Part shown: piece after piece, positions 1 through 43,892 of the stretch
How positions within the stretch are numbered: position 1 is the stretch's first letter
How the letters are laid out: every line of letters starts with the position of its first letter
DNA from: Bacilli bacterium
Lineage (GTDB): Bacteria; Bacillota_I; Bacilli_A; RFN20; CAG-826
Assembly: GCA_017479485.1 (NCBI GenBank)
Contig: JAFVCC010000051.1
Location: forward strand, 1-43,892
Length of the DNA stretch: 43,892 nt
Direction: 5' to 3'
Translations under genes and position numbers: made by a program
The notes under the pieces: model-generated
Databases searched by the model: none
What the model was told of the DNA's origin: nothing
What the model saw: the letters and a program-made list of their open reading frames with translations, nothing else

Positions 1-1
1 G

Positions 2-151
2 TTCCGCTATTACGAAACGGGGAAACCGAATAGGTTTTGGGTCGCGCCGGATAACCTAGAACCGGAGGCATTCAAAAAGCCCAGCTGGAAACGGCTCGCC
101 AAAAAGGGGCGGAAGCTAAATGCCAAAATGAAGGAAAACATAGGCAAATAG
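2..151 (+). CDS. C-terminal end of an unrecognised protein (5' part outside window)
   Basis: An open frame runs in from the left edge and stops at TAG 149-151, giving 49 residues of a C-terminus. It begins FRYYETGKPNRFWVAPDNLE and ends in a very lysine-rich basic tail (KRLAKKGRKLNAKMKENIGK). I do not recognise the family. The basic tail would suit a nucleic-acid-binding protein. The sequence just after the stop (a perfect inverted repeat, then a long hairpin sharing an 11-bp direct repeat) resembles the end of an insertion sequence, so a transposase C-terminus is possible, but no catalytic motif lies within the window to show it. The reading frame itself is well supported by lack of stops up to the edge; function is unknown. 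Confidence 0.5.
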   Translation, partial: FRYYETGKPNRFWVAPDNLEPEAFKKPSWKRLAKKGRKLNAKMKENIGK

Positions 152-156
152 GTTTT

Positions 157-177
157 CGAACAATCTAAGATTGTTCG
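157..177. repeat. Perfect 10-bp inverted repeat with 1-bp centre
   Basis: CGAACAATCT, one A, then AGATTGTTCG. It begins 6 bases after the stop codon of the left-edge gene. There is no T-run after it, so it is a poor intrinsic terminator. It could be an operator-like site or part of a mobile-element end; the 11-mer GTTTTCGAACA that covers its left part (152-162) recurs at 240-250. Confidence 0.5.
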
Positions 178-202
178 TTAACTCCCAACAAGAAATCACA
201 AC

Positions 203-260
203 AAAAAGGGCTGTCCTTTTTGCTCATTTTATTTCATGAGTTTTCGAACAGCCCCTTTTT
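203..260. terminator. Long hairpin, bidirectional terminator or mobile-element end
   Basis: AAAAAGGGCTGTCC (203-216) pairs with GAACAGCCCCTTTTT (246-260) with a small bulge, and an inner CTCAT/ATGAG stem lies within. The A-run on the left and T-run on the right make it a plausible terminator on both strands. Hairpins of this GGGCTGT...ACAGCCC kind also occur at insertion-sequence ends, which would fit the unknown gene fragment to the left. Confidence 0.55.
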
Positions 261-324
261 AACATTCGCCTAATGGGCAAGACAAGGAACCGAAGAATTT
301 TCCTAGGCGCCTCCGCAATTCTTT

Positions 325-353
325 TTGATCGCCCCAGGGTTAGCTGCTAAGCT
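325..353 (+). promoter_or_regulatory. Promoter giving a near-leaderless transcript for the DUF2075 gene
   Basis: TTGATC (325-330), 17-bp spacer, TAAGCT (348-353), then 10 bases to ATG 364. There is no Shine-Dalgarno sequence before this ATG. Transcription would begin only a few bases before the start codon. Confidence 0.45.
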
Positions 354-363
354 AATGTGAGTT

Positions 364-2607
364 ATGATCCAGGTTGAAAAACAAGCCCCATTAGGAACTG
401 GGGCAATCCTTAACGGCATCGCCTATTATTGCGACACCATCGAAGCGTTTTTGCTCACCAAAGGCGGGGACATCCTCGACCGCCTGCTCCGCGCGACGCC
501 GATGGAAGACCTTCATCTAGAGGAGCAAAAATATGCCTGGCGCGAGGAGATCCGCTGCCTGCAAGCAAGGCTTAAGGAACTCGGCGCGAAAGGCTATGTC
601 GTTTTTGAATACAACATCGTCCGCATGGCCAAGCGCATCGACGTGGTTTTGCTGCTCCGTAACGTCGTTTATTCCCTCGAATTCAAGGTAGGGCAGAAAT
701 ACGCTCCCGAAAGCATCGAGCAAGCCCTCGATTACGCTCTTCGCTTGCGCAGTTTCCACAAGATGAGCCAGGACATGTATATTTGCCCTGTCCTCATCGC
801 CACCGAGGAGAATGACTCCTTCTTTAATCCTTATGAAGACGGCAGCAAAACCATCGGCTTGCAGAAGACCAACGACAAGAAACTTGGCCAGATCATCGAA
901 CGTATTGATAAAGCTTATGGCTGCGACGACGATTTCGACTTCAACCGCTGGTTCTATTCCGAATACCACCCAAGCCCAAGCATCGTCGAAGCGGCGGTGG
1001 ACGCCTTTAACTCGGTCCCCGTCTCCTCGATCGCCCATAGCGAGGCCGGGCAAGAAGGCATCGACTCGTGCGTGGCCTCGGTGAACGAAGTCATCGAATA
1101 CGCAAAACGCGAAAAGAAGAAGTGCCTTTGCTTCGTCACCGGCGTGCCTGGGGCGGGTAAGACGCTTGTGGGCTTAGATATCGCCGCGCAGCATAGCGAC
1201 ATCAAAGATGACCTCTACTCGGTATATATCTCAGGCAATGGCCCGCTGGTCGATGTCTTGCAGGAAGCTTTGGCCAAAGCTTGGCTTGAAGCCGAACGCG
1301 TCAAATCCAAAGCGGAAGGAAGAAGGGAAGCCAGCGCCCTCATCCAAGACGCCTACGAATTCCGTAACCATTACCTCAATTCCCCCGAAACTCCCTACGA
1401 GAAAATCCTCATCTTCGACGAAGCCCAGCGCGTCTGGAACAAGGAAAAAGTGGATAACTTCTACTTGGAACGCAAGAAAGGCGACGAAACCACCTTACCG
1501 AATGCCTCCGAGGCGGAACTTGCCATCCGCTTCATGGACCGTCACAAAGATTGGGCCGTCATCGTCTGCCTCGTCGGCTTAGGACAAGACATCCATAATG
1601 GCGAAACCGGGGTCTTTGGCTGGTTCCACGCCATCTTGGACCGTTATCACGATTGGGAGGCGTTCTATTCGCCCTTCCTTTTCGGCAGCAGCGTTACCGA
1701 TGAGGCGGAAAAGCTCGCGATCTCTTCCTTCCCGGGATCAAAAGAAGTGCCGGGCCTACACCTCAAAGTGTCCGTGCGTTCCTTCCGCGCGGAAAAAGTC
1801 AGCTCCTTCGTCAACGACCTCGTCGACGGACATGGGACCGGCGCGAAGGAAGCTTTGCCCGACATCCAAGGCAAATACCCGATCTATGTCACCCGTGATT
1901 TAGAAACCGCCAAGCGCTGGCTCCGCGATAAGAAAGTCGGCTCGCAGCGCATCGGCATGATCGCCTCTAGCGCCGCCAAAGACTCTGTTTCTAACGGCAT
2001 CGACGTCCCTGGAAGGTTCTTCACTTGGCCCGATTGGTTTCTCAAAAGCGGGGCAGATGACCCCTCTTCCTCCAATTCTCTCTCCTTCGCCGCGAGCGAA
2101 TTCAATATTCAGGGCCTCGAGATCGATTGGGCCTTGGTCTATTGGGGCGCGGATTTCCGTTATGAGGAGGGCGACTTCATCCAATATGTCCTCCATTACC
2201 GTCGTCCCCGCCAGGTATGGGACCGCGCGTTAGAAAGTAAATTCCGCAACTCCACCGCGGAAGAGAAGGCGCGCTGGATTCGCAACGCCTACCGCGTCAA
2301 CTTGACCCGCGCAAGGCAAGGCATGGTGATCTATGTTCCTTATGGAAGCGATGATCCTTTAGACGTGAATTACCATGGCAATTATGACGGCGTCTATGAA
2401 TACTTGACGAAAGAAATCGGGCTACCTACTCTTGATGGGGTGGTGATTGCCACCAAAGGGGAGGGCTATAAGATGGCGGGTCCCGACATGAAACGCATTC
2501 AAGAGAAACTGCTTCAGCTCAAAACCCTCTACGAAAGTGGAGCCCTATCCGAAAAGGATTATGAGTCCCGGAAGAGCATGGTCCTCGATAACTGGTTACA
2601 AGAATGA
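364..2607 (+). CDS. Schlafen-group-3-type (DUF2075) helicase with nuclease-like N-terminus
   Basis: 747 residues. An SF1-type helicase core is clear: Walker A GVPGAGKT at 260-267, Walker B IFDEAQR at 350-356, a VRSF motif near 470, the motif-V-like stretch EFNIQGLEIDWALVYWGADF and the motif-VI-like NLTRARQGMVIYVP near the end. This is the pattern of the DUF2075/Schlafen group 3 family, ATP-driven DNA/RNA helicases. Before it, D93 and E106-F-K108 in a strand-rich context look like a PD-(D/E)XK nuclease site. The last ~45 residues (LKTLYESGALSEKDYESRKS) resemble a SHOCT oligomerisation domain. The start at 364 has no ribosome site but sits 10 bases after a -10 box. The stop overlaps the NUDIX gene start by 4 bases, so the two are cotranscribed. 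A role in defence or nucleic-acid repair is inferred from the domain set; no experiment is implied. Confidence 0.8.
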   Translation: MIQVEKQAPLGTGAILNGIAYYCDTIEAFLLTKGGDILDRLLRATPMEDLHLEEQKYAWREEIRCLQARLKELGAKGYVVFEYNIVRMAKRIDVVLLLRNVVYSLEFKVGQKYAPESIEQALDYALRLRSFHKMSQDMYICPVLIATEENDSFFNPYEDGSKTIGLQKTNDKKLGQIIERIDKAYGCDDDFDFNRWFYSEYHPSPSIVEAAVDAFNSVPVSSIAHSEAGQEGIDSCVASVNEVIEYAKREKKKCLCFVTGVPGAGKTLVGLDIAAQHSDIKDDLYSVYISGNGPLVDVLQEALAKAWLEAERVKSKAEGRREASALIQDAYEFRNHYLNSPETPYEKILIFDEAQRVWNKEKVDNFYLERKKGDETTLPNASEAELAIRFMDRHKDWAVIVCLVGLGQDIHNGETGVFGWFHAILDRYHDWEAFYSPFLFGSSVTDEAEKLAISSFPGSKEVPGLHLKVSVRSFRAEKVSSFVNDLVDGHGTGAKEALPDIQGKYPIYVTRDLETAKRWLRDKKVGSQRIGMIASSAAKDSVSNGIDVPGRFFTWPDWFLKSGADDPSSSNSLSFAASEFNIQGLEIDWALVYWGADFRYEEGDFIQYVLHYRRPRQVWDRALESKFRNSTAEEKARWIRNAYRVNLTRARQGMVIYVPYGSDDPLDVNYHGNYDGVYEYLTKEIGLPTLDGVVIATKGEGYKMAGPDMKRIQEKLLQLKTLYESGALSEKDYESRKSMVLDNWLQE

Positions 2608-2993
2608 AGACATTACGAGTCGTCGCAGCATATATAGAGAAAGACGGCTGCATTTTCGCCGCAAAACGCGCCTATGGATTCCTCAAAGGAAGATGGGAAT
2701 TCCCCGGTGGCAAAATCGAAGCGGGGGAGACCCCGGAAGAGGCGATCGTTAGGGAAATCAAGGAGGAACTCGATACCGACATCGCCGTCGATGGCTTCTT
2801 CATCAACGTTCAATATGACTATCCGGAGTTCCATCTCGACATGGATGTCTTTCGTTGCCACGTGATCGGAGGAAGGCTGGAAGTGAATCCAGAGATCCAT
2901 GGTGAAGAAGCCTTCATCCCTAAGGAATCGCTGCTTGAGGAGCAGTGGTGCCCGGCGGATGAAATCATCGCGAAACGGATCGTTCAAGGGTAA
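2604..2993 (+). CDS. NUDIX hydrolase (MutT-like)
   Basis: 129 residues, with a NUDIX box at 36-58: G36-x5-E42-x7-R50-E51-I-x-E54-E55, the metal-binding helix that hydrolyses nucleoside diphosphates linked to another group. The usual glycine after the EE pair is aspartate (D57). WEFPGGKIEAGE and the short length match the MutT/CTP-pyrophosphohydrolase branch, which cleans oxidised or non-canonical nucleotides. The start ATG overlaps the previous stop (ATGA), which implies translational coupling to the DUF2075 protein. Substrate cannot be read from sequence. Because an ADP-ribosylglycohydrolase follows, ADP-ribose is also conceivable. A weak ACGGC/GCCGT hairpin follows at 3032-3046. Confidence 0.88.
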   Translation: MKTLRVVAAYIEKDGCIFAAKRAYGFLKGRWEFPGGKIEAGETPEEAIVREIKEELDTDIAVDGFFINVQYDYPEFHLDMDVFRCHVIGGRLEVNPEIHGEEAFIPKESLLEEQWCPADEIIAKRIVQG

Positions 2994-3086
2994 TCAGCTA
3001 TCTCCGCAAATTATGGATAAAACGGAAAATAACGGCTTTTTGCCGTGAATTTTGCGCAATTTTAGTTCATTTAAGCTTTCTTGTTA

Positions 3087-3113
3087 TTGCGAAAAACGCG
3101 ATTTTGTTATCCT
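3087..3113 (+). promoter_or_regulatory. Candidate promoter for the ADP-ribosylglycohydrolase gene
   Basis: TTGCGA (3087-3092), a short 15-bp spacer, then TATCCT (3108-3113), 33 bases before the ATG. A-T-rich surroundings support it; the spacing is below the usual 17. An upstream TTG codon at 3081 falls inside this promoter, which argues against the longer reading frame being used. Confidence 0.35.
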
Positions 3114-3146
3114 CTTAATATAGATATAACGCGAGGAGGTTTTCCC

Positions 3147-4253
3147 ATGTCCAACTACAAAACCATGATTTCCCTTCATTCTTATAATGGCACCTTAGGC
3201 GCCGCGATCGGCGACGTCTATGGGTCTTACTACGAATTCCAGCATGGACCCAAAACCCCAAAGCATGAGATCCGCATCCATGAATCCTCATGCTTCACCG
3301 ACGATACTGTCCTCACCGCTGCCGTTGCGGATTACCTCAAACGTAAGACGTCGGGGGAAAACGTGTCTCCGACGCAAGTCGTCCAAGCCTGGGCGCGGAA
3401 ATATGCCGATGCCGGATATGGCGGCTATTTCCGTTATCACTGGCTTTATAACGACGATCCGAAACCCTATAACTCCTTTGGCAACGGCTCGGCGATGCGG
3501 GTCTCTTCCGTCGCCTATTTCGCCAATGATTTAAAGGAAGTTGAGGAACTCGCGACGGAAGTGACCGCGATTACCCATAACCATCCTGAAGGCATCAAAG
3601 GAGCGGTGGTCATCGCCACCGCCATCTTCATGGCCTTCAATGGAGCCTCCCGCGAGGAGATTGGTAACTATGCTTCAAAGCGTTACGACCTCAATCTGGA
3701 TTACGATGCCATGATGAAAGAACTCGGCCATGGCGAAGAAATCTGCCAAGTCACCGTACCCCAAGCGCTTTGGTGCTTCCTCCATAGCGATTCCTTCGAG
3801 GACTGCCTTAGGCTATGCCTTCATCTACGCTTCGACGCGGATACGTTAGCCGCGATTGCTTGTCCTATCGCTGAAGCCTTCTATAAAGAGATACCCGAAG
3901 AGTTTATACTCGAGACTAAAGCGAGGCTGCCTCAAGATATCCTTGCCGCGTTAGAAAGCGTGCCCAAGGCAACTAAATATTGCCTAGAGCAGGGGCATAG
4001 TCCGTCGTTAGAGAATTATTGCCTTGTTTTTGCCGCGTTTCCCTTGGGCGGGAAAAGAGAAAACGCCAATGGGAAAAGCAGCGCAAACTTAGCCTTTTAC
4101 AGCGCAAACTTAAATGTCCTACGCAAAAAACGTCGAAGTGGTGGGATGAACTCTGATCATTTATCGAAGCGAAAGACCATAGCCCCTGTCGAGCCGCGTC
4201 AATTCCGCTTAAGCGCGATTAGTAAAGGGAGGAATCAATCTCTCCCTTCCTGA
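3147..4253 (+). CDS. ADP-ribosylglycohydrolase (DraG/ARH family) with abnormal C-terminal tail
   Basis: 368 residues from ATG 3147, chosen because a strong GAGGAGG lies 7 bases before it. The family removes ADP-ribose from proteins or other acceptors using a binuclear metal site. The motifs are present: GAAIGDVYGS near the N-terminus, CFTDDTVLT (TDDT metal ligands), GNGSAMR, THNHPEG, and the late DADTLAAI ligands. In the last motif the usual GGDxDT is RFDADT, losing the glycines but keeping the aspartates. The family fold normally ends about 280 residues in; the final ~85 residues (from about KRENANGK) look like translated non-coding DNA. They include a 13-bp direct repeat and run into the end of a decayed gene on the other strand, so the native stop has probably been lost. 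The enzyme core may still be active. Confidence 0.85.
   Translation: MSNYKTMISLHSYNGTLGAAIGDVYGSYYEFQHGPKTPKHEIRIHESSCFTDDTVLTAAVADYLKRKTSGENVSPTQVVQAWARKYADAGYGGYFRYHWLYNDDPKPYNSFGNGSAMRVSSVAYFANDLKEVEELATEVTAITHNHPEGIKGAVVIATAIFMAFNGASREEIGNYASKRYDLNLDYDAMMKELGHGEEICQVTVPQALWCFLHSDSFEDCLRLCLHLRFDADTLAAIACPIAEAFYKEIPEEFILETKARLPQDILAALESVPKATKYCLEQGHSPSLENYCLVFAAFPLGGKRENANGKSSANLAFYSANLNVLRKKRRSGGMNSDHLSKRKTIAPVEPRQFRLSAISKGRNQSLPS
4079..4112 (+). repeat. 13-bp direct repeat CAGCGCAAACTTA, period 21 bp
   Basis: Copies at 4079-4091 and 4100-4112, within the anomalous tail of the ADP-ribosylglycohydrolase frame. It marks the start of the rearranged stretch and may be a relic of inserted DNA. 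Confidence 0.6.
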
Positions 4254-4615
4254 GCTAAAGGTTTTCTTCGCTGCTCCAGCAAGCAGTAGAAGTTCATGAG
4301 CCAGCTTACCCCCAATATGCCTATCGGATCAACAACGCGAAGAATAACGACACCGTGTTTGATGGTTACCCATTCCCTTGATGCCATGCCAGCTTAACGT
4401 AGCAATATCGCTTTGTTTTTTTGGAATAACATGCCGATAGCAAAAAGAAGGAAGAGGTAAAAAGAGGAAATGGGGAGGGATTTACGGAGATTTCCGCTCA
4501 TTTTGGCCTCCAAACTAGGATTAATTGTTCTCCCATTAAAACGACGGAAACAAAGCGTAAGCAGGGGAGACATCGGAACGCGAAGCCACTCAAAGTCCCC
4601 AAAGCAAGGAGCAAA
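4235..4615 (-). pseudogene. Decayed 3' half of a paralogue of the 16762-17586 membrane protein
   Basis: Read on the minus strand, the end of this stretch gives VDPIGILGVSWLMNFYCLLE and then QRRKPLAQEGRD before a stop at 4235-4237. It parallels FIPMGLLGLSGLMSLYHLLE and then KRKALAIEER at the end of the intact gene at 16762-17586. Nucleotide similarity runs along about 360 bases (for example GAAGAATAACGACACCG and GGGAGGGATTTACGGAGATTTCC appear in both places) but is broken by indels, and it stops near 4615, so the first half is missing. No continuous frame remains. It converges with, and slightly overlaps, the end of the ADP-ribosylglycohydrolase frame. Same orientation as the intact copy, so the two form an imperfect direct repeat around the glycosidase cluster. 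Confidence 0.85.
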
Positions 4616-4848
4616 TTAGTCGTCGCGGAGCGGCGGAAATGCAACACGCAACGAGGGAAATCTTTTATCTGTCTTTTCTATAGAAGGACGCTTCAAATCA
4701 GAAAACATCCAAAATGGAAATTGCATTTCACGTCGCAAAAATATCGCTTCGCGTCGATTGGTCTTTCTAATGGAGTGCCTGCTTCTTATTCTTTTTCCGC
4801 GCAAGCGCATTAGATGTGTACTCCCGCGTTCGCTGCGAAATAATAGTA
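4616..4848. other. Intergenic stretch before the two-component genes
   Basis: No convincing gene. It should hold the promoter of the LytTR regulator, but I see no clear -35/-10 pair. A GTG at 4816 would extend the regulator by 11 residues that match nothing in the family, so the ATG at 4849 is preferred. The stretch is more A-T rich than its neighbours. Confidence 0.5.
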
Positions 4849-5565
4849 ATGAAAACGATTCGAGTTGCCATCGTAGACGACGAACAGGCTCCAGCCTACC
4901 GTCTTTTTTCATTTCTCAATAATTTCGCGGAGAAACAGGGCTTAAAAATCGATACGGCGGTTTTCGATAAACCCCTCGCCTTCTTGGCCGCGTTCCATTG
5001 CGATTACGACGTTGTCTTCCTCGACATCGAAATGGAGCCGATGAACGGCATCGCATTGGCGAAGAAAATCCGTGAGAAAGACTCCACGGTCTTTTTGATC
5101 TTCGTTACCAACCTCGCCCAATACGCGATCGAAGGCTATAGCGTCTCCGCCTTCGACTACATCCTTAAGCCCGTCGTCGAGAACGCCTTTGAGCTCAAGA
5201 TGTCCCGTCTGCTGAAGAAGCTCTCCGCGGACGTCGAGGAAAAAATCAGCATCCGCACCAACCGGGAAACCCTTGCCGTCGACGTCCACGACATCGAATA
5301 CATCGAGCCGAACAACCACCACGTCATCTACCATTTCGTCGACAAGACCATCGAGTCCTATGAGGCGATGAAAGACGTGGAGAAGCGCCTGCCTCCTCAT
5401 TTTGCCAAGTGCAACCGTTATTACCTCGTCAACATGGCAAGGGTGAGCGCGGTGCGCGGGGATTCGGTATACCTTGGAAAAACGGAACTCAAAATCAGCC
5501 GCAGCGAAAAGAAAGAGTTTTTGAGGAGACTCTCCGATTATCTCAGCGTAAGGGGGTCCCGTTAA
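4849..5565 (+). CDS. LytTR-family response regulator (AgrA-like)
   Basis: 238 residues. The receiver domain (1-~120) has the acidic pair D10/D11 in IVDDEQ, the phospho-acceptor D59 in FLDIEM, T87 in FVTN and K107 in ILKPV. The C-terminal half (~138-238) is a LytTR DNA-binding domain, with IRTNRETLAVDVHDIEYIEP at its start and FAKCNRYYLVNMARVSAV near the end. Such regulators bind pairs of ~9-bp direct repeats about two helical turns apart and control surface or peptide-signalling genes. There is no clear ribosome site before ATG 4849. The stop is 1 base before the sensor kinase start, so the pair is one operon. The glycosidase cluster just downstream is the likely target. No AgrB/AgrD peptide gene is visible nearby. 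Confidence 0.9.
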   Translation: MKTIRVAIVDDEQAPAYRLFSFLNNFAEKQGLKIDTAVFDKPLAFLAAFHCDYDVVFLDIEMEPMNGIALAKKIREKDSTVFLIFVTNLAQYAIEGYSVSAFDYILKPVVENAFELKMSRLLKKLSADVEEKISIRTNRETLAVDVHDIEYIEPNNHHVIYHFVDKTIESYEAMKDVEKRLPPHFAKCNRYYLVNMARVSAVRGDSVYLGKTELKISRSEKKEFLRRLSDYLSVRGSR

Positions 5566-5566
5566 C

Positions 5567-6856
5567 ATGGATGCGAACTATGTCATGGTCGTCATGGCGG
5601 AGATGCTCATCGCGACCGCCTTGTTCAGCCTGTCTTACCCGCGGAGAAAATTATTCGTCGTCCGCGTCAACGTCTCCCTCGGGGCGAGCATCGGCCTCGC
5701 CTACGTCCTTGGGCGCTTCTTGCCCTCGACGTCCATTTTCCGCTTTCTGAACTTCCTGCTGCAGTACGTCCTTTGCTCCGCCTGCGTGCTTTGCTGCTAT
5801 AAGACCAGCATCATCGCCGCGATGCTCTCTGGCGCCCTAGGCTACGCAACCCAGCATTTCGCCTATAACTTTTCCTCTTTTATCGGGGTGTGGTGGAGTT
5901 ATAACAAGGTCGTTACGCTGCCAAACTACTATCTCTACACCCTCTTGACGGACCTAACGTTCAAAGCTCCCGTGTACGTCGGCTTTTATTTCGCCTTCGC
6001 CCGCCCGATCACCGGCGTGGAAATGAAAGGACGGCATCGCGTCGCGGCCATCATCACGGCGATCCTCACCGTTTTGGTGTGCGTGGGCATCAACCGCTTC
6101 GCCCGCGATAACGCCCGACGCGACACCAACACGGTCATCGCGGAATCGCTTTATGCGATGGTGTGCTGCCTTGCTTCGTTATTCATCACCCTCTTCTTGA
6201 GGAAAACCCATGACCTCCGGATGAACGAAGACGTCCTTCGCCATCTTCTCGCCGAAGAGAAGCACCAGCTCGACGTGAAGAAGGAAAACGCGGAATATGT
6301 CCATCTGAAATACCACGATCTCCAAAAGAGGCTTCAGAAGTTCAACGGAAGGCTCTCCCAAGAGGAGATCGGCGAAATCACCGAGGCCATCGCCATCTAT
6401 GATTCCCCGTTTAAAACCGGGAACAAGACCCTCGACGTCATTTTGACTTCCATCCATCAATATTGCATCGGCAAAGGCATCTCGATGACGTTCCTTGGCG
6501 ATGGGGCATCCTTAGGTTTCCTTGAGGAAGGGGAGATGTATTCCTTGGTCGAAAATGCTTTCGATAACGCGATCGAGGCGGTCGCGAATCTGCCCGAAGA
6601 AGCGCGGCAGATTTCGGCGACGCTGCATCGCTCGGGCGACCTCGTGAGCTTCAACGTCGTCAATTTCTTTGAGGGCAGCCTCGCCTTCGACCGCGGCTTG
6701 CCCAAGACCTCCCACGTTGGGGAGCAGGGGTTCCATGGCTATGGCATGGTCTCCATGAAGCACATCGCGGAGAAATACCAGGGCGGCTTGTCCGTCAACG
6801 CGGAAGACAACATCTTCTCTTTAACGGTTTACTTAATCTGCCCCACGGAGGCTTAA
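5567..6856 (+). CDS. GHKL sensor histidine kinase (AgrC/VirS-like), partner of the LytTR regulator
   Basis: 429 residues. The first ~210 form a membrane sensor of about six hydrophobic segments. A helical stretch then carries the phospho-acceptor H250 in YHDLQKR. The HATPase domain of the GHKL type follows, with N330 and N334 in VENAFDNAIEAV and the glycine box GYGMVSMKHIA. This is the AgrC/CitA-like group that usually works with LytTR regulators. The start is supported by AAGGGGG about 11 bases before the ATG, one base after the regulator's stop. The signal sensed is unknown. In the agr system it is a processed peptide, but no peptide precursor or AgrB-type protease is seen here, so a carbohydrate or cell-envelope cue is equally possible. 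Confidence 0.9.
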   Translation: MDANYVMVVMAEMLIATALFSLSYPRRKLFVVRVNVSLGASIGLAYVLGRFLPSTSIFRFLNFLLQYVLCSACVLCCYKTSIIAAMLSGALGYATQHFAYNFSSFIGVWWSYNKVVTLPNYYLYTLLTDLTFKAPVYVGFYFAFARPITGVEMKGRHRVAAIITAILTVLVCVGINRFARDNARRDTNTVIAESLYAMVCCLASLFITLFLRKTHDLRMNEDVLRHLLAEEKHQLDVKKENAEYVHLKYHDLQKRLQKFNGRLSQEEIGEITEAIAIYDSPFKTGNKTLDVILTSIHQYCIGKGISMTFLGDGASLGFLEEGEMYSLVENAFDNAIEAVANLPEEARQISATLHRSGDLVSFNVVNFFEGSLAFDRGLPKTSHVGEQGFHGYGMVSMKHIAEKYQGGLSVNAEDNIFSLTVYLICPTEA

Positions 6857-6896
6857 TTCCGTACTTTTACCCGACTAAAGGCGGAAAAGACCCCAA

Positions 6897-7128
6897 TTTC
6901 TACAATCATTTTTGCAATAGCCTTGTAAATATTTTGCAATTAGGTAGTAAAAATGCCTGCTTTTCGCGTTGCAATTTTGGCCTTCCACGGCGATTCCGTT
7001 TCGTGCAATGAAAGCGGTTTCTACAATTTTCGTAAATCGTGGGAAGAACTTTTTGCGCAGAAGGTTCTTTCCATGGACTTGCGACGGAAGTAGCTGCTCC
7101 GTCGCCCGTCCAAAAAATCTAAGGAGGT
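6897..7128 (+). promoter_or_regulatory. Leader and candidate LytTR operator of the first GH3 gene
   Basis: The 280-base gap 6857-7136 holds no gene. TTTTGCAAT occurs at 6910-6918 and again at 6932-6940, a 22-bp period that fits LytTR binding to two turns of DNA. TGCAAT recurs at 6970-6975 and 7004-7009. TTTCTACAAT is repeated at 6897-6906 and 7018-7027. A strong AAGGAGGT (7121-7128) precedes the GTG start. The repeats are seen; the operator role is inference. Confidence 0.45.
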
Positions 7129-7136
7129 AAACTTAA

Positions 7137-10100
7137 GTGTTTACGAAAAAAGCGAAGACTCGCAAAAGAGCGTTCCTCGTCCTCGCCGGTGCGGCTTTTG
7201 CCGCGATGGCCGTCGGAGTAGGCGCCTCGATTGCGAACCCCATCTCCACCAATGCGATCAACATGGACTACAAGGGTGTTTTCACATCCGATTACTCCTC
7301 CCTCGCCGAAGCCAAGGCCGCTGCCGATGAGCTCAACGTCGAAATCGCCGCAGAAGGCGACGTTTTGCTGAAAAACGATGGCTCCCTCCCGTTCTTTGGC
7401 GATGAGAAGATCTCTGTCTTTGGCCGGGCGCAGGATAGCATGCAAGGTGCTACCGGTAGCGTAAGTCTCCCCGTCGCTTTGGCCAACGAAGGTTTCAAGG
7501 TCAACCCGTCTCTTCAGTCCTATTATTCAAGCGTCGGCACCTCTATCGGTGTCGAAGACGCTGCGTTCGATGCTTCCATCGAGCAATCCTTCGCGCTTTA
7601 TAACGACGCGGCCGTGGTCATCTTCTCTCGCGGCGGCACCGAAGGCGCAGACTTGAACACCGTCACCAACGAAGTCGAGGACAATAAGGATGGCGATGGC
7701 AACTCTTATGATTGGGAACACCAGGCCCTCTACGACAATCCTGATGACGATAAGGGCGCGTTCAAGCATTACCTGCAGCTCACCGATTCCGAAGAAGCGC
7801 TTCTTGCCAACGTAAAGAAGAACTTCAAGAAGGTCGTGGTCGTGATCAACACGTCCAACGCGATGGAACTTGGCAACCTCCAGGATGACCCCGCCATCAG
7901 CGGCATCATCTGGATTGGCCGTCCGGGTTCCACGGGCCTACGAGGACTCGCGAAGATCCTTAACGGCGAAGTCAACCCCTCGGGCCGCATGGTCGATGAG
8001 TGGATGAGAGACTTCACCGCCGATCCCGTCTGGCAGAACTTCGGCACCAATAAGCAAGTGGGCACCGAACACCTCTATGACTACACCCAAGAACTTCAGG
8101 CCTTTGGCATCAAGTCCCCGAAGCCGGGCAGCGGCAATGGAATGGTCGGTGGCGATGGCTACTATGGCATCGACTACGACGAAGGCATCTACCTCGGATA
8201 TAAATATTACGAGACCGTCTATGCCGAGTTGCTCCGCGACGCGACCATCCGTTACGACCGCAATACCCGCAAGATCGTCAAGAAGGGTGCCATCATCGGT
8301 GAATACAACGCCGCCGAAGCCGCTGAAGAGTGGTGGAAGTTCGCGGTCGTATATCCGTTTGGCTATGGCCTCTCCTACACCGAATTTGAAGAAGAGCTCG
8401 GCAGTATCTATTACTTCGACGATGGCAAGAAACTCCTCCCGACGAGCGTCGGACCGGAACTCTTCAATTCCTCCGAAGCTAGTGGCAAGGCCAAGGTCGA
8501 GAAACTCTATGTCCCCGTCAAAGTCACCAACACGGGCAAAGTCGCGGGCAAGCAGGTCGTCCAAGTCTACGTTACCGCTCCTTATGAGGACGGAAAAATC
8601 GAAAAAGCGGCCGTAAACCTCGTTGGTTTTGCGAAAACAAGCCGTCTCCGCCCCGGACAGAGCGAGACCGTCACCGTCGAGATCAATGTCCAGGATTTCT
8701 CCTCCTTCGACTACAACGACGCGAACGGAAACGACAAGCGTGGTTATGAGCTCGACGCCGGCGAATATTCCATCAAGGTCATGAAGGATTCCCACCGCGT
8801 GAGCGATTCCTATGAATTCAACCTCACCGGCGACGCCTTCCTCGAACTCGACGACTTCAGCCACAACAAGGCGATCCCCGTCTTCTCCAACCATGACTCC
8901 TTCGACACCGTCCGTGGCAACTACTCCACGAACGAAAACGACAAGTACCTCAACGTCAACGCGACCGACGATGCCGGACAGAAACTCCTCAGCCGCACCG
9001 ATTTGAGCGTCGTCGACGCCCAAGGCCTTGTCATCACCGCCGCGGAGCGCAAGCTCTCCGACGACTTCGTGAAGTCGATCCTCTATTACACCGCCTTCAA
9101 CACCAACGATCAGGCGAACTTCGCCGACGATAAGGCCGATAAAGACGCCTACTTCAAGGATAACCTCCTCACCGGCGACCACGAGGGTCACCTCAGCTGG
9201 TACCGCACCGCGGCCGAACTCGATGCCCTCACCGACGGCTGGAAGCAAGTGGCGGCCCACGAAGAAGGCAACGCCGACATCTTGTATCGCCTCTCCGATA
9301 TGGCGGGCCTCGACTATGAGGACAACGTCACCGTTATCAGCGGCGGCAAGTTCGACGGCAAGACCCCGAAGGCGGCTTGGGACCTCTTCATGAACCAGCT
9401 CACCTGGTCCGAAATTCAAACCGTCATCAACTCCGCAATGCGCAAAACCCAAGCCATCAACTCCATCGGCAAATCAGCCACGAACGATCCCAACGGCCCG
9501 AACGACTACGGCGGAAAGTACTGGTGCGATGAGACCGTCGTCTCCTCGACATGGAATGTCGATCTTGGCGAACAATACGGCATCATCAACGGCAACATCG
9601 CCATGTTCTCCGGCAATGGCGGTTGGTATGGCCCAGCCATGAACACCCACCGTTCGCCCTTCTCTGGACGTAACAACGAATACTATTCGCAAGATGGTTA
9701 CCAAGGCGGCGCGATGGCCGCTGCGGTCATCCACGGCGCACAAAGCCGCGGCATCAACGTCTGGGCGAAGCACATGTTCATGAACGACCAGGAAGAGAAC
9801 CGCTCCAGGCAGTGCCTCTTCACCTGGGCTTCTGAGCAAGCGATCCGCGAAATCTATGCCAAGCAGTTCCAGATGGGTCTCCAGGAAGGCGAAGGCTCCG
9901 CTTCGATGGTCGCCTATAACCGTATCGGCGGCGTCGTCGCTTGCGTCAACTACGCGTTCCAGACTCGCCTCCTCCGCGATGAGTGGGGATGGAAGGGCGT
10001 CCTCGTTACCGACTACTACGGCAACAACGCCATCCAAGCGAACTCCATGGACCTCATCACCCGTACCGGCGGCTGCCTCCCCGATGGCACCGCTAGTGGC

Positions 10101-11345
10101 GCGAAGGCCCTCAGCGGCACCTATGACGCCGAAGCCAACAACATCATGATCGGCTCGAACAAAGACGTCGCCTCCAAGACCCAGTGGTACTATGGCCGTC
10201 TCGCCGCTCAGCGCGAACTCTTCGCCGCTGCCAACACCCTAAACAATAAGAACGGCGTCAACACCGCCAACTACGCGGTCAATACGACCACCAGCATCGC
10301 GCTGACCCAAGGCGTCGCCGCGAGCAACGTCAGCGTCGCCATGGATGCCGCGGACCTTAACGGCCGCAGCGCCAAATACGCCATCACCAGTGGCGAACTC
10401 CCGGCTGGACTAAACCTCAACGCCAACACCGGCGCCATCACTGGCACGACGGTTGTTGCGGGCGACTTCAACATCACCGTTACCGCCACCATCGACGGTT
10501 ACATCAGCGCATCCCACAAGTACAAGCTCGAGATTGCGAGCGCCTTCGCCATCGCGGGCAACGAAGGAACCGTCGGCGAGGAATTCAACTGCACGATCGA
10601 CTCCGAAATCGTCACCGCCAACAAGTACACCTCCAGCTTGAAGTACAACCTCATCGAAGGCGAGCTCCCCGCGGGCCTCGCGCTTGATGGCGACACCATC
10701 GTCGGCACCCCGACGGAAGCGGGCACCTTCAAGATCAAGATCAACGTCGTCGGCCAATATAGGAATGGCCGCACGACTTACACCGACACTTATCCGCTGG
10801 AAATCACCCTCGTGATCGCGGAAGGCGAACCGGGCGTCCTACCTCCCGAACCCGTCGTCATCACCGACGTCGAAACCGGCGAAGACGGCAGCCTCATCAT
10901 CCATCTGAGCGATGGCAACGACTACATCGTTTCTAGCGGCAAAGATGGCGTTGATGGCAAGGACGGCGCCGCTGGTGCCGATGGCCTCGATGGCGTCGGA
11001 ATCGCTTCGATCGAAAAGACCGGCAGCGAAAACGGCGTTGATACCTACACCATCACCCTCACCAATGGTCAAACCTTCGTCTTCACCGTCACCAACGGCG
11101 CCGACGGCGCAGACGGCCAAGACGGCGCTCCGGGCGCCAAGGGCGACCAAGGCGAGCAGGGCCCCAAGGGCGACAAAGGCGACAAAGGCGATCAGGGCGA
11201 ACCTGGTCCTAAGGGCGACAAAGGCGACACTGGCGCGGCCGGATCTGGCTGCGGTGGCTCCATCGCTGGCGTCTCGGTCCTCGCAGCGTCTCTTGCTGCA
11301 GCCGCGGCTCTCGTCATCTTCAAGAAGAAAGAGGACGATAAATAA
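7137..11345 (+). CDS. Surface-anchored GH3 glycosidase with permuted domains, Ig-like and collagen-like tail
   Basis: 1402 residues, GTG start with AAGGAGGT 8 bases upstream. After an N-terminal signal/transmembrane segment (~11-36) the GH3 domains come in reversed order. First is the C-domain (~75-410: VLLKNDGSLPF, candidate acid/base E169 in GTEGADL, PFGYGLSYTEF). A fibronectin-III-like domain follows (~450-560), then the barrel domain (~750-1030: NTHRSPFSGRNNEY, WAKHMFMNDQEENR, catalytic D959 in VLVTDYY). This order is known from some rumen beta-glucosidases (Butyrivibrio, Ruminococcus). Two Ig-like domains (~1045-1226, each with GELPAGL) and Gly-X-Y collagen-like repeats (~1268-1288 and ~1321-1368) lead to a C-terminal membrane anchor ending FKKKEDDK. 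It acts outside the cell on beta-linked glycans; the exact sugar cannot be read. It is first in the cluster controlled, probably, by the upstream two-component pair. Confidence 0.9.
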   Translation: MFTKKAKTRKRAFLVLAGAAFAAMAVGVGASIANPISTNAINMDYKGVFTSDYSSLAEAKAAADELNVEIAAEGDVLLKNDGSLPFFGDEKISVFGRAQDSMQGATGSVSLPVALANEGFKVNPSLQSYYSSVGTSIGVEDAAFDASIEQSFALYNDAAVVIFSRGGTEGADLNTVTNEVEDNKDGDGNSYDWEHQALYDNPDDDKGAFKHYLQLTDSEEALLANVKKNFKKVVVVINTSNAMELGNLQDDPAISGIIWIGRPGSTGLRGLAKILNGEVNPSGRMVDEWMRDFTADPVWQNFGTNKQVGTEHLYDYTQELQAFGIKSPKPGSGNGMVGGDGYYGIDYDEGIYLGYKYYETVYAELLRDATIRYDRNTRKIVKKGAIIGEYNAAEAAEEWWKFAVVYPFGYGLSYTEFEEELGSIYYFDDGKKLLPTSVGPELFNSSEASGKAKVEKLYVPVKVTNTGKVAGKQVVQVYVTAPYEDGKIEKAAVNLVGFAKTSRLRPGQSETVTVEINVQDFSSFDYNDANGNDKRGYELDAGEYSIKVMKDSHRVSDSYEFNLTGDAFLELDDFSHNKAIPVFSNHDSFDTVRGNYSTNENDKYLNVNATDDAGQKLLSRTDLSVVDAQGLVITAAERKLSDDFVKSILYYTAFNTNDQANFADDKADKDAYFKDNLLTGDHEGHLSWYRTAAELDALTDGWKQVAAHEEGNADILYRLSDMAGLDYEDNVTVISGGKFDGKTPKAAWDLFMNQLTWSEIQTVINSAMRKTQAINSIGKSATNDPNGPNDYGGKYWCDETVVSSTWNVDLGEQYGIINGNIAMFSGNGGWYGPAMNTHRSPFSGRNNEYYSQDGYQGGAMAAAVIHGAQSRGINVWAKHMFMNDQEENRSRQCLFTWASEQAIREIYAKQFQMGLQEGEGSASMVAYNRIGGVVACVNYAFQTRLLRDEWGWKGVLVTDYYGNNAIQANSMDLITRTGGCLPDGTASGAKALSGTYDAEANNIMIGSNKDVASKTQWYYGRLAAQRELFAAANTLNNKNGVNTANYAVNTTTSIALTQGVAASNVSVAMDAADLNGRSAKYAITSGELPAGLNLNANTGAITGTTVVAGDFNITVTATIDGYISASHKYKLEIASAFAIAGNEGTVGEEFNCTIDSEIVTANKYTSSLKYNLIEGELPAGLALDGDTIVGTPTEAGTFKIKINVVGQYRNGRTTYTDTYPLEITLVIAEGEPGVLPPEPVVITDVETGEDGSLIIHLSDGNDYIVSSGKDGVDGKDGAAGADGLDGVGIASIEKTGSENGVDTYTITLTNGQTFVFTVTNGADGADGQDGAPGAKGDQGEQGPKGDKGDKGDQGEPGPKGDKGDTGAAGSGCGGSIAGVSVLAASLAAAAALVIFKKKEDDK

Positions 11346-11377
11346 TCATCCTTCTCGCTTCTAACCAACATTAGTGG

Positions 11378-11412
11378 CGGGGCCCTTCCACGCGAAGGGC
11401 CCCGTTATATCG
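11378..11412 (+). terminator. Hairpin after the first GH3 gene
   Basis: CGGGGCCCTT (11378-11387), 7-base loop, AAGGGCCCCG (11395-11404), a perfect 10-bp GC-rich stem. The following TTATATCGTTT is a weak T-tract, so it may terminate only partly and set a lower level for the downstream lipoprotein and second GH3. Confidence 0.7.
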
Positions 11413-11470
11413 TTTGTCGTCGTGAAATCGTCGGATTCAGGAAGACAGCAGTATTGAAAGGGAAAAACAT

Positions 11471-13321
11471 ATGAAACAGCAAAATAGAAAAGGCCTTTGG
11501 TTGCTCACCGCAGCTTCCTTGCTCGCCCTAGCCGCCTGTGGTGGCGGTAGTGGGGGCCAAGCATCTTCCACTTCACCGCAAGATGCCTCCGCAAGCGCGC
11601 CGGTCCAATCCTCGGACCAAGGGCATAAATCCGAGAGTCAGTCGACTTCCGTCGATCCGGGCACGGTTTCCTCTTCCCAAGGTGGCGATAGCAGCGTCCC
11701 CGCCGCGATGGTATCCGTGACCTTCAATTTCAATTACCCCGGCTCGAAGCCCACCCAAGTGAAAGTGGAAGCGGGCTCTACCGTCGAAAAACCCGCCGAT
11801 CCGGTCCGCGAAGGATATGGCTTCACGGGTTGGTATACGGAAATCGGCTGCGTGAACCTCTTCGATTTCAACACCCCGATCGCGAAGAACACCGTCTTGT
11901 TCGCGGGGTGGTCGGAATCGAACCTCACCGTTTCCTTTAACTACAATTACGTCGGCGCGCCTGCGATTACGACCGTCACCGTCGCCAAAGGCAGCTCCGT
12001 CCAAAAGCCCGATGATCCCGAACGCGAGAACTATGCGTTCGAGGGCTGGTACCTCGAAGCCGCGGGCGAGCATGAATACGACTTCAACCTTCCCGTCATG
12101 GAATCGTTCACCCTTTACGCGAAGTGGACGCTTTCCGTGGCGACGGTCACCTTCGACCTTGGCTATGAGACCGAGAATCGGACGAGCACCGTCTCCGTGC
12201 GCATCGGCGAAGCGGTGACCGCGCCAATAGAGCCGCGCCGCGAAGGATATGACTTCCTGGGCTGGTTCCGCGCCGCGAACGATTCGGTCGCCTATGATTT
12301 CTCGAGCATCGTCTCCGATAGCTTCACGCTGACCGCGAAATGGGAAATCATCGTCCTGACTGTCACCTTCAATTACAACTACGCCGGCGCGACGAGCTCC
12401 ACCGTCAACGTCAATTATGGCGAGAAGGTCGATGAGCCTGCGAATACCCGCACCGGCTACATCTGTGCCTGGATGCTTGGTGATGCGGAATTCGACTTCG
12501 ATACGCCCATTACCGAAAGCATCATCCTCGTGGCGTCCTGGACCGCCGAATCGAGCGATTCCTATACCTATACCTATTACTATAACTACACGGGCGCTCC
12601 GAATAATGGCGTCTATAAGACCGACAGCGTCAAAAAGCAAGCCAAGCCTTCCCGTCCGAGCGATCCCACCCGCGATGGCTATTACTTCTCGGGCTGGTAT
12701 ACCGATGCGGATTGCACGACCGCATTCAACTTCAACGCCCGCGCCACCTCGGCGCAAAGCGCCTATGCGAAGTGGCTCGACATCTATACCCTCGAGGCGG
12801 AATACATCGACCTCGATGGCAAGATGGGATTCGGCTTCTCGGTGAACCTGACCGGCACCGACCTCATCTATCCCGCGAATGGCTCGCAAGCCAGCAACGG
12901 CTACTACGTCTCGGGCATGTATTACGAGAACGCGGAGCTCGAATTCGACTTCAACGTCGATAAAGACGTGGACGACGCGGTCATCATCATGCGCATCCAG
13001 TGCGAGTTCGACACCAAGACCTTTAACCCCGACACCTATACGGTCGAGATCAATGGCGTGGCCCTCGACTACGAGGAAATCACCATCGAAGGGCTTGAGG
13101 AAGATACCCGTTCGGATGTCCGCCGTCCGTTCATCAACGTCCAGATGAACGACCGCGCCGTCTTGAACAAAGGCCCCAACGTCCTTAAGCTCATCACCAC
13201 CAATAGTGTCTACCATGGCAACACCCGCCAGGCCGACGCGCCGATGCTCGACTGCGTCTACGTCGCTACCGATGCGAAGCTGACCTGGTCGCCCAAAGTG
13301 TCCAACCTTGAAGGAAAATAA
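11471..13321 (+). CDS. Lipoprotein with InlB B-repeats and a CBM6/35-like domain
   Basis: 616 residues. Signal peptide and lipobox LAAC with acylated C23, then a Ser/Gln-rich linker to ~75. Five InlB-B/Listeria-Bacteroides repeats follow (about 76-437). Each has VTFNFNY-like strands, a KP.DP.REGY.F.GWY core and a closing LFAGW or LYAKW; the fourth is degenerate (CAWMLG replaces the GWY core). The last ~177 residues start with LEAEYIDL and contain SNGYYVSGMYYENAELEFDF. This matches the EAE...(A)SxGxYV pattern of family 6/35 carbohydrate-binding modules, so glycan binding is inferred. A GAAAGGG ribosome site precedes the ATG. Placed between two GH3 glycosidases, it probably holds the glycan or host surface for them. 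The glycan-binding call is less sure than the lipoprotein and repeat calls. Confidence 0.85.
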   Translation: MKQQNRKGLWLLTAASLLALAACGGGSGGQASSTSPQDASASAPVQSSDQGHKSESQSTSVDPGTVSSSQGGDSSVPAAMVSVTFNFNYPGSKPTQVKVEAGSTVEKPADPVREGYGFTGWYTEIGCVNLFDFNTPIAKNTVLFAGWSESNLTVSFNYNYVGAPAITTVTVAKGSSVQKPDDPERENYAFEGWYLEAAGEHEYDFNLPVMESFTLYAKWTLSVATVTFDLGYETENRTSTVSVRIGEAVTAPIEPRREGYDFLGWFRAANDSVAYDFSSIVSDSFTLTAKWEIIVLTVTFNYNYAGATSSTVNVNYGEKVDEPANTRTGYICAWMLGDAEFDFDTPITESIILVASWTAESSDSYTYTYYYNYTGAPNNGVYKTDSVKKQAKPSRPSDPTRDGYYFSGWYTDADCTTAFNFNARATSAQSAYAKWLDIYTLEAEYIDLDGKMGFGFSVNLTGTDLIYPANGSQASNGYYVSGMYYENAELEFDFNVDKDVDDAVIIMRIQCEFDTKTFNPDTYTVEINGVALDYEEITIEGLEEDTRSDVRRPFINVQMNDRAVLNKGPNVLKLITTNSVYHGNTRQADAPMLDCVYVATDAKLTWSPKVSNLEGK

Positions 13322-13322
13322 T

Positions 13323-13760
13323 ATGTTTGCTCTTATTCTCAAGAACTTGAAGGAGAACATCGTCTCCTATATCTTCGTGGGAATCGGCATCGCGTTATCA
13401 CTGCTCGTCTGCTTCTATTACCCGGCGACGGGCGTGACCGCCTTCACCCCGAAGATCAACCCATCCATCGTCATTTTCTCCGCAATTTCTGCGGGAATTG
13501 GCATTATTAGCTTCTGCGCAGGCTTTAAAACCGTGAAGTATTTGGCCTTCGTCATGGGCTTGTTCGCCTTCCTTTCTTACGCCAGGGAGGAGGTCACCTA
13601 CGTCGCGAACATCTTCACGGGTATCGACGGAACCTCGTTCTCGCTGGAATTCATCCTCACGTTTGTCTTCCTCATCGTCGCGATGCTCGCGTTCCTCCTT
13701 GGGGGAATCATCCAGAAGGAGATCCTGTTCCAGAAGAAACCCGCCGCGAAGGAGAACTAA
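13323..13760 (+). CDS. Small four-helix membrane protein of unknown function
   Basis: 145 residues from ATG 13323, chosen over a TTG at 13308 because AAGGA lies 7 bases before the ATG and the longer form would overlap the lipoprotein. There are four hydrophobic segments (about 17-35, 49-67, 72-87, 109-130) and a basic tail ending KKPAAKEN. No family is recognised. It lies 1 base after the lipoprotein stop and 3 bases before the second GH3 gene, so all three are translated from one message. It may help membrane placement of the glycosidase or act in uptake of the released sugar; neither is shown by sequence. Confidence 0.8.
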   Translation: MFALILKNLKENIVSYIFVGIGIALSLLVCFYYPATGVTAFTPKINPSIVIFSAISAGIGIISFCAGFKTVKYLAFVMGLFAFLSYAREEVTYVANIFTGIDGTSFSLEFILTFVFLIVAMLAFLLGGIIQKEILFQKKPAAKEN

Positions 13761-13763
13761 ACC

Positions 13764-16673
13764 ATGAATGTCATCAAATCCGTAAAACTTTGGCGCACCC
13801 TCTTCGTGGTGTCCGCAAGCTTCCTCGCCGTGGCGCTCGTAGGCGGACAAATCGCCTACGATCAGTCCGCCGCTATTAATTCCGCCTTCAACCTCAAGAC
13901 CTACGAGGTCATCAAGGGCGACGATACGGGCGAGGACACCGAGTACTTCAAACGCGAATATACCGATCCGGAAAAGCTCAAGGCGTATACCGATTCCGTC
14001 TGCCGTGAGCTCGAGCGGGAAGGCATGGTGCTCTTGAAGAACGAAAACGCTGCTTTGCCTTTGGCCGCAGGCAATAAAATCTCCTTGTTCGGCCAGGGAT
14101 CCGTCCAACTGAACTACGGCGCGACGGGTTCCTCCTCCACCGATACCTCGGGCATCGCGAACCTCAAGACTGCCCTTTCATCTTTCGAGGTGAACCCAAC
14201 ACTTTGGGACTTCTACCAAAGCGGCGCAGCTTCGGGGTATCGGAGAGGAAAGCCCGGCCTGATCTACAAGATGAACGAGGCCCCTTGGAGCGAATATGGC
14301 TCGGTGATGTCCTCCTTCAGCGCCTATGGCGACGCGGCCATCTACGTCCTTAGCCGCGATTCGGGCGAAGGCATGGACCTTTCCACCGTCAATAGCGATT
14401 GCGAAGGCGGCGTCTACCTCAACCTCCACGCGAATGAGCGCGAGGTCTTGAAGCAACTAAGCGCCTTAAAGGCTTCGGGCACCTTCAAGAAAGTCGTATT
14501 GCTCATCAATTCGCCCGTTCCCGTCCAACTCGACTTCATGTTCGACGCGGACATCGACATCGATTCCGCATTGTGGATCGGCAACCTCGGCTCCACCGGC
14601 GTCTACGCGATCGATGACGTCCTCTCGGGCAATGTCTCGCCTTCAGGCAGGCTTTCCGACACCTTTCTCAAAGACAACTTCGCCTCCCCCGCGGCGGCGA
14701 CTTGGGGATTAAACGCGAACAAGTCCTTCGCCCTTCCCTATAGCAACGCGGGCGATTACCCGGGCTTCAACAACACCCAGAACACCTATGCCGTCTACAC
14801 CGAAGGCATCTATGTCGGTTACCGTTATTTCGAGACCCGTTACGCGGACGTCTTAATGGGATCCCCGCGCGCTGGGGCCTTCGATTATGACGCGAAGGTC
14901 GCTTACCCCTTCGGGCACGGCCTCTCCTATACCGATTTCTATTATTCGGGATTCGCGATGGAGGAGAAGGAGGACCATTTCCTCTTCACGGTCGACGTCA
15001 TGAACATCGGCGGCGTCAAAGGGAAAGAAGCGGTGCAGCTCTACCTACAAAAGCCTTATACCGACTATGACCGCGAGCATGGCGTGGAGAAATCCGCCGT
15101 CGAGCTCGTCGCCTTCGAAAAGACGGGCGAACTCGATACCGGTGACTCCGAGACCATCACCTTGCGCGTCGAGAAGGAACAACTAAAGTCCTACGACGCG
15201 AACTACGCGAAGACCTACATCGTCGACGAAGGCGACTATTACTTCGCCTTGGGTAGCAACGCCCATAACGCCCTCAACAACATCCTCGACGCCCAAGGAA
15301 TCCTCACCGCCGACTTCTACGTCGACCCGACCCTTGTGGCGACCTACCACCAAGCTGCCTTCGACAAGGAGACCTATAGTCATTCCCCCGTCAACAAAGA
15401 GCAGGCGATTACCAACCGCTTCGACTTCTCGGACATCAACAAATACGAGGGGCGTGGAAGCAATTCCGTGACTTACGCGAGCCGTAACGACTGGGAGGGG
15501 ACCTTCCCGAAAGCGTCGGAAATCCTCTCCATTTCCCCCGCGATGGAAAAGGACATCCTAAGCTACAAACCCTTGCCGGAGAACGATGGCTCGACCATGC
15601 CGACCTATGGCAAGGACAATGGCCTTTCCTTGATTTCCTTCCGCTCCACCCCAAGCAAACCCGTTCCTTACGATGATCCCAAGTGGCAGGACCTCCTCGA
15701 TCAGATGACGTTTGCTGAGCAAGCGTTGCTCATCACCGACGGCCAGCACAATACTTCCCGCGTCACTTCGGTCAATAAACCTGCGACCAAGGACGAGAAC
15801 GGCCCTAACGGCGTCTCGGGTTCCTCCACCAAGGCGAGCTTCCCCTCCGAGGGCATCTGGGCGGCGACCTTCAACAAAGACTTGCTCGAGGAAGTGGGCA
15901 AATGCCTCGCCGAAGACGCCTTAGCCGTCGGCATCACCGGCATCTATGGCCCTGGCGTCAATTTGCACCGCGCCCCCTTTGGCGGACGCGCCCATGAATA
16001 CTTCTCCGAAGATCCTTATCTCATGGCGTTATGCTCCGTCAAGGAGACGATCGGCATGCAGAGCAAAGGCGTCGTCACTTACGTGAAGCACTTCGTCGCC
16101 AACGACGAAGAGACCAACCGCAACGGCGTCGCCATCTGGCTCAACGAGCAGGAAATGCGCGAAATCGTGCTGCTGCCGTTTGAGTATTCCTTCCGTCCCG
16201 ACATGGGCAACGCTCATGCGACCATGACCTCCTTCAACCGCATCGGTTGCCTCTGGACGAGCGCCAGCAGCGCCCTCATGGAGACGGTCTTACGCGACGA
16301 GTGGGGGTTCGATGGCTTCGCGATCACCGACATGGCCTCCTCCAACGCGAAGACGTTCATGACTTTCGTCGATGGCATCGCAAACGGCACCAGCCTCTAC
16401 GATGGCGCGGGCAGCGAGAAAGCGCTCGACGATTACCACAACAACGCCTTCTTCGCGAACAAGATGCGCGAAGCCTGCCACCGCATCCTCTATGTCACCG
16501 CGAACTATAGCGCGGCGATGAATGGCATCTCCGCTGCCGACCGCATCGTCCCGCTCATTACTTGGTGGGAAGCGACGGTCATCGGCCTACGCATTGGCTT
16601 TGGCGTCCTTAGTGGCGCGACCTTGGCTCTGATGGGCGTGGCCGCCTTCTTAAGGCGCAAAGAAATCGCCTAA
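13764..16673 (+). CDS. Second membrane-anchored GH3 glycosidase, also domain-permuted
   Basis: 969 residues with AAGGAG 8 bases before the ATG. An N-terminal membrane segment (~12-32) and a C-terminal one (~935-960, then RRKEIA) would anchor both ends with the enzyme outside. Domain order matches the first GH3: C-domain first (~80-390: GMVLLKNENAALPL, candidate acid/base E202 in SGEGMDL, PFGHGLSYTDF), a fibronectin-III-like domain (~400-500), then the barrel (~640-920: GVNLHRAPFGGRAHEYF, VKHFVANDEETNR, nucleophile D856 in FAITDMASS). It lacks the Ig and collagen-like parts. The two enzymes share an architecture but have diverged, so they probably cleave different linkages of one glycan. It is the last gene of the cluster, followed by a good terminator. 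Confidence 0.9.
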   Translation: MNVIKSVKLWRTLFVVSASFLAVALVGGQIAYDQSAAINSAFNLKTYEVIKGDDTGEDTEYFKREYTDPEKLKAYTDSVCRELEREGMVLLKNENAALPLAAGNKISLFGQGSVQLNYGATGSSSTDTSGIANLKTALSSFEVNPTLWDFYQSGAASGYRRGKPGLIYKMNEAPWSEYGSVMSSFSAYGDAAIYVLSRDSGEGMDLSTVNSDCEGGVYLNLHANEREVLKQLSALKASGTFKKVVLLINSPVPVQLDFMFDADIDIDSALWIGNLGSTGVYAIDDVLSGNVSPSGRLSDTFLKDNFASPAAATWGLNANKSFALPYSNAGDYPGFNNTQNTYAVYTEGIYVGYRYFETRYADVLMGSPRAGAFDYDAKVAYPFGHGLSYTDFYYSGFAMEEKEDHFLFTVDVMNIGGVKGKEAVQLYLQKPYTDYDREHGVEKSAVELVAFEKTGELDTGDSETITLRVEKEQLKSYDANYAKTYIVDEGDYYFALGSNAHNALNNILDAQGILTADFYVDPTLVATYHQAAFDKETYSHSPVNKEQAITNRFDFSDINKYEGRGSNSVTYASRNDWEGTFPKASEILSISPAMEKDILSYKPLPENDGSTMPTYGKDNGLSLISFRSTPSKPVPYDDPKWQDLLDQMTFAEQALLITDGQHNTSRVTSVNKPATKDENGPNGVSGSSTKASFPSEGIWAATFNKDLLEEVGKCLAEDALAVGITGIYGPGVNLHRAPFGGRAHEYFSEDPYLMALCSVKETIGMQSKGVVTYVKHFVANDEETNRNGVAIWLNEQEMREIVLLPFEYSFRPDMGNAHATMTSFNRIGCLWTSASSALMETVLRDEWGFDGFAITDMASSNAKTFMTFVDGIANGTSLYDGAGSEKALDDYHNNAFFANKMREACHRILYVTANYSAAMNGISAADRIVPLITWWEATVIGLRIGFGVLSGATLALMGVAAFLRRKEIA

Positions 16674-16692
16674 GCGATATCTCCAACCGATT

Positions 16693-16730
16693 GCCTCAGG
16701 GACACGCCGGTTCCTTGGGGCTTTCTTTTT
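16693..16730 (+). terminator. Intrinsic terminator after the glycosidase cluster
   Basis: GCCTCAGGGA (16693-16702) pairs with TCCTTGGGGC (16712-16721), ten pairs including two G-T, followed by a CTTTCTTTTT tract. Confidence 0.85.
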
Positions 16731-16761
16731 GCTTGAAACCTCGAGCAGGATGATGAATGAG

Positions 16762-17586
16762 CTATCTTTCTTCAATCGCTAAAGCTTTTCGCTTCTCGAG
16801 CAAATGGTATAGACTCATGAGTCCGCTTAGCCCCAATAGGCCCATCGGAATAAATAGAGTGAAGAATAACGACACCGCATAAAGGTGGTTGTCTTTCCCC
16901 CTGATGCCATACCAACTTAACGAAGCGATATCGCTTTGGACGTTCGAAGATAAGGCGCCGAAAAAGAATAGAAGGGAGAGGCATAAAAAGGAAATGAGGA
17001 GGGATTTACGGAGATTTCCCTTCTTTTCTTTCCTCCAAGCGAGAAGCAATAACCCACCCATAAAGGCAACGAAAACATAGCTTAAGTAGGGGAAGGGCAG
17101 GAAAGAAGAGCCAATCGAGGCCCCAAGGCAAAGCAATGCGCCAAGAAGAAAGGACCAACGTTTCTTCGCTAGGGGGAGGAACAAAGGAACGATTCCTCCG
17201 AGTAAAGAAAGAATCACTGCAATTACCGAAGGAAGAACGGTGGGGATAAGAAGTTCCTTCACCGAAGTAGGCTCGATGATGGCTTGCCCATAGTCGAGAG
17301 ATAAGGCGGCGCGCAATGCGTTAGCGATGCGCTCCGATGCGCTGAGTAGATGGTAGGAGTAACGCTCCCCTTCGACGAAGACGTCGATCTCGCCTTCCTC
17401 GACGCGGACGAGGTGGCCGAGGCGCGACTGCTCCGCGACGCTAGAGAGAAACTCCTCATAGCTTGTTCCTAGCGGTATGGCTTCGCTTTCCCCTAAGGAA
17501 TAAAACCATAGGCAAAGAAGAAAGCATAACCCCGCCATCGCGGAGAAGGCGGAAACGTAGGATATGATGCGCAAGGCTTTCTTCAT
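16762..17586 (-). CDS. Multi-pass membrane protein of unknown function (intact copy of flanking repeat)
   Basis: 274 residues on the minus strand. One membrane helix at the N-terminus (~8-30) is followed by an outside domain of ~80 residues (YEEFLSSVAEQSRLGHLVRV and on), then about six more helices, ending in a charged cytoplasmic tail KRKALAIEER. No family is recognised. The start ATG is preceded by TATAAT only 11 bases away and no ribosome site, so the message is probably leaderless. A decayed copy of the last ~115 residues lies at 4235-4615 in the same orientation. It is convergent with the glycosidase cluster and divergent from the channel gene at 17705. Confidence 0.8.
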   Translation of the reverse strand: MKKALRIISYVSAFSAMAGLCFLLCLWFYSLGESEAIPLGTSYEEFLSSVAEQSRLGHLVRVEEGEIDVFVEGERYSYHLLSASERIANALRAALSLDYGQAIIEPTSVKELLIPTVLPSVIAVILSLLGGIVPLFLPLAKKRWSFLLGALLCLGASIGSSFLPFPYLSYVFVAFMGGLLLLAWRKEKKGNLRKSLLISFLCLSLLFFFGALSSNVQSDIASLSWYGIRGKDNHLYAVSLFFTLFIPMGLLGLSGLMSLYHLLEKRKALAIEER

Positions 17587-17649
17587 AAGCGACCCATATT
17601 ATAAGGAACATAAAGAGCGAATTGCTGTCTTGATTTGCCCTTCGCCTCC

Positions 17650-17678
17650 TTGCCCTAAGCAAACGCGCAACGTAAAAT
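17650..17678 (+). promoter_or_regulatory. Promoter of the channel gene
   Basis: TTGCCC (17650-17655), 17-bp spacer, TAAAAT (17673-17678). GGAG at 17695-17698 then serves as ribosome site for ATG 17705. Confidence 0.6.
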
Positions 17679-17704
17679 GCACTTATTCCGATTCGGAGTG
17701 CTCC

Positions 17705-18643
17705 ATGAAACGCAAATTCACCTTAACCGAGGAACAAAAGCGCACCATCTTCAGCGTCGCCACCAGCATCGTCTCGATGGGCGTCCTCTTTTTGTCCTTA
17801 ACCACCCTCAACTACCTCGTTACCGAAGAAGGTGTTCCCGATAAGCTCCCGATTTTCCTCTTTGGCATTTTCGCCGTGATCGCGGCAAGCCGCGTCCTGC
17901 TCGTTTTCAAGGCCCATGCCGAAAAGGACAAGTTTGAGTTCATCAAGAACATCGTCCTCGCCTCAATCTACTTCATCCAGGGCTTGCTTTATTTTCTCTT
18001 GCCCATGGGTTCCATTTCCTATGGCCCTTTAAGCGTGTTCTACCTCCTCACTTTGGCGGCCAACCGCATCTGCCTTTGCTTCCAACACCGCAAAGTCTCC
18101 TCCTACATCTTCAATGGCTCCCTCGCCTTGGTGCTCCTCCTTCTTGGGATGTCGACCCTATTCAGCATGAACCCCGAGGAATTCGCCTTGCTCCTCATCC
18201 TTGACCTCACCGCTATCATGATCGTCTCTCTCATCGATACCCTTTCTTTCGCGTTATCGCGAATGAAACTAAAGGGCATCATGAAGATTATGCGCAAGAC
18301 CTATGCCTTCGAAATCTTCTATGGTTTCATCGTCTTGATTCTAAGCTGTTCCTATTATTTCACGTTGATGGAACCCGGCATCAATAGCTATGGCGATGCC
18401 CTATGGTATTCCTTTGCCGTGGTGACCACGATCGGCTTTGGTGACTTCACCGTGGTAAGTCCCATCTCGCGCATCCTCTCGGTGATCTTAGGCTTCTATG
18501 GAGTCATCGTCGTGGCGGTGCTCACCAGTATCATCGTCAACTTCTATAACGACACCAAAGACAGCAAGCCGGTCGAGACTCCCAAAGAAGAAAGCAAAGA
18601 AAATCTAGAAGAGCCCAAGCAAGAAGAAACCCCGAAAGAATAA
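17705..18643 (+). CDS. Potassium-channel-like membrane protein (two-helix pore domain)
   Basis: 312 residues from ATG 17705 (GGAG 6 bases before). Five hydrophobic segments in the first ~200 residues are followed by a pore module: helix (~216-232), re-entrant loop and filter TTIGFGDF with G244-F245-G246-D247, then helix (~258-285). The filter is GFG instead of the more common GYG; GFG also occurs in potassium channels, so selectivity for K+ is likely. The C-terminal ~30 residues are Glu/Lys/Pro-rich (KEESKENLEEPKQEE) and probably disordered in the cytoplasm. No RCK ligand domain is present. The front part does not show the regular arginines of an S4 voltage sensor, so gating is unclear. Its own promoter and terminator make it a single-gene unit. 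Confidence 0.85.
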   Translation: MKRKFTLTEEQKRTIFSVATSIVSMGVLFLSLTTLNYLVTEEGVPDKLPIFLFGIFAVIAASRVLLVFKAHAEKDKFEFIKNIVLASIYFIQGLLYFLLPMGSISYGPLSVFYLLTLAANRICLCFQHRKVSSYIFNGSLALVLLLLGMSTLFSMNPEEFALLLILDLTAIMIVSLIDTLSFALSRMKLKGIMKIMRKTYAFEIFYGFIVLILSCSYYFTLMEPGINSYGDALWYSFAVVTTIGFGDFTVVSPISRILSVILGFYGVIVVAVLTSIIVNFYNDTKDSKPVETPKEESKENLEEPKQEETPKE

Positions 18644-18668
18644 GCGCCCATTCGGCGCTTATTCTTTC
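18634..18668. terminator. Strong hairpin terminator overlapping the channel gene stop
   Basis: GAAAGAATAAGCGCC (18634-18648), loop CATTC, GGCGCTTATTCTTTC (18654-18668), a perfect 15-bp stem that includes the last codons and the stop. Confidence 0.8.
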
Positions 18669-18762
18669 GCATTGCCCTCATTCTAGGTCACTTAACTCGG
18701 GATTATTTCGCATACGAGACCGCATCGCGGTAAGATAGGGGAGCAATATCGAGGTGAAGTAC

Positions 18763-20529
18763 ATGAAGAAGCGCTTAGGACTGTTATTCGGGTTATGTGG
18801 ACTTACTTTAGTAGGCTGCGCTTCAACGCCTTCTTCCGCCGATTCTTCTTCGCCTGTTTCTTCCCCTTTATCTTCCTCGCCTTCTAGTGACACTTCGATT
18901 TCCTCTTCCGCCACCTCCGTTCCCATCGAAGAACTATTGACCTTCAACGAAATTCCCGAGAAAGAATTCGAATGCTCGGTTGAGGCGAAATCAAAGGACA
19001 TCGAAGGGGAAGTCATCATCCCCAACGTCTATAACGGCCGAAAAGTCACCCGCATCGAGGGTTCCGCCTTTGAAGGCTGCACGAAAATCACCCGCATCAG
19101 CATTCCCTGGTGTGTCGAATATATCGGCGGCGATGCGTTCTACGGCGCCACTTCCCTCGAAGCGATCGACGTCGCCTCGGATAATCCCATCTACGCTTCC
19201 CATGAAGGTGTTTTGATGGATAAAGAGGATTCCGCGTTGGTCCTTTGCCCCCAAGGGAAGAAGGGGGACTATGCGATTTTGGATTCGGTTCTCCTCATCA
19301 AAAGCAATGCCTTCGAAGGCTGCGAGAAGCTAAACTCGGTCACCATCCCCGCAAGCGTGAGGAATATCGCGGAATATGCCTTTGATGGCTGCACTTCCCT
19401 AACCGCTTTTTACGTCGACCCTGAAAACCGGGAATTCTCATCTGTAGATGGGGTGCTGTTCAATCAGCAGAAATCGACCCTTCTACTTTGCCCTAACGGC
19501 AAAGAAGGAACCTATATCGTCCCTTTCACGGTGGAAAAGATCGACGATGGCGCCTTTGAGGGCTGTTCAAAACTTACTTCTCTCTCCTTGCAGGAAGGGT
19601 TAAAGGTCTTAGGCGAATCCGCTTTTTCCGGATGCGAACTCCTTTCTTCTCTAACGTTGCCAAAGACGTTAACTCATATCGGCGAGCTGGCGTTTACGCG
19701 CACCGCGATCACCTCGCTCGACGTTCCTTCAAACGTCATCCAGCTGGAACAAAGCGCCTTCTATCTTTGCGAGAAGCTCGAGTCCATCAACGTCCACGAG
19801 GATAATGTCTTTTATGCCTCGCGTGATGGCGTCGTATTCTATAAATCGAAGTCGACCCTTCTCGTTTGCCCCGAAGGCAAGTCGGGCGATTACGCCATGC
19901 CCGAAGGCTACCAAGCGATTGGGGATGAGGCGTTTGAGGGCTGCAAGAAGCTTACCTCCATCGCGCTTCCCGCCTCGCTAAACTATATTGGGGAAAATGC
20001 CTTCTCAGGCACGGAAGGTAACCTTGCTTTCATTGTTGCGGATGGTAGTGGTTTCTATTCCGCCTTAGACGGCGTCTTATTCAATCAAAGCAAGACCACC
20101 TTAATCAGCTACCCTCAAGGCAAAAGAGGGGCCTATGTCATTCCAAAAACCGTTACCGCTTTAGCGGAAAGCTGCTTTGAAAGCTCCGTGGGCCTTACTC
20201 GCGTAACCATTCCTTCTTCCATCGCCATAATCCCCGAATATGCCTTCTTCGATTGCGAAGCCTTAACTTCGGTCTCCTTCCCCGATACCTTAAAAGAGAT
20301 CCAAAGTTTTGCCTTTAGCTTCTGCTCTAGCCTGACCTCCATCGATCTTCCCGCTTCCTTAACGCTTCTTGAAGACTTTTGCTTTAGCTCCTGCACGAGC
20401 TTAGCTTCGGTTCGTTACCTTGGTACATTAGCGCAGTGGGGCGAAGTTGACGTCGAAGAGCACTGGTGCAATAGATGCCCCTTAACGAAAGTCACTTGCT
20501 CCGATGGTGAGGCGCAAGTAGGGGATTAA
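18763..20529 (+). CDS. BspA-type leucine-rich-repeat lipoprotein
   Basis: 588 residues from ATG 18763; GAGGTG just before is the ribosome site, so the GTG at 18754 is not used. Lipobox LVGC with C19, a Ser-rich linker (to ~45), then repeated LRR_5/BspA units to the end. Units follow the pattern I...AF.GC..L..I.IP..V..I, for example IEGSAFEGCTKITRISIP and IDDGAFEGCSKLTSLSLQ. About ten can be seen, some interrupted by inserts of the type VDGVLFNQQKSTLLLCP.GK.G.Y. Proteins of this kind bind host or bacterial surfaces and matrix proteins. The alternation of LRR units with the GVLF inserts is a regular higher-order repeat. No C-terminal sorting signal is present, in line with lipid anchoring. The ligand is unknown. 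Confidence 0.9.
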   Translation: MKKRLGLLFGLCGLTLVGCASTPSSADSSSPVSSPLSSSPSSDTSISSSATSVPIEELLTFNEIPEKEFECSVEAKSKDIEGEVIIPNVYNGRKVTRIEGSAFEGCTKITRISIPWCVEYIGGDAFYGATSLEAIDVASDNPIYASHEGVLMDKEDSALVLCPQGKKGDYAILDSVLLIKSNAFEGCEKLNSVTIPASVRNIAEYAFDGCTSLTAFYVDPENREFSSVDGVLFNQQKSTLLLCPNGKEGTYIVPFTVEKIDDGAFEGCSKLTSLSLQEGLKVLGESAFSGCELLSSLTLPKTLTHIGELAFTRTAITSLDVPSNVIQLEQSAFYLCEKLESINVHEDNVFYASRDGVVFYKSKSTLLVCPEGKSGDYAMPEGYQAIGDEAFEGCKKLTSIALPASLNYIGENAFSGTEGNLAFIVADGSGFYSALDGVLFNQSKTTLISYPQGKRGAYVIPKTVTALAESCFESSVGLTRVTIPSSIAIIPEYAFFDCEALTSVSFPDTLKEIQSFAFSFCSSLTSIDLPASLTLLEDFCFSSCTSLASVRYLGTLAQWGEVDVEEHWCNRCPLTKVTCSDGEAQVGD

Positions 20530-20550
20530 CGCTTCCTTTTTCTATCCATC

Positions 20551-20572
20551 TCCACGAAAATAGTGGATTTTT
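20551..20572 (+). terminator. Short hairpin after the LRR lipoprotein
   Basis: TCCAC (20551-20555), 7-base loop, GTGGA (20563-20567) followed by five T. The stem is short, so termination may be weak. Confidence 0.45.
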
Positions 20573-20624
20573 GCAGACCTTTTGCACATAAAGAAGAAAA
20601 TCGTGCATCTTGCGAGCAATTTTC

Positions 20625-20652
20625 TTGACGTAGTTTTTCTTGCGTCTATCAT
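20625..20652 (+). promoter_or_regulatory. Promoter of the lysine riboswitch/ABC importer operon
   Basis: TTGACG (20625-20630), 16-bp spacer, TATCAT (20647-20652). Transcription would start just before the riboswitch P1 stem. Confidence 0.7.
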
Positions 20653-20658
20653 ATGCCC

Positions 20659-20840
20659 GATCGAATAGAGGAGCGCTTGCGAAAAGTAGCCTCGTCCCAT
20701 CAGGCAAAACGGGATGAACGCGAAAGGCAATGGCGCCGAAACCCTCGTCACCGCCTAGTGACGTTGAGTTGGGCTATGGGGAAATACCCCATGGACTCTC
20801 CCAAGGAATATGCCTTGGGTTGGCGCTATTGATGCAAGCG
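20659..20840 (+). promoter_or_regulatory. Lysine riboswitch (L box)
   Basis: Conserved lysine-aptamer elements appear in the right order: AGAGGAGCGC, AGTAGCC, GTCCCATCAGG, GAAAGG (20722-20727), GGCGCCGAAA, TTGGGC, the loop hairpin ATGGGGAAATACCCCAT (20776-20792), and a closing CCCAAGG/CCTTGGG arm followed by TTGGCGCTAT. P1 is formed by ATCGAATAG (20660-20668) and CTATTGAT (20826-20833) with one bulge. The layout closely follows known lysine riboswitches such as that of Thermotoga. Downstream there is no clear T-tract terminator before AAAGGAGGG (20892-20900), so control may act on ribosome access; an alternative pairing CGCTTGC/GCAAGCG (20674-20680 with 20834-20840) may belong to the switch. 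Lysine binding would turn the importer off. Confidence 0.88.
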
Positions 20841-20908
20841 GTCCTTCTCTGGGCTCCGGTCGCATTGGTAAAAAAGCCATCGATCGGGCACAAAGGAGGG
20901 TTTTCTTT

Positions 20909-21760
20909 ATGAAAATCAAAAACATCAGGCTTATGGCCATCATGGCAGCGTCCGCAGGCTGCCTGTTTTCCTGTGGAAACGGGGGAAGCGAAGACGTGAT
21001 CCGCATCGGGTTAGAGTGCGCCTACGCCCCCTTTAACTGGGTCGCCTCTTCCCCAAGCGACTTCACCCTTCCCATCGCGAACCATTCCGGCAGCGTCGCC
21101 GATGGCTACGACATCCAGATCGCAAAGAAGATTGCGAAAGACCTCGGCAAAAGGGTGGAGATCGTCCAGACCAAGTGGGAATCGCTCATCACCGACCTCC
21201 AGATGGGCTCCATCGACGCCATCGTCGCCGGCATGACCGACACCGAGGAACGCAGGCGCCAGATTTCCTTCACGGAAGAGTATTACCGCAGCGAGCTCGT
21301 GCTCGTGACGAAGGAAGAGGTGGCCTCGCGGTATGAAACCCCCTTATCCGCAGAGGATTTCGGCGACCTCGTCGAGGGGGAGAACATCGTTTCCCAGGTC
21401 GCGACCGTGACCAACGACGTGATCGACGTCTTCGCCAGCGACTATGGGGCGCGCCACGTCACTCCCGTCGCCACCTTCGCCCTCGCGGCCCAAGACGTCA
21501 TTAACGGCTCCGCGTTTGCGATGACGGCCGAGCTTCCCGTCGCCACCTCGATCGTGGGCAAGCTGAGCGGTCTTGGCATCGTCCATTTCGACCAGGAAGT
21601 CCTTGGCGAAGCCCGGAGCGAGCTTGGCGTGAGCATCGGCGTAAGGAAAAGCGACGCCACCTTGCTTAACGGCCTTAATTCCGTCCTCTCTACCCTTCCT
21701 ACGAGCGAGAGGGAATCCCTCATGGCCGCGGCGGTGGAACGCTCGGGAGGCGCGGAATGA
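20909..21760 (+). CDS. Amino-acid ABC importer, substrate-binding lipoprotein (lysine predicted)
   Basis: 283 residues from ATG 20909, with AAAGGAGGG 8 bases upstream; longer forms would start inside the riboswitch. Signal peptide and lipobox LFSC (C22; SAGC with C18 is the other candidate). The rest is a family-3 (SBP_bac_3) polar amino-acid-binding fold: IRIGLECAYAPFNW, GYDIQIAKKIAKDLGK, WESLITDLQMGSIDAIVAGM, FTEEYYRSELVLV. The lipoprotein sits outside and hands substrate to the permease. The family covers His, Lys, Arg, Gln and others; the lysine riboswitch in its leader is the reason to predict lysine. The stop overlaps the permease start by 4 bases. Confidence 0.92.
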   Translation: MKIKNIRLMAIMAASAGCLFSCGNGGSEDVIRIGLECAYAPFNWVASSPSDFTLPIANHSGSVADGYDIQIAKKIAKDLGKRVEIVQTKWESLITDLQMGSIDAIVAGMTDTEERRRQISFTEEYYRSELVLVTKEEVASRYETPLSAEDFGDLVEGENIVSQVATVTNDVIDVFASDYGARHVTPVATFALAAQDVINGSAFAMTAELPVATSIVGKLSGLGIVHFDQEVLGEARSELGVSIGVRKSDATLLNGLNSVLSTLPTSERESLMAAAVERSGGAE

Positions 21761-22527
21761 ACCTCGGCGAAGACATCGCGAGGATGCTCAGCGCCTACTG
21801 GGATAAGTTCCTTCTCGGTTTAGCGGGTACCTTAATCCTCTCCGTCGTCGGGACGGGGATTGGCTTGCTCCTTGGCATATTCTTGGCCTTAGGGAAGCGG
21901 CTTCGTCCCAAAAAGAACGACCCCTTATACCTAAAAATTGCAAAAGGGGCGGGGCTAGGCCTATGCTCCGCCTATAGCGCGGTCGTCCGCGGTACGCCGA
22001 TGATGGTGCAAGCGCTGCTATTCAAATACGGCTGCATGATGCTCGGGGTCAACTGGAATAACATCCTCCCGGGCATCGACGTGTTCAACGGCTGGATGGT
22101 CGCGGGCCTCATCGTCATCACCCTCAATACCGCCGCCTATATGGGCGAGGTGGTGCTTTCGGGCTTAAACGGGGTGGACAAAGGCCAAAGCGAAGGGGCA
22201 CGTTCCCTGGGGCTATCTTCGAGCCAGACCCTATGGTCGGTCGTCTTGCCGCAGGCGCTACGCAACGCCATCCCAACCATCGGCAATGAATGGATCGTCA
22301 ACATCAAGGACTCCTCGGTGCTCAACGTCATCGGCGTTGCGGAGCTTTATTTCGCCGCCTATAACGCCGCGAACGATTCCTATGCCTTCATGGCATCCTA
22401 CCTCATCATCGCGGTGATCTACCTTTTGCTGACGATGCTAAGCAACCTCGTCCTTAAGCTCGTCGGCGTCAAGCTCGAAGGGAAATCCATCTTCCGCTTC
22501 CGCCATGGCAGGAGGGCCATCGCATGA
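21757..22527 (+). CDS. Amino-acid ABC importer, permease
   Basis: 256 residues, HisM/GlnP-type permease with about five membrane helices. The EAA loop that contacts the ATPase is visible as GARSLGLSSSQTLWSVVLPQ, following the family's usual VVRGTPMMVQ near the middle. Typical length for a full single-domain permease. Both flanking junctions are ATGA overlaps, so binding protein, permease and ATPase are made together in fixed ratio. Only one permease gene is present, so it probably works as a homodimer. The riboswitch 1 kb upstream controls this gene too. Confidence 0.93.
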   Translation: MNLGEDIARMLSAYWDKFLLGLAGTLILSVVGTGIGLLLGIFLALGKRLRPKKNDPLYLKIAKGAGLGLCSAYSAVVRGTPMMVQALLFKYGCMMLGVNWNNILPGIDVFNGWMVAGLIVITLNTAAYMGEVVLSGLNGVDKGQSEGARSLGLSSSQTLWSVVLPQALRNAIPTIGNEWIVNIKDSSVLNVIGVAELYFAAYNAANDSYAFMASYLIIAVIYLLLTMLSNLVLKLVGVKLEGKSIFRFRHGRRAIA

Positions 22528-23255
22528 GCATCCTCACGGTAAGCAACTTAAAGAAGTCCTTCGATGGCGAAAGCGTCCTTGAGGACGTGAGCTTCACTTT
22601 GGAGAAGGGCGATTGCCTCGCGATCTTAGGGAATTCGGGATCGGGCAAGTCGACGCTGCTGCGCTGCATCAATTTGCTTGAACGCCCCGATTCGGGGACG
22701 ATCCTCTTCGAGGGTGAGAACATCCTTTCCCACTCCGCGAACGAGAACCGCCTCCGCTCGCGCATCAACATGGTCTTCCAGTCCTTTAACCTCTTCGCGA
22801 ACATGTCGGTTTTGGATAACTGCATGCTCGCCCAGCGCAAAGTCCTTCGTCGCAGCAAGGAGGAAGCAAGGCGGATTTCCTTAGAAAACCTTGCAAAAGT
22901 CGGCTTAAAAGAGAAATGTGACGCCCTTCCTTCCACCCTTTCGGGCGGACAGAAGCAGCGCGTCGCCATCGCGCGTTCCCTCTGCATGAATCCGGAGATC
23001 ATCCTCTTTGACGAGCCCACCAGCGCCCTCGACCCCATGATGGTCGCGGAAGTGTGCAACGTCATGTCCTCCTTGCGAGAGGAAGGGGTGACGATGATCC
23101 TCGTCACCCACCAGATCGAATTCGCGCGGAACATTTCCAGCAAGACGCTATTCCTCCATCAGGGGAAGGTGGACTTATGCGCCCCGACGGAAGAAGCCTT
23201 CCTTCACCCAAGCCCCAGGTTTGCCGAGTTCCTCAAGGTCGAGCGCTCGCTTTAA
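22524..23255 (+). CDS. Amino-acid ABC importer, ATP-binding protein (GlnQ/HisP type)
   Basis: 243 residues. Walker A GNSGSGKST at 36-44, Q-loop in MVFQSFNLFANMSVLDN, signature LSGGQKQR, Walker B IILFDEPTSAL, and switch histidine in LVTHQ. The FQSFNLF and ALDP.M patterns are those of the polar amino-acid importer subgroup. The ATG overlaps the permease stop. It is the last gene in the lysine-riboswitch operon. A short GCTCGCT/AGCGAGC hairpin (23245-23261) spans its stop codon and is followed by a poor T-tract, so some read-through to the dipeptidase gene is possible. Confidence 0.95.
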   Translation: MSILTVSNLKKSFDGESVLEDVSFTLEKGDCLAILGNSGSGKSTLLRCINLLERPDSGTILFEGENILSHSANENRLRSRINMVFQSFNLFANMSVLDNCMLAQRKVLRRSKEEARRISLENLAKVGLKEKCDALPSTLSGGQKQRVAIARSLCMNPEIILFDEPTSALDPMMVAEVCNVMSSLREEGVTMILVTHQIEFARNISSKTLFLHQGKVDLCAPTEEAFLHPSPRFAEFLKVERSL

Positions 23256-23269
23256 GCGAGCATTTCGAT

Positions 23270-23296
23270 TTGCCCTCATCGGTAACGTGGTAGAAT
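23270..23296 (+). promoter_or_regulatory. Promoter of the dipeptidase gene
   Basis: TTGCCC (23270-23275), short 15-bp spacer, TAGAAT (23291-23296) preceded by TGG (extended -10 form). AAGGAGG follows as ribosome site before ATG 23326. Confidence 0.5.
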
Positions 23297-23325
23297 CTTC
23301 CTCGGAAACATAAGGAGGCACCCGA

Positions 23326-24786
23326 ATGGCATGCACCACGATATTAGTCGGCAAGAAGGCGAGCTACGATGGCTCGACCCTCATCGCCCGTAATGACGAT
23401 GGCTTCTTCGATGAGAAGAAATTGGTTGTCGTCGACCCCAAAAAGCAACCCCGCAAATATAAAAGCAAGATCTCGCACGTCGAAATCGACTTGCCCGATA
23501 ACCCCTTAACCTATACCGCAACCCCAAACGTCAACGCGGATAACGGCATCTGGGCGGCCAATGGCATCAATAGTCATAACGTCGCCATGACGGCCACGGA
23601 AACCCTCACGAGTAACCCGCTCGTCCTCGGCGCCGATCCCTACGTCAAACCCGAGCGCAATAGCAAAGGCCGGGTGAAGAAGAGCGGTGGCATCGGTGAA
23701 GAAGATCTCGTCGTCTTGGTTTTGCCCTACATTCGTTCCGCTCGCGAAGGCGTGCTTCGCCTCGGCGAACTCCTAGAGAAATATGGCACCTATGAGCCCA
23801 ATGGCATCGCCTTCTCCGACGAGAACGAAATCTGGTGGCTCGAGACCATCGGCGGGCATCATTTCATCGCCAAGAGGGTAAAAGACGAAGAATACGTCAT
23901 CATGCCCAATCAGTTCGGCATCGATTCCTTCGACCTCGATGATGCCTTTGGAGAACAGAAGGAACATATCTGCAGCAAAGACCTCCGCGAATTTATCGCG
24001 GCTAACCACCTCGACCTAAACTTAGGAGGCGTGTTTAATCCCCGCTGGATCTTCGGCTCCCATAGCGACGCCGACCATGTCTATAACACCCCGCGCGCCT
24101 GGTTCATGGCCCGCTATTTCTCGCCTTCCGCGCATCGTTATGATGGAAAAGATGCCGACATTGGCCCCGAAAGCGACAATATACCATGGAGCCTAATCCC
24201 CGACCATAAAATCACGGTCGAGGACATCAAATACATCCTTTCGAGCTACTATCAAGGCACGCCTTATAATCCTTATTCTAAAGTATCGGAAAAGCCAGGC
24301 GTCTACCGTCCCATCGGCATCTCGCGCACGAGCGTCATGCAGATCTTACAGATCCGCCCCTATGTCGATGACGCGATCAAAGCAGTAGGATGGCTGAGCT
24401 TTGGCTCTAACCCCTTCAATGGTTCCGTCCCACTATATGCCAACGTCGACTCTTTCCCGCGTTATTTCAGTGGCACGACGATGGACGTCGATACCCTTAA
24501 TTCCTATTTCTGGGCTTCGCGCCTCATCGGCGTTTTGGCCGATGCGAATTATGGCGCTTGCATCCAACACATCGAGCGTTACCAAGCCGCTTTATTCAAC
24601 AAAGGCCACGAACTGCTCAACCATTATGATGCTGCGTTCAAATCGGAAAAGAACGGGGATTTGCTGAAGAAATTCAATGAAGAAATCGCTTCGTTTGCCA
24701 AAGAGCAATCCCTCGATACCCTCAAGAAAGTCCTCATGGAAGCCTCGAAGGTGATGAAGTGCGGCTATTCCCGCAGCGACAACTAA
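23326..24786 (+). CDS. C69-family dipeptidase
   Basis: 486 residues, with AAGGAGG 8 bases before the ATG. The N-terminus MACTTILVGKKASYDGSTLI places the nucleophile cysteine at position 3, and RNDDGFFDEKK follows, as in the peptidase family C69 (PepD/DipA, an Ntn hydrolase). In many members the residues before the cysteine are removed to free it; here only Met-Ala would go. There is no signal peptide, so it is cytoplasmic and hydrolyses dipeptides taken up or produced inside the cell. The length agrees with the family. It lies after an amino-acid importer, a reasonable nutritional grouping, but it has its own promoter and a terminator. Confidence 0.9.
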   Translation: MACTTILVGKKASYDGSTLIARNDDGFFDEKKLVVVDPKKQPRKYKSKISHVEIDLPDNPLTYTATPNVNADNGIWAANGINSHNVAMTATETLTSNPLVLGADPYVKPERNSKGRVKKSGGIGEEDLVVLVLPYIRSAREGVLRLGELLEKYGTYEPNGIAFSDENEIWWLETIGGHHFIAKRVKDEEYVIMPNQFGIDSFDLDDAFGEQKEHICSKDLREFIAANHLDLNLGGVFNPRWIFGSHSDADHVYNTPRAWFMARYFSPSAHRYDGKDADIGPESDNIPWSLIPDHKITVEDIKYILSSYYQGTPYNPYSKVSEKPGVYRPIGISRTSVMQILQIRPYVDDAIKAVGWLSFGSNPFNGSVPLYANVDSFPRYFSGTTMDVDTLNSYFWASRLIGVLADANYGACIQHIERYQAALFNKGHELLNHYDAAFKSEKNGDLLKKFNEEIASFAKEQSLDTLKKVLMEASKVMKCGYSRSDN

Positions 24787-24807
24787 GCCTTGATTTAGGC
24801 ATAGTAA

Positions 24808-24830
24808 AAGGAAGGGCGCGACCCTTCCTT
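24808..24830. terminator. Hairpin terminator after the dipeptidase
   Basis: AAGGAAGGG (24808-24816), loop CGCGA, CCCTTCCTT (24822-24830), perfect 9-bp stem; the T-tract after it is weak. Confidence 0.7.
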
Positions 24831-24841
24831 ATACTTATGCT

Positions 24842-25076
24842 TTAGGCGTTATTCGCGAGGTCGCGGATCGTCTTCTTATCTTCTTCGTCCCAGGGGAGGA
24901 GGTCGATGTAATGGAATGCTTTCTCTTTCAAAATGGCTCAGGATTTCGCCACGGCCTTTTAGCACAATAAGGAGGAGCCGCCATGAAGGAGACCTGGCCG
25001 AAAGACTGTATTCGCTTCTTTGCTCGTTCTCATCCGTAGGCTCTATTTTCCTATTTATATAGAGCGAAGCAATCAT
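24842..25076 (-). pseudogene. Remnant of an unrecognised gene, frameshifted
   Basis: On the minus strand one frame ends YIDLLPWDEEDKKTIRDLAN followed by NA and a stop at 24842-24844. The stretch just upstream (VLKGRGEILSHFERE) is in a neighbouring frame, which suggests one broken coding sequence. Protein-like composition ends near 25076. The family is not recognised. The rest of the 370-base gap between the dipeptidase and the next gene holds only the promoter region of 25157. Confidence 0.35.
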
Positions 25077-25102
25077 CGAAAGAATGCGCTTCCACTTTGT
25101 GA

Positions 25103-25112
25103 CACATATGTG
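25103..25112. promoter_or_regulatory. Palindrome CACATATGTG upstream of the first paralogue
   Basis: A perfect 10-bp palindrome about 45 bases before ATG 25157, in the place expected for a promoter or operator. A TATCAT box follows at 25126-25131. Not found upstream of the second paralogue. Confidence 0.3.
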
Positions 25113-25156
25113 GCGAAGGCGGGCGTATCATTGGCCCATCGAAGGAGGTAATCACG

Positions 25157-26224
25157 ATGCCAAACCGATTAACCCAAGAACAACTGAATAACGTCCATTA
25201 CGTCTCCATCAGCGATTACGTGAACCGCATGGATGCCATTGAGAATTTCGAAGACAAGATGGCCTTTACCACACGTTATCTCCTCTCCTATGGGGCGGAG
25301 CAGCGTGATGTTTCCTTAGAGGAAGCCATCCATATCGCCAAAGTCAAGATCGCCGACGCTTCCGCGGCGTTGCGTAAGGACATGATCATGGTCCCAGACG
25401 AAGCGGTCAATCCTACCTTAGACGCAGTGCAAGACGCCGCGAACCGCCGCTTCATGATCGACCCGATCGGCTACCTCAAAGATCAAGCCGCCGATATGCT
25501 CCACCAAGAGGAAGAGAAGGGGGTCACCGATGCCAACAGCCAGAAGGTCGCCGACCTGCAGCTTATGTACGCGGTCTTATCCAATGACTTCGACCATTCC
25601 ATGTCCAATAAGGTCAGCGCGCTCGACGTCGAGCCTACTTCGCGCGACGTGAAAGCCCGCCTCAACGCCAAATTCGGCGGACGTTTGGAAAATGCCTATG
25701 AAGCCACCAAGCCCGGCGTCCTCGCCAAGATGTTCAACAAATACTCGACGGCTTACCATAACCTCGACGAGACCTATAAGGCCTTCAATAACCCGGACCA
25801 CGCCCTCTATGGCGACATGAATTCCCTCGATAAAGCCGCGAAGGAATACCTCCAGCACGTCTTCCCTTCCTGGAACCCGAACGATGGGCTGATGAATCCT
25901 TCCCTCATCTCCCGCCACCTAAAAGGCACCCAAGCCTCTCGCGCGCTATTTAGCTACAACATCCTCAAAGCCACCGCCGAGCAACGGGAATGCGAAAAAG
26001 CCTATGATTGCATCATCAGCAGCAACCTCCAAGCCCGCGCCCTCGAGGAAGCAAACGCCGGCGATGAAGTGCTAAACCAAGCGGATGGAAATGCTGCATT
26101 CCAGCAAGGCCTACAAGAAGACGTGAATGACCTTGACCAGGCCCAAATCGAGGAAGACTACCACCAGAACTTCGCCGACGTCCCCGAGGAGGAAGTTGAA
26201 AACGACGTTCCCGCAGTGGAATAA
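25157..26224 (+). CDS. Unrecognised cytoplasmic protein, first of two tandem paralogues
   Basis: 355 residues, soluble, mostly helical by composition, no signal or membrane segment. AAGGAGGT lies 8 bases before the ATG. It shares with the next gene an N-terminal block (LTQEQ...YVSISDYVNRMDAIENF, TRYLLSYGA, EEAIHIAKVKI.DASA.LR), a middle YLK block, and a core RLNAKFGG...STAYHNLDETYKAFNNP followed by DHALYGDMNSLDKAAKEYL. The C-terminus is acidic (EEEVENDVPAVE). I do not recognise the family and see no catalytic motif. The conserved core is a good target for a remote-homology search. It has its own terminator, so the two paralogues are separate units. Confidence 0.8.
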   Translation: MPNRLTQEQLNNVHYVSISDYVNRMDAIENFEDKMAFTTRYLLSYGAEQRDVSLEEAIHIAKVKIADASAALRKDMIMVPDEAVNPTLDAVQDAANRRFMIDPIGYLKDQAADMLHQEEEKGVTDANSQKVADLQLMYAVLSNDFDHSMSNKVSALDVEPTSRDVKARLNAKFGGRLENAYEATKPGVLAKMFNKYSTAYHNLDETYKAFNNPDHALYGDMNSLDKAAKEYLQHVFPSWNPNDGLMNPSLISRHLKGTQASRALFSYNILKATAEQRECEKAYDCIISSNLQARALEEANAGDEVLNQADGNAAFQQGLQEDVNDLDQAQIEEDYHQNFADVPEEEVENDVPAVE

Positions 26225-26238
26225 GACCCATCAAAACC

Positions 26239-26268
26239 GATGCTCTATTAAGTAGGGCATCTTTTTTT
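26239..26268 (+). terminator. Intrinsic terminator after the first paralogue
   Basis: GATGCTCTA (26239-26247), loop TTAAG, TAGGGCATC (26253-26261), seven T. Confidence 0.88.
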
Positions 26269-26338
26269 GCTGTGTGGCAGCTTCGTTGCAGTCTTTATTG
26301 CATAATATTCCCATCCTAAGAAAAAGGAGGATCAAGCC

Positions 26339-27418
26339 ATGCCAAAATTAACGAAAGAGCAAATCACGAAATCCCAATACGTCTCGATGGCCGATTTCTG
26401 CAATAAAGTGGACCAAATCGAGAACTTCGACGAGAAGGTGAAATTCGCGACCAACTACCTCCTTTCCCATGGGGCCAATGGAGCGGAAACCGACTATTCC
26501 TTCCAAGAAGCCGTCCATATCGCGCGGATGAAGCTCATCGACGCTTCGGCGAAGCTCCGCGACAAGATCTTCAACGACGAGGACGGACCCGACCCCGCCG
26601 ACCTTTTTATCGATGAGGACGAATACGCGGTCAATCCTTATGCCGAGGAGGAAAAAGACGACATTGAAAACGAGTTCTTCATCGGCCACCCCGCCGAATA
26701 CCTCAAAGCCAAAGCAGAGAAATATGCGAAAGAGCTAAACGAGAGGGAAATGCTCGTCAACGAAGAACTCTTCTTCCGCGACAACTGCACCCGCCTCGCG
26801 AGCGAATTGACTCCCGCGACGACGCACGAGATTCTGCAAAAAGAGGCCAAGAAGATGCCGGTGTTCGACATCACCGCCCGCATGGAAGTCAAATACGGTG
26901 GCAAAGAAGGACTCAAAGAGGCCGAAAAGCTCATCGCCCCGAGTTTCGTCACCAAGCTCTTTGGCACCCGTTCCACCGCGGGGAAGAACTTCGATGAAGT
27001 CTACGCTGCCTTCCATAACCCCAACCATGTCCTCTATGGAAATCTCGATGCCCTAGAAATCGCGACGCAGCAATACGTCGACTACAAAGACGCGACAAAA
27101 GGCACCGCCGAACGCCTCGCTGGCCTCGCCGTAAAGGAACCGAAAGAAGGGTTCGCATTGAGACTCCTTGATGCGATCAAGGACCAAAAGGCCAATAATG
27201 AAATCTTTGAGACCGTCGTTGGTGGCTGCGCGAACAAGAAGCTTACTGCCGAAAAAGTCGAGGCAATCAAAGGACCTGAACCCGTGGAACAGCAAGAGAA
27301 GGTCCCCCTCGTCCTCGACCTCGATGGCGAGGACGAAGAATACGAAGAAGAGGAATCGATGGAAAGCGAAGAAGAACTCGAAAACGAAAACGAGGTCAAT
27401 AACGATCCAGAGATCTAA
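26339..27418 (+). CDS. Unrecognised cytoplasmic protein, second tandem paralogue
   Basis: 359 residues with AAGGAGG before the ATG. Clear relative of the gene at 25157: LTKEQ...YVSMADFCNKVDQIENF, TNYLLSHGA, QEAVHIARMKLIDASAKLR, then EYLKAKAEKYAKEL, and the core MEVKYGG...STAGKNFDEVYAAFHNP followed by NHVLYGNLDALE. The C-terminal ~35 residues are almost all Glu/Asp/Asn/Ser and must be disordered and strongly acidic. No membrane segment or known motif. The shared blocks NPxHxLYGxxxxL and IENFxxK are the best family signature. Two copies side by side with separate terminators suggest an old local duplication kept for different partners or conditions. Function unknown. Confidence 0.8.
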   Translation: MPKLTKEQITKSQYVSMADFCNKVDQIENFDEKVKFATNYLLSHGANGAETDYSFQEAVHIARMKLIDASAKLRDKIFNDEDGPDPADLFIDEDEYAVNPYAEEEKDDIENEFFIGHPAEYLKAKAEKYAKELNEREMLVNEELFFRDNCTRLASELTPATTHEILQKEAKKMPVFDITARMEVKYGGKEGLKEAEKLIAPSFVTKLFGTRSTAGKNFDEVYAAFHNPNHVLYGNLDALEIATQQYVDYKDATKGTAERLAGLAVKEPKEGFALRLLDAIKDQKANNEIFETVVGGCANKKLTAEKVEAIKGPEPVEQQEKVPLVLDLDGEDEEYEEEESMESEEELENENEVNNDPEI

Positions 27419-27441
27419 ACAAATCCCAAAACCATCAGCAT

Positions 27442-27487
27442 AAAGCGGCTCGCTATATATTTAGATATATATTTCAAAGCCGCTTTT
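27442..27487. terminator. Long hairpin terminator with A-T inner stem
   Basis: AAAGCGGCT (27442-27450) pairs with AGCCGCTTT (27478-27486); the inside contains ATATATAT-like sequence that can extend the stem. Works in either direction. Confidence 0.75.
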
Positions 27488-27650
27488 AAAATGCCTTTTG
27501 TCGGAATTAGGCTGGACTTTGGAACGTTCCTCTTTTTCCTTGCCTCAAGGGAAAAAAGAACGTATGGGCGAGCCCCGATGAAACTCCGCGCGTTTTGCAA
27601 AACAAGATGGACGCTTCCTCAAAGCCATGCCAAACTTAAACTAGAAGCAG

Positions 27651-27676
27651 GGGATAGGCCTCTATAGAGGCGAATC
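27651..27676 (+). other. Leader hairpin before the P-loop kinase gene
   Basis: GGGAT, 2 bases, GCCTC, TATA loop, GAGGC, 2 bases, ATCCC: a symmetric stem with an internal loop, ending 27 bases before ATG 27704. No T-run follows, so it is a structured leader element or an operator. The rest of 27490-27703 shows no gene; a second imperfect stem (TTTTTCC near 27533, GGGAAAAA near 27549) lies before it. Confidence 0.4.
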
Positions 27677-27703
27677 CCACTTTCTCAAGGAAACGGTCCG
27701 ACT

Positions 27704-28180
27704 ATGAAAAAGCTCATCCTGATGGCTGGCGTCGCGGGTTCTGGCAAATCCACCTGGAGCCGCGCTTACGCTAAGGAACATCCCAATACCTTCGTCATCG
27801 ATACCGACGACACCCGGAAGTCCCTCACGGGCTCATACCTTGTTTTCACCGACCCCGTGACCCTCTCTTACGATGAGATGATCCGCCAAGCCAACGAAAT
27901 CCTTGCTCGGGAGGAGGAATGCACGGTCATCATCGATAGCACCTTCCTCACCGACGAGCGGAGGCTCTATTTCCTCTCGCGTCTCAAAGGCTATGACCGC
28001 CTCGAGCATTTCATGGTCAAATTCCATGACTATTCCGTCGTCTTCGAGCATAACAAGACGCGGCAAAAGGACAAATGGGTCCCCGATGAAGTCATCGAGA
28101 AGATGATTCAAAGATACGAAAACCCTTCACCCGAGGTGGAGAAACTCTTCGATAAGATCACGATCGAATATTGGAACTAA
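27704..28180 (+). CDS. P-loop kinase, AAA/polynucleotide-kinase-like
   Basis: 158 residues. Walker A GVAGSGKST at 9-17, then VIDTDDTRKSL (a DxD element as in T4 polynucleotide kinase and zeta-type kinases), EECTVIIDSTFLTDERR (Walker-B-like strand), and an arginine-bearing lid helix with NKTRQKDKWVPDEVIEKMIQ. The family transfers the gamma phosphate of ATP to nucleic-acid ends, small molecules or sugars. The length fits a single-domain kinase with no phosphatase or toxin-specific parts. AAGGA lies rather far (12 bases) before the ATG. Single-gene unit with its own terminator; it precedes the Rpn nuclease locus. Substrate is unknown. Confidence 0.85.
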   Translation: MKKLILMAGVAGSGKSTWSRAYAKEHPNTFVIDTDDTRKSLTGSYLVFTDPVTLSYDEMIRQANEILAREEECTVIIDSTFLTDERRLYFLSRLKGYDRLEHFMVKFHDYSVVFEHNKTRQKDKWVPDEVIEKMIQRYENPSPEVEKLFDKITIEYWN

Positions 28181-28181
28181 C

Positions 28182-28218
28182 GCCACGGTCTCCCCTTAGC
28201 CTCCGTGGCTTTTCCTTG
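28182..28218 (+). terminator. Intrinsic terminator after the kinase
   Basis: GCCACGG (28182-28188), 14-base loop, CCGTGGC (28203-28209), TTTTCCTTG. Confidence 0.75.
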
Positions 28219-28309
28219 TTTCTTCGTCGCGATGCCACTTTATTTCGTTCATCCAAAGTTTTTTCGCCTCAACCCCATTTCGCCGTTATAAGAGGATGGA
28301 GGTATCAAG

Positions 28310-29176
28310 GTGGCCCGAAAGAAACTAAAAACGACGCTAAACATCGAAGACTATGGTCCTCACCCGTTTTGCCTGATGGACGACTACGCCATGACCGTCG
28401 CCTTCCGGAACAATTGCCCTGCGGTGAAAGAGGTGCTCGCGCCAATCCTTGGCCGAAATGACTTTACCGTCAAATCGGTCGTCACCCAAAGAGCCTCGCT
28501 TCTCCCGCAACTGCGCTCAGTCATCTTTGATTGCTTGATCGAATTCAAGGACGGGTCGCTCGTCGACGTGGAGATGCAAAACGAACTCTCGGGGATGAAG
28601 AAGGAGCGCCTCGCCCTATATTTTCATCACCTCGCCCTCAATGCCGCAAAGAAGGGGAAGGAATACGACCCGAATCGACCCGTTATCCTCATCGTGATCT
28701 GCCGGGGCGATATGTTTCACCATGGCGAGCCGCTTTACGAGGCGCAAATATGCGTCAAAGGACATGGCGACGTCATCGCGTCAAACCAACGGATCATCGT
28801 CGCCGACGCGCTTCATCAGGACGCTTCGACGGAGCTTGGCCGGCTGATGGCTGACCTGACTTGCGTCGATCCCGGACAAATGCACAACGCGCACTTACGC
28901 GGGGCGCTAGAGATGATACAATCAAAGAAAGGGAGGATCACCATGAACGAAGCTCTAAGTCGCGACATCGACCGACTGGTGCAAGAAGCCACCATGCAAG
29001 CCAAGCGGAAAGCCCTTAAGGAAGGCGAGAAAAAAGGCGAGGAAAAAGGCGTTCGGAAAGGAATGGTACTAATGGTTTTGAAACTGTTCCGCGCCGGCAA
29101 GATGACCGAATCCGAAGCCATGGAGGAGCTCGGCGTTTCCCAGGAAGAGTTCGAGCGCCTGCTTTCGAGCAACTGA
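28310..29176 (+). CDS. Rpn-family PD-(D/E)XK nuclease (putative transposase family) with internal start
   Basis: 288 residues; GTG start with TGGAGGT 7 bases before. Front two-thirds are the Rpn/PDDEXK_2 nuclease: residues D74 and E88-M-Q90 in DVEMQNE form the D...ExQ active site, followed by the family's LALYFHHLALNAAKKGKEYD and PVILIVICRGDMF stretches. Rpn proteins cut DNA, promote RecA-independent recombination and act in phage defence. The last 77 residues are a separate charged helical module that ends in a helix-turn-helix-like LFRAGKMTESEAMEELGVSQ. A strong ribosome site, GGGAGG, lies 6 bases before the in-frame ATG at 28943, which would start exactly that module. Two free-standing copies of the module follow at 29215 and 29478. 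Related Escherichia coli rpn genes are known to make a short inhibitory protein from an internal start. Confidence 0.88.
   Translation: MARKKLKTTLNIEDYGPHPFCLMDDYAMTVAFRNNCPAVKEVLAPILGRNDFTVKSVVTQRASLLPQLRSVIFDCLIEFKDGSLVDVEMQNELSGMKKERLALYFHHLALNAAKKGKEYDPNRPVILIVICRGDMFHHGEPLYEAQICVKGHGDVIASNQRIIVADALHQDASTELGRLMADLTCVDPGQMHNAHLRGALEMIQSKKGRITMNEALSRDIDRLVQEATMQAKRKALKEGEKKGEEKGVRKGMVLMVLKLFRAGKMTESEAMEELGVSQEEFERLLSSN
28943..29176 (+). CDS. Predicted intragenic short Rpn protein (antitoxin-like C-terminal module)
   Basis: 77 residues in the same frame as the end of the Rpn nuclease, beginning MNEALSRDIDRLVQEATMQ. The reason to call it is the ribosome site AAAGGGAGG at 28928-28936, with 6 bases to the ATG, better than that of the full-length gene. 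The two downstream free copies use the same ribosome site and start at the equivalent residue. By analogy with the E. coli Rpn short forms, it would bind and block the long nuclease. It consists of an opening helix, a Lys/Glu/Gly-rich variable middle and a conserved LFRAGKMTESEAMEELGVSQ end. Translation from this site is inference, though well supported by the duplicates. Confidence 0.65.
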   Translation: MNEALSRDIDRLVQEATMQAKRKALKEGEKKGEEKGVRKGMVLMVLKLFRAGKMTESEAMEELGVSQEEFERLLSSN

Positions 29177-29214
29177 TCCGTTCCCCATCACGATCAAAGA
29201 AAGGGAGGACCACC

Positions 29215-29436
29215 ATGGACGAAACTCTAAGACGCGATATCGACCAGCTGCTGCAAGAAGCCACCATGGAAGCTGCCATGAAAGCCGGCTTGAAAGCCGA
29301 GCAGAAAGCCATTAAGAAAGCAACCATCGAAACCGTTTTGAGGCTATACCGCGCCGGCAAGATCACCGAATCCGACGCCAAGGAGGAGCTCGGCGTTTCC
29401 CAGAAAGAGTTCGAGCGCCTGCTTTCGAGAAACTGA
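29215..29436 (+). CDS. Free-standing Rpn short protein, copy 1
   Basis: 73 residues: MDETLRRDIDQLLQEATMEA, an Ala/Lys-rich middle, then LRLYRAGKITESDAKEELGV and a SQKEFERLLSRN end. It matches the last 77 residues of the Rpn nuclease but has no nuclease domain. Ribosome site GGGAGG lies 6 bases before the ATG, copied with the unit. It starts 38 bases after the nuclease stop, so it is read from the same message. Probably an extra antitoxin or oligomer partner of the long protein. A truncated relic of a once full-length second nuclease is the alternative, but the retained ribosome site, intact frame and correct start position argue for a working small protein. Confidence 0.75.
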   Translation: MDETLRRDIDQLLQEATMEAAMKAGLKAEQKAIKKATIETVLRLYRAGKITESDAKEELGVSQKEFERLLSRN

Positions 29437-29477
29437 TCCGTTCCCTCATCACGATCAAAGAAAGGAAGGGGGCCACC

Positions 29478-29735
29478 ATGAACGAAGCACTAAGGCGCGA
29501 TATCGACCGGCTGGCGCAAGAAGCCGTCAGGAAAATCGAGCGGAGAGTCCTTAAGGAAGGCGAGAAAAATGGCAAGAAAATAGGCAAGATAATAGGCGAG
29601 AAAAGAGGCTTTCAGAAAGGAACGGTCCTAACGGTTTTGAGGCTATACCGCGCCGGCAAGATCACCGAATCCGACGCCATGGAGGAACTCGAAGTTTCCC
29701 AGAAAGAGTTCGAGTACCTGCTTTCGAACAACTGA
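29478..29735 (+). CDS. Free-standing Rpn short protein, copy 2
   Basis: 85 residues: MNEALRRDIDRLAQEAVRKI, a longer Lys/Gly/Ile-rich middle (EKNGKKIGKIIGEKRG), then LRLYRAGKITESDAMEELEV and a SQKEFEYLLSNN end. It begins 41 bases after copy 1. The ribosome region AAAGGAAGGGGG is a changed form of the GGGAGG of the other two units and lies 5 bases before the ATG. Compared with copy 1 the middle is longer by about 12 residues, while both ends are nearly the same. This pattern suggests selection on the ends and free change in the linker, or specialised pairing through the middle. The 254 bases after its stop contain no other gene until the rimP promoter. Confidence 0.75.
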   Translation: MNEALRRDIDRLAQEAVRKIERRVLKEGEKNGKKIGKIIGEKRGFQKGTVLTVLRLYRAGKITESDAMEELEVSQKEFEYLLSNN

Positions 29736-29870
29736 TCCGCTTCGTCCCATCGCCAAGCGTCCCTCTTTGAGATGGATCATAGCCATCGTCTGGGGCTGTA
29801 TTTCCCACCAGAAGAACTTTGTGGCTAATCCCACTTAGCAAAGAAAATCGTCCCGAGTGAAAATCTCCTC

Positions 29871-29899
29871 TTCCCAAAGGGGAAGGATGTTGATATAGT
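29871..29899 (+). promoter_or_regulatory. Promoter of the rimP-rbfA operon
   Basis: TTCCCA (29871-29876), 17-bp spacer, TATAGT (29894-29899) with an extended TGA before it. An inverted repeat CTTCCC/GGGAAG (29870-29885) overlaps the -35 box. The gap 29736-29870 shows nothing else. Confidence 0.5.
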
Positions 29900-29949
29900 T
29901 TGCCTGCGGAAATCCCGATAGCGGTTCCGTATCGAACATTGACTTTATG

Positions 29950-29979
29950 GAGCGGTCCGATCACCGCTCTTTCTTTTCT
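29950..29979 (+). terminator. Terminator-like hairpin in the rimP leader
   Basis: GAGCGGT (29950-29956), loop CCGATC, ACCGCTC (29963-29969), then TTTCTTTTCTT, only 10 bases before ATG 29990. Placed between the promoter and the first gene, it is a likely attenuator of the operon; it could also end transcripts from the Rpn locus. Confidence 0.65.
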
Positions 29980-29989
29980 TGGAGGTAGC

Positions 29990-30451
29990 ATGAAAGAAGA
30001 GGAAAAGAAAATCTACGAAGCCCTTAACCCCACCGTCGAAAGCCTCGGTTACGAACTATCCGAAGTGCGTTTAAGCGGGGGTAAGAACAAAACCCTAAGC
30101 GTCGTCGTCGACCGCGTCGCGCCGATCTCTCTCGAAGACATCGTCGCGGTGTCGGAAGAGATCAACAAAGTGCTCGACGAGCTCGATCCCATCGAAGACG
30201 CCTACACCCTCGACATCAGCTCCCTCGGCGCGGAAAAGCCCCTCGCCGTCGACAAGCTCCCCCTCTACGTGGGGCAATACGTCTCCCTCCATCTGAGCCA
30301 TCCCTACAAAGGAGAGAACATCCTCGAAGGGACCCTCATGGAAGTCACCGACGATACGGTGACCCTCAAAGTCAAAGAAAAGGCCAAGCGCGCGCTCATC
30401 CACTTCCCTTATGCGGACGTGGATAAAGCCCGCCTCGCCATCGACATGTAA
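29990..30451 (+). CDS. rimP: Ribosome maturation factor RimP
   Basis: 153 residues from ATG 29990 with GGAGG 5 bases before; longer forms would read through the leader hairpin. RimP helps assemble the head of the 30S subunit. Family features are the opening helix followed by GYELSEVRLSG, the central VDRVAPISLEDIVAVSEEIN, the DAYTLDISSLGAEKPL strand (family consensus LEVSSPGxxRPL; here SLGAEKPL) and a C-terminal SH3-like barrel with EGTLMEVTDDTVTLKVK. The SPG tripeptide is replaced by SLG. It is the first gene of an operon with nusA, ylxR, ylxQ, infB and rbfA in the order usual for Bacillota. The leader hairpin suggests control by attenuation. Confidence 0.92.
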   Translation: MKEEEKKIYEALNPTVESLGYELSEVRLSGGKNKTLSVVVDRVAPISLEDIVAVSEEINKVLDELDPIEDAYTLDISSLGAEKPLAVDKLPLYVGQYVSLHLSHPYKGENILEGTLMEVTDDTVTLKVKEKAKRALIHFPYADVDKARLAIDM

Positions 30452-30484
30452 ATCGCAACGCAAGAAGAAAGGTAAAAACATTCC

Positions 30485-32260
30485 ATGGACGCGAAAAAAT
30501 TCATCGACGCGGTATCCGAGCTCTCCGAAACCAAAGGGCTCTCCCGCGAAGCCATCATCCTCGCCCTCGAGGAAGCCATGAAGAGGGCCTACATCAAATA
30601 CCTCGGCGGTGGCGACGACGCCATCGTCACCTGCACCATCGACGAAGCAGCGGGCAAAATCGAACTCGCCCAGATCAAGAAAGTCGTCGAGGAAGTCCAG
30701 GACGACTACCTCGAAATCTCCGTCGAGGACGCCAACGAAGGCAAGAAGAAAGCCAAATACAAAGTCGGCGACGATTACGCCATCGTCTGCCCCATCGAGG
30801 ACCTCTCCAAGGTCACCGCGATGGCGGTCAAGAACAACCTCCGCCAGCGCCTCTCCGAGGCCGAGCGCTCGATGCTCTACGAAATCTATAAGGACCACAT
30901 CGGCGAGATGATGACCGGCATCGTCGAGAAAGCCGACGAGCGCTCCGTCACCGTCCGCATCGACCGCACCTCCATCGAGCTCTCCCGCAAGGAGCTCATC
31001 GGCGACGAATACTTCCGCGTCGGCGACCCCATCAAGGTCTACATCCAAGAGGTCAAATCGACCGAATCCGCGGATGGCCGTCCTTCCCGTGGCCCTCAGA
31101 TTCAAGCCACCCGTTCCTCCGAAGGCTTCCTGAAGAGGCTCTTTGAGGAAGAAATCCACGAAATCTATGACGGCACCGTCGTCATCAAAGCCATCGCCCG
31201 TCAGGCTGGCGTGCGCTCCAAAGTCGCCGTCGCTTCCTTAAACGAGGACGTCGACGCCACCGGCGCGTGCATTGGCCAAGGCGGCAACCGCATCCAAAAG
31301 ATCGTCTCGCAGCTTGGCAATGGCAAGAGCAAAGAGAAGATCGACGTCATCAACTATTCGCCCAACATCGGCGTCTTCATGATCGAAGCGATCCGCCCGG
31401 CCGTCGCCCTCGGCCTCAACATCGAGGAAGACGACAAGTTCGCCGAGGTCCTCATCGAGGATGGCTCCATCCCCTTAGCCTTAGGCAAATTCAAATCCAA
31501 CCTCGCCCTCGCCAAGAAGATCACCGGCTACGACATTGATTTCGTCGAGAAATCCAAAGCCGAAGAACTCGGCCTCATCTTCACCCCCGTCGAGGAATGG
31601 AAGAACAAAGCCGAAGAGGAGAAGAAGGAAGCCGAACGCCTCGCCTATATCGCCAAGCAACAAGAAGAAGCCGCCAAACGCGAAGCCGAACTTCGCGCCA
31701 AAGAAGAGGCCGAGAAGGCCGCTAAAGCCCTCGAAGAAGCCCAGAAAGCCGAAGAGGAGAAGCCCAGCGAAGAAGAGATGCCCGAAGTGGTCATCAAACC
31801 CGCTCCCGCGCCTAAGGCCGACGTCCGCCCCGAGGAATTCCCCGCCAGCGCGGTGAACCCTGCCGCCGCGGCCCTCGCCGCCGAGAAAGCGGCCCGCGAA
31901 GCCCGCAAGGCCGAAGAAGCCCGCAAGGCCGACGAAGCCCGCAAGGCCGAAGAGGAGAAACCCACCAGCGTCGCGACCACCACGACCCTCGAAGACCTCG
32001 AGAGGGAACTCGAGAAAGCCAAGGAAAAGAAGACCACCAGCTCCGCCAAGACCAAGCGTCCGCGCAAGATCACCGAAGAAGAAGTGGCCAAGACCCCGAC
32101 GCCGACCGCTACCCCAGCCGTCCCCACCATGCCCGTCTATACTGAAGAGGAACTCTCGCAGATCGAATCCGAGGAAGCCGAAGCCTTTGATGAGGCCGAC
32201 GACTACGAAGAGGATTACAGCGACTACGACGACTACTACGACGACGACGGACGTAACTAA
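30485..32260 (+). CDS. nusA: Transcription factor NusA with a long acidic C-terminal extension
   Basis: 591 residues, against ~370 in Bacillus. The N-terminal RNA-polymerase-binding domain (1-~125), S1 domain (~135-200: EMMTGIVEKADERSVTVRI) and two KH domains (~200-350: KVAVASLNEDVDATGACIGQ, then GG.RIQKIVSQL) are normal. From ~370 onward comes a ~220-residue low-complexity tail. It starts with a Glu/Lys/Ala coiled coil (EEEKKEAERLAYIAKQQEEA), continues with repeats of ARKAEEARKADEARKAEEE, then a Pro/Thr stretch, and ends in a tyrosine/aspartate-rich cluster DYEEDYSDYDDYYDDDGRN. Such extended NusA tails are known in Mycoplasma, where NusA links polymerase to the ribosome. The ribosome site AAAGG is weak and 12 bases from the ATG. 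Confidence 0.95.
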   Translation: MDAKKFIDAVSELSETKGLSREAIILALEEAMKRAYIKYLGGGDDAIVTCTIDEAAGKIELAQIKKVVEEVQDDYLEISVEDANEGKKKAKYKVGDDYAIVCPIEDLSKVTAMAVKNNLRQRLSEAERSMLYEIYKDHIGEMMTGIVEKADERSVTVRIDRTSIELSRKELIGDEYFRVGDPIKVYIQEVKSTESADGRPSRGPQIQATRSSEGFLKRLFEEEIHEIYDGTVVIKAIARQAGVRSKVAVASLNEDVDATGACIGQGGNRIQKIVSQLGNGKSKEKIDVINYSPNIGVFMIEAIRPAVALGLNIEEDDKFAEVLIEDGSIPLALGKFKSNLALAKKITGYDIDFVEKSKAEELGLIFTPVEEWKNKAEEEKKEAERLAYIAKQQEEAAKREAELRAKEEAEKAAKALEEAQKAEEEKPSEEEMPEVVIKPAPAPKADVRPEEFPASAVNPAAAALAAEKAAREARKAEEARKADEARKAEEEKPTSVATTTTLEDLERELEKAKEKKTTSSAKTKRPRKITEEEVAKTPTPTATPAVPTMPVYTEEELSQIESEEAEAFDEADDYEEDYSDYDDYYDDDGRN

Positions 32261-32270
32261 GGTAATATAG

Positions 32271-32525
32271 ATGAAACGCGAAAACCCTCGGCTCGACGTT
32301 GCCACGCGCAAGAGTTTCCCTAAGAATCAATTGCTGCGCCTAGTGAAAATCGGGCCGAAGGTGGTCGTCGATAAAAGCCAAAGCCTCCCCGGTAGAGGCT
32401 ATTACCTCCATAAAGACGAAGCCGCGCTGGAGCTTGCGCTTCGCCGTCACGTCTTCGAGCGCCTCTTCCATTGCCCGTTAAGCGAGGAAGAAATCGCTTC
32501 CCTTAAGGAGGCCATCCATGAATAG
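32271..32525 (+). CDS. ylxR: YlxR/RnpM (DUF448) RNA-binding protein
   Basis: 84 residues, between nusA and the L7Ae-like gene as in other Bacillota. YlxR (RnpM) binds the RNase P RNA in Bacillus. The family core is visible: RKSFPKNQLLRLVK, then VVVDKSQSLPGRGYYLHKDE, where GRGxYL is the signature. The usual CxxC-like RxCVxC opening of many members is absent here (MKRENPRLDVATRKSF). AAGGT 8 bases before the ATG is the ribosome site. The end overlaps the next gene by 8 bases, with that gene's ribosome site inside this frame. Confidence 0.9.
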   Translation: MKRENPRLDVATRKSFPKNQLLRLVKIGPKVVVDKSQSLPGRGYYLHKDEAALELALRRHVFERLFHCPLSEEEIASLKEAIHE

Positions 32526-32819
32526 CAGCGCATTTGGGATGCTGGGCATCCTGAATCGCGCCGGGTTCGTCTTGTTTGGACCCGGCACGGAAAAATCCCT
32601 CCGTAAAGGCGCGCTGCTATTGCTCGCTCTCGATGCGAGCCCCCGCACCAAAAAGGAATACGAAGGGCCCGCGAATGCCCTCCGCCTTCCCATCTTCTAC
32701 GTTAGCAGCAAGCAAGAACTTGGCTCACCCCTAGGCCGCGACGAACTTAGCGCCGCATTAATCACCTCGAAAAAAGGCGCCAAGAGCCTGCTTGAGAAAC
32801 TTATGAAAGGAGAACCGTC

Positions 32820-32823
<4 letters not shown>
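32518..32823 (+). CDS. ylxQ: YlxQ, L7Ae-family RNA-binding protein
   Basis: 101 residues. Fold and position match the L7Ae/L30e-like protein found after ylxR in Bacillota; this family binds kink-turn RNA. Visible features are GFVLFGPGTEKSLRKGALLL (the alpha-beta core with the RNA-contacting GxxxxxKxxxxG pattern), LLLALDASPRTKKEYE and the C-terminal ALITSKKGAKSLLEKL. AAGGAGG inside ylxR lies 6 bases before the ATG. The stop overlaps infB by 4 bases (ATGA), so YlxQ and IF-2 are coupled. Confidence 0.88.
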
Positions 32824-34681
<1,858 letters not shown>

Positions 34682-34682
<1 letters not shown>

Positions 34683-35056
34683 TGGCCGACCGTCATAAGC
34701 GCATCAAGGCCCTCGTGGCCCGTAACGTCGCCGACATCGTCCAGTTCGAGATCAAGAAGCCTTCCATTGGCTTAGTGAGCGTCAACGACGTCGAAGTCTA
34801 CGACGACATGTCGCAGGCAAACGTCTACGTCACCTTCCTCGACCCACGCGGCTCCCACAATAAACTTGTGGAGCTCCAGCGCACCGAAGGCTTCGTCCGC
34901 TCTTCCTTAGCGAAGAAGCTCGACACCTATAAGGTACCGCGCATCCGTTTCTTCCTTGACGAAAGTTCCCTCAAGGCGCGTAGCCTCGAGGCGGCATTAG
35001 CCAGAGAAGAAGAACAGCTAAGCCACCTTCCTCCCCAAGATAACGACGACGAATAA
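34682..35056 (+). CDS. rbfA: Ribosome-binding factor A
   Basis: 124 residues. RbfA binds the 30S subunit during late maturation of the 16S 5' end. Family pattern: HKRIKALVARNVADIVQFEI, then IGLVSVNDVEVYDDMSQANV, YVTFLD, and a KLDTYKVPRIRFFLDESSLK end where the consensus is RxVPxLxFxxDxS. A short acidic tail closes it. The start ATG shares a base with the infB stop (TAATG), an extreme coupling. It is the last gene of the operon; a GGCCTCC/GGAGGCC terminator follows 9 bases after the stop. Confidence 0.95.
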
Positions 35057-35065
35057 GTCTCTAAT

Positions 35066-35089
35066 GGCCTCCTGAACGGGAGGCCTTTT
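35066..35089 (+). terminator. Terminator of the rimP-rbfA operon
   Basis: GGCCTCC (35066-35072), 6-base loop, GGAGGCC (35079-35085), TTTT. Confidence 0.88.
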
Positions 35090-35102
35090 GCTTGAGCTAA
35101 GA

Positions 35103-35131
35103 TTGAGCGAGCATCTCTATTTCCCTATAAT
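35103..35131 (+). promoter_or_regulatory. Consensus promoter giving a near-leaderless Sel1-protein transcript
   Basis: TTGAGC (35103-35108), 17-bp spacer, perfect TATAAT (35126-35131). The first plausible start codon, ATG 35142, is 10 bases later with no ribosome site. The ATG at 35130 overlaps the -10 box and so cannot be the start. Confidence 0.7.
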
Positions 35132-35141
35132 GGAATCCGAC

Positions 35142-36962
35142 ATGAAACGCTATAGCAAAGAAGAACTTAAAAGCCTCGGTTACGAGGTGCTCAGCATGGA
35201 TGAAGAAGGGGCGAAGAAACGGGAGTACCGCCTCGTCGAATGCGACGAAGAATCGCTCCATGATTTTCTTTTTGATGACGTGCCTTTTGACTATGAGGAT
35301 GAACGTGGCATCCCTTTTGCTTACCGCGTTGGGAAACCTCTTCCCATCGATCCTTTTGAACTTGTGGAATACCTCCAATCGTTGGACGACGAACGCGAGA
35401 TGAAGGATTTCATCCTCCGCGCGAAGCAACGCTTCGCCGGGAGGAGACTCTTCGACGTGGACCTCAGGGATGGCGCCTATCTGGAAGACATCTATTTCAA
35501 GTTGCCCGAGCATCGGGTGAGCCACGTGCTTTCCTTGCTCGAATACCATGAGGCCCGCGACTACCTTGTCGACGCGGGTCGCTTAGCCTCCTTTTTGGTC
35601 GAACTCGCCGATAAAGACGACGAGCGAGAGGAAGATGAATTCTATTCTCCCGCATATAGCGACTACGCCCTTGGCATCATCCTCCGCAACATGGGTCACT
35701 CGTTCTATCTGATGGAAACGCAGGCGAAAGATGTTGCCGAAGCGGATCTATCCTATTACCAAGAAAACCTCAAAATCCTTGCAGGTCACGGAGATTTTCA
35801 AGGAATGAGGCTCCTGGGCTACGAATATTATGAAGGGAGCAATGGCTTTCCCTATGACCCGAAGAGATCCCTCCATTACCTCAGCGCCGCCTTTGCCTTA
35901 CGCGATGATCCTGACATCGCGCGAACCCTCGGCTATATCTATTATTATGGCCGGGCGAATAACGGCGTCCCCGATGGCGACAAAGCCTTCCAATATTTCG
36001 CGATCGGCCACATCGCGGGGCGTTATTTTGAGGCGACCTATAAACTTGCCGATTGCTATATCAAAGGCTATGGCACGCCCGTGTCGCATCAAGCGGCCTA
36101 TAACCTCGTCGCCTCAATTTATGCCGAAACCCGCGACCTCTACCTCGATGGGGAGGACTATTCGAAATTCGCCGACGTCGCCTTGCGCCTAGGGTCCTAT
36201 TACCGCGATGGCATCTACGTCGAAAAGGATAACTACGAAGCGTTAGGACAGTTTCTCTTAGCCCGCGCGGCCATTAAGTCACGCCTAGAAGCCGGGGAAT
36301 ATATCGGCGATCGCAGCGTCGCCGCCTCCATCTCCGAGAATATTGCCTCGGTAGTAAACGATCTTAACCTACAAAAGCGCGAATTCTCCGAATATGGTTT
36401 GGTGCTTCCGGACTATGAAGGCCATTTCGCTGATGCGGAAGTGGAGATTGAGCGCGCCGACGAAAGACATATCAAAGTCAATTTCGTCCCGACGAAGAAA
36501 TTCGCCTATTTCCTCCTCTCTCACCAAGCGTGCTTCGCCGAACGCATGACCGAAATTACCTTTATGCTGCGCATGGATAATCCCATGGATGAAGAAGCGT
36601 TTGAACGCCTTCAAAGCCTCGAACCAAATGATCTTTATTTCGATGGCGACGCGGTTACCTTCGCCAATACGAAGAAGGACGATTGGCTGTACCAATCCAT
36701 CGATGAAGTGTCCTTGCTCCCAGGAGAGGGGCTATGCTTCTATACCAAGCATTGTCTGGTCAAAGTCCGCTTTGGCGATGATGAGAAGACTTACGACTAC
36801 CTTTGCCTCGACCGCGAGGTGCGCCAAGGGGATCTGCTCACCGTGGAAAGCCAAGGCCAAAGCAAGCGCGTCAACGCGGTGGACGTGCGTTACGTCTATG
36901 AGGACGAACTGCCCTTGCCGTTAAGCAAAATGGGCATGGCGAAGAAAGTACGATTCGCCTAA
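35142..36962 (+). CDS. Sel1-repeat cytoplasmic protein
   Basis: 606 residues from ATG 35142 (see the promoter placed just before). No signal or membrane segments. Sel1-like TPR units lie around 215-385: AGHGDFQGMRLLGYEYYEGS, then ARTLGYIYYYG, ATYKLADCYIKGYGTPVSHQ, and LRLGSYYRDGIYVEKDNYEA. Such helical repeats hold protein partners. The front (~1-110) is an acidic alpha/beta region unlike known domains. The C-terminal ~160 residues are strand-rich (VEIERADERHIKVNFVPTKK, FGDDEKTYDYLCLD) and could be a separate binding domain. Gene context gives no further hint: it stands alone between the translation operon and a diguanylate cyclase. The scaffold role is inferred from the repeats only. Confidence 0.8.
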   Translation: MKRYSKEELKSLGYEVLSMDEEGAKKREYRLVECDEESLHDFLFDDVPFDYEDERGIPFAYRVGKPLPIDPFELVEYLQSLDDEREMKDFILRAKQRFAGRRLFDVDLRDGAYLEDIYFKLPEHRVSHVLSLLEYHEARDYLVDAGRLASFLVELADKDDEREEDEFYSPAYSDYALGIILRNMGHSFYLMETQAKDVAEADLSYYQENLKILAGHGDFQGMRLLGYEYYEGSNGFPYDPKRSLHYLSAAFALRDDPDIARTLGYIYYYGRANNGVPDGDKAFQYFAIGHIAGRYFEATYKLADCYIKGYGTPVSHQAAYNLVASIYAETRDLYLDGEDYSKFADVALRLGSYYRDGIYVEKDNYEALGQFLLARAAIKSRLEAGEYIGDRSVAASISENIASVVNDLNLQKREFSEYGLVLPDYEGHFADAEVEIERADERHIKVNFVPTKKFAYFLLSHQACFAERMTEITFMLRMDNPMDEEAFERLQSLEPNDLYFDGDAVTFANTKKDDWLYQSIDEVSLLPGEGLCFYTKHCLVKVRFGDDEKTYDYLCLDREVRQGDLLTVESQGQSKRVNAVDVRYVYEDELPLPLSKMGMAKKVRFA

Positions 36963-37126
36963 ATTTGTCAAAAATCGTTGCAAAACTCGCCTATTTTCTC
37001 ACTCAATTTCAATCTTATCATTTCTAATTCAGGTTGTTTCCCCGTGGTGCCTATATTTCTTCATCGGCAACCTTTCCCGATCATTTGTTGCACCGAATTT
37101 CGTTCCTGATGTCGGTTTTCTTCCCT

Positions 37127-37160
37127 TTTCGTAGTAACGAAAGGTCTAACAGGGTAAAAT
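37127..37160 (+). promoter_or_regulatory. Inverted repeat and -10 box before the diguanylate cyclase
   Basis: TTTCGT (37127-37132), AGTA, ACGAAA (37137-37142) lies where a -35 box is expected; TAAAAT (37155-37160) is followed by only 6 bases to ATG 37167 with no ribosome site, so the transcript should be leaderless. The inverted repeat may bind a regulator. The rest of the 204-base gap 36963-37166 shows no gene. Confidence 0.45.
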
Positions 37161-37166
37161 AAGTTA

Positions 37167-38288
37167 ATGGAACCGGCATTCGTCATACAAAATTTCGCCT
37201 TGATTTGCATTATCGCTGTCATGTCGATTCTTTTGGCGCAGAACATCCGCAGCCGCAAGTTCATGACCATCATTCTCTATGTGGTCTATGCCCTCGTCGC
37301 CATCTTGGCCGTCTTGCTTATGGTCGAGCAATACACCAAGCGCGATGGCAACCTCATCGGCGCGACCTGGGCTACTTTCCTTGGCTTTGCCATCCGCCCC
37401 GTCTGCCTCTATTCCTTCATTTTGCTTTCGCGGAAAAAATTCGGCCTCACCGAACGAATCCTCGCCATCCCTCTCGTCCTCAACGTCCTGGTCTATGCTT
37501 CGAGCGTCTTCCTTAGCGTGGAATGGCTTTCTCATCTCGCTTTCTATTACACCGTCCCTAGCGATGGCGGCGAGCTCGTTTATGTACGCGGGGTGCTAAA
37601 TTTCTTCGCCCACATCCTCGGACTCATCTACCTCGCCTACCTCGTCGTGCTCTCCATGCGCAGCCTCGGCGGCAAACACCGCCACGACTCGATTTCGATC
37701 CTCATCTGCGCGGTATTCATCGTCGCAGCGGTCGTCATCGAGATGTTCGGCCTCGCGATGGGCGTGCTCAACCTCGCCATCGCGATCTCCATCGTTTTCT
37801 ATTACCTGTTCCTATTAAAGGAAGACAACCGCCGCGACGCATTGACGGGCTTATTCGACCGCAAAACTTTTTATACCGACCTCGACCGTTTCTCCCGTGA
37901 AGTGCGCGGTATCATGGAGATCGATATGAATGGCCTTAAGTTCATCAACGACAACCAAGGCCATATCGCGGGCGACTTGGCGTTAAAATGCATCAGCGCG
38001 GCCATTGAGAAAGCCTGCCCGAGCGACATGTACATCTACCGTTTCGGCGGAGATGAATTCATCATCCTCATCACCAAACAGAAGGTGGACCTGCCCTCCA
38101 TGGATGCGCACATCAAAGCGGAAGTCGAACAGCATGGCTACAGTGTTTCCATCGGCTACGCTTCCTATCTTGGCAAGGACGAAAGCGTGGAGGAGCTCAT
38201 TCAACGCGCCGACGCGGCAATGTACGAAGATAAAGCCGCCTTCTACAAAAACAATCCCAAAGCCAACCGGCGAAGCGAGAGACGTTAA
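37167..38288 (+). CDS. Membrane-bound diguanylate cyclase (GGDEF)
   Basis: 373 residues. The first ~215 form about seven membrane helices (from FALICIIAVMSILLA to IAISIVFYYLFLL), a 7TM-like sensor with a short outside loop. The GGDEF domain follows (~220-365): DALTGLFDRKTFYTDL, metal/GTP residues in MEIDMNGLKFINDNQGHIAG, and an intact RFGGDEF with GGDEF at 294-298, so it should make c-di-GMP from two GTP. The product-inhibition RxxD motif five residues before GGDEF is absent (PSDMYIYR stands there), so feedback control through the I-site is not expected. No EAL or HD-GYP phosphodiesterase or PilZ receptor is in the window. Confidence 0.9.
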   Translation: MEPAFVIQNFALICIIAVMSILLAQNIRSRKFMTIILYVVYALVAILAVLLMVEQYTKRDGNLIGATWATFLGFAIRPVCLYSFILLSRKKFGLTERILAIPLVLNVLVYASSVFLSVEWLSHLAFYYTVPSDGGELVYVRGVLNFFAHILGLIYLAYLVVLSMRSLGGKHRHDSISILICAVFIVAAVVIEMFGLAMGVLNLAIAISIVFYYLFLLKEDNRRDALTGLFDRKTFYTDLDRFSREVRGIMEIDMNGLKFINDNQGHIAGDLALKCISAAIEKACPSDMYIYRFGGDEFIILITKQKVDLPSMDAHIKAEVEQHGYSVSIGYASYLGKDESVEELIQRADAAMYEDKAAFYKNNPKANRRSERR

Positions 38289-38295
38289 AGACATT

Positions 38296-38320
38296 ACGGG
38301 CCCAAATGGCCCGTTTATTT
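38296..38320 (+). terminator. Terminator after the diguanylate cyclase
   Basis: ACGGGCC (38296-38302), loop CAAAT, GGCCCGT (38308-38314), then TTATTTAT. Confidence 0.8.
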
Positions 38321-38324
38321 ATCG

Positions 38325-38358
38325 CTTTGCTTTGCAAACGCAAAGAATCATGTAGAAT
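38325..38358 (+). promoter_or_regulatory. Promoter and inverted repeat before the activase gene
   Basis: TTGCAA (38332-38337), 15-bp spacer, TAGAAT (38353-38358), then 9 bases to ATG 38368 without a ribosome site: a probable leaderless start. CTTTGC (38325-38330) and GCAAAG (38340-38345) form an inverted repeat around the -35 box, a candidate operator. Confidence 0.5.
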
Positions 38359-38367
38359 AACGAAGTT

Positions 38368-41298
38368 ATGTCTGAACCTCGTTACACCCTCGGCATTGAT
38401 CTTGGCTCCACGACCGTAAAAGTGGCGCTGCTTGACGAAAACGGAACGCTGCTTTTTGGCAAATATCTACGCCATGGCTCGAAAGCCCGCGAAACCTTGT
38501 TGCTCGAACTTGAAGAAGTGATGCGGAAGCACGGCGACATCGAAGTCCGTGCCTGCATGACCGGCAGTAGTGGCCTTGGCCTTTCCAAACACTCCAAAGT
38601 CGCTTTCGTTCAGGAGGTTGAATCCTCCTTCGCCGCCATCAAAGCGCTTTATCCTTCCACCGATTGCGCGGTGGAACTCGGTGGCGAGGATGCGAAGATT
38701 ATCTTTGTTACCGGCGGCGTCGAGGAACGCATGAATGGCCAATGCGCGGGAGGAACCGGCGCGTTCATCGATCAGATGGCGACGCTTCTTTCCGTCGACG
38801 TCGGACAGCTTTCTGAGATGGCGGGTCGCGCCGAGAAAGCCTATCCGATTGCCTCCCGCTGCGGCGTCTTTGCCAAAAGCGACATCCAGTCGATTCTCAA
38901 CCAAGGCGCGAGCAAAGAAGACGTGGCTCGTTCCATCTTCTATGCCGTAGCCGATCAGACGATCGCCGGCTTGGCGCAAGGCCGCGAAATCAAAGGCAAC
39001 GTCTTATTCTTAGGCGGTCCGTTGCATTTCTTGCCCGCCTTACGCGACGCCTTCCGCAAGAGATTGAATCTCGACGAACAACATGCCTTCGCTCCAGAAG
39101 AAGCGCCCCTATTCGTGGCTATTGGAGCCTCTAGAGCCGCGAAAAACCTTGCAGAACCCGAACGGATTTCCGTTTTAGCGGAACGGATTAAGACTGCGAG
39201 TTTGGGTGATGAAGCCGTGCGTGGCGCGCCGCTATTCCGTAGCGAAGAAGAATATCTTACCTTCCTTGCTCACCATAAAGACGTGGACGTAAGACACCGC
39301 GACATCAAAACCTATGAAGGCAAAGCTTATCTTGGCGTCGATGAAGGTTCGACCACGACAAAGCTTGTTTTGCTGAGCGAAGATAACGAGATTCTCTTCT
39401 CTTCTTACCAGCCTAACGAAGGTTTGCCGCTGGATAACCTTTTGATGCGCCTTAAGGAAATCTACGCGTTGAAGAACGAGAAGTGCGAAATCGTTTCCAG
39501 CGCCGTCACCGGCTATGGCGAAGACCTCATCAAAGCTGCCTTTGGCGTCGATTATGGCCTAGTGGAAACGTTGGCCCACCTGAAAGCGGCCTCCTATTTT
39601 GAACCCGACGTCGAATTCATCCTCGATATCGGCGGGCAGGACATCAAATGCTTCAAAGTCCGCGGCGGCGCGATCGATTCAATCATGCTAAATGAAGCCT
39701 GCTCTTCTGGATGCGGCAGCTTCCTATCTAGCCTAGCGACTTCCCTGGGTTACCCCTTACAGGAATTCGTTCGCCTCGGCTATTTTGGCAAGGCGCCGGT
39801 GGAACTTGGGTCGCGCTGCACCGTCTTCATGAATTCCTCCATCAAGCAAGCCCAACGCGAGGGCGCCTCCATCGAGGATATCTCCGCGGGTTTATCGCGT
39901 TCCATCGTCAAAAACGCTCTCTATAAGGTCATCCGCGTCTCCAAAGCGGAAGACTTAGGCAAGAAAATCGTCGTCCAAGGAGGAACGTTCCTTAACGACG
40001 CGGTGCTTCGCGCCTTCGAACAAGAAATCGGCTTTGAGGTCATCCGCCCCTCCATCGCGGGGCTTATGGGAGCCTTTGGGGCTGCCTTATACGCGAAAGA
40101 GAAAGGGGTAGGGGGCCACTTACTCTCCTTAGAAGAACTCAATGCCTTTACCTATGAATCCCAGCACCTCACCTGCCAAGGATGCACTGCCCATTGCGCG
40201 CTTTCTTTGCTGAAATTCCCAGGGGGCAAGCGTTTCCTCTCGGGAAATAAATGCGGTAAACCCGAGGGTAAGAAAGATACCTCGGGCATCGATAATCTTT
40301 ACGCTTGGAAGAGAAGCCGTCTAAGCACTCGCCTTCCTGCACCCGAAAAGAGGATCGGCAAAGTTGGCCTACCGATGGCCTTATGCATGTTCGAGCAACT
40401 TCCTTTATGGGAAACCTTCTTTACGGAACTCGGCTTTGAAGTGGTGGTATCGCCTTTCTCTACTCGCGCGATGTACCGCGCAGGGCAAAAGTCGATCCCC
40501 AGCGACACCGCCTGCTATCCCGCGAAGCTCTTCCATGGTCATGTCGATTACTTGCTCCAGCAAAACGTCGACTTCATCTTCTATCCGAGCGAATCCTATA
40601 ACGTCAACGAGCATCGTGGCGACAACCATTTCCATTGCCCCGTCGTCGCCTACTATGGCGAATTGCTCAAACGTAACGATAGCCGCCTTAACGATTCTTT
40701 GTTCCGCGATCCCTTCCTCCTCGTGGATGACGTGAAGCCTTCCGTCGCCACTTTATTGGATTGCCTGAAGGATTATCACCTCAAGAAATCGGAGGTCGAA
40801 AAAGCCTTCATTCATGGCTACCAAGCGATGATGGATTACCGCGAGGAAACCAAAAAAGAAGGGGACCGTGTGCTTGAATCTGCGAAAAAAGAAGGCAAAC
40901 GTGTCATCGTTCTTGCGGGCCGTCCCTACCACATTGATCCCGAGGTCAGCCATGGTATCGACCAGCTCCTCGCTTCGATGGGCGTCGCGATTTTAAGCGA
41001 AGACTCGCTCCGCTTTGGCGCGAAGATCCGCCCCAATGTTCTCAACCAATGGACCTACCATGCCCGCCTTTATGACGCGGCGCAATATTGCGTCGACCAC
41101 GAAGGGGTAGAGCTCGTCCAACTCGTGAGCTTTGGCTGCGGCGTCGACGCAATCACGGGCGATGAGACACGTTCTATCTTGGAATCCGCTGGCCACCTCT
41201 ATACCCAAATCAAAATCGATGAAATCCAGAACCTTGGCGCGGTGAAGATCCGCTTGAGGTCGCTTCTTGGCGCATTGGAAGAGAGGGAAAAACGATGA
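38368..41298 (+). CDS. 2-hydroxyacyl-CoA dehydratase activase-related protein, double ATPase domain
   Basis: 976 residues. Two BadF/HgdC-type ATPase domains in tandem: GIDLGSTTVKVALLDENG at the start and GVDEGSTTTKLVLLSEDN near 325. Each has the paired cysteines that in HgdC hold a [4Fe-4S] cluster: C126 (CAGGTGAFIDQMA) with C165 (SRCGVFAKSD), and C445 (ACSSGCGSF) with C484 (SRCTVFMNSS), the same 39-residue spacing in both. The last ~350 residues are the DUF2229-type part with more cysteines (CQGCTAHC, SGNKCGKPEG, PSDTACYPAKLFHGHVDYLL). Such proteins use ATP to push single electrons to a partner [Fe-S] enzyme, a strictly anaerobic reaction. In many bacteria this and the next frame are one ~1400-residue protein. 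Here they are two, joined by an ATGA overlap. The substrate is unknown. Confidence 0.9.
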   Translation: MSEPRYTLGIDLGSTTVKVALLDENGTLLFGKYLRHGSKARETLLLELEEVMRKHGDIEVRACMTGSSGLGLSKHSKVAFVQEVESSFAAIKALYPSTDCAVELGGEDAKIIFVTGGVEERMNGQCAGGTGAFIDQMATLLSVDVGQLSEMAGRAEKAYPIASRCGVFAKSDIQSILNQGASKEDVARSIFYAVADQTIAGLAQGREIKGNVLFLGGPLHFLPALRDAFRKRLNLDEQHAFAPEEAPLFVAIGASRAAKNLAEPERISVLAERIKTASLGDEAVRGAPLFRSEEEYLTFLAHHKDVDVRHRDIKTYEGKAYLGVDEGSTTTKLVLLSEDNEILFSSYQPNEGLPLDNLLMRLKEIYALKNEKCEIVSSAVTGYGEDLIKAAFGVDYGLVETLAHLKAASYFEPDVEFILDIGGQDIKCFKVRGGAIDSIMLNEACSSGCGSFLSSLATSLGYPLQEFVRLGYFGKAPVELGSRCTVFMNSSIKQAQREGASIEDISAGLSRSIVKNALYKVIRVSKAEDLGKKIVVQGGTFLNDAVLRAFEQEIGFEVIRPSIAGLMGAFGAALYAKEKGVGGHLLSLEELNAFTYESQHLTCQGCTAHCALSLLKFPGGKRFLSGNKCGKPEGKKDTSGIDNLYAWKRSRLSTRLPAPEKRIGKVGLPMALCMFEQLPLWETFFTELGFEVVVSPFSTRAMYRAGQKSIPSDTACYPAKLFHGHVDYLLQQNVDFIFYPSESYNVNEHRGDNHFHCPVVAYYGELLKRNDSRLNDSLFRDPFLLVDDVKPSVATLLDCLKDYHLKKSEVEKAFIHGYQAMMDYREETKKEGDRVLESAKKEGKRVIVLAGRPYHIDPEVSHGIDQLLASMGVAILSEDSLRFGAKIRPNVLNQWTYHARLYDAAQYCVDHEGVELVQLVSFGCGVDAITGDETRSILESAGHLYTQIKIDEIQNLGAVKIRLRSLLGALEEREKR

Positions 41299-42515
41299 GC
41301 GAAACCCGTAAAGAATTCTTCTCTCGCCTCGCGAGGGAACATTACACCATTCTCGTGCCCGACATGTGCCCGATTCAATTCCACCTTCTCGCGAAAGTAG
41401 TGGAACTCGATGGCTACAAACTCAAAGTGATCTCGCCTCTTGGCCGCGAGGCCAAGGACTGTGGCTTAAGCTTTGTCCATAACGATTCCTGCTATCCCGT
41501 CGTCATCCTCGCGGGGACGTTCATCAACGAACTCCGTTCGGGGAATTACGACTTGAACAAAACCGCCGTCCTCATCACCCAAACCGGTGGGGGATGCCGC
41601 GCTTCCAATTACCTTTCCCTATTTAAAAAGGCGTTTGCCAAAGAATATCCAAACGTTCCCATCATCAGCTTCAATTTCTCCGGGTTAGAGAAATCGCGTT
41701 CCTTGCCACTAACCCTCTCCCGGGCGCGGATGATGTTCGCGGGGCTATGCTATGGCGACATGCTCATGAACCTCGTCCTCCAAAGCGAGCCTTATCATTC
41801 CAAAGAAGCGGTGGATGCGGCGTTAAACGATTGCCTTGCCTACCTCGACGCCCAAATCGGCAAGCGGAGCTTCCTAAAGCGCAAGAAAAACTACGCCTAC
41901 ATCGTTTCACGCTTCAAAGACCTCACGCCTCCTGCGAAGAGAAAACCGTTAGTGGGCATCGTGGGGGAGATCTACGTCAAATATTCGCCCTATGCCAATA
42001 ACCATCTCGCGGACTTCCTCGTCAAGGAGGGCTGCGAGGTCGTTTACCCGTCCCTAATGGAATTCGCGCAGTATTTCATCTACAACTCCCTCGAAGACCA
42101 TCGCCGCTATGGCAAGAACAAGAAGAGCTACCTGATTTGGAAGCTCGCCTTCAATTACACTTTCCGCATCTGCAAAGAAGCCGAAGACGCTCTTAAGGGA
42201 ACGGGGTTCCGTCCCTATGAGGATTTCCATGACGTCATCGAAGCCGGCAAGAAGGTTATTTCTACCGGCGTCAAGATGGGTGAAGGTTGGCTCATCCCCG
42301 CCGAGATGGTCGAGTTCACTTCGAAGGACGTAAAGAACATCGTCGTCGTTCAACCCTTCGGCTGCTTGCCCAACCACATCGTGGGCAAAGGCATGATCCG
42401 TCCCGTCAAGGAACTCAACCCCGAGGCGAACATCGTACCCATCGACTTCGACGCTTCCTCGACCTCGGTCAACCAGGAAAACCGGTTGAAGCTCATGCTG
42501 GCCAATTTGAACTAA
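41295..42515 (+). CDS. HgdB-like dehydratase-type partner subunit (split from activase)
   Basis: 406 residues. It matches the C-terminal part of the giant activase-related proteins and the HgdB/double-cubane type reductase fold. Cysteines lie in PDMCPIQF, AKDCGLSFVHNDSCYPVVIL and QTGGGCRASNYLSLF, and later in VVQPFGCLPNHIVGKGMI near the end, all suited to iron-sulfur ligation. The middle has EIYVKYSPYANNHLADFLVKE, typical of the family. It starts inside the end of the ATPase gene (ATGA), so the two products are made together and probably form one complex. The real substrate may be a CoA ester, or a small molecule as in double-cubane proteins; nothing nearby decides this. No strong terminator is seen after it. 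Confidence 0.87.
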   Translation: MSETRKEFFSRLAREHYTILVPDMCPIQFHLLAKVVELDGYKLKVISPLGREAKDCGLSFVHNDSCYPVVILAGTFINELRSGNYDLNKTAVLITQTGGGCRASNYLSLFKKAFAKEYPNVPIISFNFSGLEKSRSLPLTLSRARMMFAGLCYGDMLMNLVLQSEPYHSKEAVDAALNDCLAYLDAQIGKRSFLKRKKNYAYIVSRFKDLTPPAKRKPLVGIVGEIYVKYSPYANNHLADFLVKEGCEVVYPSLMEFAQYFIYNSLEDHRRYGKNKKSYLIWKLAFNYTFRICKEAEDALKGTGFRPYEDFHDVIEAGKKVISTGVKMGEGWLIPAEMVEFTSKDVKNIVVVQPFGCLPNHIVGKGMIRPVKELNPEANIVPIDFDASSTSVNQENRLKLMLANLN

Positions 42516-42577
42516 AATCCCTGCAAAATCCCATTGATTTTATCGATTTGCTTGAGTTTTTAATCCCATAATCACTA

Positions 42578-42606
42578 TTTCCGTTTTCTTGTTTATCCCG
42601 TAAAAT
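42578..42606 (+). promoter_or_regulatory. Candidate promoter of the nucleosidase gene
   Basis: TTTCCG (42578-42583), 17-bp spacer, TAAAAT (42601-42606); GGAGGAG ribosome site follows before ATG 42631. The -35 match is weak. Confidence 0.4.
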
Positions 42607-42630
42607 GAGCATCATATTGGAGGAGATCCT

Positions 42631-43392
42631 ATGCCACAATTCGCACCAAAGGCGTTTGAAATGTCTCCTGATGGACTTTCGCCGTCCTCTTCGTCTTCGC
42701 GCATCGGCATCATCGGGGCGATGGAGGCGGAAGTCGCATCCCTAAAGGAGGCGGCGACCATCCATCGAAGCACCGTGATCGCGGCGATGGAATTCGTGGA
42801 GTGCACCTTAAAAGGGCGTGAGGTCGTCGTAGTGCAATGCGGCATGGGCAAAGTCAACGCCGGCATCTGCGCCCATACCTTGATCAACATCTTCCACTGT
42901 ACCAAAATCATCAATACCGGCGTCGCCGGTAGTCTGGACGCCAAGATGGACGTCGGCGACTTCGTCGTCTCCACCGAAGCGGTTCAGCATGATTACGATG
43001 TTTCGCCCATCGGTTTCCGCAAAGGCGAGATTCCCTATACGGGTCTTGTCGCGTTCCAAGCCGATCCTTTCTTAGTGGACGCGGCCATTTCCGCGATCCG
43101 CTACGTCAAGCCCAAGGCGAACATCTTCCGAGGACGCATCTGCTCGGGCGACCAATTCATTACCTCGATTGAGCGTAAGGATGCCATCGTGGATACTTTT
43201 GGCGGACTTTGCTGCGAGATGGAAGGCGGGGCGATCGCTCAAGCGTGCCAGCTTAACGCTACCCCCTTCGTCATCGTGCGCTGCATTTCCGATAAACCTG
43301 ATGGCAGCGCCATCGTGGACTTTGAGGAATTCTCGAAAAGCGCCGCAGAGATCTGCGCGAAGGCCATAGAGCATATGGTCGAGGGGCTATAA
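42631..43392 (+). CDS. mtnN: 5'-methylthioadenosine/S-adenosylhomocysteine nucleosidase
   Basis: 253 residues, with GGAGGAG before the ATG. The enzyme cleaves adenine from MTA and SAH, which recycles methionine and removes SAM by-products. Key parts: IGIIGAMEAEVASL (catalytic Glu in AMEAE), QCGMGKVNAG, INTGVAGSLD, then CEMEGGAIAQACQL (Glu binding the ribose) and RCISDKPDG (general-acid Asp). Compared with typical ~230-residue forms it has about 22 extra N-terminal residues, Ser-rich (SPDGLSPSSSSS). A later start at ATG 42661 would still leave part of it, and the ribosome site fits the first ATG. It is close to the DUF1801 gene (10 bases), likely one operon. Confidence 0.95.
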   Translation: MPQFAPKAFEMSPDGLSPSSSSSRIGIIGAMEAEVASLKEAATIHRSTVIAAMEFVECTLKGREVVVVQCGMGKVNAGICAHTLINIFHCTKIINTGVAGSLDAKMDVGDFVVSTEAVQHDYDVSPIGFRKGEIPYTGLVAFQADPFLVDAAISAIRYVKPKANIFRGRICSGDQFITSIERKDAIVDTFGGLCCEMEGGAIAQACQLNATPFVIVRCISDKPDGSAIVDFEEFSKSAAEICAKAIEHMVEGL

Positions 43393-43402
43393 GGCTATTC
43401 CG

Positions 43403-43738
43403 ATGCGCATCATCGATTACATCGAAAGGCAAGAGGAAGCAAAGCGTCCGCCATTAATGTTGGTCTATGACGCGATCAAAATGGTCCTTCCTGACGCACA
43501 GGAGCGCATCAGTTATGGCATGCCGACATTTTGGCGCGGTAGAAACCTCATCCACTTCGCCGCGATGAAAAACCATATCGGCCTTTATCCTGGGCCCGAT
43601 GCCATCGATGCGTTCGCCACGGAACTTCGTCCCTATAAGACAAGCACCGGCGCGATTCGCTTCCCGCTACAAACGGAATTGCCTCTACCCTTAATCCAAA
43701 ACATCGCGCGCTGGTGCGACGAACATTACGGAAAATAA
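43403..43738 (+). CDS. DUF1801 / YdhG-like small protein
   Basis: 111 residues. The pattern ERISYGMPTFW, then LIHFAAMKNHIGLYPGPDAI and STGAIRFPL near the end, is typical of DUF1801 (YdhG/YdeI fold), a small alpha/beta protein. One Bacillus relative (YdhG/Fra) is described as a frataxin-like iron chaperone; that role is only a family hint here. AAGG 8 bases before the ATG is the ribosome site. It follows mtnN closely and is probably cotranscribed. Complete length for the family. Confidence 0.9.
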   Translation: MRIIDYIERQEEAKRPPLMLVYDAIKMVLPDAQERISYGMPTFWRGRNLIHFAAMKNHIGLYPGPDAIDAFATELRPYKTSTGAIRFPLQTELPLPLIQNIARWCDEHYGK

Positions 43739-43753
43739 ATGGCTATATCCAAG

Positions 43754-43780
43754 AAAAAATGCGCGATTTGCGCATTTTTT
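43754..43780. terminator. Bidirectional terminator between convergent genes
   Basis: AAAAAATGCGC (43754-43764), loop GATTT, GCGCATTTTTT (43770-43780). A-run and T-run serve both strands. Confidence 0.9.
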
Positions 43781-43892
43781 AATTGATTTTCTTGCGGTGG
43801 AAGGTGATGACGTAATCGACGTTGCTCGCTCTTCCGGCCGCGGAGTCGGCGGTAAGGTAGAGGGTGATTTCCTTGTCTTTAGCATTCTTGAA
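43779..43892 (-). CDS. C-terminal end of an unrecognised minus-strand protein (5' part outside window)
   Basis: A minus-strand frame enters from the right edge and ends at TAA (43779-43781), 37 residues: FKNAKDKEITLYLTADSAAG, then RASNVDYVITFHRKKIN. The alternating hydrophobic pattern suggests beta strands, possibly the last domain of a surface or beta-sandwich protein. The reading of this frame, and not the overlapping ones, is supported by its protein-like composition and by the stop lying at the shared bidirectional terminator. Family is unknown. Confidence 0.55.
   Translation of the reverse strand, partial: FKNAKDKEITLYLTADSAAGRASNVDYVITFHRKKIN

Follow-up and report, generated by a model that had tools for sequence, protein, structure and literature searches.

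Gene content of the cluster

The window (a 43,892-nucleotide stretch of DNA from an uncultured, gut-type Bacilli bacterium, contig JAFVCC010000051.1) contains six genes on one strand (+) at 4849-16673, the coordinates given by the first-pass annotation, in the order LytTR response regulator, GHKL kinase, permuted GH3-1, repeat lipoprotein, 4-TM protein and permuted GH3-2. The LytTR-type response regulator (RR; 4849-5565, +) combines a receiver domain (Pfam Response_reg, 9.9e-16) with a LytTR DNA-binding domain (9.1e-18), and the GHKL sensor kinase (HK; 5567-6856, +; HATPase_c_5, 1.1e-13) has a multi-TM sensor with short loops and no large extracytoplasmic domain; by a simple hydropathy count, the window kinase has 5 TM segments, and 110 of 126 members of its family have 6 or 7. 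GH3-1 (7137-11345, +) is a permuted long form with Glyco_hydro_3_C, Fn3-like and Glyco_hydro_3 domains, two He_PIG domains and a collagen stretch; it begins with a signal/TM segment and terminates in a collagen-like stalk followed by GCGGSIAG-TM-KKKEDDK. The lipoprotein (11471-13321, +) carries five Flg_new repeats (1.9e-58) and an unclassified C-terminal domain, and is followed by a small 4-TM membrane protein (13323-13760, +), named MEM in the present work, which matched no Pfam or NCBIfam family. The last gene, GH3-2 (13764-16673, +), again has the permuted GH3 order in Pfam, with TM anchors at its N- and C-terminal ends; its orthologues share 93% identity in G018 and 86% in G003. Coordinates and Pfam matches bore out the gene set that had been read behind the LytTR/GHKL pair, namely two surface GH3s, a lipoprotein and a small membrane protein.

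Among the six cluster proteins, Pfam identified no transporter and no SusC/SusD homologues; the next solute-binding gene, at 20810, is of family 3 and lies behind a lysine riboswitch. The proposal that the lipoprotein is a carbohydrate-binding (CBM) protein was not confirmed: Pfam gave no CBM model, and the C-terminal domain had no Pfam or PDB-sequence match. A homologue of the lipoprotein in L164 produced a CBM-like match below threshold (E 0.005), and putative glycan binding by the C-terminal domain is possible. Two non-coding elements were also noted: an imperfect inverted repeat just 5' of the GH3-1 ribosome-binding site (7074-7112, +), found in aligned leaders, and a GC-rich hairpin between GH3-1 and the lipoprotein gene (11378-11404, +), kept in two relatives and assigned to no Rfam family, which may be an attenuator or processing site.

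The GH3 enzymes are permuted and membrane-anchored

In both window GH3s the Pfam domains follow the order GH3_C, Fn3, GH3_N within one chain, and the GH3 profile aligned in order with PDB entries 5wug and 5k6l. E202 and D856, the putative catalytic acid and nucleophile, were invariant across 10 aligned GH3s; GH3-1 has an E and a D in like motifs, with deviations at other positions (SQDG, KHM). The structure model of GH3-2 was of moderate quality (pLDDT 74.0).

GH3s of the cluster type are about 950-1400 aa long and carry TM anchors; of 88 complete GH3s, 69 were anchored at both termini. Double anchoring was considered as a mark of GH3s linked to a two-component system (TCS) and found no support; among 80 external loci, which were collected around large GH3s so that small neighbours are mixed in, a TCS lay within 10 kb of 41/79 double-TM and 24/43 other complete GH3s (P 0.71). 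Unlike double anchoring, a size-based genome-wide count did separate GH3s by their proximity to LytTR genes (see below).

MEM, a likely partner of the GH3 genes

When 40 MEM members were scanned, no Pfam or NCBIfam family was shared by them, and a fold search of the AlphaFold model (pLDDT 91.8) against the PDB returned no significant match (best E 0.47). MEM abutted a GH3 gene in 59 of 66 genome-wide matches, all on the same strand, and MEM-GH3 gene fusions occur in several species (checked in L023, L083 and L029). Adjacency and fusion together suggest that MEM most likely forms a complex with the anchored GH3.

LytTR genes are linked to GH3 genes across genomes

Fifteen genomes of the order that are rich in GH3 contained 92 LytTR genes. 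A permuted GH3 lay within 5 kb of 80 of them, and a GHKL kinase adjoined 84; the 12 LytTR genes with no GH3 within 10 kb included several near contig ends. Sixteen genomes that were entered through their GH3 loci contained 88 large GH3s; 48 of these had a LytTR gene within 6 kb, against 4.7 expected, and only 4 of 45 small GH3s not adjoining a large one were near a LytTR gene. In the genome of Anaerobium acetethylicum GluBS11, 7 of 7 large GH3s were close to LytTR. Many of the genomes used are fragmentary MAGs. The linkage is far beyond chance. Among 61 relatives, 17 had both GH3 and LytTR, 2 GH3 only, 1 LytTR only and 41 neither, at a GH3 cut-off (E<=1e-80) that was picked after the data had been seen.

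The six-gene linkage, which the first-pass annotation had put forward for checking in relatives, was conserved in close relatives, being complete in L074 and split over two contigs in G003 (L084, L075); outside the genus, all six gene types were found in two records, L163 and L164. GH3-linked TCS copies number several per genome and differ strongly among congeners; the module has multiplied in the lineage, with several copies per small genome. When plasmids were searched with the kinase, the sole matches were distant GHKL proteins of Paraclostridium.

Divergence of HK and GH3 was correlated over all 68 triplets (r 0.66; 0/2000 permutations as high) and over 43 non-redundant triplets (r 0.33; 0/5000), but not within single genomes (r 0.12; 988/2000), and because the correlation disappears there we do not take it as proof of dedicated HK-GH3 co-evolution.

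Direct repeats near LytTR genes

LytTR sites have been described as 9-bp repeats with 12-bp (11 or 13) spacers, so that 21 bp is a published spacing (PMC6193735). When intergenic DNA near LytTR genes was searched for direct repeats, a peak was obtained at exactly 21 bp (36 regions; other offsets averaged 7.4), which was absent from control regions and was reproduced in other lineages (17 vs 2.4). GH3 loci without LytTR also showed a slight rise at 21 bp (11 vs 4.1, P 0.003), so some of these sites may be used by different regulators or by ones encoded at a distance. The 21-bp peak, as expected of paired repeats of about 9 bp with a spacer of about 12 bp, belongs to LytTR genes as a group; for the window regulator itself there are candidate sites at 4727 and 6910. 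Regulation in cis is supported both by the 21-bp repeats and by the lineage-wide LytTR-GH3 pairing.

The first candidate, a direct repeat of TTCACGTCG and TTCGCGTCG spaced 21 bp apart upstream of RR (4727-4756, +), could be a LytTR site for autoregulation. Probing with TTCACGTCG gave exact matches only in G000 and G018, both at the RR promoter; versions with two mismatches were common and background-like (in G000 15, vs 3 in the reversed control), and the repeat is a tentative candidate. The second, two copies of TTTTGCAAT spaced 22 bp apart in the GH3-1 leader (6910-6940, +), may be a LytTR or an AraC-type site. It had a single match in its own genome, and was kept in the G018 leader and missing from the orthologous leader of G003; exact copies of the 16-base repeat were found in both G018 and G003 between an AraC gene and uxuA (identified by PF03786, 4.2e-124). 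The leader at 6897-7128 had been proposed as the target of the cluster's own regulator, and this was not supported: as the repeat also stands at the uxuA/araC promoter of two relatives, and is missing from a third orthologous leader, we rejected it as proof of LytTR control.

These copies raise the alternative that the LytTR pair chiefly regulates its own expression or that of other genes, and that GH3-1 is under an AraC regulator of the glucuronate regulon through the TTTTGCAA repeat, which would fit with the different repeat carried by the region upstream of RR. We regard this as unlikely, since it leaves the lineage-wide LytTR-GH3 pairing unexplained and since the 21-bp peak persisted after regions near detected AraC genes were removed, although AraC detection was weak (3 ORFs). 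AraC and LytTR regulators could also act jointly.

Envelope glycans and peptide signals as alternatives

A further alternative is that the modules act on the cell's own envelope glycans or glycolipids, not on food glycans, with the TCS sensing the state of the envelope. Double membrane anchoring of the GH3s, a membrane partner that mostly lies alongside GH3, and six cluster proteins without a sugar transporter are all compatible with such a role. Copy number, however, varies strongly between congeners, and two permuted-topology GH3s that have been characterised, GlyA1 (PMC5104943) and BrGH3A (PMC11233000), both came from rumen libraries, the kinetics of BrGH3A showing a preference for beta-1,3-linked glucosides (PMC5104943, PMC11233000); an envelope role thus appears distinctly improbable.

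The usual interpretation of GHKL/LytTR pairs is that they sense quorum peptides. The absence of Agr peptide-processing genes from the pair linked to surface GH3s was upheld, with the linkage kept in relatives: AgrB (PF04647) was found in 0 of 15 genomes, the source genome (62% complete) included. No gap separates RR from HK that could hold a peptide gene, and the leader contains only unremarkable ORFs of 22-53 aa. With no AgrB in the 15 genomes and no convincing peptide gene between the cluster genes, we rejected Agr-type peptide signalling as the main reading. An Agr-like quorum-sensing pair with its peptide genes elsewhere, and the GH3 genes as its target regulon or as chance neighbours, would suit the AgrC/AgrA-like domain make-up and the multi-TM sensor, but is very unlikely given these absences and the several GH3-linked copies per genome.

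A probable two-component-controlled GH3 module

The best explanation, and in our judgement a probable one, is a two-component-controlled, membrane-anchored GH3 module. The multi-TM GHKL kinase would detect a glycan-related or envelope signal and, judging from domain content and operon structure, phosphorylate the LytTR regulator. The regulator would then bind paired 9-bp direct repeats 21-22 bp apart at module promoters (a statistical spacing and a putative binding), and so raise expression of permuted GH3s, presumably active, which TM anchors at one terminus or both tether to the cell surface. The 4-TM partner would be co-expressed with the anchored GH3, probably in complex with it, and the long version of the module, as in the window, adds the repeat-bearing lipoprotein. 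From its GH3 family membership, the module is predicted to trim beta-glycosides at the surface, removing their terminal sugars.

Bce-type kinases read the state of their transporter. By analogy, the anchored GH3 and MEM might constitute the sensing part, and the kinase, having no large outer domain, would sense whether the GH3-MEM complex is working or has substrate bound; we consider this extension speculative and unlikely. If true, each module would be an enzyme-coupled receptor for its own glycan, in Firmicutes and Actinobacteria.

The grouping is shared by many bacteria of the gut and rumen, and so appears to be a widespread and almost undescribed mode of control of glycan digestion. If a large share of gut and rumen GHKL/LytTR pairs control surface GH3s, many of them have been wrongly annotated, and a common means of sensing glycans has escaped notice. 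MEM, whose genes adjoin GH3 genes or are fused to them, offers a direct experimental handle in cultured hosts with the module.

Comparison with known systems

The module shares a GHKL kinase and a LytTR regulator with AgrC/AgrA, from which it differs in having no AgrB in the 15 genomes and GH3 enzymes as its output genes. With the LytTR Regulatory Systems (LRS) of Streptococcus mutans it has in common the LytTR DNA-binding domain and 9-bp repeats; as portrayed in the relevant part of PMC6193735, an LRS consists of a LytTR regulator and a membrane inhibitor and is set apart from TCS, whereas the present system has a receiver domain and a GHKL kinase, and its MEM pairs with GH3. The Gram-positive PULs (gpPULs) of Roseburia and Eubacterium likewise cluster GH genes with regulators, and Ros-7 lists HK and RR[LytTR]; every gpPUL tabled in PMC5320581 includes a transport system, and most of the regulators are of the LacI/AraC kinds, in contrast to our six proteins without a transporter. 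GlyA1 and BrGH3A, in what we draw from PMC5104943 and PMC11233000, have the sandwich domain, FnIII and barrel in the same order as here, while membrane anchors and regulator linkage are features of the present GH3s.

The closest precedent is the 2010 genome paper on Butyrivibrio proteoclasticus B316 (PMC2914790), which places LytTR response regulators near secreted GH3s with a C-terminal TM helix in PULs 7, 21 and 33. It weakens the earlier claim that the cluster is unlike previous systems, in that LytTR-GH3 proximity had been noted in one species; in the portion of that paper concerned, this occupies one sentence, and the 4-TM partner, fusions, permuted order, candidate sites and many taxa are added here. 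What is new is the taxonomic breadth, the MEM partner family, the fusions and the site geometry.

Gene content and surface anchoring of the cluster

Six genes lie on the + strand at 4849-16673 of the window, which belongs to a metagenome-assembled genome of 1.7 Mb and 62% completeness. The order, from gene map and Pfam, is a LytTR response regulator (4849-5565), a GHKL kinase (5567-6856), a long GH3 (7137-11345), a lipoprotein with five Flg_new repeats (11471-13321), a small four-helix membrane protein, MEM (13323-13760), and a second GH3 (13764-16673); AgrB was found in none of 15 genomes searched, the source genome included. Pfam revealed a permuted domain order (GH3_C, Fn3, GH3_N) in both GH3s, and PDB chains 5wug and 5k6l align to GH3 in this permuted order. 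Upstream of the cluster are a Schlafen group 3-type helicase and an ADP-ribosylglycohydrolase gene (364-4253). Directly downstream is a BspA-type LRR lipoprotein (18754-20529), and the gene at 20810 for a family 3 solute-binding protein has a lysine riboswitch (RF00168, 66.4 bits, 20658-20836) directly upstream.

The second GH3 carries transmembrane anchors at its N- and C-ends; the C-terminus of the long GH3 consists of a collagen-like stretch followed by GCGGSIAG, a transmembrane segment and KKKEDDK. Among 88 complete GH3s from loci around LytTR genes in 15 genomes, a count that leaves out 14 further GH3s cut by locus ends, 69 had hydrophobic segments at both ends, 14 at the N-end only, 2 at the C-end only and 3 at neither. 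A GCGGS-type pattern matched 9 of 868 open reading frames of at least 150 aa, and the tail of the long GH3s, in which this motif precedes a transmembrane segment and basic residues, resembles a sorting signal. The motif with such a tail was seen in the window (11270-11345) and at loci L074, L075, L076, L086, L093, L099, L110 and L116, its carriers being long GH3s plus two fragments. Giant GH3s of approximately 1700-2060 aa adjoin LytTR pairs in other families (L130, L137, L141, L146, L149, L155, L156, L182); those inspected have a C-end without the usual transmembrane segment and basic tail.

Linkage of LytTR genes and permuted GH3s in GH3-rich genomes and beyond

The surroundings of every LytTR gene were fetched from 15 genomes of the order, selected for high GH3 copy number; the LytTR gene of the window was assessed on the window itself. 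A permuted GH3 lay within 5 kb of 80 of the 92 LytTR genes, against a chance expectation of about 10-20, roughly estimated from GH3 density in these genomes, and 84 of the 92 adjoined a GHKL kinase; several of the 12 without a GH3 at this distance were less than 3 kb from a contig end. Of 61 relatives, 18 had a LytTR match above the cut-off and 19 matched GH3 strongly, at E<=1e-80 by a threshold picked after seeing the data; 17 had both.

Linkage of all six genes, which the first-pass annotation suggested looking for, was recovered in relatives. The genome G018 retains them in the same order and strand (L074), with 93% identity in the second GH3; in G003 (86%), the set is divided between two contigs (L084, L075) that break within the long GH3. 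Two records outside the genus, L163 from UBA7642 and L164 from a chicken Clostridia MAG, also bring the six gene types together; there the LytTR/GHKL pair sits downstream or upstream of the other genes. Five of the six types, MEM being the one missing, were found at L098, L116 and L222, and two paralogous clusters, L086 and L099, have two inserted genes (BspA-type LRR in L099). Two LRR_5-like proteins are encoded in L099.

A GH3-alignment search of public genomes produced 80 loci, from Lachnospiraceae, Oscillospiraceae, Coriobacteriia, bifidobacteria, cellulomonads, one Streptococcus suis strain and others; a LytTR-GHKL pair was present in 40, and of the other 40 loci 14 are shorter than 12 kb. 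Whole-genome counts were made on 16 of the source genomes, 13 of them picked via pair-bearing loci, and covered 150 GH3 and 148 LytTR genes among the matches listed, with a few more GH3 matches existing. LytTR lay within 6 kb of 48 of the 88 GH3s of at least 930 aa (4.7 expected), and of at least 35 of 75 after removal of one chosen copy from each of the 13 genomes. For GH3s below 880 aa the count was 10 of 56, or 4 of 45 not adjoining a large one; six GH3s of 880-930 aa were excluded from this comparison.

The small membrane protein, a probable partner of GH3

MEM matched no Pfam or NCBIfam family, scattered matches in one or two of 40 scanned members being all that appeared. Its AlphaFold model, a helical bundle of four long helices, is confident (pLDDT 91.8), and gave no significant fold match in the PDB (best E 0.47). 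An iterative search of the loci yielded 46 members, each adjoining a GH3 and 45 of them sharing its strand, a set biased because the loci were picked around GH3 or LytTR. A fairer test was a search of 61 whole genomes (E<1e-7); its 66 matches were confined to 16 genomes, each of which matches GH3 strongly as well, and 59 had a listed GH3 within 600 bp, always on the same strand. Two of the seven exceptions (L092, L106) adjoin GH3 in the gene maps. In several species MEM and GH3 form a single open frame; in the three verified fusions (L023, L083, L029) the MEM domain is N-terminal to GH3. These fusions are the strongest hint at a physical complex.

Candidate regulatory sites

According to PMC6193735, the 9-bp direct repeats bound by LytTR regulators have a spacer of 12 bp, sometimes of 11 or 13. 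Intergenic DNA was scanned, with no sequence preset, for the offset at which near-identical 9-mers recur. Of 263 regions lying up to 7 kb from LytTR genes, 36 had such a recurrence at offset 21 (Poisson P 4e-14); other offsets averaged 7.4 regions and none exceeded 15. No comparable 21-bp peak was seen in 107 regions elsewhere in genomes G060 and G038 (5 vs 4.4) or in 110 regions of four LytTR-free congeners (6 vs 2.6, P 0.05). Offset 21 gave 26 vs 3.4 in intergenic regions beside core genes, 17 vs 2.4 in other taxa's loci near LytTR and 11 vs 4.1 in those without LytTR. The spacing favours LytTR binding, short of proof because AraC-type sites can be similarly spaced. The S. suis HCJ31 locus (L179) contains, at 9868 and 13532, two instances of a comparable repeat (near ACAGATTATG) with 21-bp spacing, one of them directly upstream of GH3.

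The window holds two candidate sites: TTCACGTCG/TTCGCGTCG, 21 bp apart, at 4727 upstream of the regulator gene, and two copies of TTTTGCAAT, 22 bp apart, at 6910 in the leader of the long GH3 (6897-7128). Their sequences differ, which makes it unlikely that both belong to a single regulator. The 6910 repeat is kept in the G018 leader and absent from that of G003. Its exact copy also stands, in both genomes, between a uxuA-type mannonate dehydratase gene and a divergent AraC gene (G018:C206, L283; G003:C202, L285), family assignments having been verified for the G018 pair; the repeat common to these places and the leader is TTTTGCAA. From these copies, the 6910 repeat may be the site of an AraC regulator of glucuronate use. 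Such ownership would hint at a glucuronate-containing substrate, which for the module is a guess.

Proposed mechanism

We propose that the kinase would relay phosphate to the regulator, which would bind at candidate sites, and that the GH3s would form a complex with the partner protein and hydrolyse their substrate at the cell surface. Most of the kinases (110 of 126) have six or seven transmembrane segments, and their loops are short (longest gap, median 29 residues); their ligand would thus be either sensed inside the membrane or brought to them by a partner. Kinase and GH3 distances were correlated across loci and uncorrelated within genomes, which falls short of establishing a strict one-to-one pairing.

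Comparison with known systems

A literature search, with subscription papers mostly outside its scope, turned up no account of the system in its full breadth, of its partner family and GH3 fusions, or of its sites. PMC10222030 mentions LytTR just in passing, and the Roseburia gpPUL paper contains one cluster with a histidine kinase and LytTR response regulator (PMC5320581). The window GH3s share the domain arrangement of ruminal GlyA1 and BrGH3A, as given in PMC5104943 and PMC11233000. Proximity of LytTR and GH3 is already known from Butyrivibrio proteoclasticus, for which PMC2914790 describes three LytTR response regulators, each near a secreted GH3 with a C-terminal transmembrane helix.

Follow-up and report, generated by a model that had tools for sequence, protein, structure and literature searches.

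The gene analysed here is, judged by its sequence, an Rpn toxin-antitoxin gene with a putative internal start like those that give rise to RpnS in E. coli and C. difficile, and the locus is best read as a toxin-antitoxin system of known type that carries a tandem pair of register-shifted free RpnS genes, the copy number being its less usual element. The gene lies in the window, i.e. the whole 43,892-nucleotide stretch of DNA under analysis, which comes from a gut bacterium, one of the Bacilli known from metagenomes. As the most likely role of the free RpnS of the window, though with chances no better than even, we regard that of RpnS of altered specificity and a store of exchangeable modules, and not that of additional cognate antitoxins. 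According to the scheme that we propose, RpnL would be the full-length nuclease, whose C-terminal RpnS would also be made alone from the internal start, and the RpnS unit would have been duplicated downstream to yield two free RpnS genes, in the arrangement of E. coli rpnE-ypaA but paired. The free modules, having one repeat fewer and two repeats more, would have a partner specificity other than that of the window nuclease, and recombination of a free module into the toxin gene would change the toxin and the internal antitoxin in one step. We infer the operation of such a scheme in the host organism, and with it the role of the free proteins. The features on which the argument turns are the following:

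28182 to 28209, + strand: hairpin followed by a T-rich tail, likely terminator of the upstream gene (z -4.4)
28310 to 29176, + strand: rpn gene (RpnL), GTG start, 288 aa, Rpn-type nuclease (PF12784)
28931 to 28936, + strand: internal ribosome site GGGAGG, 6 nt ahead of ATG 28943
28943 to 29176, + strand: intragenic RpnS module, 77 aa, with a four-residue-repeat helix and a helical tail
29203 to 29208, + strand: ribosome site GGGAGG of free copy 1
29215 to 29436, + strand: free RpnS copy 1, 73 aa, with 4 residues (one repeat) fewer in its helix than the internal module has
29464 to 29472, + strand: variant ribosome site GGAAGGGGG of free copy 2
29478 to 29735, + strand: free RpnS copy 2, 85 aa, with 8 residues (two repeats) more in its helix than the internal module has
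29571 to 29594, + strand: near-identical tandem 12-nt units GGCAAGAAAATA GGCAAGATAATA, corresponding to the two extra four-residue repeats of copy 2

The original prediction that the gene encodes an Rpn nuclease is borne out by the Pfam search, in which RpnL scored 36.4 bits against PF12784 (cut-off 27.4), a nuclease domain of Rpn families (COG5464, recombination-promoting nuclease/intragenic antitoxin); against TIGR01784 it scored 49.0 bits (E 7e-13), just below the cut-off of 52.1. The PD-(D/E)XK-type motif reads FDCLIEF...VDVEMQ, with residues D86, E88 and Q90 invariant and D74 nearly invariant among relatives. Unlike the E. coli Rpn proteins, which belong to the Transposase_31 (YhgA-like) Pfam family, the window nuclease gave no match to that family in the Pfam search and matches PF12784/TIGR01784 instead. 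A PDB fold search with the nuclease returned no significant match, the weak ones including EndoMS and XisH-type proteins, and a phmmer search of the PDB with the 77-aa internal module found nothing. An AF2 model of RpnL was made, and in the predicted structure models the RpnS modules appear helical. By analogy with other Rpn proteins, for which this behavior has been published, RpnL would be toxic through DNA cleavage and would be blocked by its short form.

Within the gene, the in-frame ATG at 28943 with its strong GGGAGG ribosome site, which the original prediction had singled out together with the 77-residue module, is indeed present and represents a candidate internal start. The homologous internal ATG is preceded by AGGAG in one relative (L004) and GGGAGGT stands at the same place in another (L007). 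The C-terminal module begins with a helix that bears a variable number of four-residue GxxxG repeats, each encoded by a 12-nt unit, as in other Rpn proteins.

These features acquire meaning in the light of the work of Zhong et al. 2023 (PMC10327210), whose main text describes the C-terminal domain of E. coli Rpn proteins as an antitoxin made alone from an internal start, a start that is also seen in a C. difficile rpn gene, and a first helix of this domain in which the number of four-residue repeats varies. RpnS is described there as dimerising via the repeat-bearing helix and forming a 2:2 complex with RpnL, and RpnCL as being blocked only by RpnCS of equal repeat number, an unmatched number abolishing the blocking; this repeat-number rule rests on one protein, RpnC, and one insertion. 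The same text reports free RpnS "as a separate gene", namely ypaA 3' of rpnE and a second rpnCS 3' of rpnC, the detection of the ypaA product (RpnES) by immunoblot in E. coli, and the gain, loss and fusion of free RpnS genes between E. coli strains.

Downstream of the window nuclease the whole unit, from the ribosome site through start and coding part to the stop, is repeated twice, with DNA identities of 75-79% and within-locus blastn E values of 5e-66 and 5e-60, far beyond chance. The prediction of two intact frames of 73 and 85 residues thus stands, as does the repetition of the ribosome site in so far as copy 1 retains GGGAGG, copy 2 having the variant instead. The free copies share 64-69% protein identity with the internal module, and the lengths of the internal module, copy 1 and copy 2 (77, 73 and 85 aa) differ by shifts of -4 and +8 residues that fall in the repeat-bearing helix and correspond to -12 and +24 nt at the DNA level. 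As separate open reading frames homologous to the C-terminal module of their neighbor, each with its own start and ribosome site, they have the form of genes of the ypaA type. A separate antitoxin family, UPF0175 (PF03683), was considered for the modules and rejected, since the match is marginal and exceeds the cut-off in copy 1 only (28.3 bits versus 27.9); a frame-broken nuclease remnant was likewise rejected, given that frames, starts and ribosome sites are intact.

The closest described counterpart is E. coli rpnE-ypaA, where an rpn gene with an internal start, which is putative in the window, has directly behind it a free RpnS that possesses an identical ribosome site of its own and a repeat number that differs from the linked one (0 versus 1 in K-12, whose RpnE is annotated as inactive), whereas the window has a tandem pair of free copies with dN/dS near 1. 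In the rpnC and downstream rpnCS of some E. coli strains, compared here by their published description, a free RpnS has also arisen independently, out of the rpn gene that it accompanies, the free copy being single there and double in the window. The original prediction knew of no description of tandem free copies, and this has to be qualified: free RpnS genes are published for E. coli rpnE (ypaA) and rpnC, while the main text of Zhong et al. 2023 (PMC10327210), its supplementary data aside, makes no mention of a tandem pair, and two more paired loci emerged from our survey.

Relatives were searched, along the lines that the original prediction had proposed, for Rpn genes accompanied by small genes consisting of the C-terminal module only, the survey covering about 110 Rpn-bearing loci of the same class plus one further batch. 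Of the 107 unique closed Rpn genes whose downstream sequence extends to 500 nt or more, about 19 are followed by a copy of their own 3' module, as recognised by DNA similarity and irrespective of an open frame; every one of these copies is an open frame and none is broken. The whole set contains 27 free copies, which are spread over 24 loci of Bacilli and include one that lies upstream of its nuclease. When helix length is compared with that of the neighboring toxin's own module, 23 of the 27 free copies differ and 4 are equal, each shift being a multiple of four residues in a range from -32 to +28; these shifts (of the -4/+8 type) were read by hand from alignments, automatic net length differences including end gaps, and the surveyed loci of any one genome are not independent. 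The genus of the window itself provides an independent case of a shifted free copy (+8, at L006). Tandem free pairs occur at L035 (G555, same class), with shifts of -4 and -4, and at L157 (G505:C2, about 1310-2805), where both helices are 28 residues shorter than the toxin's module (-28,-28). Both loci resemble the window in that an Rpn gene is followed by two free RpnS frames shifted in multiples of four, and differ from it in being distantly related, in having both free copies in one register and in showing a dN/dS of 0.18-0.37. At L154 (G505:C13, - strand) an RpnS-like free frame whose repeat helix is greatly extended (about +28) lies upstream of its Rpn gene.

The same discordance holds in E. 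coli, where the repeat numbers of linked rpnE and free ypaA modules are 0/1, 5/1, 5/2, 1/4, 8/4 and 6/2, so that all six distinct combinations are mismatched. Mismatch alone is no more frequent than would be expected if repeat numbers drifted independently; the mismatch nevertheless argues against upkeep of the free copy as an antitoxin to its neighbor.

Comparison of E. coli strains clearly points to recombination between free and linked RpnS modules, the alleles being compatible with either direction for each event. In strains with two copies the toxin ends in IPNCH or a similar tail and the free copy in LAANNH, whereas in strains with one copy the free-type tail sits on the toxin. The one-copy strain L139 shares an identical N-terminal stretch of 715 nt with the two-copy strain L132, and yet has the tail of the free copy and two repeats in place of one; L127 and L128 are clean recombinants that pass from linked-type sequence on the left to free-type sequence on the right within the shared module; and the one-copy alleles are scattered over the N-terminal tree. 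Owing to the gene-within-gene design, such recombination changes the toxin and the intragenic antitoxin together. A related observation comes from paralogous loci in two other genomes (L027 and L050 in G243; L065 and L072 in G508), in which the linked tail type differs from the free tail type and the start of the unit is near-identical, as in E. coli rpnE/ypaA.

In the window the free copies repeat the 3' end of the toxin gene in direct orientation and could therefore recombine into it, but the locus is shared by no close relative, and a module swap consequently cannot be seen; a site-pattern test for mosaicism on the three modules was not decisive, with several tail changes common to copies 1 and 2 as against the internal module. 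Polymorphic toxins of the CDI and Rhs kinds keep displaced "orphan" C-terminal tips downstream that are able to recombine into the toxin gene. The likeness of the window to these is one of analogy, with no homology claimed, and unlike them the window has no delivery machinery and has a module that doubles as antitoxin and toxin tail.

To assess selection, free copies were compared with one another, which keeps constraint on the toxin out of the estimate. Free-free dN/dS was 0.17-0.37 in four Bacilli genomes (p <0.01 in 5 of 6 comparisons) and 0.04-0.28 for most pairs of E. coli ypaA alleles, and outside the window, in these Bacilli and in E. coli, the free copies are evidently maintained as proteins by purifying selection. 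In the window copies no purifying selection was seen, free-free dN/dS being about 1.0 and that of internal versus free modules about 0.75-1.05 (about 0.75-1.1 among all three modules), values that rest on few changes (about 7-10 synonymous per pair) and imply that the window copies may be drifting. In a neutral simulation with about 18 substitutions, each frame stayed open with a chance of 0.36-0.39 and both with a chance of about 0.14; open frames by themselves are thus weak evidence for real genes.

That the copies are decaying duplicates, left in tandem by slippage or recombination and now drifting without constraint, is a rival reading for which both the dN/dS of about 1 among the window modules and the neutral chance of two open frames speak. 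We hold it to be unlikely all the same, because start, ribosome site and stop have all been retained, the length changes are of -12 and +24 nt, the dN/dS of free copies is well below 1 both in E. coli and in four further genomes of Bacilli, and broken copies are absent from the DNA-level matches of the survey. Another reading, whereby the free copies are made, block the adjoining nuclease and raise the antitoxin dose, was implicit in the original prediction of three antitoxin-like proteins per nuclease. The intact window frames with their good ribosome sites, the production of the homologous ypaA/RpnES in E. coli (main text of PMC10327210) and the purifying selection on free copies elsewhere would suit it, but both window copies are off-register, as are 23 of the 27 surveyed copies and all six E. 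coli combinations, and in RpnC the blocking was lost when the repeat numbers did not match (ibid.). With modules one repeat below and two repeats above the toxin's own, the copies are most likely not spare antitoxins for the window nuclease; the claim of three antitoxins is doubtful, the more so as no purifying selection is seen in the window, and such a function of the copies seems improbable to us. Less probable still is that free RpnS of other lengths act as tuning subunits, pairing with RpnL or the internal RpnS in mixed dimers that weaken or sense the nuclease rather than block it, e.g. as an activation trigger: the dimerisation of RpnS via the repeat helix and the 2:2 RpnL-RpnS complex (PMC10327210, main text) would allow for it, whereas nothing specific to the window points there.

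The preferred reading of altered-specificity RpnS and exchangeable modules may be extended, tentatively and with distinctly less confidence, to free RpnS arrays as a store for specificity switching, in which modules of other repeat number, retained by selection downstream of the toxin gene, would recombine with the 3' end of that gene and thereby shift the register of toxin and intragenic antitoxin together, while free RpnS of the old register would linger as protection. In Rpn systems the fast-varying repeat number determines the specificity of the antitoxin; if free copies are indeed kept off-register and swap with the toxin's module, this would explain how the specificity of such a gene-within-gene pair can change without killing the host.

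As to its surroundings, the stable hairpin ends the upstream gene, and rpn and the two copies therefore look like one transcription unit, whose transcript would start between about 28210 and 28310. A promoter scan found sites no more numerous than in shuffled sequence; a TACAAT-like stretch lies 5' of the internal start. PADLOC gave no hit with the full-length Rpn protein, leaving the locus without assignment to anti-phage defence, and no relative of the window Rpn or of the L006 Rpn was found among viral contigs. The scanned neighbors of rpn are mostly housekeeping, transport, repeat or Pfam-negative proteins. Directly upstream of rpn lies a gene for an AAA_33/zeta-toxin-like P-loop kinase (27704-28180) with the strong hairpin at its end, and two adjacent genes further upstream (25157-26224 and 26339-27418; 355 and 359 aa), which have similar starts and are apparently paralogous, gave no Pfam match above the cut-off.

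Only 4 of the 224 genomes of the family, that of the window included, gave a match, and the genus-mate that carries the nearest relatives, "Bacilli bacterium RGIG8459", derives from water deer abomasum. A congener (G006) harbors many divergent Rpn genes (L005, L008, L010-L012, L014 and L015), several of which are cut by contig ends in or near the C-terminal repeat, which suggests that these repeats break the assembly in that genome. Among genome contigs, the nearest Rpn relatives outside the genus (L143 and L144) belong to an uncultured Spirochaetaceae bacterium, hinting at transfer.
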